The translations under genes and the position numbers were made by a program. Positions 1 to 64,000 of a DNA stretch of 64,000 nt are shown one piece after another. The stretch's first letter is position 1; every line of letters starts with the position of its first letter. Under the pieces are notes generated by a model. That model did no database searches and had not been told where the DNA came from. It saw nothing but the letters and a program-made list of their open reading frames with translations. The stretch is from an uncultured Thermoanaerobaculum sp. (lineage in GTDB: Bacteria; Acidobacteriota; Thermoanaerobaculia; Thermoanaerobaculales; Thermoanaerobaculaceae), in the NCBI GenBank assembly GCA_937934115.1, contig CALHAH010000005.1, positions 1 to 64,000 of the forward strand. Direction: 5' to 3'.

Positions 1-1128
1 GGTAATCTTGGCAAAGGAGCGCAGGACATCTTTAATATCCGCGTCTTTCAGCTCCAAGCTAATCGGTTCGCCCGTAAACTGCCGCTCCTGAGTTTCCACT
101 TCTTTGGCTCCCGCGGCCGCTATGGGGGTGGGAGCTGCCTGTTCCACCAAAGCTTTCGGGGTGGAAGTGTAAGGCGAATCCACCACCGCTTTCGGGGCGC
201 TTGTTCCCGCTCTTGGGGTTTGCGCTACCACCACCGGCGGCTCCATGGCCACATCGGAAGTGGCTACGAACGCGGGCGCTGCCGGAGGAACTGGGCTTGC
301 CTTTTCCTCCACAACCTTCACAGGCTGCGGCAGCGCCGCCTCTTCCCGCACCGCCACCGGTGTAACCCCCTCCGGAAGAGGCAAAGTGCTCGACGCCACG
401 GTACCCTCGCCCGCACCTAGCCGCACGGCAACCCCCTCGGGGGTGGTTTCCACCACGTACTTCATTGGCGAGTCGAGGTCAATGGCCACACGCACCACCG
501 GCTCCGGCTGAACGGCAAACTGCGCCACCCGTACCCGCTGCACACCGGCTTGCCCTACCGGATAAACGCGGCGCGCCTTGGCGGGGAGCACCCCAGGAAT
601 ATCCACCGCCACCCGCGGTGGGTTGTCCAAGGTAAAGGCCTTGCCCGCCACCGCACCCAACCCCTTGACCAGGACGGTGACGGTTTCACCCTCCACCACG
701 GGTACCACGTCCACCTCCCCGCGCCGAGCAGCCGGAGGCCTCTCGCGGCCACCCAGGCGCACCTCCACGCCCGCGGGCAAGGGGCGAACGAGAGGGTGCA
801 CCCCGGGAGCCAACTCCAGGATCAAGCTCACAGCTCCAGCGTCGTTGGCGGCAAGCGTTGCCCGCTTCAAGCCCGCTTGTGGCTCCGCCAAGCTATCCAC
901 GGGCTGCGAAAGACGGGCAGCGGGGAACTCCACAGTCCAAACGCCCGCCTCGCCCATCCCTTCGCGGTAAGAAAGCGGCCCCGAGGCGCTCACCACCAAC
1001 GCCGGAGCAGGAGTTGGGGTCCAAGCCATACCCAGGATGGAAACCTCCTCCTGAGCCCCTGCGCTGCTCACCACCACCAGCATGACCGCTAGGCTAGCCA
1101 AAACCCGTCGAGTTTCTGTCGGCTTCAT
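1..1128 (-). CDS. pilQ: Type IV pilus secretin PilQ, N-terminal part (runs off the window)
   Basis: Reading leftward from the ATG at 1128, this is an exported protein whose first about 25 residues look like a signal peptide (MKPTETRRVLASLAVMLVVV). It is followed by AMIN-type beta domains, which in PilQ bind peptidoglycan, and then a proline/alanine-rich linker. The visible end (ISLELKDADIKDVLRSFA) is the start of the secretin/TonB short N-terminal domain. The pore-forming secretin domain lies beyond position 1. A GAGGGGG ribosome-binding site precedes the ATG. It is the last visible gene of the minus-strand pilMNOPQ operon and begins 16 nt after pilP. PilQ forms the outer-membrane channel through which the pilus fibre leaves the cell. 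Identity is firm from domains plus operon position, but only about 376 residues can be seen. Confidence 0.93.
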   Translation of the reverse strand, partial: MKPTETRRVLASLAVMLVVVSSAGAQEEVSILGMAWTPTPAPALVVSASGPLSYREGMGEAGVWTVEFPAARLSQPVDSLAEPQAGLKRATLAANDAGAVSLILELAPGVHPLVRPLPAGVEVRLGGRERPPAARRGEVDVVPVVEGETVTVLVKGLGAVAGKAFTLDNPPRVAVDIPGVLPAKARRVYPVGQAGVQRVRVAQFAVQPEPVVRVAIDLDSPMKYVVETTPEGVAVRLGAGEGTVASSTLPLPEGVTPVAVREEAALPQPVKVVEEKASPVPPAAPAFVATSDVAMEPPVVVAQTPRAGTSAPKAVVDSPYTSTPKALVEQAAPTPIAAAGAKEVETQERQFTGEPISLELKDADIKDVLRSFAKIT

Positions 1129-1144
1129 TGCAACCCCCTCGCGC

Positions 1145-1627
1145 TTACTGCAACGTCCGCACCACCTCGCGGTACGGTTTCAAGCTTCTGGGATCCGCTA
1201 CGTTCACCTTAAATGTTACCTTGCCCGGTTCGATTTTTTGCACTGTGCCATCGTAAAGCACCGTGCCCGGTTTGATAATGTACGACATGTTGTCGGTACC
1301 TTGAATAAGCGCCACGTACCCCTCAGGCAGCTTGATGATGCCCTGCAGCTTGATTTCTTCCACACCCATCCCTGGCAACCCCGAGGGCCGTTCCCCCAGT
1401 TCTTCCCGGGACCGGCCTTGCAGCAACGAGCGGAAAGGATCCCTCCGGCCGGCCGGGTCATAGGTAAACCCTCCACCAGCAGCGACTTCCTCCTCGCCAG
1501 CTAGGATGCGTTCCACCGTCGTGGTGTCAATGGGCTTTTCCCCTGGTGGCGGCGTGGATGCTGGCACTTGCGCCGCTGTCCAAACCGCCCAAACCAAGGC
1601 CAATGCGAAGAGGACAGGCATCTTCAT
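1145..1627 (-). CDS. pilP: Type IV pilus assembly protein PilP
   Basis: This 160-residue protein has an N-terminal hydrophobic export signal and a C-terminal PilP beta-sandwich (YDPAGRRDPFRSL, then GMGVEEIKLQGI and a VALIQGTDNMSYIIKPG stretch). PilP bridges the inner-membrane PilN/PilO pair to the secretin PilQ in the periplasm. In Pseudomonas and Neisseria PilP is a lipoprotein. Here the first 40 residues contain no cysteine, so there is no lipobox and the protein is more likely soluble in the periplasm or held by an uncleaved signal anchor. Its start overlaps the end of pilO by 4 nt, implying translational coupling. Confidence 0.93.
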   Translation of the reverse strand: MKMPVLFALALVWAVWTAAQVPASTPPPGEKPIDTTTVERILAGEEEVAAGGGFTYDPAGRRDPFRSLLQGRSREELGERPSGLPGMGVEEIKLQGIIKLPEGYVALIQGTDNMSYIIKPGTVLYDGTVQKIEPGKVTFKVNVADPRSLKPYREVVRTLQ

Positions 1628-2205
1628 CTTTCCCCTCCTTCCGGCTTCACCTCACCGTAAATGAAGGTTTTCATGGTGAAGCCAGCGGTCAAGGTGTAAG
1701 GTCCCGGCTTGTTAGAAGCGGCCAACGACAAGGTTTCCACGTTGATAATCCGCGAAAACTTGGAAAGCCGATCGAAAAACCTTGCCAGGTCGTGGTAGCC
1801 CGCCTCCAAGCCCACGCGGATAGGCCACTCCGTGTAAAAGTCATTCTTTTGGAAACCTTGAGGTTCGAACGCCACAAAGCGGAAGCTCCCCTGCTCGGTG
1901 AGAGCCTTGATTTTCTTGATGAGCTCGTCGGTTTGCTTTTGCGTAGGCAAGATGCGCAAGAGGCGTTGGAGCTCGCTGTCAAGGCGCGCAAACTCCTCAC
2001 GAAACTGCGGCAGCCGGGCCTCCGCCGCCTTCCCCTCGCGGACTTTTTGCTTCAGGCTTTCCAGTTCGCCGGTACGGGTTCGAATGTCTTTTTCAATGCC
2101 GGAAAGCCACTGGCTTTCGGCTCCCCAAATACCCACGCCCGCGATAACCGCGCCCAAAATCAACGCCACGTACCAAGGTCGGTTTTCCAGCTCAAGACCT
2201 GCCAT
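1624..2205 (-). CDS. pilO: Type IV pilus inner-membrane alignment protein PilO
   Basis: This 193-residue bitopic protein has a short cytoplasmic N-terminus, one transmembrane helix at about residues 11-28 (WYVALILGAVIAGVGIWG), a periplasmic coiled coil (about 38-85), and a ferredoxin-like C-terminal domain with the family's FYTEWPIRVGLEAGYHDLARF pattern. It dimerises with PilN to form the periplasmic scaffold joining the cytoplasmic motor platform to PilP/PilQ. It sits between pilN (12 nt gap) and pilP (4 nt overlap), the standard order. Length and architecture match the family. Confidence 0.94.
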   Translation of the reverse strand: MAGLELENRPWYVALILGAVIAGVGIWGAESQWLSGIEKDIRTRTGELESLKQKVREGKAAEARLPQFREEFARLDSELQRLLRILPTQKQTDELIKKIKALTEQGSFRFVAFEPQGFQKNDFYTEWPIRVGLEAGYHDLARFFDRLSKFSRIINVETLSLAASNKPGPYTLTAGFTMKTFIYGEVKPEGGER

Positions 2206-2217
2206 AGGCTCGCTCCC

Positions 2218-2805
2218 TCATTGCCCCGAGGCCAAGCTGCCGGTTCGGGGGGTTGGGCTGAAGCCGCAGGACAAATCAAAGCTAAACACGCCCTGTTGGT
2301 CCTGCCTCATAACCCGTAACGTAGGCTCCGAAAAGAACGGACTTGCCGCCAAGTTGGCGATGAAATTGGCCACCGCGTTTTCGTTAAGGGCTTGGCCCGT
2401 GAGCGAAACGGTGCGGCCAGAAAGCTCCATTTTCGTCAACCACACGAGGTCGGGAAGCGCCTTGCTGATCTCATCCATGATCCGCACTGGCCCAAACTGG
2501 TTCGCTTTGAGCTGCTCGATGACCTCGATTTTGTGCTTGAGCTCAGTGTTTTTCTTCTTGAAATTTTCCACTTCCTCGATAATAGGCTTAAGGCGGTCGT
2601 ACTCCTTTTGGTTTTGAGCTATTTCCTCGTTAATGGAGGCAAGCTGCGCGGACAGCCGCCAATAGCGTACGCCCACCCAGACCAAAGCCACCGCGATCAA
2701 TCCCGCAACGATATAGTTGTTGACGTTGGCACCAGCAAGGGTAACAAGGGGCCTTCTTGCCGCCTTTTCCCGCTTGGCTTCTCCAATGAGGTTGACCTTG
2801 ATCAT
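2218..2805 (-). CDS. pilN: Type IV pilus assembly protein PilN
   Basis: This 195-residue bitopic protein begins with the PilM-binding peptide MIKVNLIGE, then a basic cytoplasmic stretch, one transmembrane helix at about residues 30-50, a coiled-coil region (about 52-100) and a ferredoxin-like periplasmic domain. The N-terminal peptide is known in the family to dock into the actin-like PilM. It lies 4 nt downstream of pilM, and the order pilM-N-O-P-Q is conserved across bacteria with type IVa pili. No anomalies are visible. Confidence 0.94.
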   Translation of the reverse strand: MIKVNLIGEAKREKAARRPLVTLAGANVNNYIVAGLIAVALVWVGVRYWRLSAQLASINEEIAQNQKEYDRLKPIIEEVENFKKKNTELKHKIEVIEQLKANQFGPVRIMDEISKALPDLVWLTKMELSGRTVSLTGQALNENAVANFIANLAASPFFSEPTLRVMRQDQQGVFSFDLSCGFSPTPRTGSLASGQ

Positions 2806-2809
2806 GGCG

Positions 2810-3859
2810 CTAGTCCCCCACCGTCCGCAGGGCCATGCCCACAGCTACAGCCATGGCCGGAGCATGGCGGTTCAGCCACTCGGGTGGAAACTCCGCTTCC
2901 GAATAGGCAATTTCCTTGAACGGGTTCATAATTTCCACGGGAACCGAAAAACGATCCTTAAGCACCTGGTCCAAGTTCAAAAGCTGCGCGGACCCGCCCG
3001 AAAGCACAATCTCTTCAACCCGATCGTGCGCCGAGGTGGTGTAAAAGAAGTCAAAGGTACGTTTCAGTTCCTCCGCAAAATCTTGGGCCACGGCGTTGAG
3101 AATACCGTACACAGTTTGCGGGGACACGTCCCCTACCCTCTCCCCGGTCTTAATGGCCTCCGCTTGCTCGCGGGTTACGTGCAGCTCGCGCTGAATAGCT
3201 TCCGTGAAGTTGTTGCCACCGAAAACGATGTCCCGCCAAAACAGGGACTGACCGCGCGCCAAAATGTTGAGGTTTGTGAGGTACGCCCCAACGTTGACCA
3301 AAGCCACGACCCGATCTTGTGGCAAGCCGTAGTTATATTCGTAGGCGTTTTGCACCGCAAAGACGTCCAAGTCCACAAGCGCCGGGGTCTTGCCCAGCTG
3401 CGTCACGATGCTGGTGTAATCCGCCACCCGCTCTTTCTTGGCGGCAACTACCAATACCGTCATGCTCTCAGCGCCGGTTTCCAAAATCACGTAGTCCAGA
3501 TTGGCATCGTTGACATCAAAGGGCAAGTACTGTTCGGCTTCCCACTGAATGGATTCCGCCAACTCTGCTTCAGACATAGCGGGGACCTGAATCTTGCGGA
3601 TAGCCACGTTCATCCCTGCCAAGGAAACGCCGAAGTTGACGTTCCGCACACCCCGCTCGCGCACCAATCGCCCAGCCACTTCCACCACCAAGGAGGAGTC
3701 CATGATGGTTCCTTCCACGATGGCTTCCGGCGAAAGCGCGGCAAGGGCGGCATGTACCAAACTAAACCGCCCTCCGCGCCCGCCCTTCAGCTCCACTAAC
3801 TTCACGGCCGAAGACCCAATATCCAGCCCGACGATGTTTTTCTTTTTCCCTAGCAGCAC
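2810..3859 (-). CDS. pilM: Type IV pilus actin-like ATPase-fold protein PilM
   Basis: This 349-residue cytoplasmic protein has the actin/FtsA-like fold. Phosphate-binding strands are seen at VGLDIGSSAVKLVEL (residues about 10-24) and near EIVLSGGSAQLLNLDQ (about 285-300). PilM binds the PilN N-terminal peptide and links the pilus motor to the alignment complex. The start is GTG at 3859, preceded by a strong GGAGGGGG ribosome-binding site. It is the first gene of the pilMNOPQ operon, with a promoter candidate at 3939-3967. Length agrees with the family (about 350). Confidence 0.95.
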   Translation of the reverse strand: MLLGKKKNIVGLDIGSSAVKLVELKGGRGGRFSLVHAALAALSPEAIVEGTIMDSSLVVEVAGRLVRERGVRNVNFGVSLAGMNVAIRKIQVPAMSEAELAESIQWEAEQYLPFDVNDANLDYVILETGAESMTVLVVAAKKERVADYTSIVTQLGKTPALVDLDVFAVQNAYEYNYGLPQDRVVALVNVGAYLTNLNILARGQSLFWRDIVFGGNNFTEAIQRELHVTREQAEAIKTGERVGDVSPQTVYGILNAVAQDFAEELKRTFDFFYTTSAHDRVEEIVLSGGSAQLLNLDQVLKDRFSVPVEIMNPFKEIAYSEAEFPPEWLNRHAPAMAVAVGMALRTVGD

Positions 3860-3938
3860 GGTACCACCCCCTCCTCAACGTTTGTCCTCGCTGCTGCATC
3901 GGAGCGTGTCTTCCGCGTCGCGCCCATATTTAGCGCTA

Positions 3939-3967
3939 ATTTAATAACCGCAACATCCTCTTGTCAA
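3939..3967 (-). promoter_or_regulatory. Putative sigma-70 promoter of pilMNOPQ
   Basis: On the minus strand a perfect -35 box TTGACA (3967-3962) is followed after 17 nt by TTAAAT (3944-3939), giving a leader of roughly 70 nt before the pilM GTG. A 10-bp palindrome, TTAGCGCTAA (3930-3939), overlaps the downstream edge of the -10 and could be an operator, though it is short. The rest of the 3860-4129 gap contains only the rpmB leader and nothing else I can recognise. Confidence 0.6.
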
Positions 3968-4084
3968 GCGGTGGTGTGGAAGCCGGGACTTTTTCCTTGG
4001 CTGGCAAAACCTCGCAAAGCCTTTGGCCCTTGAGCCTCCCAGTCCGTGGTCGGGGCCCCCCTGGGTGCCCTCGATCACGCAGTA

Positions 4085-4111
4085 TGCTAGAATTTTGCCG
4101 GCGCGGCAAAA
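4085..4111 (+). promoter_or_regulatory. Extended -10 promoter and leader hairpin of rpmB
   Basis: An extended -10 element, TGCTAGAAT (4085-4093), stands about 37 nt before the rpmB start codon. It runs directly into an 8-bp perfect hairpin, TTTTGCCG-GCG-CGGCAAAA (4093-4111). The hairpin would lie at or near the 5' end of the transcript. No convincing -35 is seen, which is usual for extended -10 promoters. A role for the hairpin, such as mRNA stability or feedback, is speculation. Confidence 0.45.
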
Positions 4112-4129
4112 GGCGCGTGTGAGGTAACG

Positions 4130-4324
4130 ATGGCGAGAGTTTGCGAGATTTGCGGCAAGAAAAGCATGGTTGGCAATCAGATTTCCCACGCCCACAATGT
4201 TTCCAAGCGGCGGTGGCGGCCAAACTTGCATGTGGTTCGCGCCCGCTTTGCCTCGGGCTCTCGGCGGATCAAGGTGTGCACCCGCTGCCTACGCTCGGGC
4301 CGCGTGCAAAAGGCCGTGAGCTAA
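4130..4324 (+). CDS. rpmB: Large ribosomal subunit protein bL28
   Basis: This 64-residue basic protein opens with [11 protein letters not shown], keeps the NQISHAHN and RRWRPNLH segments, and ends with [12 protein letters not shown]. The two CxxC pairs (CEIC and CTRC) make this the zinc-binding form of bL28. GAGGTAAC upstream is an adequate ribosome-binding site. It is a lone ribosomal gene here, not paired with rpmG. Its TAA stop (4322-4324) overlaps the TAG stop of the convergent rel gene (4323-4321). Confidence 0.97.
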
Positions 4325-6516
4325 TGGTCGCGGCTTGTAGCCGCCGCGCCCCGCGCTGCCAGCAAGTTGCGGTGGTTCGGGGTAGACCCACAATCCACGT
4401 GTGTTACCCCGGAAACCCGGCGAATCAAGCCGACCACTTTTTCCAAGTGGTCTCGGCCGCTCACATCCACCTCCAGGTTTACAACCCCACAACGGTCTTC
4501 AGTGGCCAGGTGGCACGTGCGGATGTTGGAACCGGCGTTGGTAATTGCTTGTGAAATAGCCGCCAGCATCCCTGGCCTGTCCTCAAAAAACACGGCTAGC
4601 CGCACAGGGTACGAACCGCCGCCGGCACCCCATCGCACCTCGATTTCCCTTTCCGGGGCCAGCACCAGTCGCCGCACGTTGGGGCAACTCTGGCGATGCA
4701 CGGCCACCCCTCGTCCGCGGGTGACGTAACCCACGATGGCGTCGCCGGGGAGGGGCTGGCAGCACTTGGCCCTAAAGGTGAGGAAGTCGCGATCCCCCAC
4801 GACCTCCACCACCACAGCATCAGCCCCCGAGGGTGGACGGACCTTGGGGGCCGCTGTGCGCTCCGGTTCGCCCTTGTCACGCACCAATACCGCCATGACC
4901 TCCCGCGCCGACAGGCGGCCGAAGCCTACAGCGGCCAGAAGGTCTTCTTCTTTGGCAAACCCGTAATGGGATACCGCTTCCTTGAGGTTGTAACCGTCCA
5001 GCCCTAGCTTCACCGCTAGCCCCAGACGCTTGGCTTCCCTTTCCAAAAGCTTGCGGCCTAAAACTCGCGCCCGCTCCTTCTCGCCCTTCTTCAAAAAGCC
5101 CTTGATCTTGCTTCGCGCGCGGGCCGTGACCACAAAGTCAAGCCAGCCCCGACGCGGCACCTGATGAGGGGAAGTTTGAATTTCCACGATGTCGCCGGTC
5201 TTGAGAACCGTGCGCAGGGGGACCAAGCGGCCGTTAACCCTGGCTCCCACACAGGTGTTTCCCACCTCTGTGTGAATGGCGTAGGCAAAATCTACCGGAG
5301 TGGCGCCACGGGGCAGGCGGACAAGCTCGCCCTTGGGCGTGTAGCAAAACACCTCCTCGGGGTAAAGGTTAAGCCTCAGGGAGTCCAAAAACTCCCGCGG
5401 ACTTTCCTGCTGCCCTTCCACCAGGGAACGCAACCAAGCCAGGCGGGGATGGTCAGCACCCGGGTCTTTCCCCTCCTTGTAAAGCCAATGGGCGGCCACG
5501 CCCTTTTCCGCCACTTCGTCCATGTCCCAGGTGCGGATCTGCACTTCAAACGGCAAGCCCTCCGGTCCCAAAAGCGAGGTGTGCAGCGATTGGTACCCGT
5601 TGGACTTAGCAACGGAAATGTAGTCCTTAAATCGCCCGGGAATGGGTTTCCAACGCTGGTGCACAACACCCAAAACCGCATAGCAGTGGGCCACCGTCTC
5701 CACTACCACGCGGAAAGCCAAGAAATCGAAAAGCTCGTCTAAGGAAATCCCTTGCCGGGTCAACTTGCGCCAAATGGAATAGAGGTGCTTGATGCGGAAC
5801 CGCACCTCGCCAGCGATGGAGTATTCCTCAAGCATGTGCTCGAGCTCGCATCGCACCAGCTCAATGGCAGCGGAAGCCTTTTCCCTTCTGGCCGCAAGCT
5901 CGCTGGAAAGCCTGTGCGCCTCTTCCGGGAACAGGTGCCAAAAGGCCAGGTCCTCCAGCTCTGCTTTCATCTTTCCCATGCCCAAGCGATGGGCGAGGGG
6001 CGCGTAAATTTCCAAGGTTTCCTGGGAGATGCGCTGCCGTTTGCCCTCGTCCAAGAAGTTCAAAGTCCGCATGTTGTGAAGTCGGTCCGCGAGCTTCACC
6101 AAAAGTACCCGCACATCCTCAATAGAAGCCAACAGCATGCGGCGAAACGACTCAGCCTGGGCCGCCTGTCGGGCGGCGTACGACTTTTCCAACGTGGTGA
6201 TCTTGGTAAGGGCCTTTACCAAGTTCGTGATACGGTCGCCGAACTGATCGCGCAGCGCTTCTTCGGTTACGTAGGTGTCTTCCAGAAGGTCGTGGAGCAA
6301 ACCCACGGCAATGGCCACCTCGTCCAAGCGCATCTCGGCCAGGATCCGGGCCACCTCCAAGGGGTGCACAAGGTAAGGCTCACCCGAAGCCCGTACCTGC
6401 CCTTGATGGGCCATGGCGGAAAAAACGTACGCCCGCCGCAGCAGATCCTCGTCACAGGTCGGCTTGTACGCCTGCACCTGTTCCAGGATGTCGTCAAAGC
6501 GCGGCAAGGTCCCCAT
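4321..6516 (-). CDS. rel: Bifunctional (p)ppGpp synthetase/hydrolase (Rel/SpoT family)
   Basis: This protein of about 731 residues has the full long-RSH architecture. The N-terminal HD hydrolase domain carries HDLLEDT at about residues 75-81. The synthetase domain includes [20 protein letters not shown] and an [16 protein letters not shown] region. A TGS domain follows ([16 protein letters not shown]), then a helical and zinc-finger region, then a C-terminal ACT domain ([14 protein letters not shown]). The intact HD motif argues for both synthesis and hydrolysis of the alarmone. I chose ATG 6516 because the longer reading frame's GTG at 6555 lies inside the secF terminator stem. GTG 6519 is also possible. 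TAGAAT lies 8 nt upstream of the ATG, so the mRNA may be nearly leaderless. The 3' end overlaps rpmB by 4 nt. Confidence 0.95.
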
Positions 6517-6535
6517 CACCTTCCATTCTAGTCCT

Positions 6536-6571
6536 GAAAAGAAAAGCGGGCCCACGCCTTAGAGGGCCCGC
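6536..6571 (-). terminator. Rho-independent terminator after secDF
   Basis: A perfect 8-bp GC stem (GCGGGCCC at 6546-6553, GGGCCCGC at 6564-6571) with a 10-nt loop is followed on the minus strand by a U-rich run (TTTTCTTTTC, 6545-6536). It ends the lolA-tgt-yajC-secD-secF transcript 20 nt beyond the secF stop and separates it from rel. Confidence 0.85.
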
Positions 6572-6591
6572 CGCCAAGAAAAGACAAGAAA

Positions 6592-7758
6592 CTAACTTCG
6601 AGCTCGGCTGGCTTTCTTCTTGGCAAAAAACTCGGTAAAGAACAGGGCCACGGGGGAAGCGACGTAAATAGAGGAGTACGTCCCGACGATAATCCCCACC
6701 AACAGCACGAAGGCAAAGGTGTTGATCACGTCGCCCCCAAAGATGAAGAGCGCGATCACCACGAGAAGCGTCAGCCCCGACGTGATAACCGTCCGCGAAA
6801 GCGTTTGGTTGATGGCTTTGTCCATGAGCTCCACCAACGGCTTACCACGCTCCAACCGCAAGCGCTCGCGAATGCGGTCGAAAATCACGACGGTGTCGTT
6901 CACCGAGTAACCCACCAGGGTCAAAAGTGCCGCGATGGTAGGGAGGTTAATTTCCCTTTGGGTAACAGAAAGCGCACCCAACGTCAAAAACACGTCGTGA
7001 AATACCGCTACTACCGCGCCAATCCCATAAGGGAGGTGGAAACGAAAGGCAATGTACAGCAGCATCCCCAAAATGGAAAAGCCTACCGCCTGCGTAGCCT
7101 TGTTACGCAGGTCCTTGCCCACCAGGGGCCCCACGGCTTCCGCGGCGAGGATAGTGAACTCCCCAAAAAAGCTATTGCTCTTTAGGTACGCGCGCACCGC
7201 CGGCGAAAGCGCTGCCACACGGTCCAGGTCCTCCGGACCCTGAAGGATGCCCAATTCCTTGCGCAACTGTAGCACCGCAGAAGCTTGCGGCTCGTAGTGC
7301 TGGCGGCGGGCATCCAAACCACCCCCCACTCCATCCGGATCAGCCTCAGCCAAAGCGTCCCGCAGCGCTTCGGTGCCCAGCGTGTGGAGTGGAAGTTTTC
7401 CCGGGACTGTCCGGTGGAACTCGCGGTCTAACGCTTCAGCCATGACCTTGGAAAAGTCGCCTTCTTCCCCGGGGTTCTGAATTCGAACCAAAAATTCGTG
7501 TCGCTCGGGCTCGTCAAAACGCTGTATGGTGACTTCGCCTAGCTTCAGCGCTTCCAGGGCTTGCCTAACCCTGGAAAGGTCAGGCTCTCCTTTAAATTTG
7601 AGGGTAAGCTGCGTACCCCCGGAAAAATCAATGCCCAGCTTAAGCCCTGGACCCCAAATCATGCTAACAAACCCCGCGGCCACGAGTAGCAAAGAAACCC
7701 CAATCCCAATGCGGCGGTAACGCAAAAACGGAAAGTTCGTATTAGCGAAGAGGCGCAT
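6592..7758 (-). CDS. secF: Protein translocase subunit SecF
   Basis: This is a 388-residue inner-membrane protein of the SecDF proton-driven motor, which helps pull proteins through SecYEG. It has an N-terminal helix, the family signature GIDFSGGTQL in the first periplasmic domain, and five C-terminal helices (about 215-375) with GVGYSVNDTVVIFDRIRE-type and GGDVINTFAFVLLVG segments. It is longer than E. coli SecF (323), mainly because of an enlarged periplasmic region at about residues 75-200. ATG 7758 is preferred over an in-frame GTG at 7764 because AGGGAG lies 5 nt upstream. It starts 9 nt after secD. Confidence 0.95.
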   Translation of the reverse strand: MRLFANTNFPFLRYRRIGIGVSLLLVAAGFVSMIWGPGLKLGIDFSGGTQLTLKFKGEPDLSRVRQALEALKLGEVTIQRFDEPERHEFLVRIQNPGEEGDFSKVMAEALDREFHRTVPGKLPLHTLGTEALRDALAEADPDGVGGGLDARRQHYEPQASAVLQLRKELGILQGPEDLDRVAALSPAVRAYLKSNSFFGEFTILAAEAVGPLVGKDLRNKATQAVGFSILGMLLYIAFRFHLPYGIGAVVAVFHDVFLTLGALSVTQREINLPTIAALLTLVGYSVNDTVVIFDRIRERLRLERGKPLVELMDKAINQTLSRTVITSGLTLLVVIALFIFGGDVINTFAFVLLVGIIVGTYSSIYVASPVALFFTEFFAKKKASRARS

Positions 7759-7767
7759 AAGCACTCC

Positions 7768-9330
7768 CTAAATAGAAAGCGTTTGTGGCCCTCGCCCGCT
7801 TTTGCGGGAGAGCACCAGTTCAAACAGAGTGCGAGACACAAAGACAGCGGTAAACATGGAAATCATAAGCCCCAAGGACAACGTCACCGCAAAGCCTTTA
7901 ATTGGTCCCGTTCCAAACTGGAAAAGGAATAACGCGGCAATTAGCGTCGTAAGGTTAGAGTCAATGATGGTGCCGAGAGCCCTGGCGAAGCCTAAGTCCA
8001 CGGCGTTGCGCACGGTTTTGCCCAAAGCCAGTTCCTCGCGAATTCGCTCGAAGATGAGCACGTTGGCGTCCACCGCCATGCCCAGGGTAAGGATGATGCC
8101 AGCAATGCCGGGCAAAGTGAGTGTAGCCTTAAACGCCGCCAAAGCACCCAGCAACAGTACAGCGTTAAGGATCAAAGCCACGTTGGCGTTAATGCCGGCA
8201 CCCCGATAGTAAAGCAGCATAAAAGCCACCACCAAGGCCAACCCCACGAGTCCGGAACGCACCCCACGAACCACCGAATCCCGCCCCAAAGAAGGGCCAA
8301 CGGTTCGCTCTTCCAGGTAGGTAATGGATGCCGGCAAGGCACCAGCCCGTAAAACCAACGCCAAGTCCTCGGCCGCCTGAATGGTAAACTGCCCCTCGAT
8401 GATGCCGGAATCAGTAATGTGCCCGCGAATCACCGGCGCGGAGTAAACCTTGTTGTCCAAAACGATGGCCATTTGCTCGCCAATATGGGCAGCGGTGTAA
8501 GCCCCGAATTTCTTGCCACCTTCCGGCGTCAAGCTAAAGGCCACCGCCGGCTGGCCAAACTGATCCTGCGATCGCCGGGCGTTGCGCAAGTCGCGTCCGG
8601 TAATCACTGACGCCTTTTTCAGCAAGTAATAACGCTTTCCAATGACACGGCCAGTGATATCCCGCTCATCCCCCGTCACCACTACCGAATCGTCAGGGAC
8701 CCTGCCAGCAAAATTGGCCAGGAGGGCTGCTTCCGAATCTGCTACCGCCACCACCGGCTTAATCTCCAAGAACGCCGTAGCGCGAATCAAATCTTTAACC
8801 CGAGCCGGATCGTCCACTCCGGGGAGCTGGACCACGATGCGGTCCGAATTCCCCTGTCGCTGGATGACGGGCTCCGCCACCCCAAATTGGTCTACGCGGT
8901 TGCGGATAGTTTCCAGCGCTTGCCGCACAGCCATATCCTTGAGCTCGCGAGCCACCTGTTCCTGGAGCCGGCACACGATGGTCACCCCGCGGTTTATTTG
9001 AAACTCCGGTAGCTTGTCTTTGAGCACCTGTTCCAGAACCGCTTGCTCGGTATTCGGTGCCGGTTTAAACGAAAACCCCTCGTTGTCCTGCAAACGGGTG
9101 AGGTTTTCAGGAGGAAACCCCTTTTCCACAAGGGCTTGCCGGAGTCGTTCCATCGCCGCATCCACTTCGGCGCGCAAAGCATCCTCGGTGTTAACCTTCA
9201 AGACCAGGTGAATGCCGCCCTTCAAGTCCAGGCCCAGGTGGATCTTTTTCTCCGGCGGCCACATGAGGAAAACAGCTGTGGCCGTCACGACCCCAATAAG
9301 AACCCAACGCCAGGTGAGGCTCTTGCGCAT
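7768..9330 (-). CDS. secD: Protein translocase subunit SecD
   Basis: This 520-residue partner of SecF has an N-terminal helix, the signature LGLDLKGGIHLVLKV (about 33-47), two periplasmic subdomains, and six helices in the C-terminal third. The latter include the conserved GMAVDANVLIFERIREEL motif, whose acidic residue takes part in proton flow. The ribosome-binding site GGAGG lies close to ATG 9330. It lies in the yajC-secD-secF cluster, the usual order, with 9-nt spacers. Confidence 0.96.
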   Translation of the reverse strand: MRKSLTWRWVLIGVVTATAVFLMWPPEKKIHLGLDLKGGIHLVLKVNTEDALRAEVDAAMERLRQALVEKGFPPENLTRLQDNEGFSFKPAPNTEQAVLEQVLKDKLPEFQINRGVTIVCRLQEQVARELKDMAVRQALETIRNRVDQFGVAEPVIQRQGNSDRIVVQLPGVDDPARVKDLIRATAFLEIKPVVAVADSEAALLANFAGRVPDDSVVVTGDERDITGRVIGKRYYLLKKASVITGRDLRNARRSQDQFGQPAVAFSLTPEGGKKFGAYTAAHIGEQMAIVLDNKVYSAPVIRGHITDSGIIEGQFTIQAAEDLALVLRAGALPASITYLEERTVGPSLGRDSVVRGVRSGLVGLALVVAFMLLYYRGAGINANVALILNAVLLLGALAAFKATLTLPGIAGIILTLGMAVDANVLIFERIREELALGKTVRNAVDLGFARALGTIIDSNLTTLIAALFLFQFGTGPIKGFAVTLSLGLMISMFTAVFVSRTLFELVLSRKSGRGPQTLSI

Positions 9331-9339
9331 GATGCCTCC

Positions 9340-9639
9340 TTACTCGGGAGATGAAAAACTAACGTTTGGCGCGTCCTTGGCTAACCCCGCAATGGCTCCC
9401 CGCGCCACTTGAATTTTCACGTTATCCGCGACCTTCAAAGTCACCACGTCGCCTTCCACGTTGACGATGGTGCCGTAAATGCCCCCGCTGGTGATGACGC
9501 GGTCACCTTTGGTGAGGGCCGCCAGCATCTCTTGGTGTTTTTTTTGGCGCCGCCGCATGGGAACGATCATCACCAAGTAAAAAATCAAAAACACCAAAAG
9601 AAGGGGAAAGAGCTGAAGAAATGGGTTTTGCGGGTTCAT
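9340..9639 (-). CDS. yajC: Preprotein translocase accessory subunit YajC
   Basis: This 99-residue protein has one N-terminal transmembrane helix (LLLVFLIFYLVMIVPMRRR) and a small cytoplasmic domain containing the typical ITSGGIYGTIVNVEGDVVTLKVADNV pattern. YajC associates with SecDF and SecYEG. Its ATG overlaps the tgt TGA by 4 nt, so translation is probably coupled. Position between tgt and secD is the classical arrangement. Confidence 0.96.
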   Translation of the reverse strand: MNPQNPFLQLFPLLLVFLIFYLVMIVPMRRRQKKHQEMLAALTKGDRVITSGGIYGTIVNVEGDVVTLKVADNVKIQVARGAIAGLAKDAPNVSFSSPE

Positions 9640-10763
9640 GACGCCTCCACTGCCGCTGCCTGTTCGGCCAGCACCACCTGCCGCAGCTCGGCGAAGCGGC
9701 TAGCTATGATAGCCGAGCGCACCTTTCGCATCAAGGTCAAATAAAAGTGTAGGTTGTGCACTGTGGCCAAGACGACGTACGCTGCCTCGCGAGCCAAAAA
9801 GAGGTGGCGCAGGTAGGCAAGCGAACAGGCTTGACAGGTGGGACAGGTACATTGGGGATCCGGAGGCTCAGGGCAGGTGCGGTAGCGGGCGTGCTTGACC
9901 ACCACCGGCCCGCGACTGGTATGGAGCAAGCCGTTGCGGGCGTTGCGGGTAGGAATGACACAGTCAAAAAGGTCCACGCCGGCAGCCACCGCTTCCACGA
10001 TGTCCCGTACCGTTCCCACCCCCATGAGGTAGCGCGGCCGCTCCGCCGGAAGCTCTGGAGCCAGCACACCCACCGCCTGCCACATGGCTTCCGCTGGCTC
10101 ACCCACGGAAAAGCCGCCCAAGGCGTAGCCATCGAAGTTCAGGGGTAGGAGCGCCTCCAGGGCCTTGCGTCGCAAGTGGAGGTCCAAACCGCCTTGCACA
10201 ATGCCAAAAAGCAGCGGTAGCTCCCCAGCAGGAAGCTTCTGGCGACATCGCCGCGCCCACTGGCTCGTGAGCTCCACCGCCTGCTCCAGGGTCTTGCGGG
10301 AGGCTGGCAGTGCCGGGCATACGTCTAAGGCCATAGCCACGTCCACTCCCAACCGCCTTTGGGCTTCCATGCAAGACTCGGGGGTGAGCACGAACTCCCT
10401 GCCATCGATGTGCGAGCGAAAAACCACGCCTTCCGGCGAAACGCGGCGCAGCTGCGATAGGGAAAACACTTGGAAGCCACCGGAGTCGGTGAGGATAGGG
10501 CCGGACCAGCCCATGAACCGGTGCAGCCCGCCCAGCTCCGCCACCACCTCAACCCCCGGTCGCAACAACAAATGGTACGTGTTTGCGAGGACCATCTCCG
10601 GAGAAAGCCGCGCCAGCTCCCAAGGTGTCAGGCCCTTGACGCTTCCAGCGGTGCCCACCGGCATAAACGCTGGCGTTTTCACCACACCGTGGGGAGTCAC
10701 TAGCTCCCCCGCTCGTGCAAGGCCCTCCCGCGCCACTACCTGAAAAGCCCCGTACCCACTCAT
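9636..10763 (-). CDS. tgt: tRNA-guanine(34) transglycosylase
   Basis: This 375-residue TIM-barrel enzyme exchanges G34 of tRNAs with GUN anticodons for preQ1 in queuosine synthesis. The catalytic aspartates are in ILTDSGGFQVFSL and DLFDCVIPTRNARNG. The zinc site CxCxxC...H is seen in QCTCPTCQAC followed by HNLHFY. Substrate-binding GGFSVGEP is present. Length is typical. It sits between lolA (5 nt) and yajC (4-nt overlap). Confidence 0.97.
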   Translation of the reverse strand: MSGYGAFQVVAREGLARAGELVTPHGVVKTPAFMPVGTAGSVKGLTPWELARLSPEMVLANTYHLLLRPGVEVVAELGGLHRFMGWSGPILTDSGGFQVFSLSQLRRVSPEGVVFRSHIDGREFVLTPESCMEAQRRLGVDVAMALDVCPALPASRKTLEQAVELTSQWARRCRQKLPAGELPLLFGIVQGGLDLHLRRKALEALLPLNFDGYALGGFSVGEPAEAMWQAVGVLAPELPAERPRYLMGVGTVRDIVEAVAAGVDLFDCVIPTRNARNGLLHTSRGPVVVKHARYRTCPEPPDPQCTCPTCQACSLAYLRHLFLAREAAYVVLATVHNLHFYLTLMRKVRSAIIASRFAELRQVVLAEQAAAVEAS

Positions 10764-10768
10764 GGCTT

Positions 10769-11458
10769 TTATTCAGATCCTCTGAGCTTCAACTCCACCA
10801 CCCGCACGCCCGGGGGTAAATCCAAGGAAAACAGGGTCGCGGGGAGCGGCTGGTTGATCTTTACCTGGGAAAACTCGTAGGAGGTTGTATCGCCATCCGT
10901 TTCCGTGTACGACACCGTCACCGGCAAGAAGCTCTTGCGTTCAATCACCAGCTCCACATGATGCAGCCGCTTTTTCAACTGGTGGGTGACGGGCGTCAGC
11001 ACCAGTGCGTAGTTCCCCGCGCCGCCGGGATCACGCAAAGCAAAGGAAAAATGGCGAGAGAGGTTGGCGATCGGCTCGCTGGCGGAAAGAAACGCAAAAA
11101 GTTTACGTTGATTGCGGCCCAACTCCACCTTTTCCGCCAACCGCTCGCTGGGGCGGTACGTCACCATCTCTCGGGCGGTGACCAAAACCACGGTTTCCCT
11201 CGGGTTGCGGTACTCCCAGCGCACCTTGTCCGGGGCCTGGTAATAAAAGACCCCTTGCAGCACCGACGGCTCCTTCAAAAGCCTACTGACCTTGGTTTGC
11301 TTAAAATCGGCCTGGATGGTTTGAACCGCCAACTGCGCCTTAGAAATCTCCTTCAGCACCGCATCCAGCTTGGCTTTCCCGGAAAGCCCCTCCACTGGTG
11401 TGCCCGCCCCAAGGGAGGCAAACGACCACACCGCTAAAAAAAAGCAAGCTCGCCCCAT
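10769..11458 (-). CDS. lolA: LolA-family outer-membrane lipoprotein carrier
   Basis: This 229-residue protein has a cleavable signal peptide (MGRACFFLAVWSFASLGAG) and the half-open beta-barrel pattern of LolA, including QTIQADFKQTKVSRLL, GVFYYQAPDKVRWEYRNP and a C-terminal QPLPATLFSLDLPPGVRVVE. LolA carries lipoproteins across the periplasm to the outer membrane. The family is divergent and LolA-like proteins with other roles exist, so the exact substrate set is inferred. It is the first gene of the lolA-tgt-yajC-secDF transcription unit, with a promoter at 11468-11496. Confidence 0.85.
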   Translation of the reverse strand: MGRACFFLAVWSFASLGAGTPVEGLSGKAKLDAVLKEISKAQLAVQTIQADFKQTKVSRLLKEPSVLQGVFYYQAPDKVRWEYRNPRETVVLVTAREMVTYRPSERLAEKVELGRNQRKLFAFLSASEPIANLSRHFSFALRDPGGAGNYALVLTPVTHQLKKRLHHVELVIERKSFLPVTVSYTETDGDTTSYEFSQVKINQPLPATLFSLDLPPGVRVVELKLRGSE

Positions 11459-11467
11459 GACGCGGCA

Positions 11468-11496
11468 ACACTAGCAAAGCTCAGGTACGGGGTCAA
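11468..11496 (-). promoter_or_regulatory. Promoter of lolA-tgt-yajC-secDF
   Basis: On the minus strand TTGACC (11496-11491), a 17-nt spacer and TAGTGT (11473-11468) form a good sigma-70 promoter. Only 9 nt separate the -10 from the lolA ATG, so the leader would be 2-3 nt and no Shine-Dalgarno sequence fits. This is close to the leaderless pattern seen at other genes in the window. Confidence 0.6.
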
Positions 11497-11565
11497 ACGT
11501 AAAAAACCTTGCCCAAAGCCACGAACATGCCCGTAACGCAAAAGGCTCGTGTACTCACCAAAGGC

Positions 11566-12489
11566 TCAGCGTGGGGTGATTTCGTAGGCCAGCTGGTCGC
11601 GAGAAAGCGTCACTTTTGAATATGGGGGCACCGAGGTGGTGAGCCACACGTTGCCACCAATGACCGAGCCTCGCCCCACCACCGTATCGCCGCCCAAGAT
11701 GGTGGCGCCAGCGTACACCACCACGTCGTCCTCCAAGGTGGGGTGCCGTTTGGTGCCGCGCATGAGCTTGCCCCGCTCGTCCCGAGGGAAGGAAAGGGCA
11801 CCCAAGGTGACGCCCTGGTAAAGCTTTACCCGATCCCCAATCACCGCCGTTTCGCCAATCACTACACCGGTACCGTGGTCAATGAAAAACTCGCGGCCAA
11901 TCCTGGCTCCGGGGTGAATATCAATTCCGGTTTCATTGTGGGCAAACTCGGTCATGATGCGGGGAATAAGCGGTACTCCCAACTCGTGCAAAAGGTGCGC
12001 CAGCCGGTAGGTGAAAACTGCCTTCACCCCAGGGTACGCCAAAACCACCTCCTCCAAGCAGGTGGCCGCCGGATCCCCCTCATAGGCTGCCACCACATCG
12101 CCAGCTATGAGCTCCATGACTTCCGGCAAGCGCTCGAAAAACCGCACCACCACCTCGGCGGGGTCCTGCACTGCCGGCGCCACCACTTCCCCCCCCGGCC
12201 GGCGACACGCGGCAGTCACAGCCTTGCGGATCTCGGCTTCCAGCTTTTTGGAAAGCGCGTAAAGCTGATCCGAAAGGTGCGCGTGCAGGTACTCGCGGTA
12301 CAGGGCTTGGTCGCCAAAGTAGCCGGGGTAAATCACCTCCTGCAACCCGCGGACAATGGCAATGACCTCCCGTTTTTGCGGCAAGGGTTGCTCTCCCCCG
12401 TGGAAGAGCGGCTCGCCTCTTGCCTCCACGTTGCGGGTAATGGTTTCAATGGCTTCCATGAGCCGTTTTTTCTGCAAAGCGTTGGCCAC
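11566..12489 (-). CDS. cysE: Serine O-acetyltransferase
   Basis: This 307-residue protein has a helical N-terminal domain (about 1-150) and a C-terminal left-handed beta-helix of hexapeptide repeats (DIHPGARIGREFFIDHGTGV, then VIGETAVIGDRVKLYQGVTLGA). It forms O-acetylserine from serine and acetyl-CoA, the first step of cysteine synthesis. The catalytic His-Asp pair of the family fits HPGARIG/DHGTGVVIGE. The longer N-terminal domain resembles EpsC/plant-type enzymes more than E. coli CysE. I chose GTG 12489 because GGAGG lies 6 nt upstream. A longer TTG start at 12528 would fall inside the palindrome. It is divergent from the kinase gene at 12547. Confidence 0.92.
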   Translation of the reverse strand: MANALQKKRLMEAIETITRNVEARGEPLFHGGEQPLPQKREVIAIVRGLQEVIYPGYFGDQALYREYLHAHLSDQLYALSKKLEAEIRKAVTAACRRPGGEVVAPAVQDPAEVVVRFFERLPEVMELIAGDVVAAYEGDPAATCLEEVVLAYPGVKAVFTYRLAHLLHELGVPLIPRIMTEFAHNETGIDIHPGARIGREFFIDHGTGVVIGETAVIGDRVKLYQGVTLGALSFPRDERGKLMRGTKRHPTLEDDVVVYAGATILGGDTVVGRGSVIGGNVWLTTSVPPYSKVTLSRDQLAYEITPR

Positions 12490-12505
12490 CTTAACCCTCC
12501 GGAAG

Positions 12506-12530
12506 CATTGTACGCGGCCGGCGTACAATG
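12506..12530. promoter_or_regulatory. 25-bp palindrome with twin -10 boxes between cysE and the kinase gene
   Basis: Two perfect 10-bp arms (CATTGTACGC at 12506-12515 and GCGTACAATG at 12521-12530) flank a 5-nt GGCCG centre. Each arm contains TACAAT reading outward, one per strand, and each lies 17 nt before a start codon, with Shine-Dalgarno sequences symmetrically placed at 12500-12496 and 12535-12540. It could be a shared operator, a pair of overlapping divergent promoters, or both. No -35 boxes are evident, so promoter function is uncertain. Confidence 0.6.
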
Positions 12531-12546
12531 CGAAGGGAGGCAGCAG

Positions 12547-14211
12547 ATGGCAGGGAAGACCGTAGTGGTGAGTTTTGCTGGCCAGAGGCGTCAGGTGCTC
12601 GCCGGCACCACCGTTTGGGAATTCTTCCAGAACTTCTGGGGGGATGTTCCGCTGGACGTGCTGGCGGCTTTGGTGAACCGCCGCATGGTGATGCTGGACT
12701 TCCCGCTGCGCGGCCTGCAGGTGGAGCTGGAGGCGGTGCGTGCCGGTAGCCGCCTGGGGGAAACCGTACTGCGTCGGTCAGCGGTGCTTCTCCTGTTAGC
12801 GGCCGCGGCCGAGCTTTACCCGGAAAGCCGCCTGATCGTAGGGCAATCGCTGGGGGGCGGGTACTTCTTTAGCTGGCACTCCTCCCTACCCCTCACCGAA
12901 GACGTGGTGGTTTCCTTAGCCCGGGAAATGGAGCGCATGTGCACCGAGGACCTGCCCCTTACCCGCTCGGTGATCACGCTAGAAGAAGCGGAAGCTGCCT
13001 TCCGCGCGCGGGGAGAGCTCTCCAAGCTCCAGCTTCTGGCCACTCACCGATCCTCCACGGTTCCGGTGGTGAGTTGTGGCAACTTTCTGGACATTGCCCA
13101 CGGGCCGGTGGCGCCATCCGCAGGCCGGGTGCGCGGCTGGGCCCTTGCCCTGTACGAAGACGGCATCCTCCTGCGCTTCGCCCGCAACGGCAGCCAGGAG
13201 CTTCCGCCCCTTTGGCCGCAACCCAAGCTCTTCGCCACGTACCGAGAAACCCGCCACTGGAACGAAGCCGTGGGCATTGCCCACGTGGGTTCCTTAAACC
13301 GCGCCTGCCTTTCCGGAGAAATCTCCGAGATCATCCGCATTGCCGAGGGTTTTCACGAAAAGAAAATTGCACAAATTGCCGATGCTATCGCTGCCCGTCC
13401 CCAGGCGCGGGTGGTGCTGGTCGCCGGCCCATCGGCTTCGGGCAAGACAACGTTTATCAAGCGGTTAGGGATTCAACTGCGGGTTTGCGGCGTTTACCCC
13501 GTGGGGGTGTCTTTGGACAACTACTTTGTGGATCGAGAAAAGACCCCCTTGGACGAGGAAGGCAAACCCGATTACGAGTCCATCGAAGCGTTGGACCTGG
13601 ATCTGTTCAACGAGCACCTCAAGGCGCTCTTGGAAGGCAAAACCGTTGCTGTGCCCAAGTACGATTTCGTACGGGGGAAAAGAGCTGAACCCGAGCGGTG
13701 GAGCACTTTAAAACTTGCGCCTGGCCAGGTGTTGCTCATTGAGGGCATTCACGCCTTAAATCCCCGACTTACCGAAGCCGTACCCGAAGAGGGCAAGTTC
13801 CGCATCTTCATTTCCGCCCTTACCCAGCTCACCTTGGATGATCACAACCGCATCTTCACCTCCGACGCCCGCCTTTTGCGGCGCATCGTGCGGGATCGGC
13901 TGTTTCGGGGGCATGCCGCTGTGCGCACCTTGGAAATGTGGCCTGCGGTCCGGCGCGGTGAGCGGCGCTGGATTTTCCCTTTCCAGGAGCAAGCGGAAGT
14001 CATGTTCAACTCCGCTTTGGTTTACGAGCCGGCCGTTTTGAAGACCTTCGCCGAGCGTTTCCTCTTGGAAGTTCCGCGGGAGCACCCGGCGTACACCGAG
14101 GCCTATAGGCTTTTAAAGTTCTTGGCGTGGTTTGTGCCGGTGTTTCAAGAAGACGTGCCCTCCACCTCGATTCTCCGCGAGTTCATCGGGGGTTCCGCGT
14201 TCGAATACTAG
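12547..14211 (+). CDS. TGS-domain/uridine-kinase-family nucleoside kinase fusion
   Basis: This protein of about 554 residues has three parts. An N-terminal TGS-like domain (residues about 1-65) and a ThrRS second-additional-domain-like region (about 70-270, with LYPESRLIVGQSLGGGYFF) are followed by a P-loop uridine kinase/phosphoribulokinase domain. The Walker A motif is GPSASGKTTF at about 297-306. DNYFVDREKTP and a DHNRIF lid segment follow. The family phosphorylates uridine or related nucleosides, and the fusion is known from Thermotoga- and Clostridium-type genomes, where the substrate is not always uridine. The start ATG 12547 has GGGAGG 6 nt upstream. An open frame extending upstream to 11743 lies over cysE and is not real. 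Exact substrate is unknown. Confidence 0.85.
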   Translation: MAGKTVVVSFAGQRRQVLAGTTVWEFFQNFWGDVPLDVLAALVNRRMVMLDFPLRGLQVELEAVRAGSRLGETVLRRSAVLLLLAAAAELYPESRLIVGQSLGGGYFFSWHSSLPLTEDVVVSLAREMERMCTEDLPLTRSVITLEEAEAAFRARGELSKLQLLATHRSSTVPVVSCGNFLDIAHGPVAPSAGRVRGWALALYEDGILLRFARNGSQELPPLWPQPKLFATYRETRHWNEAVGIAHVGSLNRACLSGEISEIIRIAEGFHEKKIAQIADAIAARPQARVVLVAGPSASGKTTFIKRLGIQLRVCGVYPVGVSLDNYFVDREKTPLDEEGKPDYESIEALDLDLFNEHLKALLEGKTVAVPKYDFVRGKRAEPERWSTLKLAPGQVLLIEGIHALNPRLTEAVPEEGKFRIFISALTQLTLDDHNRIFTSDARLLRRIVRDRLFRGHAAVRTLEMWPAVRRGERRWIFPFQEQAEVMFNSALVYEPAVLKTFAERFLLEVPREHPAYTEAYRLLKFLAWFVPVFQEDVPSTSILREFIGGSAFEY

Positions 14212-14252
14212 CGAGGTGGCCAACCAATAGGTAGCATACAGGGGGAGGTTTC

Positions 14253-14597
14253 ATGGTTCGTCAGCCCAAAGCCAAAGCGGTCTATCGCCTGCTGTTCGTA
14301 CAACAAGGGCAAATGTACGAGGTGTACGCTTCGCAAGTGGCGGCATCCAACATTTTTGGCTTTTTAGAGGTGGCCGATTTGCACTTTTCCCGCAGCGAGA
14401 TCATTGCCGACCCCAGCGAAGAAAAGCTGCGGCAAGAGTTTGCCGGCGTTTCCCGCATTTTTGTGCCGTACCATGCGGTACTGCGCATTGACCAGGTGGA
14501 AAAAGCGGGTACGAGCCGCATAGCGGCAGCAGAAGGCGGAGGCGTCACGCCTTTCCCCATTCCCATGGTAAAGCCTGGAACTCCCGAAGGCCGCTAG
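14253..14597 (+). CDS. DUF1820 family protein
   Basis: This 114-residue soluble protein matches the DUF1820 pattern: YRLLFVQQGQMYEVYASQV, FGFLEVADLHF, then a DPSEEKLRQEFAGV segment and IDQVEKAGTSRI at the end of the domain. The function of the family is unknown. It is best known from gammaproteobacteria. A GGGGGAGG ribosome-binding site precedes ATG 14253. It lies 41 nt after the kinase gene and may be cotranscribed with it. It converges on the MFS gene; the 25-nt gap holds a small GCGGC/GCCGC hairpin without a clear U-run. Confidence 0.8.
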   Translation: MVRQPKAKAVYRLLFVQQGQMYEVYASQVAASNIFGFLEVADLHFSRSEIIADPSEEKLRQEFAGVSRIFVPYHAVLRIDQVEKAGTSRIAAAEGGGVTPFPIPMVKPGTPEGR

Positions 14598-14622
14598 CAG
14601 GCAAAAGCGGCCCTGTGCCGCG

Positions 14623-15783
14623 CTAAAGCACCTTGGGGATTGCTGCTGAGGAGTCCACAGGCAAAAACAGCGCTGCCACCAGACCCGACACCGCCAACAG
14701 CGCGCACACCAGTGGCACCGCAGCCACTCCCCAATGACCCAACACCAGCTGCCCAGTGATGGGCCCCACGATGCGTGCCAGAGAACCCACGCCCTGGAAA
14801 GCCCCTAATGCCTCCCCTTGGGCCGCGGCCGAGCTTCGCCGGGAGACCCAAGCGGAAAGCGCGGGGGTTGCCAGGCCCTGGCCCAAGGCCAAAAGCGGGA
14901 GCACCGCAAGCATCACAGCAAGTGACGACACCTCCACCAAAAAACCCAGCCCCACAGCGCTCACCCCTAAGCCGCCCACCACCAAAACCTTGGGAGGCAC
15001 CCGCCCGGGAATCTTTCTCACCACGAAGCCTTGCACCAGCACCGCCAAAAGCCCCACGTAGGCAAAAAGCCAAGCCACACGGGCGGCAGGAAGGTGCCAC
15101 CGGGCGTGGAGGAACTGGGCAAACGTCACCTCGAAGGCCGCCCATGCAGTGATGGTCAAAAAGCCAACCACCAAAAGACCGCCCAAGCCTCGCGCTCCAG
15201 CCAAGGGTAAGCGCCGAACGACCGCCCTTTGCCTTGGATTTCTGGTTTCCGGTAACGCGCGCCAGGCGGCCAACCAAGCCAACGCTGAAAAAGTCGCCGC
15301 TGCAAAACCCGGTAGGCGAGGAGAAAAGCTCACCAGGACCCCAGCTAAAGCGGGCCCAGCAATAAATCCGAGACCGAAAGCAGCCCCAATAAGCCCCATC
15401 CCCTTGGCACGTTCCTCTGGAGTCGTAACGTCGGCAATCACCGCTTGCGCCGTAGCAATGTTCCCTCCCGCTACCCCTGCCACCACCCGCGAGGCGAAAA
15501 GCACAGCCAAGGAATCGGCCAAGCCAAAAAGCAGATACCCCAAAGCCGAGCCCGCCAGGGAAAGCAGCAGCACCGGCCGCCGCCCCCAGCGGTCAGATAG
15601 GGCTCCCAGAATCGGGGAAAAAACAAATTGCATAGCCGAGTAACTGGCCAAAAGCAAACCAAAAACCCCAGGAGGGGGGGCGTACTTTTGCGCGTAAAGG
15701 GGCAAGAGCGGGATGACCATGCCAAAACCCACCAAATCCATAAACACCACAGCAAACAGAATGACCAGAACCCGCCGAGACAT
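14623..15783 (-). CDS. MFS transporter, TetA/drug-antiporter-like
   Basis: This 386-residue protein has 12 predicted transmembrane helices. Its N-terminal MDLVGFGMVIPLLPLYAQ segment and the loop 2-3 motif GALSDRWGRRPVLL are diagnostic of the major facilitator superfamily and close to the TCR/Tet subgroup. Motif C-like glycines are seen in GAAFGLGFIAGPALAGVL. It probably exports a small molecule with proton exchange. The substrate cannot be told from sequence and resistance is not implied. GGGAGAGG precedes the ATG. The stop of the next minus gene upstream is not nearby, so it is likely its own unit or read from sod. Confidence 0.85.
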   Translation of the reverse strand: MSRRVLVILFAVVFMDLVGFGMVIPLLPLYAQKYAPPPGVFGLLLASYSAMQFVFSPILGALSDRWGRRPVLLLSLAGSALGYLLFGLADSLAVLFASRVVAGVAGGNIATAQAVIADVTTPEERAKGMGLIGAAFGLGFIAGPALAGVLVSFSPRLPGFAAATFSALAWLAAWRALPETRNPRQRAVVRRLPLAGARGLGGLLVVGFLTITAWAAFEVTFAQFLHARWHLPAARVAWLFAYVGLLAVLVQGFVVRKIPGRVPPKVLVVGGLGVSAVGLGFLVEVSSLAVMLAVLPLLALGQGLATPALSAWVSRRSSAAAQGEALGAFQGVGSLARIVGPITGQLVLGHWGVAAVPLVCALLAVSGLVAALFLPVDSSAAIPKVL

Positions 15784-15824
15784 ACCTCTCCCACGGTTAC
15801 TTTACATGGGTTTTAAGCGCCGTA

Positions 15825-16547
15825 TTAACGGCCACGCACCAGCTGTTGGTAACGCGTGGCAATGAACGGCCAGTTAACCACGTGCCAAAAGGCAGCTACG
15901 TACTCCGCCCGCCGCCACTGGTACCGGAGGTAGTACGCATGTTCCCAAAGATCAAGGCCAAAAAGCGGCCTTTTTCCGGCCGCGAGCGGTGTGTCCTGAT
16001 TGGCGGTGTTTTCAATTTTGAGCTTGCCACTCTCCACCACCAACCACGTCCAGCCGGACCCAAATACCCCCATGGCTTGTTTAGTGAAGGCCTCTTTGAA
16101 GCTCTCAAAGCTGCCAAAGTCACGAGCAATGGCCCGTGCCAGCGCACCCTCCGGGGCAACGGGTGGTTTGGGGGCCAGACACTGCCAAAACAACGAGTGG
16201 TTGTAGTGCCCTCCCCCGTGGTTTTGCACTGCCTTCCGCACCGGCTCGGGAACTTTGCCCAGCGAGCTTAAAAGCTCCTCCAAGCTGTGCTCCGCTAAAC
16301 GGGGAAACTGCTCTAAAGCTTGAGAAAGACCGGCAATATACGCCGCGTGGTGCTTGTCGTGATGCAAACGCATGGTTTCGGCGTCAATGTAAGGTTCCAG
16401 GGCGTCGTACGCGTAGGGGAGGGGCGGCAGCTCCAAGGAAAGCCGTTTGGCGGGTGCGGGAAGCTGTGCGAAAAGAGGCGGTGCCACGGCTGCCGCTGCC
16501 AGCCACTGGAGAAACTGCCTTCGGTTTTGCCCGCGACTTTCTGACAC
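15825..16547 (-). CDS. sod: Exported Fe/Mn superoxide dismutase with Tat signal
   Basis: This protein of about 240 residues dismutates superoxide. An N-terminal twin-arginine signal (NRRQFLQ followed by WLAAAAVAPPLFAQ) precedes a complete Fe/Mn-SOD. The metal ligands are His in MRLHHDKHH, His in GGHYNHSLFW, and Asp and His in GLDLWEHAYYL. Export by Tat would place a folded, metal-loaded enzyme in the periplasm. I prefer GTG 16547 (5 nt after GGAGG) over GTG 16553, which overlaps the ribosome-binding site. Metal preference (Fe, Mn or both) cannot be fixed by eye. Confidence 0.92.
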   Translation of the reverse strand: MSESRGQNRRQFLQWLAAAAVAPPLFAQLPAPAKRLSLELPPLPYAYDALEPYIDAETMRLHHDKHHAAYIAGLSQALEQFPRLAEHSLEELLSSLGKVPEPVRKAVQNHGGGHYNHSLFWQCLAPKPPVAPEGALARAIARDFGSFESFKEAFTKQAMGVFGSGWTWLVVESGKLKIENTANQDTPLAAGKRPLFGLDLWEHAYYLRYQWRRAEYVAAFWHVVNWPFIATRYQQLVRGR

Positions 16548-16607
16548 ACACACCTCCCCTGGGCTACCCCCAAAAACCCTAAACCCAAAACCCGGAAGCC
16601 CTATTCC

Positions 16608-18632
16608 TTACTTGCCAGACGCCGGGAACCCTGGCCCCAGGAGGTAGCGGTCAAACCAAGGGCCGTAATCCTTTTTAGCTACCACGCTGGTGATGCCAAT
16701 GACGTGCTTGGTTTGCGCAGGCTTGTCCGCGAAGTTCTTGAGGTAGCTCTTAAACACCGTAAAGAACGCGTTGTCCCCCAGTTCCTGGCGTAAGGCGTGG
16801 AGCACCAACGGCCCTTTGGCGTAAAGCAAGGCCATGCGGTCGCGACCGGCATCGGGGCCGGCGAGCTGATTCGCCAGAAACACCGGTAGGGTGTTCTTGA
16901 CGTAGCGGGCTCTTCCCTCCCAATCTTTGAGGGCCTTCTTAAACTCCGACTCCCGCCACAGCTTGCCCATGGCAAATGCCGCGTAGTACTCCGCCAAGGA
17001 CTCGGAAAGCCACTGGTCCTGCGTGGTGAGCTTGGCCACGTGTCCCCACCAAGCGTGCGCCATTTCATGGGTAAAGCGGGCGTTGATCCCCTCGGAAAAG
17101 AACTTGGTTTCCTCGTCTTGAAGAGGTGTGAACGCCTCCTTGGTGATAAAGATGACCCCTGGCGGTGCCTGTCCCCAGCCTAGTTGGTTGATTTCCAAAA
17201 TCGTCAGTTCCGGAAAAGGGTATGGGCCCAAATAGGGCTCGAAGAACTCCATGAGCGTAAAGGCGTTGTTGATGAGCTTTTTGACACCTCGCGGCTCCGC
17301 CGCGACGTAGGAGGCTACCCGCACCGTCCGCCCGTTGCGCGTTTCCTCCTGCACCGTATATTTGCCCGCCAAGATCACCGGGATCATCAACGGCTTTTCC
17401 GCAGAAAACTCAGCACAGTTGAGTGAGCCTTCCTCCCAGCGCTTAACCAGTTTTCCCGATGAAAAGGCGATAAAAGGTTTTTTTGTCTTCACCACCGCGT
17501 GGTAGGTGGCGTGCTGCATCTCGATGCTGTGGGGGGCGGCAAACCAGGACCCAGTGGGCAGCATCCAAAACTGGTCGTTGCCGGGGTTGTAAAGCACATC
17601 CCCGTTCATACGGAACGTCAAGGTCACCTTTTCCCCAGGTTGTGCTTTGCGCCCCAAATCCACCAAAAGCAAACCTTCCCTGTGGAAAAACGACAACTCG
17701 TCGCCGACCTCGTTGGTAACTGCAGAAAGCGTATACGGCACTACCTTGGGTTTGGCGCCGATGCCGGCGGTAATCACCCTTTGGCTCCACAAGGAAAGCG
17801 GGAGGATGCGGGTGGGTTCCAAGATCGAAAACGTTTCTTTGGCAGTGATGTCACCGTGGATTCCTTCAGCGTGGACTACCGTGACGTCCAAATGAGAAAG
17901 GAAAAACCGATCGGGGGCAAAGTCCAACCAGCCGCGAGCCAACGGCACCTCCACGAGGCTGTCCTGATACCTTCGGCCCTTGAACTCGGCGAGGTCCGTA
18001 TCCCGCCCGTAAATGGGTTTGAGCACCGCGAGGCTCTCTCTTCTCGCCACCAGGGGGTCACGGGAAAACACCAAGTCATCTTTAAAACCTTGAATTTCCA
18101 CAAAAATCAGCGGCTCCGCACCCCCATCCAAGAAAGCTACCGGCCACAGGTCTTGCGGTTGCCACCCCAAATCCCGGGAGAACCGCTCGCGGTGGCGAGA
18201 AAACGCCTCCTGCGCGGGTGATTGTTCGCCCTGGGGCAAAGGCGAAAGCAAGGCCTCAGGAGGACCAGAGGTAATAACCAGAGCAGCTTCACAGGGTTGC
18301 GAAACCGCATTTTTGCCCCGCAAGCTCAAGGAGGTAGCCTTTTCCACGTTGTAGGCAAACACCGGCTCCAGGAGGGGATCCTGGACCGTGTAGCTTACCT
18401 CTCCGCTGCCGGCAAAAAACCACCCCACCTGCCTTTCGCCAGCCAACACCGGCGTGGCGGATCCGGCCTTCCAGGACAGCTTCAAACCACCAAAGGCCAA
18501 CTCCCTCCCCTCTACCACCAAGGCCTTTGGTCCTAAATGCAGTTGCGAAACGTCCCGGGCCACCTCTGCCACCTGTGCTCGCGCACCCACCGCCACAAAA
18601 AAGAGAACCGACGCCATAAGCTTTTCTCTCAT
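16608..18632 (-). CDS. Exported M1-like zinc metallopeptidase
   Basis: This 674-residue protein has a signal peptide (MREKLMASVLFFVAVGARA) and a C-terminal gluzincin domain with HEMAH at about residues 522-526 and the third zinc ligand in LSESLAEYY. The spacing HEXXH-x17-E is one residue shorter than the usual x18. The exopeptidase GAMEN motif is replaced by GWGQAPPGVIFI, so classical aminopeptidase activity is not assured. The N-terminal two-thirds is a beta-rich region (about 25-400) of the kind found in M1 enzymes. It probably degrades peptides in the periplasm. GGAGG stands upstream of ATG 18632. Confidence 0.82.
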   Translation of the reverse strand: MREKLMASVLFFVAVGARAQVAEVARDVSQLHLGPKALVVEGRELAFGGLKLSWKAGSATPVLAGERQVGWFFAGSGEVSYTVQDPLLEPVFAYNVEKATSLSLRGKNAVSQPCEAALVITSGPPEALLSPLPQGEQSPAQEAFSRHRERFSRDLGWQPQDLWPVAFLDGGAEPLIFVEIQGFKDDLVFSRDPLVARRESLAVLKPIYGRDTDLAEFKGRRYQDSLVEVPLARGWLDFAPDRFFLSHLDVTVVHAEGIHGDITAKETFSILEPTRILPLSLWSQRVITAGIGAKPKVVPYTLSAVTNEVGDELSFFHREGLLLVDLGRKAQPGEKVTLTFRMNGDVLYNPGNDQFWMLPTGSWFAAPHSIEMQHATYHAVVKTKKPFIAFSSGKLVKRWEEGSLNCAEFSAEKPLMIPVILAGKYTVQEETRNGRTVRVASYVAAEPRGVKKLINNAFTLMEFFEPYLGPYPFPELTILEINQLGWGQAPPGVIFITKEAFTPLQDEETKFFSEGINARFTHEMAHAWWGHVAKLTTQDQWLSESLAEYYAAFAMGKLWRESEFKKALKDWEGRARYVKNTLPVFLANQLAGPDAGRDRMALLYAKGPLVLHALRQELGDNAFFTVFKSYLKNFADKPAQTKHVIGITSVVAKKDYGPWFDRYLLGPGFPASGK

Positions 18633-18706
18633 GTTCCTAAGACCTCCGTTTTCGCCGCTATCTTAAGGCAGCTGCCCGTCTTCCTGCAACCGCTCCGGCC
18701 TTCCTG

Positions 18707-18718
18707 TACACTTCGCTC
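18707..18718 (+). promoter_or_regulatory. Putative leaderless-type -10 of fmt
   Basis: TACACT (18707-18712) is followed by exactly 6 nt and then the fmt ATG, with no Shine-Dalgarno sequence between. Initiation 7 nt after the -10 would start the mRNA at the A of ATG. No strong -35 is visible. Confidence 0.5.
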
Positions 18719-19654
18719 ATGCGGGTGGTTTTTTTTGGCACGCCGGAATTTGCAATCCCTACGCTCAAAGCCTTGCGCAAAGCGGGACATGATGTGCTTT
18801 TGGTGGTTTCCCGGGAGGACAAGCCTGCCGGCCGACATCTGCTCATGAGCACACCGGCAGTGGCGGACTTTGCGCGGGCTGTGGGTTTGCCCGTGATGCA
18901 AGCGGAAAAGCTGGCCAGCGACGAGTTCTTGCAACAGTTTAAAAAGCTGGGCGCGGAAGCCGGGGTGGTGGTGGCTTTCGGCCGCTTTATTCCAACCCGC
19001 CTCCTCCACATCCCGCGCTACGGGTTTGTCAACCTCCACCCATCGCTTTTGCCCCGTCATCGCGGCCCCGCCCCCATCCAGTGGGCTATTTACGCGGGAG
19101 ACCAAAAAACAGGTGTCACCACCATGCTTTTAGACGAGGGCATGGACACCGGGCCCATCTTGCTGCAACGCGCCACCCCCATTGACCCCCGGGAGCACGC
19201 GCCCCAGCTGGAAGCTCGCCTGGCGCTCATGGGTGCGGAGCTCATGATCGAAACCTTGGCGGGGCTCGCCAACCGCACCGTGCACCCCAAACCTCAGGAT
19301 CACTCGCAAGCCACCGTCACCCCTAAGCTGGAGCGTAAGATGGGGCGGGTGGATTGGAATCTCACCGCCGATGAGTTGGCCCGCCGCTGCCGAGCCTTTG
19401 ATCCTTGGCCGGGTCTTTTTTGCAACTTTCGCGGGGGCAGGCTCAAGATCCACGATTTTCGTGTAGGGGAACCGTGCCCCGGTGACGAGCCCCCAGGTAC
19501 CGTGCTGGCGGTAAGCAAAGCAGGCATTGCCGTGCGGTGTGGGGAAGGTACCGTGGGCATCATCACCGAGTTGCAACGGGAAGGCAGGAGGCGCCTGCCA
19601 GCTGATGCTTTCATCCTTGGCGAGCGCGTGGTGAAAGGTGAGCAGTTCCGCTGA
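18719..19654 (+). CDS. fmt: Methionyl-tRNA formyltransferase
   Basis: This 311-residue enzyme formylates initiator Met-tRNA. The formyltransferase domain carries the VVVAFGRFIPTRLL region, the signature HPSLLPRHRGPAPIQWA with its catalytic asparagine/histidine/aspartate set, and GVTTMLLDEGMDTGPIL. The C-terminal beta-barrel (about 210-311) binds the acceptor stem. The gene overlaps rsmB by 17 nt, the common fmt-rsmB pairing; def is not adjacent. The start is probably leaderless. Confidence 0.97.
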   Translation: MRVVFFGTPEFAIPTLKALRKAGHDVLLVVSREDKPAGRHLLMSTPAVADFARAVGLPVMQAEKLASDEFLQQFKKLGAEAGVVVAFGRFIPTRLLHIPRYGFVNLHPSLLPRHRGPAPIQWAIYAGDQKTGVTTMLLDEGMDTGPILLQRATPIDPREHAPQLEARLALMGAELMIETLAGLANRTVHPKPQDHSQATVTPKLERKMGRVDWNLTADELARRCRAFDPWPGLFCNFRGGRLKIHDFRVGEPCPGDEPPGTVLAVSKAGIAVRCGEGTVGIITELQREGRRRLPADAFILGERVVKGEQFR

Positions 19655-20876
19655 TCCTCGCCGGGAGGCGGTGCGCATTTTGGCCAGGGTGGATGCCCAC
19701 CAGGCGCACGCCGCCCGTTTGCTCACAAACGCCGCCCCCCTGACGCGAGAGCTGGTGCTTACGGTCCTCCGCTGGCAGTACACCCTTGATCACCTGTTGC
19801 AACAGGTTTGCAAAGCTCCTGTGGCGCACCTGGATCCTCTCGTGCGAGCTGCTCTCCGCGTGGGTCTTGCTGAAGCAAAGCTGATGCGGACACCCCCGCC
19901 AGTGGCGGTGGCAGAAGCGGTAAGGGTATGCAAGAGCTTCGTCCCCAAAGCCTCGGGGTTGGTAAACGCGTGCCTGCGCCGGGCCGCGGCAGCGCCGTGG
20001 CCTTCACCCGAAGACGCGAGCCTCCCCCTTGCCGTTCGTTACTCGCACCCGAACTGGTTGCTGGAACGCTGGAGCAAGCGTCTCCCACGCGAGCTTTTAA
20101 CCCAAGCCCTGGCCGCAAACCAAGAGCCAGCACCGATGTACCTCCTGGCTGGGGTTTCGCAAATCCCACCAGAAGTGGAAACATCCCCCCACCCCCAGGT
20201 GCCTGGGGTTTTGGTGGTGCACAAAGGCGCGCCGGCCGCCGCCCAAGCCTGTGCCCGAGGGCACGCGTACGCTATGGATCCCACCGCCGTGGCTGTCGCC
20301 CGCCTCTTGCCCCGGGGCCGCAGGCTGCTTGAGGTGGCCGCCGCACCGGGAGGCAAAAGCCTGGTAACAGGCCTAGAACAGCGGGAAGCCTTGCGCGTGG
20401 CGTTGGATTCCCGGGTGAGCCGCGTCAGGCTCTTGGCCAACGCCGTGCGCTTGCTTGCCCGTCCACCTTACGTATTGGCAGCCGACGGCACGCAACCACC
20501 TTTTCGCAAGCAAACCTTTGATGCGGTCTTCCTCGACGCCCCGTGTTCCGGCACCGGAACCCTTAGGCGTCACCCGGAAATTCGTTGGCGGCTTTCGCCG
20601 TACCAGCTTTTTGAGTTAGCAGCGTTGCAAAAAAAGCTCCTTGTGACCGCCGTAAACCTTACGGCGCCTGGGGGCTTTGTGTTGTACGCTACTTGCTCTT
20701 TGGAACCTGAGGAAAACGAGGAGGTGGTAGGTTCCCTGGGACTTCCCGTGGTGCCCGTAGGGGATCAGCTTCCCGCTGGCCTCCCGCGGGTAAAGCTACC
20801 TTCCGGTGGGATTCTTATCCCTCCGGGTCCCTGGGGCGACGGTTTTGTGGTACACCTTGTGGGACCGGTGGCTTAA
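19638..20876 (+). CDS. rsmB: 16S rRNA (cytosine(967)-C5)-methyltransferase
   Basis: This 412-residue protein has an N-terminal NusB-like RNA-binding domain (about 1-130, RREAVRILARVDAHQAHAARL) and a SAM-dependent methyltransferase domain. Motif I is EVAAAPGGKS. Motif IV is FDAVFLDAPCSGTGTLRRHP, and the second cysteine lies in YATCSLEPEENEEVV. These are the two catalytic cysteines of m5C RNA methyltransferases. It starts at GTG 19638 within fmt. It is slightly shorter than E. coli RsmB (429). Confidence 0.93.
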   Translation: MSSSADPRREAVRILARVDAHQAHAARLLTNAAPLTRELVLTVLRWQYTLDHLLQQVCKAPVAHLDPLVRAALRVGLAEAKLMRTPPPVAVAEAVRVCKSFVPKASGLVNACLRRAAAAPWPSPEDASLPLAVRYSHPNWLLERWSKRLPRELLTQALAANQEPAPMYLLAGVSQIPPEVETSPHPQVPGVLVVHKGAPAAAQACARGHAYAMDPTAVAVARLLPRGRRLLEVAAAPGGKSLVTGLEQREALRVALDSRVSRVRLLANAVRLLARPPYVLAADGTQPPFRKQTFDAVFLDAPCSGTGTLRRHPEIRWRLSPYQLFELAALQKKLLVTAVNLTAPGGFVLYATCSLEPEENEEVVGSLGLPVVPVGDQLPAGLPRVKLPSGGILIPPGPWGDGFVVHLVGPVA

Positions 20877-20916
20877 ACCATCGGCAGCAGGCAACGTAGA
20901 AAAAACGGGAGGGGGA

Positions 20917-21201
20917 ATGCCAGGTAAAGCGGAGCTTGTTTCCAGAATTGTGTTTGAAACCGGTATGCCCAAGGCACACGCGGCCAGAGCAGTGGAAATC
21001 TTGGTGGACGCGCTCCAGGAATGGGTAGCCGCCGGGGAAAAGGTAGCTATCCCCGGACTGGGGATTTTTTACGCCAGCCAACGGGCCGGTCGCAAAGCGC
21101 GTAACCCGCAGACGGGGGAGGAGCTGCACTTGCCACCGGTGCGCGTGGCGCGTTTTCGGCCAGCCAAAGAGTTCAAGGAGTTGTTGAACCGCCCGCGTTG
21201 A
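20917..21201 (+). CDS. HU/IHF-family DNA-binding protein
   Basis: This 94-residue protein has the HU fold: an N-terminal helical pair (KAELVSRIVFETGMPKAHA), the EKVAIPGLGIFYASQRAGRKARNPQTGEEL beta-arm region (given here by its ends) and a C-terminal helix (RPAKEFKELL). The conserved arm motif RNPQTG is intact. It bends and packs DNA. Start ATG 20917 has GGGAGGGGG just upstream. An in-frame extension upstream overlaps rsmB and is not used. The pncA gene follows after 7 nt. Confidence 0.93.
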   Translation: MPGKAELVSRIVFETGMPKAHAARAVEILVDALQEWVAAGEKVAIPGLGIFYASQRAGRKARNPQTGEELHLPPVRVARFRPAKEFKELLNRPR

Positions 21202-21208
21202 GGTGGGA

Positions 21209-21814
21209 ATGAAGGCCCTCATTGTCGTGGACGTACAGAACGACTTTTGCCCAGGCGGTGCTTTACCGGTGCCCTGGGGGGACGAGGTCGTACCGGTCAT
21301 CAACCGCTTGTGCACGCGATTTCCCCTGGTCGTGGCCAGCCAAGATTGGCACCCGCAAAACCACGTGTCTTTTGCTTCCAATCACCCGGGAAAGCAAGTC
21401 CTCGACGTGGTGGAGGTGGACGGTCAAACGCAAGTGCTCTGGCCGGACCACTGTGTGGCAGGGAGCTGGGGAGCCGATTTTCACCCTGGCCTCGATACTC
21501 GCCCCTTCCGCTTGATCGTGCGCAAGGGCACCGACCCCGCGGTGGACTCCTACTCCGCGTTTCGGGACAATCGCAAAGACAGGGTCACAGGCCTCGCTGG
21601 GTTCCTGAGGGAACTAAGGGTCACCGAGGTAACGGTGGTGGGGCTTGCCACCGATTACTGCGTGGCCGCCACGGCTTTGGACGCGGTGGAGCTGGGCTTT
21701 GGTACCCACGTGTTTCTCCCCGCCTGCCGCGCCGTCGGTGCCCCTCCTGGCCATACGGAAAAAACGCTGGAGAGATTACGGGAGGGGGGCGTCAAGCTCA
21801 TCGAAAACGAATAG
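21209..21814 (+). CDS. pncA: Nicotinamidase
   Basis: This 201-residue isochorismatase-fold hydrolase converts nicotinamide to nicotinate for NAD salvage. The catalytic triad is visible as Asp in VVDVQNDFCPGGAL, Lys in IVRKGTDPAVDSYS and Cys in ATDYCVAATALDAVELG-like sequence. Metal ligands Asp and His are in SQDWHPQNH. GAGG lies upstream of ATG 21209. An in-frame GTG at 21203 is less likely. A strong terminator begins at its stop codon. Confidence 0.95.
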   Translation: MKALIVVDVQNDFCPGGALPVPWGDEVVPVINRLCTRFPLVVASQDWHPQNHVSFASNHPGKQVLDVVEVDGQTQVLWPDHCVAGSWGADFHPGLDTRPFRLIVRKGTDPAVDSYSAFRDNRKDRVTGLAGFLRELRVTEVTVVGLATDYCVAATALDAVELGFGTHVFLPACRAVGAPPGHTEKTLERLREGGVKLIENE

Positions 21815-21841
21815 GGGCGACCGCGCGTCGCCCCGTATTTT
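21814..21841 (+). terminator. Rho-independent terminator of pncA
   Basis: A perfect 8-bp stem, GGGGCGAC-CGCGC-GTCGCCCC (21814-21834), is followed by GTATTTTT. It starts at the last base of the pncA stop codon and closes the HU-pncA unit. Confidence 0.85.
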
Positions 21842-21843
21842 TC

Positions 21844-22076
21844 TACGGCACAGGTCTTGTTACCACAACCGGTTGCAACGCCCGTCGTAAAGCGGGAAGA
21901 GCACGCCGGCGATGTCTGTGTCTGCGAGATGGGCACAAGGCGTAAAGCGCATCACCACCGGAGCATGCACCGGTTGGCCTGTTGCAGGGTTGGCGGGAAG
22001 CACCATACGCCCGTTGCAACCGTCGGTGATGTTACAAGCACGGGCCACGGTGGTTTGCAGCAAGGTGTTGTCGTCG
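21844..22076 (-). other. Degenerate region with an unassigned cysteine-containing fragment
   Basis: On the minus strand an open stretch from about 22087 to 21860 encodes about 75 residues. It starts without a ribosome-binding site and includes CNITDGCNGRMVLPANP and VVMRFTPCAHL. It is out of frame with the cytochrome remnant immediately upstream. It may be the tail of a second lost gene of the same cluster, or chance. I do not recognise it. No complete gene is present between the pncA terminator and the cytochrome remnant. Confidence 0.3.
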
Positions 22077-22534
22077 CTAAAAATAGCAGTTGATCCCGAA
22101 AAAGTCGGCGTCCTTGCGACGCTCAGCCAGATGTTTCAAGACCTCGCGTTTGCCAAATCTCGACTCGTAGCCACGGCCATAGCACAGCCGTAACTTTGAG
22201 TCAACGACGTGTTCCAAAGCAAACTTCTTCCTCTTCTTGAAAAGCTCCGGCGTTACCACTTGCAAGAGTTTTTTCCATTACCCTTGGGATCGGCCGCGTT
22301 GCCGTGGGAGGGGAAAAGCTTTTCTTTAAAGAACCGCTCCCACTGATCCTAAATCAACGTCATGGGCGTGACCTCTCCGTTGGGCGAATCAGGACCGTGA
22401 CAGGGCTTGCAGGACTCGCGGAACAGGGTTTTCCCGTCCCACGTTCTGGCAAAAGCCCGCACCAAACCCACGGCCACAGCGAGAACCGCCACTACCGCCG
22501 TGAGCCATGGCGTACACCTTGTTTTTCCGTTCAC
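22077..22534 (-). pseudogene. Small c-type cytochrome, broken by a nonsense codon and a frameshift
   Basis: From GTG 22534, which has a good GGGAGGGG ribosome-binding site, a signal anchor (TAVVAVLAVAVGLVRAFA) leads to a haem site, SCKPCHG. The frame reaches MTLI and then hits an in-frame TAG (22351-22349). Without a break, the same frame continues DQWERFFKEKLF for about 30 codons. A one-base shift in a run of A then restores homology with TPELFKKRKKFALEHVVDS and a final CYG. This mirrors the conserved tail of small single-haem cytochromes that I know from anaerobic respirers (MTLI..QWERFF...KFC.DHAADSE..MTCG). Two independent lesions argue for a true pseudogene. The last about 35 codons to 22077 are unrelated-looking read-through. 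Confidence 0.75.
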
Positions 22535-22574
22535 AAGCCCCTCCCGCCGATTGGAGGCTTACCCTCCATCTGTC

Positions 22575-22674
22575 ACAGAACATTTGATAGCCGATAAACC
22601 ATATTGGCAATAATCTGTTATGTTACTAAGCGATAGCATTTAAGATATCATGAAAGCTGGAGAAGGAGGTACTG
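22575..22674. promoter_or_regulatory. AT-rich divergent intergenic region
   Basis: The gap between the cytochrome remnant and the CoA-binding gene is strikingly AT-rich for this genome. It contains several possible -10 hexamers, including TATGTT (22619-22624), but no clean -35/-10 pair. GATAGC occurs twice (near 22585 and 22632). It probably holds the promoter for the plus-strand gene and perhaps a regulator site. Confidence 0.35.
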
Positions 22675-23121
22675 ATGGGCACCGAGTTCTGCGAGTTCCC
22701 CCTTGCAAACGCCAGTGACGAGGAGATAAAGGTCATCCTCAAAACCGCAAAAACAATTGCCGTGGTCGGGCTTTCGGACAACCCCCAGCGCCAGTCTTAC
22801 CAAGTGGCCGAGTATTTGAAGGCGCAGGGCTATGGCATCATCCCCGTGAACCCCACGCTGCAGGAGGTTCTGGGCGAGCGGGCGTACCCAAGCGTGACCG
22901 ATATTCCGAAAGACATTGCCGTGGACGTAGTGGATATCTTCCGCCGCCCAGAATTCATACCGGAAATCGTGGATCAAGCCATTGCCCGGGGTGCCAAGGT
23001 TGTGTGGATGCAAAAGGGCCTGGCCCATAACGCCGCCGCCGATAAAGCTAGGGCGGCCGGGCTTCGTGTGGTCATGGATCGTTGCATGATGGTGGAGCAC
23101 CGTCGGCTCTTGCGTGGTTAG
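22675..23121 (+). CDS. CoA-binding domain protein (YccU-like)
   Basis: This 148-residue single-domain Rossmann protein of the CoA_binding_2 family has a nucleotide-binding loop in AVVGLSDNPQRQSYQVAEYL, then GYGIIPVNPTLQEVLGE, VDIFRRPEFIPEIV and the conserved VWMQKGLAHNAAADKA and VVMDRCMMVEH. The family resembles the CoA-binding half of succinyl-CoA synthetase. Its cellular role is not established. A strong GAAGGAGG ribosome-binding site precedes ATG 22675. It lies upstream of infC but infC has its own promoter. Confidence 0.9.
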   Translation: MGTEFCEFPLANASDEEIKVILKTAKTIAVVGLSDNPQRQSYQVAEYLKAQGYGIIPVNPTLQEVLGERAYPSVTDIPKDIAVDVVDIFRRPEFIPEIVDQAIARGAKVVWMQKGLAHNAAADKARAAGLRVVMDRCMMVEHRRLLRG

Positions 23122-23137
23122 AGGCGGCGTGACCGCT

Positions 23138-23211
23138 TGCTATAATGCCGGTGTCCTGCAAAGCAGGCGGTGGAGCTTTCGGGAGAAGCCGGGTTCCACG
23201 AGGAGGGAAAC
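23138..23211 (+). promoter_or_regulatory. infC promoter and structured leader
   Basis: An extended -10, TGCTATAAT (23138-23146), lies about 65 nt before the infC start. The leader can form CCTGC-AAA-GCAGG (about 23155-23167) and a larger stem closed by GTGGA and TCCAC (about 23170-23199), ending just before the GAGGAGGG ribosome-binding site. Structured leaders are common for infC, whose translation is autoregulated. Function of these hairpins here is inference. Confidence 0.5.
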
Positions 23212-23748
23212 ATCGCAGACGATCGAGATCGGGTAAGAATTAACGAGATGATCCGGCTTTCGCCGGTGCGTCTTATTGATGCCGATGGTACCCAGGTGGG
23301 TATCGTCCCCATCGAACACGCCCTCGAGTTGGCCCGCCAGCGGGGGCTTGATTTGGTTGAGGTGGCGCCTACGGCTCGCCCCATCGTATGCAAGATCATG
23401 GACTGGGGCAAGTACCGCTACGAGCAGGAAAAGAAAGCCCGTGAAGCGCGCAAGAAGGAGCACCAAATCGAAGTAAAAGAGGTAAAGTTCCGACCCGGCG
23501 TTGCGGATCACGACTTTCAAACCAAACTCAACATGGTCAAGCGCTTCCTCTCCGAAGGCAAGCACGTAAAGGTCACCATCATGTTTCGGCGGAGGGAAAT
23601 GCGGCGGCTGGAAAATGGCTACGAGGTGCTGGAACGGGTACGTGAAGCGCTGTCCGACGTAGCCAAGGTTGAAAAGGACGCCTCAATGGCCGACGGCGGG
23701 AGAGACCTCACCATGGTTTTTGTGCCTCTACGCCGCGGTTCGTCGTAA
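23212..23748 (+). CDS. infC: Translation initiation factor IF-3, ATC start
   Basis: This protein of 178 residues has the two-domain IF-3 structure: an N-terminal domain (RVRINEMIRLSPVRLID, GIVPIEHALELARQRGLDLVEV), a lysine-rich helical linker, and a C-terminal domain (KFRPGVADHDFQTKL, HVKVTIMFRRREM). I place the start at ATC 23212, 5 nt after AGGAGGG. No ATG or GTG fits this ribosome-binding site, and the protein then matches family length. E. coli infC uses ATU(AUU) for autoregulation, so a rare start codon here fits the known mechanism. It is not followed by rpmI-rplT as in many genomes. Confidence 0.93.
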   Translation: MADDRDRVRINEMIRLSPVRLIDADGTQVGIVPIEHALELARQRGLDLVEVAPTARPIVCKIMDWGKYRYEQEKKAREARKKEHQIEVKEVKFRPGVADHDFQTKLNMVKRFLSEGKHVKVTIMFRRREMRRLENGYEVLERVREALSDVAKVEKDASMADGGRDLTMVFVPLRRGSS

Positions 23749-23787
23749 ATGAAGTAAGTGAGGTTGGTTGCCACCCGCACTATTTTT

Positions 23788-23811
23788 GGGGAAGCTCGCG
23801 GATGCTTCCCC
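23788..23811 (+). promoter_or_regulatory. Hairpin between infC and lat
   Basis: A perfect 8-bp stem, GGGGAAGC with GCTTCCCC and an 8-nt loop, ends 5 nt before the GAGGGAGG ribosome-binding site of lat. There is no following U-run on either strand, so it is not a normal terminator. It may affect lat translation or protect the mRNA. Confidence 0.4.
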
Positions 23812-23828
23812 TGCGAGGGAGGTTTTCC

Positions 23829-25172
23829 ATGGCCACAGCGATACAAACGATCCGACTCAGCGCTTCGCAGGTGCACGATGTGCTGCGCTCCCACATGTTG
23901 GTGGACGGTTTCCACATTGTCCCCGACCTCGAACGATCGCGGGGGTCCTACCTGGTGGATGAGCGAGAGAACAAAACGTACCTGGACTTCTTTTCCAACT
24001 TCGCGTCGCAAGCCTTGGGCTGGAACCACCCGGGGCTTGCCGATCCCGAATTTCGCCAGCGGCTGCTCCTAGCCGCCCTCCACAAGCCCGCCAACTCGGA
24101 TGTGTACACCCGCTTCTTTGCGGAGTTTGTGGCCACCTTTGCAGAAGTGGCGGTACCGCCGTCGCACCGCTCTCACCTGTTCTTTATCGAAGGCGGGGCT
24201 TTAGCCGTTGAAAACGCGCTGAAGGCGGCCTTCGACTGGAAAGTTCGCAAGAACCTGGCCAAGGGACTTCCTGAGACCGTTGGCACCAAGGTCTTGCACT
24301 TCCGCCAAGCTTTTCACGGCCGCTCCGGCTACACCCTTTCCCTCACCAACACCGCCGATCCCAGAAAAACCGCGTATTTCCCCAAGTTCCATTGGCCGCG
24401 AATTTCCAACCCCAAAATCGTCTTCCCCTTGGCGGAACACCTAGCGGAAGTGGAGGCGGCCGAAGCTCAAGCCCTTGCCGAAATTGAAAGGGCCATAGCC
24501 CAGCACGGGGATGACATCGCTTGCCTCATTATCGAGCCCATACAAGCTGAGGGTGGGGATAACCACTTCCGACCTGAGTTTCTCCAAGCCTTACGGCGGT
24601 TGGCCGACCAACACGAGTTCCTTTTGATCTTCGACGAGGTGCAAACCGGCCTCGGACTCACCGGCACCATGTGGGCGTTCCAGGGCTTGGGAGTGGAGCC
24701 CGACCTCTTTTCCTTTGGCAAGAAAGTGCAAACTGGCGGGTTTGCCGCCAATAAGCGGATTGACGAGGTACCCGACAACGTGTTTCGGGTCTCCTCGCGC
24801 ATCAACTCCACCTGGGGCGGTAACCTCACCGATATGGTCAGGGCAACGAGGATTCTTGAGATCATCGCCGAGGAGAACTTGGTGGAAAACGCCCGGCGCG
24901 TGGGGGCTGAGCTTTTAGCCGGTCTCCACCAATTGCAGCGGGAGTTTCCCCAGCTTCTCTCCCAGGTTCGGGGCCGGGGCCTCATGATTGCCTTTGATCT
25001 CCCCAACCCTGAAATACGGAAGAAGGCCGTGGAAGCTTGCCGTGCGCAAGGGCTCCTGCTCTTGCCTTGCGGTGAGAAGTCCATTCGCCTTCGCCCATTC
25101 CTGGACCTGGCGCCGGAGGATGCACAAAAAGGCGTGGCGCTTTTAGCCAACGCCTTGAGGCGACTGGGCTAA
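23829..25172 (+). CDS. lat: L-lysine 6-transaminase
   Basis: This 447-residue class III PLP aminotransferase transfers the epsilon-amino group of lysine to 2-oxoglutarate. The N-terminus (VLRSHMLVDGFHIVPDLERS, then GSYLVDERENKTYLDFFS) matches LAT enzymes rather than ornithine transaminases. The PLP region has LLIFDEVQTGLGLTGTMW, and the Schiff-base lysine lies in FSFGKKVQTGGF. The substrate arginine region SRINSTWGGNL is present. GGGAGG lies 6 nt before ATG 23829. It may serve lysine catabolism or make an alpha-aminoadipate precursor. No partner dehydrogenase is adjacent. Confidence 0.9.
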   Translation: MATAIQTIRLSASQVHDVLRSHMLVDGFHIVPDLERSRGSYLVDERENKTYLDFFSNFASQALGWNHPGLADPEFRQRLLLAALHKPANSDVYTRFFAEFVATFAEVAVPPSHRSHLFFIEGGALAVENALKAAFDWKVRKNLAKGLPETVGTKVLHFRQAFHGRSGYTLSLTNTADPRKTAYFPKFHWPRISNPKIVFPLAEHLAEVEAAEAQALAEIERAIAQHGDDIACLIIEPIQAEGGDNHFRPEFLQALRRLADQHEFLLIFDEVQTGLGLTGTMWAFQGLGVEPDLFSFGKKVQTGGFAANKRIDEVPDNVFRVSSRINSTWGGNLTDMVRATRILEIIAEENLVENARRVGAELLAGLHQLQREFPQLLSQVRGRGLMIAFDLPNPEIRKKAVEACRAQGLLLLPCGEKSIRLRPFLDLAPEDAQKGVALLANALRRLG

Positions 25173-25215
25173 AATTACCCCACGGACGCGCGCGTGCTCG
25201 CGGGCTTGCCAAGAA

Positions 25216-25388
25216 AATGTAAGACCCGCGCTGCGTCGCGGGTCTTCAAAAAACGCAATGTGGGACCCGCGCTCCGCGCGGGTTTTTTGTTAGCCGCCGC
25301 GGAGCGGCGGCCCCACATTCCCCGCGGCGGCGCCACATTGCCCGCGGCGGCGCCACATATCTCGTCGCGACCCCACAAAAACGGGGTC
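25216..25388. repeat. Array of GC-rich hairpins and short repeats
   Basis: Within about 170 bp there are four stems: AAGACCCGCG/CGCGGGTCTT (25221-25246), CCCGCGC/GCGCGGG (25266-25282), GCCGCCGC/GCGGCGGC (25293-25311) and GACCCC/GGGGTC (25369-25388). A 20-nt unit beginning CCCGCGGCGGCGCCACAT is repeated in tandem (25321-25340, 25341-25360). Stems are separated by AATGT or its complement ACATT. The first two units are diverged copies of one element (AATGT..GACCCGCGCT). It fills the lat-to-25466 gap and includes the lat terminator. Confidence 0.7.
25266..25288 (+). terminator. Rho-independent terminator of lat
   Basis: Stem CCCGCGC-TCC-GCGCGGG followed directly by TTTTTT. It is the only hairpin of the local array with a canonical U-run, and lies about 95 nt after the lat stop. 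Confidence 0.8.
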
Positions 25389-25465
25389 AGCCAAGGGAGG
25401 ACGGGGCCATCTTTTGCTTCAGCGCTATTTCGGGTAAGGTTGCCACTGGAGGAAAGGAGGATTTT

Positions 25466-26173
25466 ATGGCTGAGGTCACGCCGCCCTCAGGTTACGAACC
25501 ACCGGAGCCACCCGCACCCCCTTCCCCACCAACCGTAGCGACGCCACCCCTTCCCTGGGAGGATCCCGCTTACCCCCGCCTGGAGGCCCTTTACGAAACC
25601 GCAAGGCTGGTGCTCTTCTACCCACGGGAAGCTTTTTCCCGTATGCGCCCGTCGGTGAGTTTGGGAAAACCCATCGTCTTTGCCATCATTCTGGGGTGGA
25701 TAGGCATCGTGGTGGGGCAGATTTACCAATGGGCTTTTCGCGCCACGCTGGCATCGTTGATGCCTGCATTTTTTGGCCGGCAGGATTTGGTTTTTTCTAA
25801 GTTTGCGGCCGTTGTCGCGGTGGTTACTGCCCCGGTGTGGATTCTCTGTGGTCTTGGCTTAAGCACGTTGGTGATTCACCTTTTCCTGCTCCTTTACGGC
25901 GGTGCCCAACGGGGCTTGGAGACCACGTTTCGCACCTTGGCTTACAGCGAAGCGGCCTACGTGTTTCAAGTTATCCCGGTGGTGGGCGGGATAATCGCCG
26001 TAGTTTGGTGGCTTTTTGTGAGCATTTTGGGCTTGGCGCAAGCGCATCAAACCACCACAGGGCGAGCAGCGGGAGCGGTGTTGACGCCGTTCGTGCTGTG
26101 CTGCGTATTTGTGCTCGCTGTCGTGGTTTTGGCCGGTGCAGCTATTTTTGGTGCCTTGCTGCACGCGCGGTGA
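25466..26173 (+). CDS. Yip1-domain membrane protein
   Basis: This 235-residue protein has a proline-rich cytoplasmic N-terminus (about 1-35), a LVLFYPREAFSRMRP amphipathic lead-in typical of bacterial Yip1-domain proteins, and about five hydrophobic segments between residues 68 and 232. The central GLSTLVIHLFLLLYGGAQRG segment and the TLAYSEAAYVFQVIPVVGG segment are the family's usual landmarks. The function in bacteria is unknown. GGAGGAAAGGAGG precedes the ATG. It is translationally coupled to the next gene (GTGA). Confidence 0.8.
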   Translation: MAEVTPPSGYEPPEPPAPPSPPTVATPPLPWEDPAYPRLEALYETARLVLFYPREAFSRMRPSVSLGKPIVFAIILGWIGIVVGQIYQWAFRATLASLMPAFFGRQDLVFSKFAAVVAVVTAPVWILCGLGLSTLVIHLFLLLYGGAQRGLETTFRTLAYSEAAYVFQVIPVVGGIIAVVWWLFVSILGLAQAHQTTTGRAAGAVLTPFVLCCVFVLAVVVLAGAAIFGALLHAR

Positions 26174-26559
26174 AGCGCTGGGGCCCCCTGGCTTTGCTTG
26201 CCGTGGGCGGGGTGCTGGGCTTCGCCTTGGCCCCCTACGGGCAGCGCGTGGCAGCATTTTTTTCTTGCTGCCCTTTCCGCTACGTTACCGGCGTTCCCTG
26301 CCCCACCTGCGGTACCACCCGTGCCATATTGGCCCTCCGCCAGGGCCAACTGGGGAGTGCTTTCATGCACAACCCCATGGTTACCGCTCTGCTGGTTTTT
26401 GGGGGCCTGGCTGCCCTGGCTTGGGCTTTGGCCCACGCGTGGGGTGTGCCACTGCCCAAAGGTTTAGTGGCACTGGAACGGCATTGGCCTCGGTGGCTGC
26501 GGGTGGGCGTTATCGTGGCCCTGGCGGCCAACTGGGCGTGGGTTTTCGCCCAAAGCTAG
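26170..26559 (+). CDS. DUF2752 membrane protein
   Basis: This 129-residue protein has a core FSCCPFRYVTGVPCPTCGTTR motif whose CPxCGxTR cysteines define DUF2752, then a helix with MHNPMVTALLVFGG. Three to four transmembrane helices are expected. The family has no assigned biochemical role. It starts at GTG 26170, overlapping the upstream stop by 4 nt. Its TAG stop (26557-26559) overlaps that of the convergent pyrE. Confidence 0.8.
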   Translation: MKRWGPLALLAVGGVLGFALAPYGQRVAAFFSCCPFRYVTGVPCPTCGTTRAILALRQGQLGSAFMHNPMVTALLVFGGLAALAWALAHAWGVPLPKGLVALERHWPRWLRVGVIVALAANWAWVFAQS

Positions 26560-27125
26560 CGGCGTGACCCCGGCTTTTCCAAAGGCACCCCCTCTCGGCA
26601 CAGAGGGCACGTCTCCGGTGCATAGGTGGGGATGGTGACAGTCAAGAGCGAGGCAAAAGGCAACGGTGCCAACGGGTTTTCTTCCCCTGAGCGGTTGACA
26701 ATGGCACCCACCCCCACAACGGTACCACCGTGTTCTTCCACCACCGCCATGACCTCCCGGGTGGAGCCACCCGTGGTCACCACATCTTCCACCACTAGCA
26801 CACGGGCTTGCTCGGGCACCTTAAACCCCCGCCGCAAGGTCATCGTGCCCTCCCACCGCTCGGTGAAGAAAAACCGCACCCCCAACGCGCGAGCCACCTC
26901 GTGACCGATGATGACCCCACCCAAGGCCGGGGACACCACGAGGTTGGGTGCCACGTGCTTTAAACGCGCCGCCAGTTGCCTGCCTGCGGCTTCGGCCGCC
27001 GGTGGGGAGGCCAAGTACAAGGCGCACTGCAAATAGTTCGGCGAATGGAGTCCTGAGGACAGGACAAAATGGCCAGAAAGGTAGGCGCCCACCGCCGTCA
27101 TATCCTCGAGACTCACCGCTTGCAT
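26556..27125 (-). CDS. pyrE: Orotate phosphoribosyltransferase
   Basis: This 189-residue type I PRTase forms orotidine 5'-phosphate in pyrimidine synthesis. The PRPP loop is VLVVEDVVTTGGSTREV, with the flexible loop RFFFTERWEGTMTL and a substrate region LSSGLHSPNYLQ. A C-terminal CPLC pair is seen, as in some longer PyrE forms. Start ATG 27125 overlaps the upstream regulator's TAA by one base (TAATG). No other pyr gene is nearby. Confidence 0.93.
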   Translation of the reverse strand: MQAVSLEDMTAVGAYLSGHFVLSSGLHSPNYLQCALYLASPPAAEAAGRQLAARLKHVAPNLVVSPALGGVIIGHEVARALGVRFFFTERWEGTMTLRRGFKVPEQARVLVVEDVVTTGGSTREVMAVVEEHGGTVVGVGAIVNRSGEENPLAPLPFASLLTVTIPTYAPETCPLCREGVPLEKPGSRR

Positions 27126-28486
27126 TAGTCCTCCCGGCGAAGCTTGTAGGCTTCGATTTTCTTGTAAAGGTTGGATCGTGGTGTCTTGATGGCGCGGGCC
27201 GTGGCTGCCACGTTCCAGTGGTGACGCGAAAGCATGCGTTTAAGGTATTCCCGCTCCGCCCGCGCGTGAAACTCCGCCAATGTGGGCGCGGCAAACACGG
27301 CTGCAAGCTCCGGATCTTGATCCTTACCCGCGAAGCTGGGTACATCCACAGAGCTTATGGTTTCCGCCAGGTCCATTATCACCACGCGCTCCACGAGGTT
27401 CTTGAGTTCCCGCACATTCCCCGGCCAAGAGTAGTAAGCTAGTTGCTGCAGCGCTTCTTTACTCCACTTCTTGCAGTGACGGTTGTACTCTTGGCAAGCC
27501 TGGGCGGTGAAGTACGAAACCAGCTCGGGGATATCCTCCGGATGCTCCCGCAGTGGGGGGGTACGCAGGACTACCACGGAAAGGCGGAAGTAAAGGTCCT
27601 CCCGGAAACGGCCGGCGGCGACTTCCTTTTCCAAGTCCTTGTTGGTAGCAGCGATAACACGCACATCCACCCGCTTCACTTCACCCGCACCCACCGGTTC
27701 CACCTCACCGTCCTGCAAAACCCGCAGCACTTTGGCCTGGGTGCGAGGGGACATGTCCCCCACCTCGTCGAGAAAAATCGTGCCACCATCGGCTTGCACA
27801 AACTTTCCCACCTGCCTGCGGACAGCGCCGGTAAAGGCGCCCTTTTCGTGGCCAAAGAGCTCAGATTCGATGAGCTCCTCAGGAATAGCTGCGCAATTTA
27901 CACGGATAAAAGGCTTCCCGGCCCGCGGCGACAGCTCGTGGATACGACGGGCCACCAGTTCCTTGCCCGTGCCGGATTCCCCCACGATGAGCACCGTTGC
28001 CCTCGCCGGAGCTACCCGGGCTATATCCTCCCTGAGCTTTTCCATGGCCGGCGACGTGCCCAAAAGGGGAGGGTAGCGCAGCTCTTCCTTGAGGGTGCGG
28101 TTTTCCTCCAGGAGCTTGCCACGCGCCACCGCGTTTTGCACGGCCAAAAGCAGCTCAGCCCGTTGGGGGGGCTTGTCCAGAAAGGCGTCGGCCCCCGCTG
28201 CCAAGCAGTGGCTGGCGGTGAACTCGTCCCCGTGACCGGTAAGAATGATCACCGGCACATCTACGCCTCGCGCCCGCCAATCGCGAAGAAGGCCGAGACC
28301 GTCCATCCCCGGCATTTTGATGTCCAGGATCACCGCATGGGGGTGGAAACGATCGAGCCGATCCAGTGCGAGGAAGGCATCGGCCGCTTCCGCCACCTCG
28401 AACCCCTCACCTCCAAGGATGGTGGCCACCACTTTGCGGTTGGCCCCATCGTCGTCTACCACCAGCACCCGACCTTTTTTTTCCAC
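27125..28486 (-). CDS. Sigma-54-dependent NtrC-family response regulator
   Basis: This 453-residue protein has a receiver domain (phosphoacceptor Asp in AVILDIKMPGMDG), an AAA+ activator domain and a Fis-type helix-turn-helix (WNVAATARAIKTPRSNLYKKI). The AAA+ domain carries Walker A GESGTGKE and the sigma-54 contact loop GAFTGA at about residues 215-220. All features for ATP-driven activation of sigma-54 polymerase are intact. It is NtrX-like in domain order. The start is GTG 28486, preceded at 6 nt by TAGACT (28498-28493), a leaderless-type promoter within the gap after the upstream gene. Its kinase is not adjacent, but the sigma-54 site at 59859 is one possible target class. Confidence 0.93.
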   Translation of the reverse strand: MEKKGRVLVVDDDGANRKVVATILGGEGFEVAEAADAFLALDRLDRFHPHAVILDIKMPGMDGLGLLRDWRARGVDVPVIILTGHGDEFTASHCLAAGADAFLDKPPQRAELLLAVQNAVARGKLLEENRTLKEELRYPPLLGTSPAMEKLREDIARVAPARATVLIVGESGTGKELVARRIHELSPRAGKPFIRVNCAAIPEELIESELFGHEKGAFTGAVRRQVGKFVQADGGTIFLDEVGDMSPRTQAKVLRVLQDGEVEPVGAGEVKRVDVRVIAATNKDLEKEVAAGRFREDLYFRLSVVVLRTPPLREHPEDIPELVSYFTAQACQEYNRHCKKWSKEALQQLAYYSWPGNVRELKNLVERVVIMDLAETISSVDVPSFAGKDQDPELAAVFAAPTLAEFHARAEREYLKRMLSRHHWNVAATARAIKTPRSNLYKKIEAYKLRRED

Positions 28487-28513
28487 GGCGAAAGTCTAGA
28501 CCTTGCCACGCAA

Positions 28514-29515
28514 TTACGGAACCGTCACCACCACCTTGGCAAAAGAACCCCGTCCCTGAAGAAACGCGTGGGCAGAGGATAACTCGGAGAAGGTGAAAAC
28601 CTTGCCGATCACTGGTTTCAGCTCGCCATTTTGCAAGCTTTGGCAAAGCAGCTGGTAGCGCTGCACCAGGTGAGGGGCGAGGTGCGGCACTAAGGACAAG
28701 TTAAAGCCTGCCAATGTCCTGCACGACTGCACCAAAGCCGCGGGGAGGACTACCCCCATGCGCACAAGCTCCACCGCCGCCCTGAGGTAGCGGATCCGCC
28801 GCGGACCCACGGCCGAGGCAAAACCAAAGAGCACGTAGCGTCCATCCGGACGTAAGGCGCGCCACCCAAGGCGAAACAGCCGTCCCGCCACCGAATCCAA
28901 AACCACATCCACACCACCGCGCAAGGCCTGCGGATAGGTTTCGTAGCCCACCACCTCCTGCGCCCCCAGCTGGCGTACAAGCTCCCGCTTGGCCGGGCTG
29001 GAAGCCACACCCAAGACGTGCGCACCCGCCCGCACCGCCATTTGCACTGCCAACGTTCCCACACCGCCGGCAGCGGCCAGGATCGCCACCCTTTCCCCCG
29101 GCCGCACGCGCCCCACCGTAAACAGCGCGTGGTCGGCGGTGAGTCCCGTGACCACGAAGCTCGCCCCCTCCACAAACGAAAGCCCAGAAGGCAGCGGCCG
29201 CAGGTGGCTGGCCTTGACCACCACGTACTCAGCGTGCCCACCGAAAATGGGGACCGCGGCCACCGCTGTCCCCACCGGAGGCTCGGTCACACCTTCCCCC
29301 AACGCCGCCACCTCCCCCGCCACCTCCATGCCGGGCACGAAGGGTGGTTTGGGGGTATTGGGGTAAACCCCAGCCCGCGCCATACAGTCGGCAAAGTTCA
29401 AACCGATGGCTCGCACCCGCACCAAAGCTTGGCCGGGTCCGGGTTGTGGATCGGGAATCTCCGCGAGGCGCAAAACCTCCGGTGGCCCGTAACGATGGGC
29501 AATCCAGGCCCGCAT
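28514..29515 (-). CDS. Medium-chain reductase, quinone-oxidoreductase/VAT1-like
   Basis: This 333-residue protein has the zinc-free medium-chain dehydrogenase/reductase fold. The substrate domain contains GLNFADCMARAGVYP and FVPGMEVAGEV; the Rossmann fold has VAILAAAGGVGTLAVQMA, the AAxGGVG loop typical of NADPH-dependent quinone reductases. No structural or catalytic zinc ligands are seen. It starts 9 nt after recA stops and so may be read with recA. The substrate is unknown. Confidence 0.85.
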   Translation of the reverse strand: MRAWIAHRYGPPEVLRLAEIPDPQPGPGQALVRVRAIGLNFADCMARAGVYPNTPKPPFVPGMEVAGEVAALGEGVTEPPVGTAVAAVPIFGGHAEYVVVKASHLRPLPSGLSFVEGASFVVTGLTADHALFTVGRVRPGERVAILAAAGGVGTLAVQMAVRAGAHVLGVASSPAKRELVRQLGAQEVVGYETYPQALRGGVDVVLDSVAGRLFRLGWRALRPDGRYVLFGFASAVGPRRIRYLRAAVELVRMGVVLPAALVQSCRTLAGFNLSLVPHLAPHLVQRYQLLCQSLQNGELKPVIGKVFTFSELSSAHAFLQGRGSFAKVVVTVP

Positions 29516-29524
29516 GGTCTGCTC

Positions 29525-30553
29525 TTACGCTTCTTCCGCGGCGGTTGCCGGACGAGCAAGATGAGGCAGCATGCTGCGTAGCTTGGTCTCCAGCTCGGCC
29601 ATGAGCTCAGGGTGTTCCTTGAGGTAGGCCCGCGCGTTTTCGCGGCCTTGTCCTAGGCGCACGTCACCGTAAGAAATCCAAGTGCCAGACTTGGTGAGCA
29701 GGCGGTGCTCAATCCCCAAATCTAAGATTTCCCCGGCGCGGGAAATGCCCTCACCGTAGAGGATATCGAACTCCGCCACCCTGAAGGGCGCCGCCACTTT
29801 GTTCTTCACCACCTTGACCTTGGTACGGTTGCCCACCACCTCCTCGCCGGATTTAATGGGTGCCACCCTGCGAATATCCAGCCGCACTGAGGCATAAAAT
29901 TTCAGAGCTCGGCCACCGGTAGTGGTTTCGGGGTTGCCAAACATGACCCCAATTTTTTCTCGAATTTGGTTAATGAAAATCACGCAGGTCTTTGATTTAG
30001 AGACGACGCCCGTAAGTTTGCGCAGGGCTTGCGACATGAGCCGAGCTTGCAAACCCATGGAGGCATCCCCCATCTCCCCTTCCAGCTCCGCCCTGGGCAC
30101 CAAGGCCGCCACCGAGTCAATGACCACCACATCCACCGATCCTGAGCGAATGAGGGTTTCGGCAATTTCCAAGGCTTGTTCCCCGTTATCCGGCTGCGAC
30201 ACCAAGAGGTTGTCCACGTCCACGCCAAGCTTGGCCGAGTACTCGGGATCCAAGGCGTGTTCGGCATCAATAAAAGCCGCCAGGCCCCCAAGCTTTTGCG
30301 CTTCGGCAATGACGTGCAAGGCCAAGGTGGTCTTACCTGAGGATTCGGGGCCGTAAATCTCCACCACCCGCCCCCGCGGCATGCCTCCCACACCCAAAGC
30401 CGCGTCCAGCCCCAGCGAGCCGGTGGGGATCACCTGCACGGCCAGCGCTTCCCGTTGCCCGAGCCGCATAATGGCACCCTTGCCAAACTGCCGCTCGATT
30501 TGCGACACAGCCACTTCCAAAGCCTTGAGCTTGTCCTGACTCACGTCACCCAT
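29525..30553 (-). CDS. recA: Recombinase RecA
   Basis: This 342-residue protein has Walker [12 protein letters not shown], the [20 protein letters not shown] region, loop L2 with [19 protein letters not shown] and the [17 protein letters not shown] segment. It forms filaments on single-stranded DNA for homologous recombination. The ATG has GGAAGGAG upstream. A good promoter lies at 30604-30632, overlapping the end of the response-regulator gene. I see no SOS-type operator in the 50-nt leader. Confidence 0.98.
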
Positions 30554-30603
30554 TTGTCCACACTCCTTCCCGCGGCGTGGTACGGGACTGGATAGCCTCC
30601 GTC

Positions 30604-30632
30604 AAGGTACCATTGGCGCGGCCACCGGTCAA
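30604..30632 (-). promoter_or_regulatory. recA promoter
   Basis: On the minus strand TTGACC (30632-30627), a 17-nt spacer and TACCTT (30609-30604) give a plausible sigma-70 promoter with a leader of about 45 nt. The -35 overlaps the stop codon of the upstream response regulator. No GAAC-N4-GTTC or E. coli-type LexA box is evident. Confidence 0.55.
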
Positions 30633-31345
30633 GGCTTTTCCGCCGGAAGGCCTTCAGGCGTGAAACGGTACCCCACACCCCGCACCGAGTGAATATACCG
30701 CGGGCGGCGGGGGTCGGGCTCAAAGTAGCGGCGCAGCCGCACGATGAAGTTGTCAATGGTGCGGGAGGAGGAACCGTACTTGTAGCCCCAAACTCGTTCC
30801 AGAATCTGCTCCCGGGAAACCACCTGGCCTTGGAGCTCCACCAGGAGCTTCATGAGCATGCATTCCTTTTCCGTGAGTTCCACCTCACCGTGGGGGCCTC
30901 GGGCCTTAAAGGTGCGGAAGTTGATTTCGCTATCCCCAAAGCGGAAAACCCCCCGCTCCGCCACCGGTGTTTTGAACCATTCCTGCCGCCGGAGAATCCC
31001 CTTTATGCGCAGAACCAGCTCCTCCAACAGGAAAGGCTTGGTCATGTAGTCATCCCCGCCTTGGCGGAGACCCTGAAGACGATCGGCGTCCGAGGACTTG
31101 GCCGTCAAAAACAGGATCGGCACGCGGTTGCCCATGTCCCGCAACCGCTGGCAAACCTCAAAACCGGAGATGCCGGGAAGCATCACGTCCAAAACCACCA
31201 AGTCGAAGTCCTCGTTGGCCAAGCGCTCCAGGGCTTGCTCGCCGTCGTGGACCACGGTGGCGTCGTACCCTTCGAACCGCAGGTTGTGGGCCAACGCTTC
31301 CGCAAGGTGTTTTTCATCTTCCACCACCAGGATTTTAGCTGCCAT
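30629..31345 (-). CDS. OmpR/PhoB-family response regulator
   Basis: This 238-residue protein has an N-terminal receiver (acidic pocket KILVVEDEKHLAE, phosphoacceptor in LVVLDVMLPGISG, switch lysine in MTKPFLLEEL) and a C-terminal winged helix (ELTEKECMLMKLLVE, YIHSVRGVGYRF). It binds DNA when phosphorylated, most likely by the histidine kinase whose gene overlaps it by 11 nt. The regulon is unknown. PhoB-like is the closest style but no pho genes are in the window. Confidence 0.94.
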   Translation of the reverse strand: MAAKILVVEDEKHLAEALAHNLRFEGYDATVVHDGEQALERLANEDFDLVVLDVMLPGISGFEVCQRLRDMGNRVPILFLTAKSSDADRLQGLRQGGDDYMTKPFLLEELVLRIKGILRRQEWFKTPVAERGVFRFGDSEINFRTFKARGPHGEVELTEKECMLMKLLVELQGQVVSREQILERVWGYKYGSSSRTIDNFIVRLRRYFEPDPRRPRYIHSVRGVGYRFTPEGLPAEKP

Positions 31346-32717
31346 GGCTCACCTCAACGTTATCGTACTCTAACTCTCCCTCTCCGTCCACTTGCTGGGC
31401 ACCGGGGAGAATTAACCTGAAGCTTGCCCCTTTCCCTGGTCCCGCGCTAAAGGCCAGGAGCTTGCCCCCGTGGGCTTTGGCAATTTCTCTCGCCACAAAA
31501 AGCCCGATGCCGGTACCAGGGGTGCGGCGCGCTACCTCGTCGCCGCCCCGGTAAAATACGCCAAAGATCTTAGGCAATTCCTCTGCGGCAATGCCAATGC
31601 CGTTGTCACTGACCTCCAGAATGGCCTGTCCATGCTCAACCCAAAGCCTCACCCAAACCTTGGGGTCTGTGCTTGCGGCATACTTGAAGGCGTTTTCCAG
31701 CAAATTGGAAAGGATAATCGCCACCCCCTCGCCGTCGTGCGGCACCATCACCCCTGGGCTTATGTGGGTTTCCACCTTAATGCCCCTCGCTTCTGCTCGC
31801 ACCTGCGCACTTAAGAGCTCCTCCTCCACCAGCTGGGAAAGGTCAGCCAATTGCATGTTAAGCCGGTGCACACCGGAAGCAAAGCGGGTTAGCTCCAAGA
31901 TTTTTTCCACCAGATTCTGCAAGCGCTCAGCATCGGCTAAAGCGTTGCGCAAGAACTGCTCCTGGGATGGACCTTGGGCCCGCCCCGAAAGTACCGTTTC
32001 CAAGCCCAAACGGATACCGGCAATGGGGGTTTTCAGTTCGTGAGTAACCGCCGAGATGAAGTTTTGCCTTTGCTGCTCCAGCACTGCTTCCTGTCGCAAC
32101 ATGCGCCACAGCAACGCCACCACCGTAGCCATACCCACCCAAAAGAACACACCCTCGCTTACCACCATGAGCACCCGACGCTGGTAGCGAATGGTGGCTA
32201 CCTCCCACGCCTCCCGATCGGGCGCCAGCGCGTAGCCCACCACCGGAAGCCCCAAGGGCACGGTTTCCATGCCCCGGGGTCGAGGCGCATCGGGCAGCAC
32301 CAGCCATGCACCCGGCTCTTCCTCCTCCACCCAGCGGCGCATCACATCCAAAGGCAAGCCCAGCTCTGCTGCCAAGCCACCCCGTACCGGCACCAGCAGG
32401 GCAATACCCCCTTCCCGCGCTTCCCACCGCCGCTCGTTGAGCTCGCGCGGGATGAGCACCAGGGAGGAAAAAGGCGGCCTTGGTGAGGGAACGGCGCCGG
32501 AAGCCGGCAGCGAGGCTTCCAGGCGTGCTAAGCGCTCCTGGACGCGTGCTGCTGCCCGCCGCAAGCCGTCCACCATGAGCTGGCGTTCTAAGCGTAAGCG
32601 AACCCCGTTTTCCCGCAAGGAGTAGACCACCCACCAGGTGAACTGGGCGTTGAGGACCACCGCGAGCACCACCAGCACTACCAGGTGGCGCATGGCAAAA
32701 CGGCTCTCGGTACGCAC
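31335..32717 (-). CDS. Membrane sensor histidine kinase
   Basis: This 460-residue protein has two transmembrane helices (about 9-30 and 185-208) around a periplasmic domain of about 150 residues, then HisKA (phosphoacceptor in AVTHELKTPIAG) and HATPase domains (N box VIILSNLLENAFKYA, G1 EVSDNGIGIAAEELP, G2 GTGIGLFVA). There is no HAMP domain of clear type. It pairs with the overlapping OmpR-type regulator. The start is GTG 32717. TATACT (32729-32724) lies exactly 6 nt upstream with no Shine-Dalgarno, so a leaderless transcript is predicted. Confidence 0.93.
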   Translation of the reverse strand: MRTESRFAMRHLVVLVVLAVVLNAQFTWWVVYSLRENGVRLRLERQLMVDGLRRAAARVQERLARLEASLPASGAVPSPRPPFSSLVLIPRELNERRWEAREGGIALLVPVRGGLAAELGLPLDVMRRWVEEEEPGAWLVLPDAPRPRGMETVPLGLPVVGYALAPDREAWEVATIRYQRRVLMVVSEGVFFWVGMATVVALLWRMLRQEAVLEQQRQNFISAVTHELKTPIAGIRLGLETVLSGRAQGPSQEQFLRNALADAERLQNLVEKILELTRFASGVHRLNMQLADLSQLVEEELLSAQVRAEARGIKVETHISPGVMVPHDGEGVAIILSNLLENAFKYAASTDPKVWVRLWVEHGQAILEVSDNGIGIAAEELPKIFGVFYRGGDEVARRTPGTGIGLFVAREIAKAHGGKLLAFSAGPGKGASFRLILPGAQQVDGEGELEYDNVEVSHGS

Positions 32718-32723
32718 GGGCCG

Positions 32724-32770
32724 AGTATAGCGAAAGCCAAGTTGACAGCCTGCGCAGGGCCTTCCACAAT
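32724..32770. promoter_or_regulatory. Divergent leaderless-type promoters (kinase / amidohydrolase)
   Basis: Plus strand: perfect -35 TTGACA (32742-32747), 17-nt spacer, CACAAT (32765-32770), then 6 nt and the GTG at 32777. Minus strand: TATACT (32729-32724), then 6 nt and the GTG at 32717. The two start codons are only 59 nt apart and the promoter regions interlock, so the two genes may be regulated together. Neither has a Shine-Dalgarno sequence. Confidence 0.65.
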
Positions 32771-32776
32771 CGAGAC

Positions 32777-34111
32777 GTGAACGAGACGGGAACCGTGCTC
32801 ATTTCCTCCGGAACCGTCGTGCCCATGACGCAGGAGGGCTTATTCTTTTCTGCCGACCTTTTAATCAAAAGCACCAGAATTGCCAAGATCGCCCCCAGCA
32901 TTGACCCGCCCGAAGGCTGTCGCGTTTTGGACGCCCGCGGCTGCCTGGTCCTTCCGGGCTTTGTGCAAACCCATGTTCACGTTGTGCAAAGCTTGGCCCG
33001 CAACCGCGCCGACGGCCTTACGCTTCTGGACTGGCTTTCTTTGCGCATTTGGCCTTACGAGGCTGCCCTTAGCGCAGGCGAAGTGGCGGTAGCCGCTCGC
33101 CTGGGGATTGCCGAGCTTTTGCTTTCCGGCACTACCGCCGCCTTGGATATGGGCACCGTGCACCACCACCACCAGGTGTTTGCGGCTGCCGCCGAGCTTG
33201 GCATCCGCTTTGTTTCCGGCAAGTGCCACATGGACCGCGGCGACCGGGTACCTGAGCCACTCCTGGAGGACCCTGAAAGCTCCTTGGCGGAAGCCGAGCA
33301 CTTGGCGGCCCGCTGGCACGGGGCCGCGTCAGACCGCCTGCGCTACGCAGTGGCCCCCCGGTTTGTGCTGTCCTGTTCGCCCCAGTTGCTTGTGGGCTGC
33401 GTGGAGCTGGCGCGCAGCCGTAACCTCCTGCTTCACACCCACGCCAGTGAAAACCTCCAGGAAACGGACCTGGTGCGCTCGATTACCGGTAAAGGCAACG
33501 TGGCTTACCTTGCTGACCTCGGTTTGGCAGGGCCGGACACGGTTCTTGCTCACTGTGTGCATCTGGAGGACGGCGAGTACGACCTCTTGGCGCGCCGCCA
33601 CACCGGCGTGGCCCACTGCCCCGGGGCCAATCTCAAGTTGGCTTCCGGCATTGCCGATGTGCCCAGGCTCCTGAGAGCGGGGGCACGGGTGGGTCTTGGC
33701 GCCGACGGCCCGCCTTGCAACAACCGGCTTTCCATCTTTCACGAGATGGCCCTGGCCGGAACCCTGCACAACCTACGCCACGGGCCGGGGGCCCTCTCCC
33801 CTTGGCACGTCCTGGAGCTGGCCACATGGCGGGGGGCCGAGGTCTTAGGCTGGGGCCAGGAGCTAGGCCGTCTTGCTGAGGGCTTCCTCGCCGATGTGGT
33901 GGTGCTAGCGCCGAGTTTAAGCTGGGAACCCTGGGGCGACCCCGCCAGCATGGTAGTCTTTGCTGGCGGGGTGGGAAACGTGCGGCACGTGGTGGTGAAT
34001 GGCCAAGTGGTTGTGGAGGAAGGACAGCTCCTCACCGCCGATGCCGAAACCATCACAAAAGAGGCCCGCCACGCGGCGCAATTGCTGGCTGGGAGACTCG
34101 CCTGGTCATGA
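32777..34111 (+). CDS. Amidohydrolase (AtzA/MtaD/SsnA-like deaminase)
   Basis: This 444-residue metal-dependent TIM-barrel hydrolase has the first metal pair in VQTHVHVVQSLARN, a further His in LLHTHASENLQET, the catalytic-base His in VLAHCVHLEDGE and the metal Asp in GLGADGPPCNN. These fit the mononuclear subgroup that removes amino groups from ring compounds, such as 5'-methylthioadenosine, S-adenosylhomocysteine, guanine or triazines. The substrate is not decidable by eye. Its stop overlaps the next start (ATGA). The start is GTG 32777 under a leaderless-type promoter. Confidence 0.88.
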   Translation: MNETGTVLISSGTVVPMTQEGLFFSADLLIKSTRIAKIAPSIDPPEGCRVLDARGCLVLPGFVQTHVHVVQSLARNRADGLTLLDWLSLRIWPYEAALSAGEVAVAARLGIAELLLSGTTAALDMGTVHHHHQVFAAAAELGIRFVSGKCHMDRGDRVPEPLLEDPESSLAEAEHLAARWHGAASDRLRYAVAPRFVLSCSPQLLVGCVELARSRNLLLHTHASENLQETDLVRSITGKGNVAYLADLGLAGPDTVLAHCVHLEDGEYDLLARRHTGVAHCPGANLKLASGIADVPRLLRAGARVGLGADGPPCNNRLSIFHEMALAGTLHNLRHGPGALSPWHVLELATWRGAEVLGWGQELGRLAEGFLADVVVLAPSLSWEPWGDPASMVVFAGGVGNVRHVVVNGQVVVEEGQLLTADAETITKEARHAAQLLAGRLAWS

Positions 34112-34989
34112 TCCTACGCCCCCGCTACCGTATTGAGGAGCTAGACCAGTACTTAGCCAAGCGCGATTACGGCGCCGCCTTGTCGGCCATTGCGGAGGAG
34201 CTTAAGAAACACCCGGAAAACTTCAACTTGCTTTTGCGCCAAGCAGAAATTTTGGGTATGGCGGGGGATCGCCACCACGCCATCGCGGTTTACCGCAACC
34301 TCGCCAGGCACTTTGCTAAACAAGGCCGGTACTCCATGGCCATTGCCGTCACCAACAAGATTCTGCGCCTCGATCCCACCCAAACCGAAGCCGCTGCGGA
34401 GTTGCAGGCACTGTTAGCGGCCCAGCGAGAAGAAGAGGAACGCGCCAAAAGCCGGCTCTTGCAAGCTGCTAGGACACCGGTCACACCGCCCCGCGGTACC
34501 ACAACCCAACCGCCACCCCCGGAACCCCCACCACCACCAGCGTCACCTCCTCCATCCGAAGCCGACGCCCTTCGCTTCTTTTCGGCGTTCCCGCGGCAAG
34601 CCCTTACTGAGCTTTTGGGTTCCACCTCCGTCCGCTCCTACGGCGCCGGTGCCGCCATCGTGCGCGAGGGGGAGTACGGGGACTCGTTGTTCTTAATCGT
34701 GGAAGGCAACGTATTGGTGGAAGGAACCGATCCCCGCGGAAAGAAAGTTACGCTGGCTACCCTGGGCCCCGGCGATTTCTTCGGGGAAGTGGCAGTGCTT
34801 ACCGGAAAACCACGGACCGCCACTGTAACGGCCCAAGGGCCTGTGACGCTGATCGAGATTTCCAAGGAGGTTTTGGCCGAAATTTGTGAACGGCACCCGC
34901 AGGTGTCAGCAGTGCTCGAGAGGTTCTACCAAGACCGCGCCAACGCCACCGTCAGCGTGATGCTATCCCGCTTGCGGCAAACACCATGA
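34108..34989 (+). CDS. TPR and cyclic-nucleotide-binding-domain protein
   Basis: This 293-residue protein has TPR-like helices (about 15-110), a proline-rich linker (about 125-150) and a C-terminal cNMP-binding domain. The domain shows IVREGEYGDSLFLIVEGNV and the phosphate-binding cassette GDFFGEVAVLTGKPRTATV, with the cassette Glu and Arg intact. There is no DNA-binding helix-turn-helix, so it is not a CRP-type regulator. It probably acts through protein contacts. It is coupled by ATGA overlaps to both neighbours, forming a three-gene unit with the amidohydrolase and the ligase. Confidence 0.85.
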   Translation: MILRPRYRIEELDQYLAKRDYGAALSAIAEELKKHPENFNLLLRQAEILGMAGDRHHAIAVYRNLARHFAKQGRYSMAIAVTNKILRLDPTQTEAAAELQALLAAQREEEERAKSRLLQAARTPVTPPRGTTTQPPPPEPPPPPASPPPSEADALRFFSAFPRQALTELLGSTSVRSYGAGAAIVREGEYGDSLFLIVEGNVLVEGTDPRGKKVTLATLGPGDFFGEVAVLTGKPRTATVTAQGPVTLIEISKEVLAEICERHPQVSAVLERFYQDRANATVSVMLSRLRQTP

Positions 34990-36458
34990 AGCCAAGCCCT
35001 TGCCCCTTGGTTTTTCGCTTTTTCCGCCTAGCGCAGCAGGATCCAGCCGCCCCGGCGTTTTTGGATGCCGATGGCCGCCTGCTTTCCCCGCGCGGGCTTG
35101 TAGCGCAACAGAGTGAGCTTCTGGCCGAACTGTACGGGCGTTTAAAACTCCCGCACCGACCGGTGGTGCTTTCCTTAGCCAACGGGCCAGCTCTCGTAGT
35201 TCACTTTTTGGCGCTGCGGAAGCGTGGACACGCGGTAGCCCTGGCCGACACCACAGCTCCCTACCCCGAGCTTTTACGCGTGGCGCAGGCGGTGGGCGCC
35301 GGGGCGTTGGTGGCCAACCTGGAACGGTTGGAAAACGGCCGAGAGCTTATGCCTCCGGGGGTAGGGGTGGAGCGCCAACCCACCGCGGCGGTTCCGGTTC
35401 CCAACGGCACGGCCGTTTTCAAGCTCAGCTCCGGGTCTACCGGTGAACCGCAAGCGTTTGCCGCGTCGGCTGCCCAACTTTACGCCGATGCGTCGCACAT
35501 TTTCCGCACCATGGGACTGCGCCGCAGCGACCGGACCCTCGCCGCCATTCCCCTCACCCACTCCTACGGTCTGGGCTCTTGCCTGGTGCCGCTTTTGGTG
35601 TGGGGCACCCCGCTGGTCCTGCCCTCTTGCAACCTCCCCGCGGCCCTGGCCCATACCTTGGCCGCGGCCCAGGTGGAGCATTTTCCAGCGGTTCCTGCCA
35701 TGGTGCGCGCTTTGGCCTCGTTACCCAACCTGCCCCCTTGGCCCTCCCTGCGCGTTTGTCTCACCGCTGGTGCCCCGCTGGCCACCAAGGACGCTGCAGC
35801 GTTTTGCGCCGCCACCGGCCATAAGCCCCACGTGTTTTACGGTTCTTCCGAGTGTGGGGGCATAACCTACGATCGCACCGACCTTTGTCCCCACCAGGAG
35901 GGAGCAGTGGGCACGCCTCTGGACGGCGTCCACGTGGATGTGGTGGATGAGGAAGGGCACCCTTTGCCCGTGGGAGTTGAGGGTCGCGTAAGGGTGCGTT
36001 CGCGGGCTGTGGTGCTTGGCGCAGTACCGCCTCTCTCCGACCCGAAGGTGCTCACGTCTCGCTGCTTTCTCACCGGGGATGCAGGTTTTTTTGATGAAAA
36101 CGGGGTTCTCCACCTCACCGGCCGACTCTCGGATGTGGTGAACGTAGCGGGTAAGAAGGTCCACCCCGAGGAAGTTCGTCGGGTCCTTGAAGCACTTCCG
36201 GGAGTTTTGAGCGCAGCGGTGGTAGGGGTGCCGGATCCGCACCGCGGGCAGGTGTTGGGTGCGGTGCTGGCGGTGTCACCGCAGGCGAGCCTCACTGTGC
36301 ACAAGGTCATTACCTACTGTCGCGCTCGCCTGGCTCCTTACAAGGTCCCCCGCAAAGTGGCGCTGGTGCCCGAGCTTCCCCTTACTGCCCGCGGTAAGTT
36401 GGCCAAAAGGGACCTTCTCGCGCTTTTGCGCGGTAAAAAAGCCCCCGCGGAAAGCTAG
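34986..36458 (+). CDS. AMP-forming acyl-CoA synthetase/ligase (ANL superfamily)
   Basis: This 490-residue adenylate-forming enzyme has core motifs A3 (FKLSSGSTGEPQ), A5 (FYGSSECGGI), A7 (TGDAGFFDENG), A8 (GRLSDVVNVAGKKVHPEEV) and the A10 lysine in LTARGKLAKRDL. The serine-rich A3 loop and short N-terminal domain differ from classical acetyl-CoA synthetases. It activates a carboxylic acid to an acyl-AMP and probably then to a thioester. The acid is unknown. No carrier-protein domain is attached. Confidence 0.88.
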   Translation: MKPSPCPLVFRFFRLAQQDPAAPAFLDADGRLLSPRGLVAQQSELLAELYGRLKLPHRPVVLSLANGPALVVHFLALRKRGHAVALADTTAPYPELLRVAQAVGAGALVANLERLENGRELMPPGVGVERQPTAAVPVPNGTAVFKLSSGSTGEPQAFAASAAQLYADASHIFRTMGLRRSDRTLAAIPLTHSYGLGSCLVPLLVWGTPLVLPSCNLPAALAHTLAAAQVEHFPAVPAMVRALASLPNLPPWPSLRVCLTAGAPLATKDAAAFCAATGHKPHVFYGSSECGGITYDRTDLCPHQEGAVGTPLDGVHVDVVDEEGHPLPVGVEGRVRVRSRAVVLGAVPPLSDPKVLTSRCFLTGDAGFFDENGVLHLTGRLSDVVNVAGKKVHPEEVRRVLEALPGVLSAAVVGVPDPHRGQVLGAVLAVSPQASLTVHKVITYCRARLAPYKVPRKVALVPELPLTARGKLAKRDLLALLRGKKAPAES

Positions 36459-36482
36459 CGCGCCTGCAGCCGGGGCTTTCGC
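36438..36482 (+). terminator. Weak terminator candidate after the ligase gene
   Basis: AAAGCCCC (36438-36445) pairs with GGGGCTTT (36472-36479) across a 26-nt loop that itself can fold, overlapping the stop codon. There is no strong U-run after it. The next gene has its own putative start signal 50 nt downstream. Confidence 0.35.
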
Positions 36483-36525
36483 CCGCGGCCTTTCTCGCTC
36501 CACGAGCAATGCAAAGCAATGATGG

Positions 36526-36537
36526 TAGTCTTTTTTT
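36526..36537 (+). promoter_or_regulatory. Leaderless-type -10 of the chemosensory operon
   Basis: TAGTCT (36526-36531) is followed by six T residues and the ATG at 36538. No Shine-Dalgarno sequence is present. No clear -35 is seen 17 nt upstream. It would drive the seven-gene block 36538-44673. Confidence 0.5.
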
Positions 36538-36963
36538 ATGGTGGCAGGCACGGGAACCCGGCGCTTCTTGCTCCTGGCAGCAGGTGATCGGCTCGCTGCG
36601 GTAGATGCCCGCCAGGTGCGCCGCATCCTCCGCGCCCTTCCCACGGTCCCGCTTCCTGGGGCCCAGCCGGAGCTTTTGGGGTTGGCCGAGTACGGCGGTG
36701 AACCCCTCCCGGTTTTGGACCTCGCCCAGCTCATCGGCGCCAAGCCAGGCCCATCTCCCACCTTTCCGGTGACCGTGGTAGTTTGGGTGGGTCCCTCCTC
36801 ACAACCGGAGTTGGTGGGGTTGGCAGCCGACGCGGCGGTGGACTTGGTGGGAATCCCGCAAGAACACGTGGTGCCGATGGGGGAGGGCTTGGTGGCCGGG
36901 GAGGTGGCTTTACCCCAAGGCACCGCGGAAATTTTGGACCTTTCTCGCTTGACGGTCTCATGA
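36538..36963 (+). CDS. cheW: CheW-like coupling protein
   Basis: This 141-residue protein has a single CheW domain with RFLLLAAGDRLAAVDARQVRRI at the start, then LLGLAEYGGEPLPVLDLAQL, the landmark segment of CheW, and GLAADAAVDLVGIP. CheW couples the receptor to the kinase CheA in chemosensory arrays. It is the first gene of a block in which every junction overlaps. In a Wsp-type pathway it would correspond to one of WspB or WspD. Confidence 0.88.
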   Translation: MVAGTGTRRFLLLAAGDRLAAVDARQVRRILRALPTVPLPGAQPELLGLAEYGGEPLPVLDLAQLIGAKPGPSPTFPVTVVVWVGPSSQPELVGLAADAAVDLVGIPQEHVVPMGEGLVAGEVALPQGTAEILDLSRLTVS

Positions 36964-37256
36964 GCGGGGGTGCGTACCTCTTGTTCCGCCGGTTTGGATG
37001 TCTGTGGGCCCTGCCCGCAAAACACGTCACGGCCATCTTTTCCGGGCCCAAACCGGAGATTCACCTTTCCCATGCCACCGTACCTGCGGACGAGATCGTG
37101 GGGGTTTGCGCAGAGCTTCAGCGGGTTAACCCAGCGCGCACCCTCGGGGCCTTTTGGCCCTACCCTTGTCAAGGACTAGGGGTCTTTGCCAAAGAACCCA
37201 TGGTGGTCTTGCTGCCCGATGCTTTACCGCCTTTGCTTTGCAAGGGGGAGCCATGA
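36960..37256 (+). CDS. Short CheW-like protein
   Basis: This is a 98-residue protein. Its first strands (YLLFRRFGCLWALPAKHVTAIF) look like the start of a CheW domain, but the remaining 70 residues lack the GLAEYGGEPLPV-type segment and are too short for a full CheW. It is tightly coupled (ATGA at both ends) between cheW and the receptor gene, as expected for a second coupling protein. It may be a half-domain partner of CheW, a divergent CheW, or an eroded one. There is no signal or membrane segment. Confidence 0.65.
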   Translation: MSGGAYLLFRRFGCLWALPAKHVTAIFSGPKPEIHLSHATVPADEIVGVCAELQRVNPARTLGAFWPYPCQGLGVFAKEPMVVLLPDALPPLLCKGEP

Positions 37257-38887
37257 AAGAACAGGAGACGAACTGGTCAACGGTCCCGGTGTTCGGGGTG
37301 GTGCTTTCGGGCCTTTTGGGCCTTTTGGGGTTCACCGGCATTCTCGTGGGAACCCACTACGGCTTGCCCCGGTGGATCTTGGATACCTACTTTGTGGTGG
37401 CCCTCGGTATCCTTGGCCTATACGTGGGGGTAGTCCTGCAGCCGGCCCGCAGGATGAGCCGCCGTTTTGCGCGCATAGCCACGCACGCAGAAAAAGCGGA
37501 AAGAGCTTTTGACCATGTGCTGAAGCACCTCCAGGCTGGAGATCTGGTGGCAGCCCAGGAGGCCGCGCGCCAGCTGCCGCCCCAGGTGGCACCTCAGTTT
37601 TTGGCGGCAAGTCGGGCGGTGGGCGCGCTCGTGCAGCAAATCCTCGCCAGCTCTGTGGACATCGCGGTGGCCGGCCAGGAGGTCCACAACACCGCCTCCG
37701 AGTTAGCCTCCGGCTCGTCCGAACAAGCAGCAGCAGTGGTGGAAATCACCGCCACCATGGAAGAGCTGGCGCGCACCGCCGCGCAAATTGCCACCAACGC
37801 CGCTAACCAAGCGGATTTGGCAGCCCAAGCCGAAGAGGCAGGAACCATGGGGGCTGCCGCCGTAGAAGATGCGGTGCGAGGGGTCGAGGAGGTGCAAAAG
37901 CGCATCTCGGCTATAGCCACCCGCGCCGACTCCTTGGGGACCCGTTCCCGGGAAATTTACCGGGTTTTGGACCTCATCACCGAAATTGCCCAGGAAACCC
38001 ACATCTTGGCCTTGAATGCCGCCATTGAGGCCACGGCCGCCGGCGAACACGGCCGGCGGTTTTCGGTGGTGGCCGATGAGGTGCGTCGTTTGGCGGAGCG
38101 TTCCCGCGAGTCGGTGGAATCGGTGCGTACCCTCCTGGAAGAGTTTTCCGCTTCCATTCGCGCCACCGTGGTGGCTACTGAGGAGTCCAGCAAAGAGGTG
38201 GCTAAGGTCTGGGAGCGGGCGCGGGCAGCCGCAGCCAGTATCGAGCAGCTGCGCAGCGCCGTAAGCGAAACGGCCCACGCTGCCAGGGAGATTTCCCTGG
38301 CCACCCAGCAGCAGCGCACGGCCTCCGACCAGGTGGTGCTCACGCTCAAGGAGGTAAGCCAAGTGATTCAAAAAATGGCCGAAGGGCTAAAGGCTTTCTC
38401 GGCCACCGCCGAACGCCTCAACCAACTGGCCCTTTCCATCCAGCTTTTAACCCAGTCTTTCCATCTGGATTCGCCACGATCCGTCAAGCACATTGCCCAA
38501 ACCCTTGCCGATGCTTTAGGGTCGGAAGCCGGTCACTGGGAAGCCCTGGACAGCACCTTCACCCAAGCTCTCAAGCAACACCGTTTCTTGGAAACCGCTT
38601 TCCTTACCGATCCAGAAGGGAACTTGGTGGCGTTTACAGTGAACCCTGACTTACGGCTTCCCGATACTGCTATTCCCGTGGCCGTGGGTCAGAACCTCTC
38701 CGAACGCCCGTGGTTTCAAGCGGTGATGCGGGACAAGAGAACCACCCTCACGCCGGTGTACACCTCCTTGCTCACCGGTCAAAAGTGCTTCACGGTAGCG
38801 GCCCCAGTCCATGACCCGCAGGGGCGCCTGGTGGGGGTTTTGGGTCTCGACGTCAACGCCGCCTCTTGGACAAAGATCGTCGCGTGA
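37253..38887 (+). CDS. Methyl-accepting chemotaxis protein with C-terminal cytoplasmic sensor
   Basis: This 544-residue receptor has two transmembrane helices close together (about 12-33 and 43-63) joined by about 9 residues, so there is essentially no periplasmic domain. A HAMP-like linker follows, then the coiled-coil signalling domain (about 130-405). Its hairpin tip is IAQETHILALNAAIEATAAG and GRRFSVVADEVRRLAERS. The C-terminus (about 430-544) is a PAS/Cache-like domain (TDPEGNLVAFTVNPD, ERPWFQAVMRDKRTTLTPVY, GRLVGVLGLDVN). Such a domain is normally periplasmic and N-terminal; here it must be in the cytoplasm. ATG 37253 overlaps the upstream stop. Confidence 0.9.
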   Translation: MKEQETNWSTVPVFGVVLSGLLGLLGFTGILVGTHYGLPRWILDTYFVVALGILGLYVGVVLQPARRMSRRFARIATHAEKAERAFDHVLKHLQAGDLVAAQEAARQLPPQVAPQFLAASRAVGALVQQILASSVDIAVAGQEVHNTASELASGSSEQAAAVVEITATMEELARTAAQIATNAANQADLAAQAEEAGTMGAAAVEDAVRGVEEVQKRISAIATRADSLGTRSREIYRVLDLITEIAQETHILALNAAIEATAAGEHGRRFSVVADEVRRLAERSRESVESVRTLLEEFSASIRATVVATEESSKEVAKVWERARAAAASIEQLRSAVSETAHAAREISLATQQQRTASDQVVLTLKEVSQVIQKMAEGLKAFSATAERLNQLALSIQLLTQSFHLDSPRSVKHIAQTLADALGSEAGHWEALDSTFTQALKQHRFLETAFLTDPEGNLVAFTVNPDLRLPDTAIPVAVGQNLSERPWFQAVMRDKRTTLTPVYTSLLTGQKCFTVAAPVHDPQGRLVGVLGLDVNAASWTKIVA

Positions 38888-40866
38888 GCAACGAGCTTTC
38901 CGATCTCCTGCCGGTTTTTTTGGCCGAAGCTTCCGGCCGCATGGAGCGCCTGCACACGCTTCTGCCCCACCTGGAAACTGACCCCGAAAGCCGGAGGGAA
39001 GCCCAGCGGGAACTCCACACCCTTAAAGGCGCCGGGAGAATGCTCAAGCTCCCCTCCCTCGCCCAGCTTTGCCATGAACTAGAGGAGCTCGTGCAAAAAA
39101 CGCCCCCAGGGTGGCTTTTCTCCCTCCAGAAGGGTTTGGATCAACTGGCTGCCGCCCTCACCCATCTGGGAAGGGAAGGGCTGGCCACGCCTGCTCAGGA
39201 GTCAGAGCCACCCGCTTCTGCTCCTGACCACGTACGCTTAGCCAGCCGCGATTTGCACACGCTGGCGGATCGGGCGACGCGCATCCGTATCATGGCCCGT
39301 GGGGCACGGGTGTTCCACCAGCGGCTGCGCGAGCTTTCACTCCTTGCCGAGGAGGGCCTCCGGGAAGAAGATCCCAAGCAAATTTTGGCGGTGGTGGCCA
39401 CCTCCCTGCGGCGACTGGCCCTGGAGCTGGAGCTGGGCCAAAGTCGGCTGCAGCGGTTGGCAGAAACCCACCTGGATCACGCGGTGAGCTTGCAAATGCA
39501 ACCCCTCGGGCCCTTCCTGCAAAACTTGGCTCGCCACGCTCGCGAGCTGGCCCGCGACCTGGGGAAGGATGTGCAGGTGGTGTTGCGCGGCGAAGAGGTG
39601 AGGCTTGATCGGCGCATTACCAAGGAGCTGGAGGAGGCGCTCATTCATCTCGTCCGCAACGCCGTAGACCACGGGCTGGAGCCAGCCGCCGAGCGGGCAG
39701 CCGCAGGGAAACCCAGTACCGGCAACCTTACCCTCGAAGCAGACACCTTTGGGGGCAAGGTGCGCCTTGCGGTGGTGGACGACGGCCGCGGCATTGACGC
39801 CGCAAAAGTGATGGAAAAAGCTGTAGCTCGCGGCCTCACCAGCCGGGAAGAGGCCCAGGGGTTAACCCCCGAGGCTGCCTTCCGCTTCCTCTTTCTCCCC
39901 GGCTTTTCCACCCGGGAAGAGGTAAGCGCGGTTTCCGGCCGGGGCATCGGCATGGACGCCGTGGCCGCCGCCTGTTCCCGCGTGGGTGGAGAGGTGGAGC
40001 TGACGTCCACACCGGGGAGGGGCACAAGAGTGACCTTGACGCTGCCGGTAGCCAAACGGGGGGAAGAGGTCCTCATCGTCAAGGTGGGCGAGCTGAAGCT
40101 TTTGTATCCAAAAGCAGCGGTAAAGCGCTTCCACTTGCTCCCTAGTCAGCAGGTAGTGGAAAGGGGAAGCCACACCTTTGCACGCTTGGGCGACGCGCTG
40201 CGCCCGTTTATTTCCACCCACAGGCTCTTTGCCCAGCCCATCCCGCCAATCCAAGTGCTGCTTGAAGGCGAAACGGCTGGGGTAGAGGCGGCGGTAGCGG
40301 TAGACGCGGTGCTAGGAGAAGAGGAAGTGGTGGTACGCGATCAAACCCATTCCCGGGCATTTTCCTCGCGTTTCTTTTCGGGGGCAGCAGTGACCGCCTC
40401 CGGCGAGCCCTTGCCTTTGGTCTCGCCGCTCCTGCTGCGCCAGGCGCGCTTGGCTGCCGGTACTGTAGCCGCACCACCCAAACCCGCGAGAAAAAGTATC
40501 AAAGTCCTTTTGGTGGATGACTCCTTCGTTACCCGGGAGATGGAGCGGAGGCTCCTCGCCGATGCCGGGTTTGCGGTGCTGGTGGCGGGGGATGCCCAAG
40601 AAGCCCTCACCATCCTCGGCGAAAACCCTGTGGACTGCTTGATCACCGACATCGAGATGCCGGGCATGGACGGCCTCGATCTTACGCGCCACGTGCGCTC
40701 GCTGCCGCAACTGGCGCACCTTCCGGTCATCGTGGTTTCCACCCGCGACCGACCCGAGGACCGGCTTGCCGGTTTGGCTGCTGGTGCCGATGCCTACCTG
40801 GCCAAGCAGGGCCTGGACGCCACCGAGCTTGTCGCCCTGGTGCGGCGCTTGGGAGGTAAAGGCTAA
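38884..40866 (+). CDS. cheA: Hybrid chemosensory kinase CheA-receiver
   Basis: This 660-residue protein has an HPt domain (phosphorylatable His in QRELHTLKGAGRM), a short P2-less linker, a dimerisation region, an HATPase (LVRNAVDHGLEPAAER, VVDDGRGIDAAKV, GRGIGMDAV), a CheW-like domain (about 395-520) and a C-terminal receiver (VLLVDDSFVTREMERRL, phosphoacceptor in CLITDIEMPGMDG). CheA fused to a receiver is the form seen in WspE and FrzE-type systems rather than in flagellar chemotaxis. Its start is GTG 38884, overlapping the receptor stop. Confidence 0.94.
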   Translation: MSNELSDLLPVFLAEASGRMERLHTLLPHLETDPESRREAQRELHTLKGAGRMLKLPSLAQLCHELEELVQKTPPGWLFSLQKGLDQLAAALTHLGREGLATPAQESEPPASAPDHVRLASRDLHTLADRATRIRIMARGARVFHQRLRELSLLAEEGLREEDPKQILAVVATSLRRLALELELGQSRLQRLAETHLDHAVSLQMQPLGPFLQNLARHARELARDLGKDVQVVLRGEEVRLDRRITKELEEALIHLVRNAVDHGLEPAAERAAAGKPSTGNLTLEADTFGGKVRLAVVDDGRGIDAAKVMEKAVARGLTSREEAQGLTPEAAFRFLFLPGFSTREEVSAVSGRGIGMDAVAAACSRVGGEVELTSTPGRGTRVTLTLPVAKRGEEVLIVKVGELKLLYPKAAVKRFHLLPSQQVVERGSHTFARLGDALRPFISTHRLFAQPIPPIQVLLEGETAGVEAAVAVDAVLGEEEVVVRDQTHSRAFSSRFFSGAAVTASGEPLPLVSPLLLRQARLAAGTVAAPPKPARKSIKVLLVDDSFVTREMERRLLADAGFAVLVAGDAQEALTILGENPVDCLITDIEMPGMDGLDLTRHVRSLPQLAHLPVIVVSTRDRPEDRLAGLAAGADAYLAKQGLDATELVALVRRLGGKG

Positions 40867-41885
40867 TGGTGGATGTGCTTCTCGTGGATGACTCACCCAC
40901 GGTGCGGGCGGTGCTCCGTCGGCTCCTCAACCCACCTTCGGACTTGCAAGTTGTGGGCGAGGCCACCAACGGTCAAGAAGCCGTGGACTTGGTCCTCAAG
41001 CTACGGCCGCATGTGGTCCTCATGGACGTGGAAATGCCGGTGATGGACGGTTTGGAGGCCATCCAGCGGATCATGGAGTTGCGGCCCACACCGATTCTGG
41101 TGCTCACCTCTCGCGCCAACCGTGACCGCATGGCCATTGCCTTTGAAGCCGTACGGCGGGGAGCCTTGGAGGTTTTGCCTAAACCGGAGGCGCCCGGGGG
41201 GTGGGAGGAACTGGCGTGGCGCTTGCCTGAGCTACTGCGCACAGCTGCCGGGCTTCCCCCTCGCCGTCCAGTTCTCCAAAGCCCGCGCCGGGCTTCCCGG
41301 GTGACACCGCGGGTGGTGGAGTGGATCCTTTTGGGCGCTTCCACGGGCGGCCCAGGGGCGCTCCGTGCCTTCCTGGCAGCCCTGCCCTCGGGGGTGCAAG
41401 CACCCATGGCGGTGGTGCAGCACATCGCACCCGGTTTCGAGGATGGCCTTGCCCACTGGTTGGCGCGGGAAAGCGGGCGCGATGTTCAGGTGGCACGTGC
41501 CAAGGAAAAGCCACCGGCGGGAGCGGTGCGGTTGGCTCCCGGAAAAAGCCATCTACGACTGGCAGTGGACGGCAGTCTCGAGGTGGACCCCGAAACGCCC
41601 CCACGCCAGGGCCATCGTCCCTCCGTGGACGTGCTTTTTGAATCGGCTCTTTCCCTGCGGCCGGCGCACGTGGTGGCCATACTCTTTTCCGGGATGGGAA
41701 GCGACGGTGCCTATGGGCTTTTACAGCTGAAAAGGGCGGGAGCGGTGACCGCCGTGCAAGATGAGGCAAGCTCCGCCGTATTTGGCATGCCCAAACAAGC
41801 CCTGGAGCTGGGAGCTACCGAGGTGGCCCTTCCCCCAGAAGAGCTGGCCCGTTTTGTGGCGGTTACGTGCGGGGAGGAAGGATGA
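40866..41885 (+). CDS. cheB: Chemoreceptor methylesterase CheB
   Basis: This 339-residue protein has an N-terminal receiver (LLVDDSPTVRAVLRRLL, Asp in VVLMDVEMPVMDG) and a C-terminal methylesterase. The catalytic residues are visible: Ser in LLGASTGGPGALR, His in VVQHIAPGF and Asp in FSGMGSDGAYGL. It removes methyl groups from receptors and opposes CheR. ATG 40866 shares a base with the cheA stop (TAATG). In the Wsp pathway the equivalent is WspF, whose loss raises c-di-GMP. Confidence 0.95.
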   Translation: MVDVLLVDDSPTVRAVLRRLLNPPSDLQVVGEATNGQEAVDLVLKLRPHVVLMDVEMPVMDGLEAIQRIMELRPTPILVLTSRANRDRMAIAFEAVRRGALEVLPKPEAPGGWEELAWRLPELLRTAAGLPPRRPVLQSPRRASRVTPRVVEWILLGASTGGPGALRAFLAALPSGVQAPMAVVQHIAPGFEDGLAHWLARESGRDVQVARAKEKPPAGAVRLAPGKSHLRLAVDGSLEVDPETPPRQGHRPSVDVLFESALSLRPAHVVAILFSGMGSDGAYGLLQLKRAGAVTAVQDEASSAVFGMPKQALELGATEVALPPEELARFVAVTCGEEG

Positions 41886-43309
41886 CCCGCAGCCGGGTTT
41901 TGGTCATTGACGACTCCCACCTGGCTCGAGCACTGGTGGTGCGCGCCCTCACTCAGGCCGGGTTTGAGGTATCGGAAGCCGCCGATGGTGTAGAAGGTGC
42001 GGTCATGGCCTTCCGCACTTTGCCCCAGGTGGTGCTCACCGATCTGGAAATGCCCACCATGGACGGTAACCAGTTGCTCCGCTTGCTCAAGAGCGACCCA
42101 GCCACGGCGTCCATTCCGGTGATTATCCTCACCAGCCACGGGGAAGCCCCCTCTCGGTTTTGGGGTTTGGCCACCGGGGCCGATGCTTACATCACGAAAG
42201 ATGCCTCACCAGAGCAGCTGGTGGAGGCTGTGGCAAAGCTCGCCTCCCGGTCTAGCCCCGCTCCCAAGGTGGCGGTACCTCTTCCGCAAGGGCCGTTGGA
42301 CGTGCTGGCGCGGGTTGCGCGCACCCTCGACCAGGCGCTCATGAAGGCAACGCTTACCAGCTCACTTTTGGCCCAAGGCATGGGCAGTCCGGACTTGGTA
42401 ACCGCCTGCCGCCGCGTGGTGGGGCTTTTACGGGAGGTGGTGGACGGCGAGGTTTTTGCCATCGGAGTGGCGGAAGCCCACACGGTCAGCATGTACGTGA
42501 ACGCCACCTCGGACTTGCCTTTGGCACTTTTCGATGCGGTCAACAAGGCGGTTCTCCACCGGTTGCCGGTGACCCCAGGAGCTGAGGTGGAGATGACCTA
42601 TGATGGCGAGCACCAGCACGAGGACGGCCCCCGCGACCTGGGAAGCTTGCGCTTCTTCACGCTGCCCCTGCGCGACGCCGAAGGCGTTTTGGCCATTTTG
42701 CCCAAAGACACTTCCTCCTTTGTGGCCCTCTCGTTGCCGCTCATTACGGACCTGGCAAACCACCTGGCCATCGTGCTAGACAACGCCCGCTTGGCGCAGA
42801 GGCTGCGGGAGCTTTCCTCTCGCGACAGCCTCACCCGGCTTTTGAACCACCGCGCCATTTTTGAGCGATTGGCCGAAGAATTGGCGCGCGCTGCCCGGCG
42901 CGGGCAAACAGTTTCCGTAATCCTCTGCGATTTTGACCACTTCAAAGCCGTGAACGATACCCATGGACACCTGGCCGGGGATGCGGTGCTGCGGGCTGCC
43001 GCGCAACTTTTCCGACAGCTCCTGCGCGCTTCCGACGCTCTCGGCCGCTACGGCGGGGAGGAATTCCTGGTGGTTTTGCCGGAAACCGGCCTGGAGGCCG
43101 GCATCCACACCGCCGAGCGACTGCGTCACGCTTTGGAAAAACAAAGCGTTCCCTTAGCCTCCGGCGCCAAGGTAACCATTACCGCTTCCTTCGGGGTGGC
43201 CTGTGGGGCGGAAGTGGTGGGCTCTCCAACCCCTGACGCCTTGGTGGCCCTGGCCGACATGCGCCTCTACCAAGCCAAGGCTGCCGGCCGTAACTGTGTC
43301 AAGCCCTAA
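41882..43309 (+). CDS. Response regulator diguanylate cyclase (receiver-GAF-like-GGDEF)
   Basis: This 475-residue protein has an N-terminal receiver (VLVIDDSHLARALVV, phosphoacceptor in VVLTDLEMPTMDG), a middle region (about 140-300) that looks like a GAF domain, and a C-terminal GGDEF domain with an intact active site, GRYGGEEFLVVLPET. RASD stands 5 residues before GGEEF and is a proper inhibitory I-site. It should make cyclic di-GMP when phosphorylated by CheA. WspR, its closest functional parallel, lacks the middle domain. Start ATG 41882 overlaps the cheB stop. Confidence 0.93.
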   Translation: MTRSRVLVIDDSHLARALVVRALTQAGFEVSEAADGVEGAVMAFRTLPQVVLTDLEMPTMDGNQLLRLLKSDPATASIPVIILTSHGEAPSRFWGLATGADAYITKDASPEQLVEAVAKLASRSSPAPKVAVPLPQGPLDVLARVARTLDQALMKATLTSSLLAQGMGSPDLVTACRRVVGLLREVVDGEVFAIGVAEAHTVSMYVNATSDLPLALFDAVNKAVLHRLPVTPGAEVEMTYDGEHQHEDGPRDLGSLRFFTLPLRDAEGVLAILPKDTSSFVALSLPLITDLANHLAIVLDNARLAQRLRELSSRDSLTRLLNHRAIFERLAEELARAARRGQTVSVILCDFDHFKAVNDTHGHLAGDAVLRAAAQLFRQLLRASDALGRYGGEEFLVVLPETGLEAGIHTAERLRHALEKQSVPLASGAKVTITASFGVACGAEVVGSPTPDALVALADMRLYQAKAAGRNCVKP

Positions 43310-44673
43310 TGCCGGAGAAAACGCTTCCTAAGGGCCCTGTCACGCAACTGGCGCAGCTGGTGGAACACGTGAGCGGTAACGTGGTGCCGGAGAGCTTTTT
43401 CCCCTTCCTTGCGGAGGTAGCGCGCGAACGGCGTTTGGCTTGCGGTTTTCCCGATCTGGAGGCGTACGTCAAGGCTTTGGCCGCCGGCCGCCTGCCCGAG
43501 GAGTGGCGCAAGCTCCTTTCTGCCATTACCATCAAGGAGTCTTCCTTCTTCCGCACGCCCCAGCACTTCGAAGCGCTGGAAAAGCAAATCATTCCCCTTT
43601 TGCTGCCAAGCCGGCACGCAACGCGAACCTTGCGACTGTGGAGCGCCGGTTGCGCCCGCGGCGAGGAACCCGCCACTTTGGCCATGGTACTGGCCGAGCA
43701 CCCACAGCTTGCGGGCTGGAGCTGGACCATTTTGGCTACGGATGTGGACGAAGAGGCCTTAGAAGCGGCACGAAAGGGCTTCTACGCGGAAAAGGCCTTG
43801 GCTACGGTCCCCCAGGCGCTTAAGGAGCGGTACTTCACACCGCAAGGGAACGGATGGCTGTTTTCCCCGCGCCTTTTGCAACGCATCACGTATCGCCATT
43901 TGAACCTGATAGCCGAGCCGTTCCCCTCTTTTCCCGAACCCTTTGACATCGTCATGCTGCGCAACGTTCTCATTTACTTTCGGCTTGCCTCCCAACAGCG
44001 GGTGCTGGCCCACATCGCTGGTGTTCTGGCCCCCGATGGTTTTCTCTTCCTAGGACCGGCGGAAACTGTGTGGCAGGTAAGCGACCGCTTTGAGCCTGTG
44101 GATTTGGGTGGGTGCTTTGCCTACCGACCCCGGCTCGCCAGTGCCCCCACCCCGCTCCGCCTGGGGCCAATACCCCCAAAAAAACCTCCAAAAACCCTCC
44201 CTCCCGAAAAGAAACCATCACCGCCAAAGCCCAAGCCTCAGGCGGCGCAGGCAAAGGAAGTGCTGGCAGCCGACCCCTTGGGGGAAGCCGTAGCCATCCT
44301 TGCGCAAGGACGTCTTCGCGAAGCGCAGGAGGCGTTACAAAAGCTTTTGGCGGCTAACCCCGCCGACGCCCAAGCTCACGCCTTGGAAGGCTACCTCCAC
44401 GAGGTGGCTGGACGCCCCGCCGAAGCCATTGCCGCTTTCAGAGCGTGCCTTTACCTCGAACCTGACCTGTTCCAAGCCCGGCTGCTCCTGGCTCACGCCT
44501 TGCGGCGGGCCGGGGAAGCGGGCCGCGCCCAAGCGGAGTACCGTCACCTGCTCAGCACGTTGGGGGCGGGGGGTGGGCGGGAGCTGGACCGGTTGGCTGG
44601 TCTTCCGTTGCCCACCCGGGAACAAGCCGCCCGCCAGGCGCAAGCGGCCCTGGAAGGGATGAACACAGCGTAA
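43309..44673 (+). CDS. cheR: Chemoreceptor methyltransferase CheR with TPR tail
   Basis: This 454-residue protein has a CheR N-terminal helical domain, a SAM-binding methyltransferase domain (LWSAGCARGEEPATLAMVL, ILATDVDEEALEAARKG, FDIVMLRNVLIYF) and, after a proline-rich linker (about 285-320), two to three TPR repeats at about 325-445. It methylates receptor glutamates. The TPR extension matches WspC. It is the last gene of the seven-gene block, with TAATG at its start. A gap of 43 nt and a new promoter separate it from the kinase gene. Confidence 0.94.
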   Translation: MPEKTLPKGPVTQLAQLVEHVSGNVVPESFFPFLAEVARERRLACGFPDLEAYVKALAAGRLPEEWRKLLSAITIKESSFFRTPQHFEALEKQIIPLLLPSRHATRTLRLWSAGCARGEEPATLAMVLAEHPQLAGWSWTILATDVDEEALEAARKGFYAEKALATVPQALKERYFTPQGNGWLFSPRLLQRITYRHLNLIAEPFPSFPEPFDIVMLRNVLIYFRLASQQRVLAHIAGVLAPDGFLFLGPAETVWQVSDRFEPVDLGGCFAYRPRLASAPTPLRLGPIPPKKPPKTLPPEKKPSPPKPKPQAAQAKEVLAADPLGEAVAILAQGRLREAQEALQKLLAANPADAQAHALEGYLHEVAGRPAEAIAAFRACLYLEPDLFQARLLLAHALRRAGEAGRAQAEYRHLLSTLGAGGGRELDRLAGLPLPTREQAARQAQAALEGMNTA

Positions 44674-44703
44674 CTCCCAAAAGCCAAAACCCCACGTTTT
44701 CGT

Positions 44704-44716
44704 TACAATCATTGCC
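44704..44716 (+). promoter_or_regulatory. Leaderless-type -10 of the Ser/Thr kinase gene
   Basis: TACAAT (44704-44709) lies 7 nt before GTG 44717 with no Shine-Dalgarno sequence between. No -35 of good quality is present. It suggests a separate transcript from the chemosensory block. Confidence 0.5.
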
Positions 44717-47233
44717 GTGACGCTCACGGCAGTAGGCCGCTACCAAATCCTGCGGGAACTGGGGCGCGGGGGGATGGGTACCGTGTACCTGGCTTTTGAC
44801 CCCGAGCTTTCCCGCCACGTGGCCATTAAAGGCTTGGGCACAGGCCAGGCGACGCCCGAGAAGCGAGAGCGGCTACGCCGGGAAGCACGAGCCGCGGCGG
44901 CCCTCACCCACCCCAACATCGCGCAAATTTACGACGTCATCACGCAGCAAGATCAGGACTTCGTGGTCATGGAGTGGGTGGAGGGGCAAACCCTCGCTGA
45001 CCTCCTGGCCTCCGGACCCTTGTCCCCGGGAGAAGTAGCGCGCATTGGTGCACAAATAGCCCGGGCTCTTGCCTTTGCCCACCGCCGGGGCATCATCCAC
45101 CGCGACGTCAAGTGCGAAAACGTCATGATCACCCCAGAAGGCACCGCCAAGGTGCTGGACTTTGGCCTGGCGCAAATTCAGGGGTTACCGCCAGACCAGA
45201 GGCTGACCCAGGAAGGCTTGGTGGTAGGCACATCCCGTGCCATGTCCCCGGAACAAGCCATGGGGAAGCCCTTGGACCACCGCTCGGATATCTTTTCCTT
45301 GGGCTCCCTTCTGTACGAGGCCGCCACCGGCCAGCCGGCTTTCGCGGGAGAAACGGTTTTAGAAACCTTGCACAAGGTGGCCCGCGCCGAGTACGTGCCC
45401 CTGGAGCACGCAGCCCCCCGCCTTCCCCAAGAGCTGGCAGCGGTCATCCAGCGCTGCCTGGAGCGCGATCCCCAGCGACGTTTCCAGGATGCTTCCGAAA
45501 TTGCCAACCTCCTCGCCGGTGTTTCGCAAACCCTGGGCACCGCGTACCTCCCACCTGTCCCCCGAGCCACGCTTGTGGTCCAAAAGCTTAACCGTCACCT
45601 TCCGTACGTGGCCGCGGCCGTGATGATCCTTTCTGCGGTGGCAGCCATTTCTCTCCTCCGCGGCTGGTTGGGGGCCCCCAAACCGGTAACCGTCGCCGTC
45701 TTACCTGTCAGCGGTGCGCTTGCCACCGAGACGCCGTTGGTTTCTACGGCCGTGGCCGACGCTGTGGCCGGGTTTCTCGCCAACCTGCAAGGCCTCCACG
45801 TGGTGGCCGGACGCGAGGTGCGCTCGGTGTTACGGGAAGGCATGGGTGTGCGGGAAGCGGCCCGCGCCTTAGGCGTACAGGAGCTGGTGGAGGCGGTCAT
45901 CGCGCCAGGGACCGAGGCGAGCACGGTGCGAGTGCAGCTTTCGCGACTGGATGGATCCACGGGGAGAATCCTTTGGTCGCAAACCCTCGAAGCGGTTTCT
46001 GCAGACCCTCTCCCCCTCCAAGAACGCATTACCACGGCGCTCCAAGACGCTTTCCGCCAGTTCCGCGCCCGCCGGCGCCCCAAAACGCCGCCCCCAGAGG
46101 CACTGGAAGCGTACCTGGAGGTAAAAAAGCGCTTGGACGCTGGCACACCTTCCCGCGGCTATGGGGAGGAGCTGGCGCTTTTGGAGAAGGCAGAAGCGGC
46201 GGCGCCAGATTTCGTAGACGCTCTCATCACGCACGCCTCCATTGAGCGCTTCTTGGGCGGCAACCTCAACGATCCCAAGAGGTTCGCAAAGGCAGAGGAG
46301 CTGTTGCGGCGCGCCAGTGAAGCGGACGCGGAGCACCCGGAAATCCCTTTGCGCCGCGCGCAACTGGCGCAAAGTCGCGGACACGCAGAAGAAGCCGTGC
46401 AGATCCTGCGCCAGCTTACCCGTGTGCGCCCTGGCGACCCCACGGCCTGGCGAACCTTAGGCTCGGCTTTGGCCCAGCTCCAACGGCAGGAGGAAAGCGA
46501 AAAGGCCTTTGCCCGGGCATTGAGTTTGCAGCCAAACATCGTTACCTGGGACCAGCTCTCCTCGGCCCGTGCTGACTGGGGGGACTTGGCCGGGGCTCGC
46601 CAAGCGGCGCAAGAAATCCTCAAACGCGCACCCAACCACCCGTTGGGGTTATTCCGTTTGGGGTATGTGGCCGCTTTGGAAGGCGACTTCGCCCTTTGCG
46701 AAAAGCTTTTTTCCCAGCTTTACCCGCAAACCAACTTGCTTTCAGACCTCTACAACTGGGGCACCTGCACCTTTTACCAGGGCAACGTGCAGCAGGCTTT
46801 GCAAATTTACATGCAAGCACTTGCCCGCGCCCCCGATGATCACCGCAGCCACCTCAATGTGGCAGACAGCCACTTCTGGCTGGGTAACCATCAGGAAGCG
46901 CGGGCCCACTACCAAAAGGCCCTAGAGCTTCTGGAAGCTAACCCCCACCCCCGCCGTTATTGGGCAGACAAAGCCCACATCCTCGCCCACCTAGGAAGGT
47001 TCGAAGAAGCCGTCTGGGCCGCGCAAAAAAACGTTTCCGAACGCTCCAACCGCAACTGGAACCTGTTTGTGGCTGCTGAAGTGGCAGCTTTGGCAGGAGA
47101 CAAAACCTCCATGCTGGCGTACAGCCGCAAAGCCTTGGAGCTGGGCGCTCCTAAACAGTGGTTCTCTGGCCCAGAATTTGCCCCCTACCGGCAGTTGCCG
47201 GAGTTTCGCGCGCTTTTTGCAACACCGCGCTAA
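44717..47233 (+). CDS. Membrane Ser/Thr protein kinase with TolB/FlgO-like and TPR domains
   Basis: This 838-residue protein has an N-terminal Hanks-type kinase with all key motifs ([13 protein letters not shown] lysine, [26 protein letters not shown]). One transmembrane helix follows at about 295-318. Next is an extracytoplasmic FlgO/adenylate-cyclase-associated-type domain ([27 protein letters not shown]) and then about 8 TPR repeats (about 510-830). This layout is abundant in Acidobacteriota and relatives. Targets are unknown. Its TAA stop overlaps that of the convergent gene. Start GTG 44717. Confidence 0.92.
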
Positions 47234-47583
47234 GGCGGTTCATCGCGGTTGTCCACATCCGGATCCACCTCTGCCACCAACGTCCCCTGGTCGTCGTAAA
47301 GCTCCACAGCGTAGGAGTAACGGCCGTTTACTTGGCAGTTGCCCCGGGTGATGATATCCGGCAGGTGGGAACCCACCGAGGAAGGCGCCGATCCCATCCC
47401 CGAAAACAACGGCCTTTGGCCGTTTTTCCAGCGCACGACCACCGAAGCCACATCTTTCGCCATCCCCGGGAAGGTGAAGCGAAGACAATCAGGACCGGTC
47501 TTGTAGTAAAGGACAGCCGGATCCGGGTGGCAGGTGATCCGCTTGCCGGAAAGCGTTACCTTCACCTCGCGGTAGCCTTTCAT
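47230..47583 (-). CDS. Hypothetical protein
   Basis: This is a 117-residue soluble, beta-rich protein that I do not recognise. It has a TLSGKRITCHPDPAVLYY opening, a WKNGQRPLFSGMGSAP middle and an acidic tail. Two or three cysteines are present but no clear metal motif. AAAGGGGGC precedes ATG 47583 and a TACACT (47612-47607) lies upstream, so it looks like a real gene. Its stop shares 4 nt with the kinase stop. Confidence 0.7.
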   Translation of the reverse strand: MKGYREVKVTLSGKRITCHPDPAVLYYKTGPDCLRFTFPGMAKDVASVVVRWKNGQRPLFSGMGSAPSSVGSHLPDIITRGNCQVNGRYSYAVELYDDQGTLVAEVDPDVDNRDEPP

Positions 47584-47642
47584 GGCAGCCCCCTTTTCTG
47601 GCTACCAGTGTAGCCCGGCTTGCCGGCACCTACAATAGGAGG

Positions 47643-47873
47643 GTGAGACGCGCCATCTGGTTTTGGCTTGAAATCGTTTACCTGGCGGCGGCAGGCTGGG
47701 CGTGCGTGCTGTTGCCTTGGGGGCAAAGTTGGCTTTCTTGGACCTGGAACTTGCCAACCTTTTGCGCGCACCTACTTTCCCACCCCGCCGTGCGTGGGGC
47801 CATTTCCGGGTTTGGGGTGCTTCACCTTTTAGTGGCCCTAGGGTCCGCCACGAAAAAGGAGGGCTCCTCGTGA
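47643..47873 (+). CDS. Small membrane protein, unknown
   Basis: This 76-residue protein has one or two hydrophobic segments (WFWLEIVYLAAAGWACVLLPWG and a weaker C-terminal one; about 5-26 and 56-68) rich in tryptophan. No family is recognised. TACAAT stands 6 nt before GTG 47643; the six bases are AGGAGG, so the spacer could also act as a very close ribosome-binding site. Its stop overlaps the acpS GTG (GTGA), so it may be coupled to acpS. Confidence 0.6.
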   Translation: MRRAIWFWLEIVYLAAAGWACVLLPWGQSWLSWTWNLPTFCAHLLSHPAVRGAISGFGVLHLLVALGSATKKEGSS

Positions 47874-48235
47874 TTGTGGGGCTTGGGCTCGATGTGGTGG
47901 CGGTGGCGCGGGTGGCCCAAGCTCTAGCCCGACACGGAGACCGTTTCCTCGCCCGTTGCTTCCTCCCCAGTGAGCTTTCCCGTCCTTCTGATCCCGAGCA
48001 CGTGGCCGGAGTTTTTGCCGCCAAGGAAGCTGCTTTTAAGGCCCTAGGCACCGGCTGGGCTCAAGGCATTGGTTTCCATCATGTGGTGGTGGAAAAAGAC
48101 CAGGCCGGCAAACCCCACTTGGCTTTCTACGGCGCTTTAAGGGAGCTGGCGCGCGCGCTGGGCGTGCAGCGTGCTCATGTCTCCATCACCCACCATGGAG
48201 GCCTCGCCGCCGCCGTGGTGATTCTGGAAGGTTAA
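47870..48235 (+). CDS. acpS: Holo-[acyl-carrier-protein] synthase
   Basis: This 121-residue enzyme transfers 4'-phosphopantetheine from CoA to acyl carrier protein. The two signature motifs are GLGLDVVAVARV, with the magnesium aspartate, and VFAAKEAAFKALGTG, with the magnesium glutamate and lysine. SITHHGGLAAAVVI closes the fold. Start GTG 47870 has AGGAGG upstream and overlaps the previous stop. An open frame extending upstream to 47702 is not used. Confidence 0.95.
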   Translation: MIVGLGLDVVAVARVAQALARHGDRFLARCFLPSELSRPSDPEHVAGVFAAKEAAFKALGTGWAQGIGFHHVVVEKDQAGKPHLAFYGALRELARALGVQRAHVSITHHGGLAAAVVILEG

Positions 48236-48252
48236 GCTTTCCTTTCGGCAAA

Positions 48253-49074
48253 TCACCAGTACTTCTCAGTGTGGATCTGGCCTGGTTGGCGGCGGGTGTG
48301 CTCGCGGAAGCCCTCGGAGGTCAAAAGCTGGATCATGGCCTCGATCATGGCCGGGTTGCCACACAACAAAACGTGGGTATGTTCGGGGCCTGGGGCAAAA
48401 CCCCAGCGCTTCGCCACCGCCCCCCGTCGCCACACGTCTTGCACGTACCCGGTTTCCCCCACCCACGGGTGCAGCTCTTCCTGCGGGCGAGAGATGACCG
48501 GAATGTAGGTCAGGTGCGGAAACTGCCGTTCTAGGGCCTCCAGCTCATGGCGGTAGCCCAAATCCGAAGCGTGGCGGGCGCCGTGAATCACCGCGGTGTG
48601 ACGGTGACTGTCCTCTGCCAAGTGGGTGCGCAGCATGCTCATGTAGGGGGCAATGCCGGTGCCGGTGGCAACCATAATCAAGTTGGCAGCGGGAGGAATG
48701 TTTTGCAAGGTGAACAAACCGGCAAACTTTGGCCCCAGGTAAAGCTTGTCGCCGGGCTTAAGGGCGAAAAGCCGCGGGGTAAGGGCCCCCGAACGCACCA
48801 AGGCCAGGTAAAACTCCAGGTACTCCTTTTGCCGCGAAGAAGAAGCAATGGAATAGGACCGGCGAATGAGCGTTCCCGGCTTGGGTGGGGGGTCTTCCGG
48901 ATCAGCCCCGGGCACCCGCGGGGCTTCTGCGGGTAACCCTAAAACCGCAAATTGACCAGGCTGGAAATCGGGAAGCTCCCAGCCATCGGGAACTACCCGA
49001 AAAATGGCAAGCCCGGGCGCTACCTCCTGCTTGAGGGCGAGCACCGCGTTGCATTGCAAAGATGGCTTGGTCAC
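48253..49074 (-). CDS. fpr: Ferredoxin/flavodoxin-NADP+ reductase
   Basis: This 273-residue FAD enzyme has the FAD-binding motif LIRRSYSIASSS (RxYS), a phosphate loop with PGDKLYLGPKFAG, the NADP motif VATGTGIAPYMSML and the VLLCGNPAMIEAM segment. It ends in EKYW, the aromatic-terminated tail typical of subclass Fpr. It moves electrons between NADPH and ferredoxin or flavodoxin. I chose GTG 49074, 4 nt after the stop of the upstream lipoyl gene, with which it is probably cotranscribed. Confidence 0.92.
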   Translation of the reverse strand: MTKPSLQCNAVLALKQEVAPGLAIFRVVPDGWELPDFQPGQFAVLGLPAEAPRVPGADPEDPPPKPGTLIRRSYSIASSSRQKEYLEFYLALVRSGALTPRLFALKPGDKLYLGPKFAGLFTLQNIPPAANLIMVATGTGIAPYMSMLRTHLAEDSHRHTAVIHGARHASDLGYRHELEALERQFPHLTYIPVISRPQEELHPWVGETGYVQDVWRRGAVAKRWGFAPGPEHTHVLLCGNPAMIEAMIQLLTSEGFREHTRRQPGQIHTEKYW

Positions 49075-49078
49075 CGCT

Positions 49079-49915
49079 TCATTTTCTCCCAGAGCCTGCC
49101 GCCGCAGCCCCAGCAAGCGCGTAAACCTTACGCATCACGAACCGCGGGTGTCCATAGACCTCCCGGGCTAGGCCCTGCGCCATTTCCCACTCCTTAAGAG
49201 TTAAACCCCCGTGCTCCACCTCCACTTCCAAGGTGGTGGCGAAGCCGGCCGTCAACGCCTCCACCAACCTGTCCCACGGAGGAACCTCCTCTAAAAGGTC
49301 AGCCAGCGTCACCACTGCCGGCCGCAAGTTTTGGTCGGAGGCCAGACCCAACGCCCCCGCTTGCAGCCGCGAATCCCAATCCAAAAGCAAGGACCCGTGC
49401 TGCAAAACAGCGGCGCCCAGCCGACGCATGGCCGAGCCTACCAGCTTACGGCCTCCCACCACGATTTCACCGCCCGCCGGTTGCATGAAACAGGGGGCGG
49501 CGCTCTTCGGGGGGATCAAGGCCTGCGGGGCTGAGGAAAGCTCAGCGGCCACACCCAGCTTCCGCAAACCGTTAACCAGCGCCTGGCAAATGAGGCGGTA
49601 GCAACTTTGGAGGTCCTTGGGAAACGGGGGGAAACCCAAAGGCGCAGCCACCGAGTACGTGAGCTCGTGCTGATGGAGCACCGCCCGCCCACCGGTGGGA
49701 CGGCGGGTAATATCCACCCCGTGCTCGCGACAGAATGCCTCATCCGCCACGGCGTAAGGTTGGTTAAATCCCAGGGAGAGGCAGGGGGGACTCCAGCGAA
49801 AAAAACGCAACGTGGGCGGACTTTCCTTTGCGGCCACAGCTCGCCCCACCGCCTCGTCCACCGCCATGTTCCAAGCCCCCGGAGCCGGATCCGTAGTGAG
49901 CAATCGCCACGCCAT
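49079..49915 (-). CDS. lipM: LipM-like octanoyltransferase / lipoate-protein ligase A family
   Basis: This 278-residue protein of the biotin/lipoate A/B transferase fold has MAVDEAVGR near the start, the RRPTGGRAVLHQHELTYSV motif, and PCFMQPAGGEIVVGGRKLVG with a cysteine at the LipM catalytic position. That cysteine and the GRKLVGSAMRR context favour an octanoyl-ACP transferase over an ATP-using ligase. It would supply lipoyl groups to 2-oxoacid dehydrogenases, one of which is encoded divergently next door. TACACT lies 6 nt before the ATG, a leaderless arrangement. Confidence 0.8.
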   Translation of the reverse strand: MAWRLLTTDPAPGAWNMAVDEAVGRAVAAKESPPTLRFFRWSPPCLSLGFNQPYAVADEAFCREHGVDITRRPTGGRAVLHQHELTYSVAAPLGFPPFPKDLQSCYRLICQALVNGLRKLGVAAELSSAPQALIPPKSAAPCFMQPAGGEIVVGGRKLVGSAMRRLGAAVLQHGSLLLDWDSRLQAGALGLASDQNLRPAVVTLADLLEEVPPWDRLVEALTAGFATTLEVEVEHGGLTLKEWEMAQGLAREVYGHPRFVMRKVYALAGAAAAGSGRK

Positions 49916-49927
49916 AGGGCAAGTGTA
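49916..49927 (-). promoter_or_regulatory. Leaderless-type -10 of lipM
   Basis: On the minus strand TACACT (49927-49922), then 6 nt, then the ATG at 49915. TTGCTG 16 nt further upstream is a possible weak -35. Between 49928 and 50067 I see nothing else recognisable. Confidence 0.5.
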
Positions 49928-50067
49928 CCGAGGTGGGGGCGCACAGCAAAAGGGAGAAGGTGAAATGTTAAAGACCAGGGATAAAGCGGGCGACGGACCA
50001 ATCCCGTTTCTTCATTTGCCTTGAATTTCTGCTTTTTCGGGCCTCCGTTGATGCTGGTTTGGGATAG

Positions 50068-50286
50068 GTGACGTTGCCCTCGCGCCGGCAAAAGCAACTG
50101 GGCATCCCGCCAGGTGACCGCCTTTTCTTTGTTGTGGAAGGACAAACGGCTTGGGCGTTTGGCTTGCGGCGCCGCTAGATGCAGGAGCTTTTCGGCAGCG
50201 TGGAGCGCCAAAAACCTAAGCTGGGAGAAGGTGAACTGCGCGAACGAGGAGCACGGTGCCCGGCCGGCCGACATGGCAGGTCATGA
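50068..50286 (+). pseudogene. Remnant of an AbrB/MazE-type antitoxin gene
   Basis: In one frame the sequence reads LGIPPGDRLFFVVEG, the second half of a swapped-hairpin AbrB DNA-binding domain. An in-frame TAG (50176-50178) follows, and then MQELFGSVERQKPKLGEG and ELRERGAR, like the toxin-binding tail of VapB/AbrB antitoxins. The N-terminal strand is missing: an in-frame TAG stands directly before the first codon shown. The frame ends in TGA overlapping the toxin remnant's ATG (ATGA), the classic antitoxin-toxin junction. It is clearly non-functional. Confidence 0.65.
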
Positions 50287-50504
50287 AAGCCCTTTGGATT
50301 GACGCCAACTTTTTGTTTCGCTTCCTTACGGGCACAGCGCCGGAATGTACCGCTCGCGCTCCCAGGTTGTTGCAAAAAGCTGAGGGCGGCAAAGTGGTCC
50401 GGCACGTGTCACCTGTGGTGGCCGCGTTGGTGTGGGTCCTCTGTGGCGTTTATACGCTTTTCAGGGCCGAACACGAGGAACGGTTACGTACTGGTATAAT
50501 TTGA
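50283..50504 (+). pseudogene. Truncated VapC-like PIN-domain toxin
   Basis: These 73 codons match the first half of a VapC toxin. The catalytic Asp is in MKALWIDANFLFRFLTG, followed by RAPRLLQKAEGGKVVRHVSP and a VVAALVWVLCGVY helix with the expected Glu changed to Ala. The C-terminal half, which holds the other acidic residues of the active site, is absent. The 3' end runs into the promoter of the 2-oxoglutarate dehydrogenase gene. It cannot be an active nuclease. Confidence 0.7.
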
Positions 50505-50536
50505 GTCTCGGTACGAAAGTACCGGAGGAGTTGCCT
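50492..50536 (+). promoter_or_regulatory. Promoter and leader of the 2-oxoglutarate dehydrogenase gene
   Basis: A consensus extended -10, TGGTATAAT (50492-50500), overlaps the end of the toxin remnant. The leader of about 30 nt contains a small tetraloop hairpin GGTAC-GAAA-GTACC (50510-50523) followed by a GGAGGAG ribosome-binding site and GTG 50537. Confidence 0.65.
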
Positions 50537-53500
50537 GTGCCCGATCAGTCCACTGCCTTCGGTCCCAACGTTTGGCTTATTGACGAAATGTACCGCGAGT
50601 ACCTGGCTCACCCGGAAGCCGTAAGCGATTCCTGGCGGGAGTTTTTCTCCGACTACCGCCCGCAAGGCCTTCGCAGCCCGCAGGTGGTCGCCCCTCCCCC
50701 AGAAACCAAGCCCGCCGTAGGAGGCGTACCCGCGGGAGCCGAGCCCATCGTGGGGGGGCTTGCGCGTCTTGTGGAAAACATGGAGCAGAGCCTCTCTCTC
50801 CCCACGGCTACGTCTTTCCGCACGGTGCCCATCAAGCTCTTGGAGGAAAACCGCGAGCTCATCAACGAGTACTTAGCCCGCAAACTGGCGGGAAAGGTGA
50901 GTTTTACCCACATCTTGGCCTTTGCGGCGGTGAAGGCCTTAAAACACGTGCCGGCCTTGCGCACCACCTTTGCCGTGTACGACGGCAAGCCGTACCGGGT
51001 GGTACCCGAGCACGTCAACCTCGGTATTGCCGTGGATGTGCAGCGGCGAGACGGCAGCCGCACCCTCTTGGTTCCCAACATCAAAGCCGCAGAGACCATG
51101 GATTTCCCCACGTTCTTTGCCGCCTACAACGAAGTCCTGCGCAAGGTGCGCAGCAACCAACTGGCACCGGAGGACTTCGCCGGTACCACCATGAGCCTTA
51201 CCAACCCGGGGATGTTGGGAACCAGCCAAAGTCTCGCGCGCCTCATGCCTGGGCAAAGCTTCATCTTAGCTACCGGCAGCATCGACTGGCCGCCGGAGTT
51301 TCAAAACGCCGACCCCCGCACCTTGGCGCAACTGGGGGTAAGCAAGGTCATGACCTTGGCCTGCACCTACGACCACCGGGTCATCCAGGGGGCGGAAAGC
51401 GGCAGCTACCTGGCGGTGATTGCCGGGCTTTTAGGCGGCGAGCATGGTTTTTACGAGGAAATCTTCGCTTCCTTGGAAATCCCCTACGAGCCCTTGCGCC
51501 TGGTGCGGGATGCCAACCCTTACCTGGTGGCCCGCGACAACCTCATTGAAAAGGAAGCAGCGGTCTTGCAGCTTATCCACACCTACCGCGTGCGTGGGCA
51601 CCTCATTGCTGCCATTAACCCCCTTTCCTCCGAGCCCCGCACCCACGTGGAGTTGGAGCTCACCCGCCACGGGCTTTCCATTTGGGACTTGGACCGCGAG
51701 TTTTACACCGGGGGGCTGGGCGGTAAACCCCGCACCACCTTGCGCGAGGCGCTGCGCTTGCTGCGCGGGGCCTACTGCCACACCGTAGGGGTGGAGTACA
51801 TGCACATCCAGGACCCGGAGCAGCGGACGTGGATTGCCCAAAGGGTGGAGCAGGATCCACCTCCGGAGCTACCCCTTGCCACAAAGAAACGCATCCTGCA
51901 AAAGCTCAACGAAGCGGAGGCCTTCGAGCGCTTTTTGCACACCAAGTACATCGGCCATAAGCGTTTTTCCCTAGAAGGCGGCGAGGTACTCATCCCCATG
52001 CTCGACCACCTCCTCTCTCAGGCCGCCGATTTGGGCGTGGAGGAGGTGGTGATGGGCATGGCCCACCGCGGGCGCCTCAACGTGTTGGCCAACATTTTAG
52101 GCATGGGCTACGGCAAGATCTTCCGCCACTTCGAGGGCGACTTAGACCCCAACTCCCGTGAAGGCACCGGGGATGTGAAGTACCATTTGGGGGCCAAAGG
52201 GACGTACCTCTCCCCTTCCGGCAAAAAAGTGGCGGTGGAGTTGGCCTCCAACCCTTCCCACCTGGAAGCGGTGGACCCGGTGGTGGAGGGCATGGCCCGG
52301 GCCAAGCAAGATGAGCGGGGGGATGTGGAACGCACCAAGGTCATGCCAGTGCTCATCCACGGTGACGCGGCCTTTGCCGGACAGGGGGTGGTGGCGGAAA
52401 CCTTGAACATGAGCGCGCTGTCCGGCTTTAGAACCGGTGGCACCGTGCACATCGTAGTGAACAACGGTATTGGCTTCACCACCGCCCCTGCTGATGCTCG
52501 CTCCTCGGTGTACGCCACCGATGTGGCGCGCATGGTGCAGGCCCCCATCTTTCACGTCAACGGTGAAGACCCGGAAGCCTGCGTGCGCGTCATCGCCCTG
52601 GCCGTGGCCTTCCGCATGGCCTTTCACAAGGACGTGGTGGTGGATTTGGTGTGCTACCGGCGGTGGGGGCACAACGAAGCCGACGAGCCGGCGTTTACGC
52701 AGCCCCTTATGTACGCCAAGATCCGTGACAAGCGCTCGGTGCGCAAGCTTTACACCGAGCTTTTGGTTAACCGTGGCGATATCACCTTGCAGGAAGCGGA
52801 GCAAGCGCTGGAGCAGTTCCAAAGGCTCTTAGAACGGGCCTTTGAGGAAACCAAAGAATCAGCTCCCCCAACGGTGGAGGTGGTCTTCCGCGAGCCGGCA
52901 CCCCCCGAACCCGCCCCCGCTGCACCTCCGGTGCGTCGCGAAGCCCTGCAGCAGGTAGCCGCATGCCTTGGCACGGTCCCCGAGGGTTTCCGCGTGCATC
53001 CCAAGCTTTCCCGGCTCTTGGCCTACCGTGCCCGCTGCCTGGAACAAGGCGTGGACTGGGGTGCAGCTGAGCTTTTGGCCTTTGGGAGCTTGCTTTTGGA
53101 GGGTATTCCCGTGCGCCTTTCAGGCCAGGATTCCCGGCGGGGCACCTTTTCCCACCGGCACGCGGTCCTGGTGGACCAAGAAACCGGCCAAGCCTACGTC
53201 AACCTTGAACACTTGCCCGAAAGCCGCGCCCAGTTTTTGATTTACGACTCGCTGCTGTCCGAATACGCGGTGATGGCGTACGAATACGGCTACTCGGTGG
53301 CTCGCCCTCACGCTCTGGTCCTGTGGGAAGCGCAGTTCGGGGATTTTGCCAACGGCGCGCAAATCGTCATTGACCAGTTCGTGACTTCGGCCCACGAGAA
53401 GTGGGACCAGCACGCCCGGCTAACGCTGCTCTTGCCGCACGGCTACGAAGGGCAAGGACCCGAGCACTCCTCCGCCCGCATGGAGCGCTTCTTGCAGCTG

Positions 53501-54076
53501 GCGGCCGGCGACTCGATGCGTGTCACTTTTCCCACCACCGCTGCCAATCTCTTTCACCTGCTGCGCTCGCAAGCGCACTTGCCGCACCCCAAGCCGTTGG
53601 TGGTTTTCACGCCCAAGAGCTTTTTGCGTGCTGAGCTCGCCAAATCGCCTGGAGAGGAGCTCCTCTCCGGGCGCTTCCGCCCCGTCGTCGATGATCCCGC
53701 ACCTCCCGAAAACCCAACTGTTGCCGTCCTTTGCACCGGCAAGGTGTTTTTCGACCTCTTCCCAGAACGAGAGAAAACGCACGCTTCCGTGGTGCTCCTG
53801 CGTTTGGACCAGCTGTACCCGTTCCCCCAGCAAGAGCTCGCAAACACGCTGGCCAACTATCCCACCGTGCAAGAGGTACGCTGGGTGCAGGAAGAGCCCC
53901 GCAACATGGGGGCCTGGCCGTTCCTCAAAGAGCACCTGCCGGCAGTGGTGGGATCTCGACCCCTGCGGCTGGTCAGCCGCCCGCCGGCCTGTAGCCCCGC
54001 CACCGGCTCAGCCAAGCTGCACGAAGCGGAGCAAGCTCACTTGGTGGCCTCCGCCTTAGCCGGGCCAACGTCGTAG
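50537..54076 (+). CDS. odhA: Fused E2-E1 2-oxoglutarate dehydrogenase (OdhA/Kgd type)
   Basis: This protein of 1179 residues has an E1-type N-terminal peptide (NVWLIDEMYREYL at about 11-23), a proline-rich linker, an E2 acyltransferase-like domain (about 85-300, ending in TYDHRVIQGAESGSYL) and a full thiamine-diphosphate E1. The E1 part has MGMAHRGRLNVLANILG, a GDVKYHLG segment, the cofactor motif HGDAAFAGQGVVAETLNM and NNGIGFTT. There is no lipoyl domain, so it must work with a separate lipoylated E2. This is the actinobacterial Kgd/OdhA layout. The start is GTG 50537. Its stop abuts that of the convergent kinase gene. Confidence 0.94.
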   Translation: MPDQSTAFGPNVWLIDEMYREYLAHPEAVSDSWREFFSDYRPQGLRSPQVVAPPPETKPAVGGVPAGAEPIVGGLARLVENMEQSLSLPTATSFRTVPIKLLEENRELINEYLARKLAGKVSFTHILAFAAVKALKHVPALRTTFAVYDGKPYRVVPEHVNLGIAVDVQRRDGSRTLLVPNIKAAETMDFPTFFAAYNEVLRKVRSNQLAPEDFAGTTMSLTNPGMLGTSQSLARLMPGQSFILATGSIDWPPEFQNADPRTLAQLGVSKVMTLACTYDHRVIQGAESGSYLAVIAGLLGGEHGFYEEIFASLEIPYEPLRLVRDANPYLVARDNLIEKEAAVLQLIHTYRVRGHLIAAINPLSSEPRTHVELELTRHGLSIWDLDREFYTGGLGGKPRTTLREALRLLRGAYCHTVGVEYMHIQDPEQRTWIAQRVEQDPPPELPLATKKRILQKLNEAEAFERFLHTKYIGHKRFSLEGGEVLIPMLDHLLSQAADLGVEEVVMGMAHRGRLNVLANILGMGYGKIFRHFEGDLDPNSREGTGDVKYHLGAKGTYLSPSGKKVAVELASNPSHLEAVDPVVEGMARAKQDERGDVERTKVMPVLIHGDAAFAGQGVVAETLNMSALSGFRTGGTVHIVVNNGIGFTTAPADARSSVYATDVARMVQAPIFHVNGEDPEACVRVIALAVAFRMAFHKDVVVDLVCYRRWGHNEADEPAFTQPLMYAKIRDKRSVRKLYTELLVNRGDITLQEAEQALEQFQRLLERAFEETKESAPPTVEVVFREPAPPEPAPAAPPVRREALQQVAACLGTVPEGFRVHPKLSRLLAYRARCLEQGVDWGAAELLAFGSLLLEGIPVRLSGQDSRRGTFSHRHAVLVDQETGQAYVNLEHLPESRAQFLIYDSLLSEYAVMAYEYGYSVARPHALVLWEAQFGDFANGAQIVIDQFVTSAHEKWDQHARLTLLLPHGYEGQGPEHSSARMERFLQLAAGDSMRVTFPTTAANLFHLLRSQAHLPHPKPLVVFTPKSFLRAELAKSPGEELLSGRFRPVVDDPAPPENPTVAVLCTGKVFFDLFPEREKTHASVVLLRLDQLYPFPQQELANTLANYPTVQEVRWVQEEPRNMGAWPFLKEHLPAVVGSRPLRLVSRPPACSPATGSAKLHEAEQAHLVASALAGPTS

Positions 54077-56035
54077 TCACTGGACCGTCAGCTTCGCAAG
54101 AGTGGCGGCCAACTCCGCGAGAGAAAACGGCTTTTGCAAAAACTGCGGTGCCACCGGCAAGCGCCCGTTGAGGATGGCTAGTTCAGGACCGTATCCGGAC
54201 ATAAGGACAACCTTCAAGTGCGGCACCCGCGCCGTCAAACGTGCCGCAAGCTCAAGGCCCGTGATCCCGGGCAAGCCGTAGTCAGTGATCAGCACGGCAA
54301 ACCTTGCGAGATCTTGCAGCTTTATAGCTTCTTCGCCACTGGCCACGGCCGTTACCTCGTAGCCCAGGGCCGACAAAGCGTTGGCCAAAGCTTCTCTCGC
54401 TAACGGTTCATCCTCAACCAAAAGCAGGTGCTGACCCTGACCTTGGGGCGGGGGTGGGGCGGCTGTGCGCGCGGGTTTGGTTACCGCCTCACCAGCCGTA
54501 AAGCGAGGCAACCACACGCGAAAGCGCGAGCCCTGCCCCACCTCGCTAGCCACCTCCACCCGCCCCCCGTGGGCGCGGACGATCCCGTGCACCACCGCAA
54601 GGCCTAAGCCGGTGCCACGTCCCGCCGGCTTGGTGGTGAAAAAAGGTTCGAAAAGCTTCGGCCGCAACTCCGGAGGGATACCCACACCGGTGTCCTCAAC
54701 CTCAAAGCCAACCCAGTCCTCCGTGGCGACGGTGCGAACCGTGAGGATCCCACCTTCGGGCATGGCGTCCTGGGCGTTGACCACCAAGTTCATAAGTACC
54801 TGACCCAATTGATGCCAATCCCCGTTCACCACCAAAGGCCGGGGCGCTCCGTCGTGCACAAGCTTGATGTTCTCGGGGAGCAACCGCTGCAGAAAGGTGA
54901 GCTCCTCGCTGACAAAGGCGTTAAGGTCCAGCGGCGAGAAGTGCTCCCCTTCTCGTCGGGCAAAAAGCAGCAGCTTGCGGGTGAGGCTTGAACCCCGGTG
55001 AATGAGGCTTTCCACCTGTTGCACCCAGTTGCCGGCCTCCGCGGGCAACGCTCGCACCCCTTGCAAGAGCTGCACAAGCGCCAGTTGTGCCTGCAAGATG
55101 TTATTGAAGTCGTGGGCGATACCCCCCACCAGCCGCCCCAGGGTCTTGAGCTTCTGCATCTCCCGGAGCGCGTCTTCCCGCTCCCGTTCGGCGGTAATGT
55201 CGCGGGCCACGCCAATGAGAGCAAGAGGATTGCCGTGTTCATCACGCACCACCGATGTGGAAAGGCGAACTAAAAGACGTTGGCACTGCTTGGTATGGTT
55301 CCATACCTCGCCCTGGAAGCCGCCGGCAAGGGTTTGAGCCAAGGTGGTTTCCAAAGACGGCGTTGGATCCTCGAAAAGGCGCACCATGGCAATGTTCTCG
55401 CCCATTAACTCCGCAGGCTCGTAGCCATACGTTCGACAAAAAGCCTCATTGACAAAGAGAATGCGGTTTTCCGTATCGGTGATGCTTACGCATTCGGAAA
55501 TGCTGCGCAAGGCATGCGCCAACAGTCGGGCTTCCTCTTGGGCTCGCCGCACCTGGCTCCAATCCATGATCACCCCCTCGATGGCCTCTTGTCCTTGCTC
55601 CACAAAGAGCGAAGCGTCGCGGAGGACCCAAACGGGCGTCCCATCTGCGCGACGGAGCACCGCCTCATGCACCGGAAGGTGGTGCTTTTCCCGCAGCTCG
55701 CGAATAAGTTCCTCGCGCTCGGCCCGCGTGGCGTACAGATCCCACGCCGACGTCCGTAGCATGGCCTCCGCATTGGGAAAACCCAACAGGCGCGCCGCCG
55801 CCGGGTTGCAAGCCAAAAACCTTCCATCCAAGCTCGCACGAAAAACCCCCACCGGTAGGCGTTCCACCAGTGCCTGAAACCTAGCTTCGCTGGCGAGGAG
55901 CTGTCGCGTACGGCGCTGGAGGGCGGCGCGCAAGACCAAGGCCCAAACTATACATAACAGCCCTACCACCAGCAGGAAAAAACCAGCTCTGGGGGAGTAA
56001 CCGACACAAAGCCCGCAGTGAATGCGGAAAACCAC
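54077..56035 (-). CDS. Hybrid sensor histidine kinase (TM-PAS-PAS-HK-receiver)
   Basis: This protein of about 652 residues has one transmembrane helix (about 18-37), two PAS domains (starting near ALVERLPVGVFRASLDGRF and SISECVSITDTENRILFVN), an HK core of the AHDFNN type (phosphoacceptor in GGIAHDFNNILQ), an HATPase (LMNLVVNAQDAMPEGG, GTGLGLAVVHGIVRAHGG) and a C-terminal receiver (Asp in AVLITDYGLPGITG). The N-terminus is uncertain. An overlapping frame beginning GTG 56040 has the better ribosome-binding site and reads smoothly into the same helix if one T is added to a T6 run (55982-55977). A frameshift, a sequencing slip or an alternative start are all possible. Confidence 0.88.
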   Translation of the reverse strand: MVFRIHCGLCVGYSPRAGFFLLVVGLLCIVWALVLRAALQRRTRQLLASEARFQALVERLPVGVFRASLDGRFLACNPAAARLLGFPNAEAMLRTSAWDLYATRAEREELIRELREKHHLPVHEAVLRRADGTPVWVLRDASLFVEQGQEAIEGVIMDWSQVRRAQEEARLLAHALRSISECVSITDTENRILFVNEAFCRTYGYEPAELMGENIAMVRLFEDPTPSLETTLAQTLAGGFQGEVWNHTKQCQRLLVRLSTSVVRDEHGNPLALIGVARDITAEREREDALREMQKLKTLGRLVGGIAHDFNNILQAQLALVQLLQGVRALPAEAGNWVQQVESLIHRGSSLTRKLLLFARREGEHFSPLDLNAFVSEELTFLQRLLPENIKLVHDGAPRPLVVNGDWHQLGQVLMNLVVNAQDAMPEGGILTVRTVATEDWVGFEVEDTGVGIPPELRPKLFEPFFTTKPAGRGTGLGLAVVHGIVRAHGGRVEVASEVGQGSRFRVWLPRFTAGEAVTKPARTAAPPPPQGQGQHLLLVEDEPLAREALANALSALGYEVTAVASGEEAIKLQDLARFAVLITDYGLPGITGLELAARLTARVPHLKVVLMSGYGPELAILNGRLPVAPQFLQKPFSLAELAATLAKLTVQ

Positions 56036-56131
56036 CCCACGTTACCTTCCCTCCGAAGGGATGGAAATGGCACTGTCCCTCCAGTTGCTGCCAGCTTACA
56101 GCAGATGGCAAGGAAAAGACAGCCACGCTCG

Positions 56132-56143
56132 TAGAATGGTTTG
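56132..56143 (+). promoter_or_regulatory. Leaderless-type -10 of murB
   Basis: TAGAAT (56132-56137) is followed by 6 nt and then GTG 56144. There is no Shine-Dalgarno sequence. Confidence 0.5.
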
Positions 56144-57244
56144 GTGCGTGTCCCGTCCTTCGTAACCCTTGACCAGCCTCTGGCCAGCTTCACAACCTTG
56201 GGGTTGGGTGGACCCGCGGAGTTTTTTTGCCAGGCCCAAAGCCACCAAGAACTGCACCAAGCCTGCGCCTGGGCCAAAAAGGTGGGCATTCCGCTAACGG
56301 TCCTTGCTGGGGGCTCCAACGTCGTCATCGCCGACCGCGGGGTTTGTGGATTGGTGCTGCGCGTGACCTGGCAGGGCCTTAAGACACGCAAAGATCGGGA
56401 CTCCGTTACCCTTATCGCCGAGGCCGGAACTCCCCTCGAAAACGTGGTGGCTTTGTCCGTGGCTGAAGGGTGGGCAGGGCTCGAATGTTTGTCTGGGATC
56501 CCGGGAACGGTGGGGGCCACGCCGGTGCAAAACGTGGGAGCCTACGGCCAGGAGGTGGGCGAGCGCATCCTGTGGGTGGAGGCCTTGCACCGCGAACGCC
56601 TTACCTTCCATCGTTTTTCGCGCAACCAATGCGGTTTTGCCTACCGCAGCAGCATCTTTCGTGGCCAAAGCCCGTGGATCATTACCCGCGTGGCTTTCAC
56701 CCTCACCCCGGGCGGCCCAGCTACCGTCCGCTATGACGAGCTCGCTGCCCTTTTTTCCGCCAAAAGGGGCACGCCTTCTCTGGGAGAAGTCCGCCAAGCG
56801 GTGCTGGCCTTGCGTGAAAAAAAAGGCATGGTGTGGCATGAAGGGGAGGCGGAAAGTTGCACGGTAGGCTCCTTTTTTAAAAACCCCGTGTTGCCGCCGA
56901 CTGCTTTCGAACAGCTCAAAGCGCGCGTTTGGGAGCGCGCCATCCTCCCTCACCCGCAGGTCCCCCCACACTTCCCCGCTGGCTCCGGAATAAAAGTCCC
57001 CGCCGCCTGGCTTTTGGAACGTGCCGGCTTTGTCAAGGGCTTTTGCCGTGAACACGTGGGCATCTCCCGCCGACACGCGTTGGCCTTGGTGCATCTCGGC
57101 GGTGGCACCGCCACCGAGCTGGTAGCGTTCGCCGCCCATATCCAAAGGGCCGTGGCCACTACCTTCGGCGTTGTCCTGGAGCCAGAGCCGGTTTTTTGGG
57201 GATTCGGGCCCCACCTCCCCCTCCAAGGGGCCGTGAGCTTGTGA
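56144..57244 (+). CDS. murB: UDP-N-acetylenolpyruvoylglucosamine reductase
   Basis: This 366-residue FAD enzyme makes UDP-N-acetylmuramate for peptidoglycan. The FAD-binding segment has FTTLGLGGPAEFF, LAGGSNVVIAD and GIPGTVGATPVQNVGAYGQE. CGFAYRSSIF marks the type I form, and the catalytic serine is in TVGSFFKNPV. C-terminal RHALALVHLGGGTATELVAFA is typical. It stands alone and not in the mur/fts cluster. I prefer GTG 56144 to an in-frame TTG one codon upstream. Confidence 0.95.
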   Translation: MRVPSFVTLDQPLASFTTLGLGGPAEFFCQAQSHQELHQACAWAKKVGIPLTVLAGGSNVVIADRGVCGLVLRVTWQGLKTRKDRDSVTLIAEAGTPLENVVALSVAEGWAGLECLSGIPGTVGATPVQNVGAYGQEVGERILWVEALHRERLTFHRFSRNQCGFAYRSSIFRGQSPWIITRVAFTLTPGGPATVRYDELAALFSAKRGTPSLGEVRQAVLALREKKGMVWHEGEAESCTVGSFFKNPVLPPTAFEQLKARVWERAILPHPQVPPHFPAGSGIKVPAAWLLERAGFVKGFCREHVGISRRHALALVHLGGGTATELVAFAAHIQRAVATTFGVVLEPEPVFWGFGPHLPLQGAVSL

Positions 57245-57254
57245 ACCTCTGCCC

Positions 57255-57542
57255 TTGGTCGGTCGTTTTTATGCAGGAACGACCCGGGAGGCCGGGGAGG
57301 AGGTTCAAGTGGCGGTGGCAACGTGGCTGCAAAAGAGCACTGCGTCTCACGGGGGAAAACCCTACCCGGTTATTTGCGATGCGGGGGAGCACGCCTTTGT
57401 GGTCGTGCTCACCCTTCCCGGTCCTCCCCACCCCGGTTTGCGGTTTTCCGTCCACGGCCAACTGTGGGAAGTGGTGCGTGCTGGGGACCACGTCCGCGGT
57501 CCCGTAGCCCAGCCGGTTCCCGGAAGGACAACCCGCCGGTAA
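57255..57542 (+). CDS. Small hypothetical protein
   Basis: A frame of about 95 codons opens 10 nt after murB. It has codon usage like its neighbours and a plausible beta-rich sequence (GEHAFVVVLTLPGPPHPGLR, then LWEVVRAGDHVRGP). The start is unclear: TTG 57255 is the first candidate and no ribosome-binding site is obvious. I do not recognise a family. It fills the gap between murB and the minor-pilin cluster, which otherwise holds only the next gene's ribosome-binding region (AAGGAGG before 57589). Confidence 0.45.
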   Translation: MVGRFYAGTTREAGEEVQVAVATWLQKSTASHGGKPYPVICDAGEHAFVVVLTLPGPPHPGLRFSVHGQLWEVVRAGDHVRGPVAQPVPGRTTRR

Positions 57543-57588
57543 TACGCAGCTTTCCCGCGGTTGTATCCTTACACTAAGGAGGCTTCCT

Positions 57589-58368
57589 ATGCAGCGGGTT
57601 TTGGGGCTTTTCCTTTTGCTCCCCTCCCTGACCTTAGCCCAAGCTCCCCAGTGGTCGCGGCCGTACGTGGCGGATGCCCGCTTTTGGCTGCAAAAAGCCG
57701 GTGAGCGGCGCGGCCAGCCGCTCTTGCCTGGACAAAACGTGGAGTTGGAGGCAGGGCAGGAGGCCACCCTCACCGTAGAACCGCTGGACCAATGGGGTCG
57801 TGCCTTTCCCCGAGAACTAGCAGGTTTTTTCCAAGATGACCCCCGCGCCTGCCAAGGCTTGCTTACCGTAGAAACGCTTTCTTCTACCAGCTTCCGCCTG
57901 CGAGCGGGCAACGAACGTGGCACCTGCCCGCTGCGTCTGGCAGCCCTTGGCAACTTGAACCTCCAGTGGTCCTTCACCGCGAAAGTCACCTCGGTAGCGC
58001 ACGGAGGCTATACGCGCTCACAAGCCGAGTACATCGCCAATCGCCTTTACCGCGCTCTTTTTGCACGGGAGCCGGACCCGGAAGGTTTCCGTGCGGCCGT
58101 GGCGGAAATCCAGCGCAACCGCTTGGGGTCTTTGCTGGAAGGCATGCTCAAAAGCCCGGAGTTCAAGGAAAAGTGGCAAGGAAAGCCGCCCAGCCAATTC
58201 CTGGACCAAATGTACCTAGGCCTTTTAGGGCGCCCGCCGGACAGTGAAGGCGTCCGCCGCTACCTCAAGGAGGTGGAACGCGGCCGCCTCAAGGGCGTGC
58301 TGGCTGATATCATTCATTCCGAGGAGTTTGAGGACGCCATGCTGCGTGCCGTAGGAGGTGGAGCATGA
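57589..58368 (+). CDS. Exported DUF4214-domain protein
   Basis: This 259-residue protein has a signal peptide (LGLFLLLPSLTLAQ at the N-terminus), an Ig-like middle region (about 45-140) and a C-terminal DUF4214 domain. The latter has two half-repeats: YIANRLYRALFAREPDPEGF and QFLDQMYLGLLGRPPDSEGV. DUF4214 is often found in surface or S-layer-linked proteins of unknown role. It is translationally coupled to the next prepilin gene (ATGA), so it is probably a surface or pilus-related factor. AAGGAGG precedes the ATG. Confidence 0.82.
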   Translation: MQRVLGLFLLLPSLTLAQAPQWSRPYVADARFWLQKAGERRGQPLLPGQNVELEAGQEATLTVEPLDQWGRAFPRELAGFFQDDPRACQGLLTVETLSSTSFRLRAGNERGTCPLRLAALGNLNLQWSFTAKVTSVAHGGYTRSQAEYIANRLYRALFAREPDPEGFRAAVAEIQRNRLGSLLEGMLKSPEFKEKWQGKPPSQFLDQMYLGLLGRPPDSEGVRRYLKEVERGRLKGVLADIIHSEEFEDAMLRAVGGGA

Positions 58369-58913
58369 GACCAAGTAAAAAAACAAGGCTTTTGCCAAAA
58401 CAAAGAGGGTTTTCCCTGGTGGAGCTGCTCATCGTCGTGGTGCTCATCGGGCTGGGAGCCTACATTGGAACCATCGCCGTAACCAACTTTATTCAAAAAC
58501 AACGGCTCACCACTGCTACCTCCGAACTACGAGCTTTTCTCCAAGAAATCCCGAACCAAGTAACCCGCGAGCAAACGCCACTTTACGTTCATTACCTTGC
58601 CGCCACCGCCTCGTCTCCTGCGCAATTTCGTGTTACCCGGGATCAAGCAGGAACGCAAGTGGTGCGGTCCTACACTTTGCTTAGGGAAATTGCCGTGGAA
58701 ACGATTTCCTGGCCAGCACTGGGAAGTGGCCGCGCCCTGCGTTGTGACACTCTGTTTCGCACCACGGATCCCACAACGAATGTCCAGGTACCCCTCACGC
58801 ACGTGATGCGCCTCACCCACAGCCGAATGCTTTCCGGTCAGCTAAAGCCCAAGCGCAGCTACGATATTGCCATTACCCCTGTATGGTCGGTGGCTTCGAA
58901 GGTAGTGTACTGA
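58365..58913 (+). CDS. Type IV prepilin-like protein (GspH/FimT-like)
   Basis: This 182-residue protein has a class III prepilin signal: a basic leader, then RGFSLVELLIVVVLIG with cleavage expected after the Gly and Glu at +5. The hydrophobic helix is followed by a beta-rich globular head with two cysteines at most. It resembles the minor pilins FimU/FimT or GspH, which prime pilus assembly. It overlaps the DUF4214 gene and lies 16 nt before the UbiA-family gene. Confidence 0.88.
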   Translation: MRPSKKTRLLPKQRGFSLVELLIVVVLIGLGAYIGTIAVTNFIQKQRLTTATSELRAFLQEIPNQVTREQTPLYVHYLAATASSPAQFRVTRDQAGTQVVRSYTLLREIAVETISWPALGSGRALRCDTLFRTTDPTTNVQVPLTHVMRLTHSRMLSGQLKPKRSYDIAITPVWSVASKVVY

Positions 58914-58929
58914 CGGCGGCCCCCAGGCC

Positions 58930-59751
58930 ATGGGTTTGGCGCTGCTTCACAGTTTACGTCCACGCCATTGGATCAAGCAGGTTTTTGTTTTTCCCGGCTT
59001 AGTCTTTTCCGGCAAGCTTCTGCAGCCATCCGCCGTGGGTCACGCGCTGACCACGGCTTTCGCCTTTTGCTGCGCGGCCTCGGCCGGTTACCTCGTGAAT
59101 GACCTTTGCAACTTGCAAGAGGACCGGGAAAACCCGCGCACGGCGCAAAGGCCCCTGGCGCGGGGCGATCTTTCACCGGCGGTGGCGGCTGTGACCGCCC
59201 TTTTCTTGCTGGGTTTTGCCCTCGTGGCTGCTGGCTTTTCCGGGACTTCGCAAGAGGTGATGGCGTACCTGGTGGTCTCTTTCCTTTACTCGGGCTTTCT
59301 TAAAAAAATTGCGGTGCTGGATGTGGCAGCACTGGTGTTCTTCTACCTCACTCGCCTTTTGGCGGGCTGCCGCGCGGTGGACGTGCCACCCTCGCCGTGG
59401 CTGCTCCTGTGCGGCGGAAGCTTGGCTTTGGTGCTCAGTTGGGGCAAACGCTTGGGAGAACCGCAAAGTCCGTATCCGCCACGCGTCCTGCGGAAAGCTT
59501 TGCCGATTTTGGCTGCCATCACCGTTGCTCTTTACGCGGCGTACACTCTGGCGGCCAGCACCCGCAAGCATTTCGGCTTGGGGCTCGTAGTCACTCTCCC
59601 TTGGGTTGCCCTGGGCTTAGCGCGCTACGTGACCGTGGCCACTGCAGGCACCGCTGACCCCACCACGGCGCTTTTCCGCGATCGTCACCTCGCCACACTT
59701 ACCGGGCTGTGGGCAGTCCACGTCCTAGCCCTGGTGGTGGCGGCGGGTTAG
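58930..59751 (+). CDS. UbiA-family prenyltransferase (DPPR-synthase-like)
   Basis: This 273-residue integral membrane protein has about 8-9 helices. LRPRHWIKQVFVFPGLVFSG resembles decaprenyl-phosphate phosphoribosyltransferases. The first aspartate-rich motif is NDLCNLQEDRENP, where the usual NDxxDxxxD has Asn in place of the middle Asp. The second motif is less clear (SWGKRLGEPQSPYP). It may attach a sugar phosphate or other group to a polyprenyl lipid, or be altered in activity. It lies between pilin genes without its own clear ribosome-binding site. Confidence 0.75.
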   Translation: MGLALLHSLRPRHWIKQVFVFPGLVFSGKLLQPSAVGHALTTAFAFCCAASAGYLVNDLCNLQEDRENPRTAQRPLARGDLSPAVAAVTALFLLGFALVAAGFSGTSQEVMAYLVVSFLYSGFLKKIAVLDVAALVFFYLTRLLAGCRAVDVPPSPWLLLCGGSLALVLSWGKRLGEPQSPYPPRVLRKALPILAAITVALYAAYTLAASTRKHFGLGLVVTLPWVALGLARYVTVATAGTADPTTALFRDRHLATLTGLWAVHVLALVVAAG

Positions 59752-59858
59752 CCCTACTGTATCCAGATGTCACACTTTATACCACCTAGCTGGCTTTCCC
59801 GGACGGTTGCCGCGTGCGCGTGACAACTAATATCATCATTCTAAAGGCCTTCCTTGTT

Positions 59859-59874
59859 TGGCATCGGACTTGCA
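59859..59874 (+). promoter_or_regulatory. Sigma-54 promoter upstream of the pilV-W-X-Y1-like genes
   Basis: TGGCATCGGACTTGCA has the exact GG/GC spacing of the sigma-54 consensus TGGCACG-N4-TTGCW and departs from it only at two positions of the first block. Transcription would start near 59885, about 25 nt before the ATG at 59911. The region 59752-59858 is a non-coding gap where an activator could bind; I see no obvious repeat in it. Confidence 0.7.
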
Positions 59875-59910
59875 GAAATGTAGGTGGCCTTTTGGCCAAA
59901 GGGAGGTGGC

Positions 59911-60438
59911 ATGGACGGCCAAGAAAAAATCCAATCCCCAATGCACGGCCAGCGAGGCCTCACCTTGCTGGAGGTCTTGGTGGCGGTGGCCATCCTTTTG
60001 CTGGTGACCGTAGGCATAATTCAGCTTTTTTCTTTTGCGTATCTGGTAAACATGGGGTCCCTCGCCCGTACTGATTTGCAGTATCGGGCCGAGCGGGTGG
60101 TGGAGGGTTTGCGGTTTTTGCGTGCGATGAGCGGAACGCCCGTCCAAGCTTGGAATTGCGGTGTAAACATGCACCAAATTACCAACGAAATTGGTCCGGT
60201 GGACATTCCCAACAACCCCAACGATCCGTGCTGGGGTGTTTCTGGATTTCGCGTGGTGGAAGCCGCCAACAACCCGTTTATCCTTTCCTACCACATTCGC
60301 GATGGCCAGCCGTTGGGAGCCGGTCCCGTGTGGGTGGTAACCGTCACCGCTCGCCCCGCGCCGGGCGGTGGGGTGCGCTACTTAGGTATGGCCATTGCTG
60401 CAAAGGGGGTGCGTTATGTGGCGCAAATTCCTAAGTGA
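59911..60438 (+). CDS. pilV: PilV-like minor prepilin
   Basis: This 175-residue protein has the prepilin motif RGLTLLEVLVAVAILLL (cleavage after Gly, Leu at +1, Glu at +5), then a helix and a head with a CGVNMHQI / DPCWGVSGF cysteine pair. PilV/GspI-type minor pilins form the tip-priming complex. GGGAGG lies upstream of ATG 59911. It overlaps the next gene by 23 nt. Assignment to PilV rests on position before PilW and PilX-like genes. Confidence 0.85.
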   Translation: MDGQEKIQSPMHGQRGLTLLEVLVAVAILLLVTVGIIQLFSFAYLVNMGSLARTDLQYRAERVVEGLRFLRAMSGTPVQAWNCGVNMHQITNEIGPVDIPNNPNDPCWGVSGFRVVEAANNPFILSYHIRDGQPLGAGPVWVVTVTARPAPGGGVRYLGMAIAAKGVRYVAQIPK

Positions 60439-61609
60439 ACAGAGGGGATTTACCCTACCGGAAGCGTTAGTCACGCTTATCATCGTGGTGATCGTTTTGG
60501 TGATAGGTGCCCAACTGCTGTTCTCAGCGCGCGCCGCGGCCGAGCGCCAGCGCTACCAGGTGGAGGCTAGGCAGCGGGCACGGGAAGCCGTGGAGTACGT
60601 TCACTTTATGTTGCGCGGCGCCACCGATATGAACGGCCAAAATCCCAATGCACCAAGCCCCTTTGCTCTCCTTACGTACGCTCGCTTCGGTCATGCGGGC
60701 AATGTGCAGGTGAGTTACGACAACCTTACCGCGGCGCAAGCAGCCGCTGGGTTTGGGGACGAGGGTACCGATATCATCACCTTTGCTCGTGCTGAGGATG
60801 CACGCTTCGTACCTGTGTCCTGCTGGGTCGGCGCGGGCAACTCGGCTACGCTTTACTTTCGTTTTGGTGATGGTTGCCCCAACTCCAATCAAAATCTCAC
60901 GCTTTTCAAAAACCTCACGGGAGCTCACCCTGAAGGTCCTTTGGAGATGAGCGAGCCTTTTATGGTTTTTGATGAAAGCGGCAAAGCTACTTTCGTGCAA
61001 ATAACCAACTACCTGGACGGACCTAACAGCAATAATTGCACGAACCCCCCCCCGCCAGGAACGTGCGGCGGGGCCACACCTCCGGCCATCCAAGTCATTG
61101 CCAACCACGGTCTTTCCCAAGTGGTAAACCCCCCCGGTGGCTTTCGGGATGTGAACCTCCCGGCCTGGGGTGCCTTGGGTGTGCGCTTTTACAGCTTGCG
61201 CGTGTGGCAGGGGTGGCTGCAGCAAAAGCGGGGAGTCTTTAACCCTGCTCGACCCCACGAGGGTTTTGTCAACATTTTCCCCGACGTGGAAGACTTTCAG
61301 GTGGCGTACTTTTTCCGCAACGGTCAGGTGTTTAACCATCAAATAGGGACTTCCCTCATACCTGCTCCCGGTCCGCTCCCGTGGGAGGCCGGCTTTGACC
61401 CCCTTGCTCCTACGGCCCCCAACGTGGTGGCGGTGCGTGTCACGGTGACGGCACGCAGTGCGCAAGCTTTACCGCCCACGCAGGAGCCTGCGGCGCGTTT
61501 CTTCAGGCCAGCAGCAGAAAACCGCCCGGCGGCGGTGGCGCGGGACCGCTTTTACCACTTTCAGGCCGCGAGCATGGTGTTACTTCGCTCCCGTGCGCCG
61601 CAAGCGTAA
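60416..61609 (+). CDS. pilW: PilW-like minor prepilin
   Basis: This 397-residue protein has a prepilin motif, RGFTLPEALVTLIIVVI (Glu at +5), then a helix and a large beta-rich head of about 350 residues. The head contains asparagine- and proline-rich loops (NNCTNPPPPGTCGG), and two or more cysteine pairs are likely disulfides outside the cell. The size and order fit PilW/GspJ-type minor pilins. It is unusually large. Confidence 0.85.
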   Translation: MWRKFLSEQRGFTLPEALVTLIIVVIVLVIGAQLLFSARAAAERQRYQVEARQRAREAVEYVHFMLRGATDMNGQNPNAPSPFALLTYARFGHAGNVQVSYDNLTAAQAAAGFGDEGTDIITFARAEDARFVPVSCWVGAGNSATLYFRFGDGCPNSNQNLTLFKNLTGAHPEGPLEMSEPFMVFDESGKATFVQITNYLDGPNSNNCTNPPPPGTCGGATPPAIQVIANHGLSQVVNPPGGFRDVNLPAWGALGVRFYSLRVWQGWLQQKRGVFNPARPHEGFVNIFPDVEDFQVAYFFRNGQVFNHQIGTSLIPAPGPLPWEAGFDPLAPTAPNVVAVRVTVTARSAQALPPTQEPAARFFRPAAENRPAAVARDRFYHFQAASMVLLRSRAPQA

Positions 61610-61620
61610 GGAGGTGCTTT

Positions 61621-62277
61621 ATGCGTGAACGTGGTGCAGCCCTTATCACAACCATCATGGTGCTTTTGGTTTTGACGGTCCTGGGGATGGCCTTTTCCCT
61701 GCTCATGACCCAGGAGGACAGAACTTCCGGTAGGCAAGATGTGCAAAAGCTCGCCTTTTATGCGGCCGAAGCGGGTTTGAGGCGCGGTGAACGCATTTTG
61801 AATAGCATCAAGTTGCTGCAGGTCAACGGTTACCTCAACAACCCCAGCTCAGTGTTACAAGCGTGGCAGCCTGTCCCCTCCCTCCCGCAGCACCCTGTGG
61901 CCGGTAACCCGGCCAGTTGGGATACCGCCCACCTGGGAACGTATCTGCGAGAGGGGGGGCAACCCCTTGCCAATGTGGAAATTCCCGCTACCGGACAGGG
62001 AAAACGCGCCTTTTACTCAGTGTACATCCGTGACAACCCCGATGACCCTTCCCCTGATCCGCTGGTGAACAACGATAGCCGCGTGCGGCTTGTTGCCGTG
62101 GGCTGGGTGGCCAACGACCCTGACCCGACACGGCCCGCTGCTATTCGCAGGGTGGCCGCGGTAAAAATTGTAGAAGAGGAATTCAATTGGAGCGGGATTG
62201 GTACCAGTGAGAGTGCCCAGAAGCTGGTGGATCCCGGCGGCACGGGGAGCGGGGTCTTTACGCAGTTTAACTTATAA
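61621..62277 (+). CDS. pilX: PilX-like minor pilus protein
   Basis: This 218-residue protein has a prepilin-like start, RGAALITTIMVLLVLTVLG, lacking Glu at +5 as is usual in PilX/GspK, then QEDRTSGRQDVQKLAFYAAEAGLRRG (quoted by its ends, QEDRTSG and AAEAGLRRG), the PilX N-terminal landmark. The head is soluble. It lies 11 nt after pilW and 15 nt before the pilY1-like gene, with AAGGAGG before its ATG. Confidence 0.85.
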   Translation: MRERGAALITTIMVLLVLTVLGMAFSLLMTQEDRTSGRQDVQKLAFYAAEAGLRRGERILNSIKLLQVNGYLNNPSSVLQAWQPVPSLPQHPVAGNPASWDTAHLGTYLREGGQPLANVEIPATGQGKRAFYSVYIRDNPDDPSPDPLVNNDSRVRLVAVGWVANDPDPTRPAAIRRVAAVKIVEEEFNWSGIGTSESAQKLVDPGGTGSGVFTQFNL

Positions 62278-62292
62278 AGGAGGGGGAAAGCC

Positions 62293-64000
62293 ATGAAAGC
62301 GTTGGTTTTGATTTTGATCGTTATCCTTGCGTGGACGCGGCCCGCTGCAAGCCAACCCACGCCAAGCACCGAAGGCATCGACCTCATGCGCCAAATTACC
62401 ACGCAATGGGTTCGCGCTAACCTGCTCTTAGTCCTCGATATCTCCGGTTCGATGACCTGGGATATGTGGGGCGGAGGTGTTGGCGTGGACGGCCGCGGTG
62501 GCAGTGACGGCAACGGCACCAAACCGGCGTGGCAAGGGCCCACGGTAGCGTCCACTTGTTCCGGCAACCGACGACAGTACACGTTTTCTCTCACGTTTCG
62601 CTACCCTTCACGTCTGGCCTTGGTTAAGAACTCCCTGGGGAACTCCGTCACCATTTGGCAGCCGCCGGCGGGTTGGAACCAAGCGACCTTTTGGCCTGAC
62701 ATTCCCAACTGGAGCAAAAACTTCTCTTCAGGCGCCACCTTCACCGTGACGTACACCAGTCCTTGCCTTGCGCAAACCCCCTCGTTGCCTGCGCAACTTG
62801 CCGCCATTTCCATCCCCGACCCCATACCCCCCCAGGATTTGGTGGGCAGCACCGCCGACAAAATAAACTGGGGCCTGGTGGTGTACTCGGGAACGTACGC
62901 CGACTGTAGCAAAGCGGAATTGGTAGCGAAGATAGACACCTCAGATTCGGGGGATGTGACGGTCATTCAAAACGCCATGAGGCTTAACACTCAAGGTGGG
63001 CTTCCTGCGGGCGGCGGCACCCCCACCCGGGGCGCCTTGGAGTTTGCTAAAGAAGTGATGGCCAAGGTGAAAAACGGGGGCACGGTGACGGACAAATCCT
63101 CTGCTTTTGGTGGTCAAACCTTCACCTTCCCCCCCGATCCGAAGAGGGCCTGTGGCCGCAGTTACTCCGTCCTTTTGGTCACCGACGGCCAGTCTAACCG
63201 ATGCAATGCCAATGGGTCCTACTGCTGGCGCGATCCTGCCACCAACCGCTGCGACGGCACCTCTGGGTATGTTTGCCCCAACTCCTTGACCTACTTCCCT
63301 GCCCAAAAGGCAAAAGAGCTCTGGCAGCAGCAAGGGGTGCGTACGTTCGCGGTGGGGGTGAGCGAGGAGATCGGACCCTGCGAGCTGAACCACGTGGCGT
63401 ACGAGGGGCGAACCGATGCTTCCAGTCCCAACGGCGACGCTGGCTTCGATACGGCTGCCGATCCGCGCTTGGCCAGTTACCAGGTTAATGACAACCAGCT
63501 TCCTTCCGCCAGCAACCCGCCCTACGCTTTTTTCACCAGCAGCGCTCAGGAGTTTCGTAACGCCATTGCCCAAATCATTGCGGCCCTCGGCACCGGAGAC
63601 TACGTCACCTCAGCACCGGCGGTGAGCAGCATGGCCGGCGTTGCTGAGGGCATTGGGCTTTTGGCTTCGGTGGACTATCCACAGTTCAAGGGGCACCTTT
63701 ACGCGTACGATGTGACCCAAGCGCAGGGGCCGTTCCCCTTGCTTTGGGATGCAGGGCAAGTACTGGTCACGGGCATGCGTGCGCGCACGATTCCTTCCCC
63801 GCCGCAACCCAACAACGGGCTGCCGCGGAACATCTACACGTGGAAGCCTTCTACCGGGGCCCTCATTAAACTTGAAGCCACAAGTACCGTGGTGAATCAG
63901 CTGAATTTGATTTGCAATTGCGGCATTACCACGCAGGTGGTGGACTTCATCCTCGGGAATAACGGCAGCGGCGCCGCGCGGGCGTGGAAGCTGGGGGCCT
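62293..64000 (+). CDS. pilY1: PilY1-like tip adhesin, N-terminal part (runs off the window)
   Basis: At least 569 residues are visible. A signal peptide (MKALVLILIVILAWTRPAAS) is followed by a von Willebrand A domain with the metal-site motif DISGSM at about 49-54 and YSVLLVTDGQSNRC further on. Cysteine-rich inserts follow, and then PQFKGHLYAYDVT, the entry to the PilY1 beta-propeller. PilY1 sits at the pilus tip and takes part in adhesion and, in Pseudomonas, surface sensing. GGAGGGGG precedes ATG 62293. The C-terminus is beyond the window. Confidence 0.9.
   Translation, partial: MKALVLILIVILAWTRPAASQPTPSTEGIDLMRQITTQWVRANLLLVLDISGSMTWDMWGGGVGVDGRGGSDGNGTKPAWQGPTVASTCSGNRRQYTFSLTFRYPSRLALVKNSLGNSVTIWQPPAGWNQATFWPDIPNWSKNFSSGATFTVTYTSPCLAQTPSLPAQLAAISIPDPIPPQDLVGSTADKINWGLVVYSGTYADCSKAELVAKIDTSDSGDVTVIQNAMRLNTQGGLPAGGGTPTRGALEFAKEVMAKVKNGGTVTDKSSAFGGQTFTFPPDPKRACGRSYSVLLVTDGQSNRCNANGSYCWRDPATNRCDGTSGYVCPNSLTYFPAQKAKELWQQQGVRTFAVGVSEEIGPCELNHVAYEGRTDASSPNGDAGFDTAADPRLASYQVNDNQLPSASNPPYAFFTSSAQEFRNAIAQIIAALGTGDYVTSAPAVSSMAGVAEGIGLLASVDYPQFKGHLYAYDVTQAQGPFPLLWDAGQVLVTGMRARTIPSPPQPNNGLPRNIYTWKPSTGALIKLEATSTVVNQLNLICNCGITTQVVDFILGNNGSGAARAWKLGA

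Follow-up and report, generated by a model that had tools for sequence, protein, structure and literature searches.

A non-flagellar chemosensory operon with a predicted diguanylate cyclase output in Thermoanaerobaculum resembles the Wsp pathway in outline

Does a run of chemosensory genes in Thermoanaerobaculum (Acidobacteriota) represent the Wsp pathway of Pseudomonas in another phylum, or a different way of joining a chemosensory array to c-di-GMP? The locus lies within the window, the whole 64-kb stretch of DNA that we analysed, and had been described from its letters as a Wsp-type c-di-GMP operon of seven consecutive, overlapping genes. An ORF and Pfam check confirmed all seven genes, intact and on the forward strand, in the order CheW-CheWs-MCP-CheA-CheB-DGC-CheR, which is indeed unlike that of Pseudomonas. 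The first gene (36538..36963) encodes a CheW coupling protein of 141 aa (Pfam CheW PF01584, E 9e-17) and the second (36960..37256) a short CheW-like protein of 98 aa, CheWs, that resembles one CheW half plus an insert. These are followed by a receptor (37253..38887; MCPsignal E 1e-31), a CheA-REC hybrid kinase of 666 aa with a TTG start (38866..40866; Hpt, HATPase, weak CheW domain and REC), a CheB methylesterase with a receiver (40866..41885), a response regulator of REC - GAF-like - GGDEF architecture, the diguanylate cyclase (41882..43309; the ATG at 41882 was chosen over a GTG at 41867), and a CheR methyltransferase with C-terminal TPRs (43309..44673; Pfam CheR E 1e-52). Adjacent genes share 1 to about 22 nt, with ATGA-type overlaps at 36960 and 37253, a 22-nt overlap at 38866 and overlaps of 1-4 nt at 40866, 41882 and 43309, which suggests translational coupling throughout the operon. 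A scan for promoters found none, and terminators occurred no more than at chance level. Six of the seven proteins had Pfam matches, CheWs being the one that did not, and none of the seven had an NCBIfam equivalog above cut-off. With a probability of 90%, hhalign aligned the CheWs family profile to the first half of CheW, and the protein is conserved across the Thermoanaerobaculaceae. Key residues are intact in CheA (Hpt H51, N-box N265) and in the catalytic triad of CheB (S157/H186/D280).

This operon is the only chemosensory system of the 2.42-Mb host genome. Family searches detected one MCP, one CheB and one CheR, all in the operon, and a single CheW-type match apart from CheA's own domain, which was the operon CheW. 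The original prediction also held that neither a flagellar gene nor a CheY-only output is present; in agreement with this, FlhA was found in 0 of 37 genomes of the order (the host and 36 relatives), while positive controls matched, and the operon contains no stand-alone receiver. The c-di-GMP-related domains of the genome comprise 9 GGDEF, 1 EAL, 2 PilZ and 3 MshEN. Having a single receptor and a single output next to it, the system offers few confounding parts for experiments. A literature search on Thermoanaerobaculum chemotaxis returned nothing relevant.

The receptor begins with two transmembrane helices, TM1 (aa ~12-35) and TM2 (aa ~43-65), the latter followed by a positively charged stretch. 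Because only ~8 residues separate these hydrophobic helices, the receptor has no periplasmic sensor domain. After TM2 come a degenerate HAMP-like stretch, the signalling hairpin and a C-terminal Cache domain (aa ~391-536; 38411..38884; dCache_1 E 8e-17). In alignments, the hairpin has exactly 14 extra residues per arm compared to E. coli Tar/Tap, and no insert relative to five WspA proteins; judged by this symmetric insert, the receptor is of class 40H, a class tied to ACF ('alternative cellular function') systems (PMC10746217). The dCache_1 match is present in 21 of 21 receptor orthologues, and the AlphaFold model of the Cache (pLDDT 87) matched the Cache domains of KinD, PctA/B/C and CtaA (Foldseek, E 1e-8 to 1e-6). 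In PctA, R126 contacts the ligand carboxylate and D173 is a key residue of the amino-acid motif (PMC10104139). These two residues, together with W128 and Y144, align with R485, D533, W487 and Y503 of the receptor, all invariant in the 21 receptors, and PctA Y129 aligns with F488. The Cache would thus carry amino-acid-type pocket residues (R485, W487, F488, Y503 and D533), and our best guess for the ligand is an amino acid or another small carboxylate or amine, a guess because PctA Y121 and D146 have no conserved counterpart. Read from the predicted topology, the Cache presumably lies in the cytosol, which would be unusual: 78% of Cache domains are confidently extracellular (PMC4822843). We considered and dropped the idea that a C-terminal Cache is unprecedented, since an MCP with one is drawn for Halomonas, going by the legend to Fig. 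3 of PMC5907407.

In the cyclase, the receiver residues D54/T84/K106 are intact, and invariant in the orthologues, as are the GGEEF motif (391-395) and the I-site (R382xxD385); across 12 cyclase orthologues the GG(D/E)EF motif, the metal/substrate residues and the RxxD I-site are conserved. It is an intact-looking diguanylate cyclase, predicted to be active. The extra middle domain noticed earlier is present (42236..42802, forward strand) and GAF-like: its AlphaFold model has a pLDDT of 90, its closest PDB folds are GAF-type but weak (best E 2.6e-3), and GAF_3 matches some of the orthologues. In a GGDEF tree, the operon cyclases (15 rows) formed a clade (93/81) that joined another protein of the host, of PDZ-GAF-GGDEF architecture (90/94), with the WspR proteins in a separate clade (96/97). 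This tree is short (176 columns) and gives moderate evidence that the cyclase, lying outside the WspR clade, is apparently not orthologous to WspR. A plasmid search for relatives of the cyclase returned generic GGDEF proteins.

How close, then, is the operon to Wsp? The WspABCDEFR pathway of Pseudomonas and Burkholderiales, a biofilm pathway in which contact with a surface raises c-di-GMP, shares with it a 40H receptor, a hybrid CheA-REC, CheB, a REC...GGDEF output, CheR-TPR and two CheW-type genes, and the CheA-CheB-DGC block is collinear with wspE-F-R. These likenesses, together with a quick CheA tree that put the operon CheA beside Wsp (92 SH-aLRT), could be explained by a true wsp orthologue that moved to Acidobacteriota, was rearranged and senses surfaces. 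However, the wspA-B-C-D-E-F synteny by which wsp operons are recognized (PMC8552884) is absent here, WspA has a periplasmic sensor between its two TM helices where the operon receptor has none and carries a C-terminal Cache instead, the second CheW of Wsp is full-length whereas that of the operon is half-like, and WspR is a REC-GGDEF protein, in contrast to a cyclase whose middle domain is GAF-like and whose GGDEF is not of the WspR type. The core genes likewise fall outside the Wsp clade. A concatenated CheA-CheB-CheR-MCP tree (44 rows, 976 columns) resolved four distinct sets, namely the Thermoanaerobaculaceae clade (100/100), Wsp plus the locus L060 (100/100), a group of actinobacterial operons (100/100) and a flagellar set (100/98), with relations among them poorly resolved; Wsp was monophyletic (100/99) without the Thermoanaerobaculaceae clade. 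The AU test rejected a grouping of this clade with Wsp that leaves L060 outside (p-AU 7.4e-7), whereas a sister relation to Wsp plus L060 was not rejected (p 0.25). The Wsp-sister placement of the quick CheA tree proved unstable, and the more careful trees, of CheA and of the concatenated proteins, no longer showed it. We therefore regard a transferred wsp operon as very unlikely, and the absence of a WspA-type periplasmic sensor also weakens the case for surface sensing by analogy. Thus, of the idea of a Wsp-type operon, what stands is a non-flagellar, ACF-kind system outside Pseudomonas with an intact-looking cyclase; the identity with Wsp itself does not, since the operon is set apart by its synteny, its receptor, its second CheW, the architecture of its cyclase and its phylogeny. 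Its occurrence outside Pseudomonas is true but less surprising than it appeared, because betaproteobacteria (PMC8552884) and Zetaproteobacteria (PMC5513912) are already known to have canonical wsp operons, and we found such operons on alphaproteobacterial plasmids; the canonical order was seen at L071-L074 and L077. In outline, as a chemosensory array leading to c-di-GMP, the operon is like Wsp, but it should not be filed as Wsp.

By its list of parts, the operon fits the ACF class. 40H receptors and CheR-TPR are known marks of this class (PMC10746217, PMC3447774), and we assign it mainly on these features, the output and the lack of flagella, because the trees leave a flagellar grouping unrejected. 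The original prediction had proposed to place CheA, CheB and the receptor among the chemosensory classes by phylogeny, and the answer is mixed: nesting within Wsp fails, and the flagellar set is separate in the trees although the AU test does not reject a grouping with it (p 0.21 concatenated, 0.069 for CheA alone). The flagellar (F) class differs from the operon in its apparatus, which, as judged by FlhA, is absent from the 37 genomes of the order. A Tfp/Chp-like system for type IV pilus motility, with the cyclase as an accessory, would agree with the pilus genes in the window and the lack of flagella. It is nevertheless improbable, given that the Tfp class has PilG/PilH CheY-type outputs and a multi-Hpt ChpA whereas the operon has a single Hpt, no PilG/PilH-like CheY, and CheR-TPR plus a full CheB; in the quick CheA tree the Tfp reference CheAs also grouped elsewhere, though on long branches.

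Wsp is not the only precedent, and we view the operon as a further variant beside Wsp and 'chemosensory cluster 2' of Halomonas titanicae (PMC5907407). The latter is likewise an ACF system with a 40H receptor, CheA-REC, CheR-TPR, a DGC with an architecture peculiar to it and CheW3, a short and aberrant CheW. However, its order is MCP-CheB-CheR-CheA-CheY-DGC-CheW2-CheW3, it has a periplasmic sensor and an extra CheY, neither of which occurs in the operon, and its DGC is Hpt-REC-REC-GGDEF rather than REC-GAF-GGDEF (PMC5907407). A plasmid copy of Halomonas cluster 2 (L079) was weakly sister to the Thermoanaerobaculaceae clade (81/93). Five Thermoleophilia/Actinomycetes MAG contigs (L113, L114, L115, L117 and L147, of which L113 and L147 are truncated by the contig end) share the order CheW-MCP-CheA(REC)-CheB-REC/GAF/GGDEF-CheR(TPR), and their GAF-like middle domain is homologous to that of the operon cyclase (39-58 bits). 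No CheWs was seen in them, in contrast to the operon, and L114 has a periplasmic class-40H sensor with a CxxCH (CQGCH) motif where the operon receptor has its Cache. It is attractive to suppose that the arrangement goes back to a common ancestor, yet the sister grouping that order and GAF domain suggest is mildly rejected by the core genes (p 0.023). We tentatively entertain, as possible though not probable, the reading that operons of the order CheW-[CheWs]-MCP-CheA-CheB-REC/GAF/GGDEF-CheR in Acidobacteriota and Actinomycetota make up an ancient chemosensory c-di-GMP class of their own. In Thermoanaerobaculaceae such an operon would be the sole array, its one receptor reading the cytosol through a metabolite-binding Cache and so acting as a switch from metabolic state to c-di-GMP. 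What is distinctive here is the sole array of a non-flagellated acidobacterium with a receptor that presumably senses the cytosol, and it indicates that, in a lineage lacking flagella, chemosensory control of c-di-GMP has taken on forms beyond Wsp.

The closest named relatives of the locus are in Thermoanaerobaculum and in other Thermoanaerobaculaceae, and same-genus genomes carry it, so that the window very probably belongs to this genus. An orthologue of CheA is present in 12 of the 17 family genomes and in most of the sister family. The survey of gene order in related genomes that had been suggested found the full gene set wherever the family has retained the kinase (12 genomes); the cyclase is present in 12 of 12 genomes with CheA and in 0 of 5 without it. 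The sister family retains the core CheW-MCP(Cache)-CheA, but its set is eroded, mostly without the cyclase, and six of its loci lack CheB and CheR beside CheA. A single sister-family genome (G023) has the cyclase, along with a CheWs-like ORF of weak score. The G023 cyclase branches outside the family cyclases in the GGDEF tree, a position consistent with repeated loss of an ancestral cyclase, transfer being the alternative. Since the sister family keeps receptor and kinase without a cyclase, the core must have another output there. This raises the possibility that the cyclase is a passenger, the core working via the CheA receiver and c-di-GMP output being set by the GAF domain, which could be the main control of the cyclase, or by other kinases. 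However, the complete co-occurrence of cyclase and CheA in the family, the invariant receiver residues and the overlapping genes make this unlikely. Relatives without the cyclase, CheB or CheR provide a natural comparison for the bare core array.

We consider it on balance probable that the operon is a stand-alone ACF-class pathway that turns an intracellular signal into c-di-GMP. A membrane-anchored 40H receptor dimer would hold its signalling hairpin and C-terminal Cache in the cytosol, where a cytosolic ligand would bind the Cache. We infer that this binding would make the CheA-REC kinase, which CheW and CheWs hold, either more or less active. CheA may then phosphorylate the receiver of the REC-GAF-GGDEF protein, leading to its dimerisation and to c-di-GMP synthesis, which would be subject to product inhibition at the I-site and to further input via the GAF domain. 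Adaptation would come from CheB and CheR-TPR, and the CheA receiver might serve as a phosphate sink or modulator.

The c-di-GMP produced would most likely act on type IV pili or attachment, through MshEN-domain ATPases and PilZ proteins. As predicted, each end of the window carries type IV pilus genes. One end has a PilQ-like protein with an AMIN domain (1-1128) and PilM (2810-3859); the other, from 58.3 to 64 kb, has pilin-like genes followed by a PilY1-like ORF, these judged by eye and the last without a Pfam match. The link between operon and pili is one of co-occurrence. Closer to the operon, a Ser/Thr kinase-TPR gene lies 43 bp downstream (44717..47233, forward strand), and a conserved trio encoding an amidohydrolase, a TPR-cNMP-binding protein and an acyl-AMP ligase (32777..36458, forward strand) ends 79 bp before cheW and is possibly co-transcribed with the che genes. 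The family keeps this neighbourhood as a whole, from the amidohydrolase, TPR/cNMP and acyl-AMP ligase genes through the che operon to the Ser/Thr kinase-TPR gene.

The sister of Wsp, the Pseudomonas chemosensory c-di-GMP pathway, was in our tree a Wsp-type cluster from a class-level acidobacterial relative (L060; genome G054, contig C9, 6724–16118, minus strand), with support of 100/100. The response regulator that follows the chemosensory genes of this cluster carries a class III adenylate/guanylate cyclase domain (Pfam PF00211, E 1.5e-24) in place of GGDEF. The chemosensory genes themselves encode an MCP with a periplasmic domain, CheW, CheR-TPR, CheA-REC and CheB. Wsp in the canonical wspABCDEFR order was found on two alphaproteobacterial plasmids, Mesorhizobium ciceri pMESCI01 (L074, 3145–11545) and a Novosphingobium humi plasmid (L077, 3163–11535), hence outside the beta- and gammaproteobacteria, the sole groups for which PMC8552884 reports Wsp. 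L162 (NZ_CP064203.1), a 3.97-Mb Acinetobacter baumannii record labelled as a plasmid, appears rather to be a chromosome.

Six sister-family loci (L042, L044, L046, L048, L050 and L052) retain CheW, the Cache receptor and CheA, and in these loci no CheB, cyclase or CheR adjoins the CheA core; in several, the gene upstream of CheW encodes a conserved membrane protein that contains an FQRxTGPSHP-like motif. In L089, L091, L108 and L155, cheW/cheWs lies between two Cache-type receptors, and thus the receptor is duplicated in some lineages. The receptor (6296–7984) of the actinobacterial same-order operon L114 has an Mcp40H-20 sensor domain bearing a CQGCH (c-type haem) motif, which suggests redox or gas sensing.

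Throughout the family, the che operon is preceded by mutually overlapping amidohydrolase, TPR-cyclic-nucleotide-binding and acyl-AMP ligase genes (window 32777–36458), a possible cAMP or lipid link. Read by eye, the 1214-aa product of window 50432–54076 looks like a Kgd-like fusion of 2-oxoacid dehydrogenase E2 acyltransferase and E1. A second c-di-GMP locus in the Thermoanaerobaculum genome (L171; G000:C35 70000–80500) encodes PilZ, GAF-GGDEF, REC-Ser/Thr kinase and REC-HD-GYP-like proteins.
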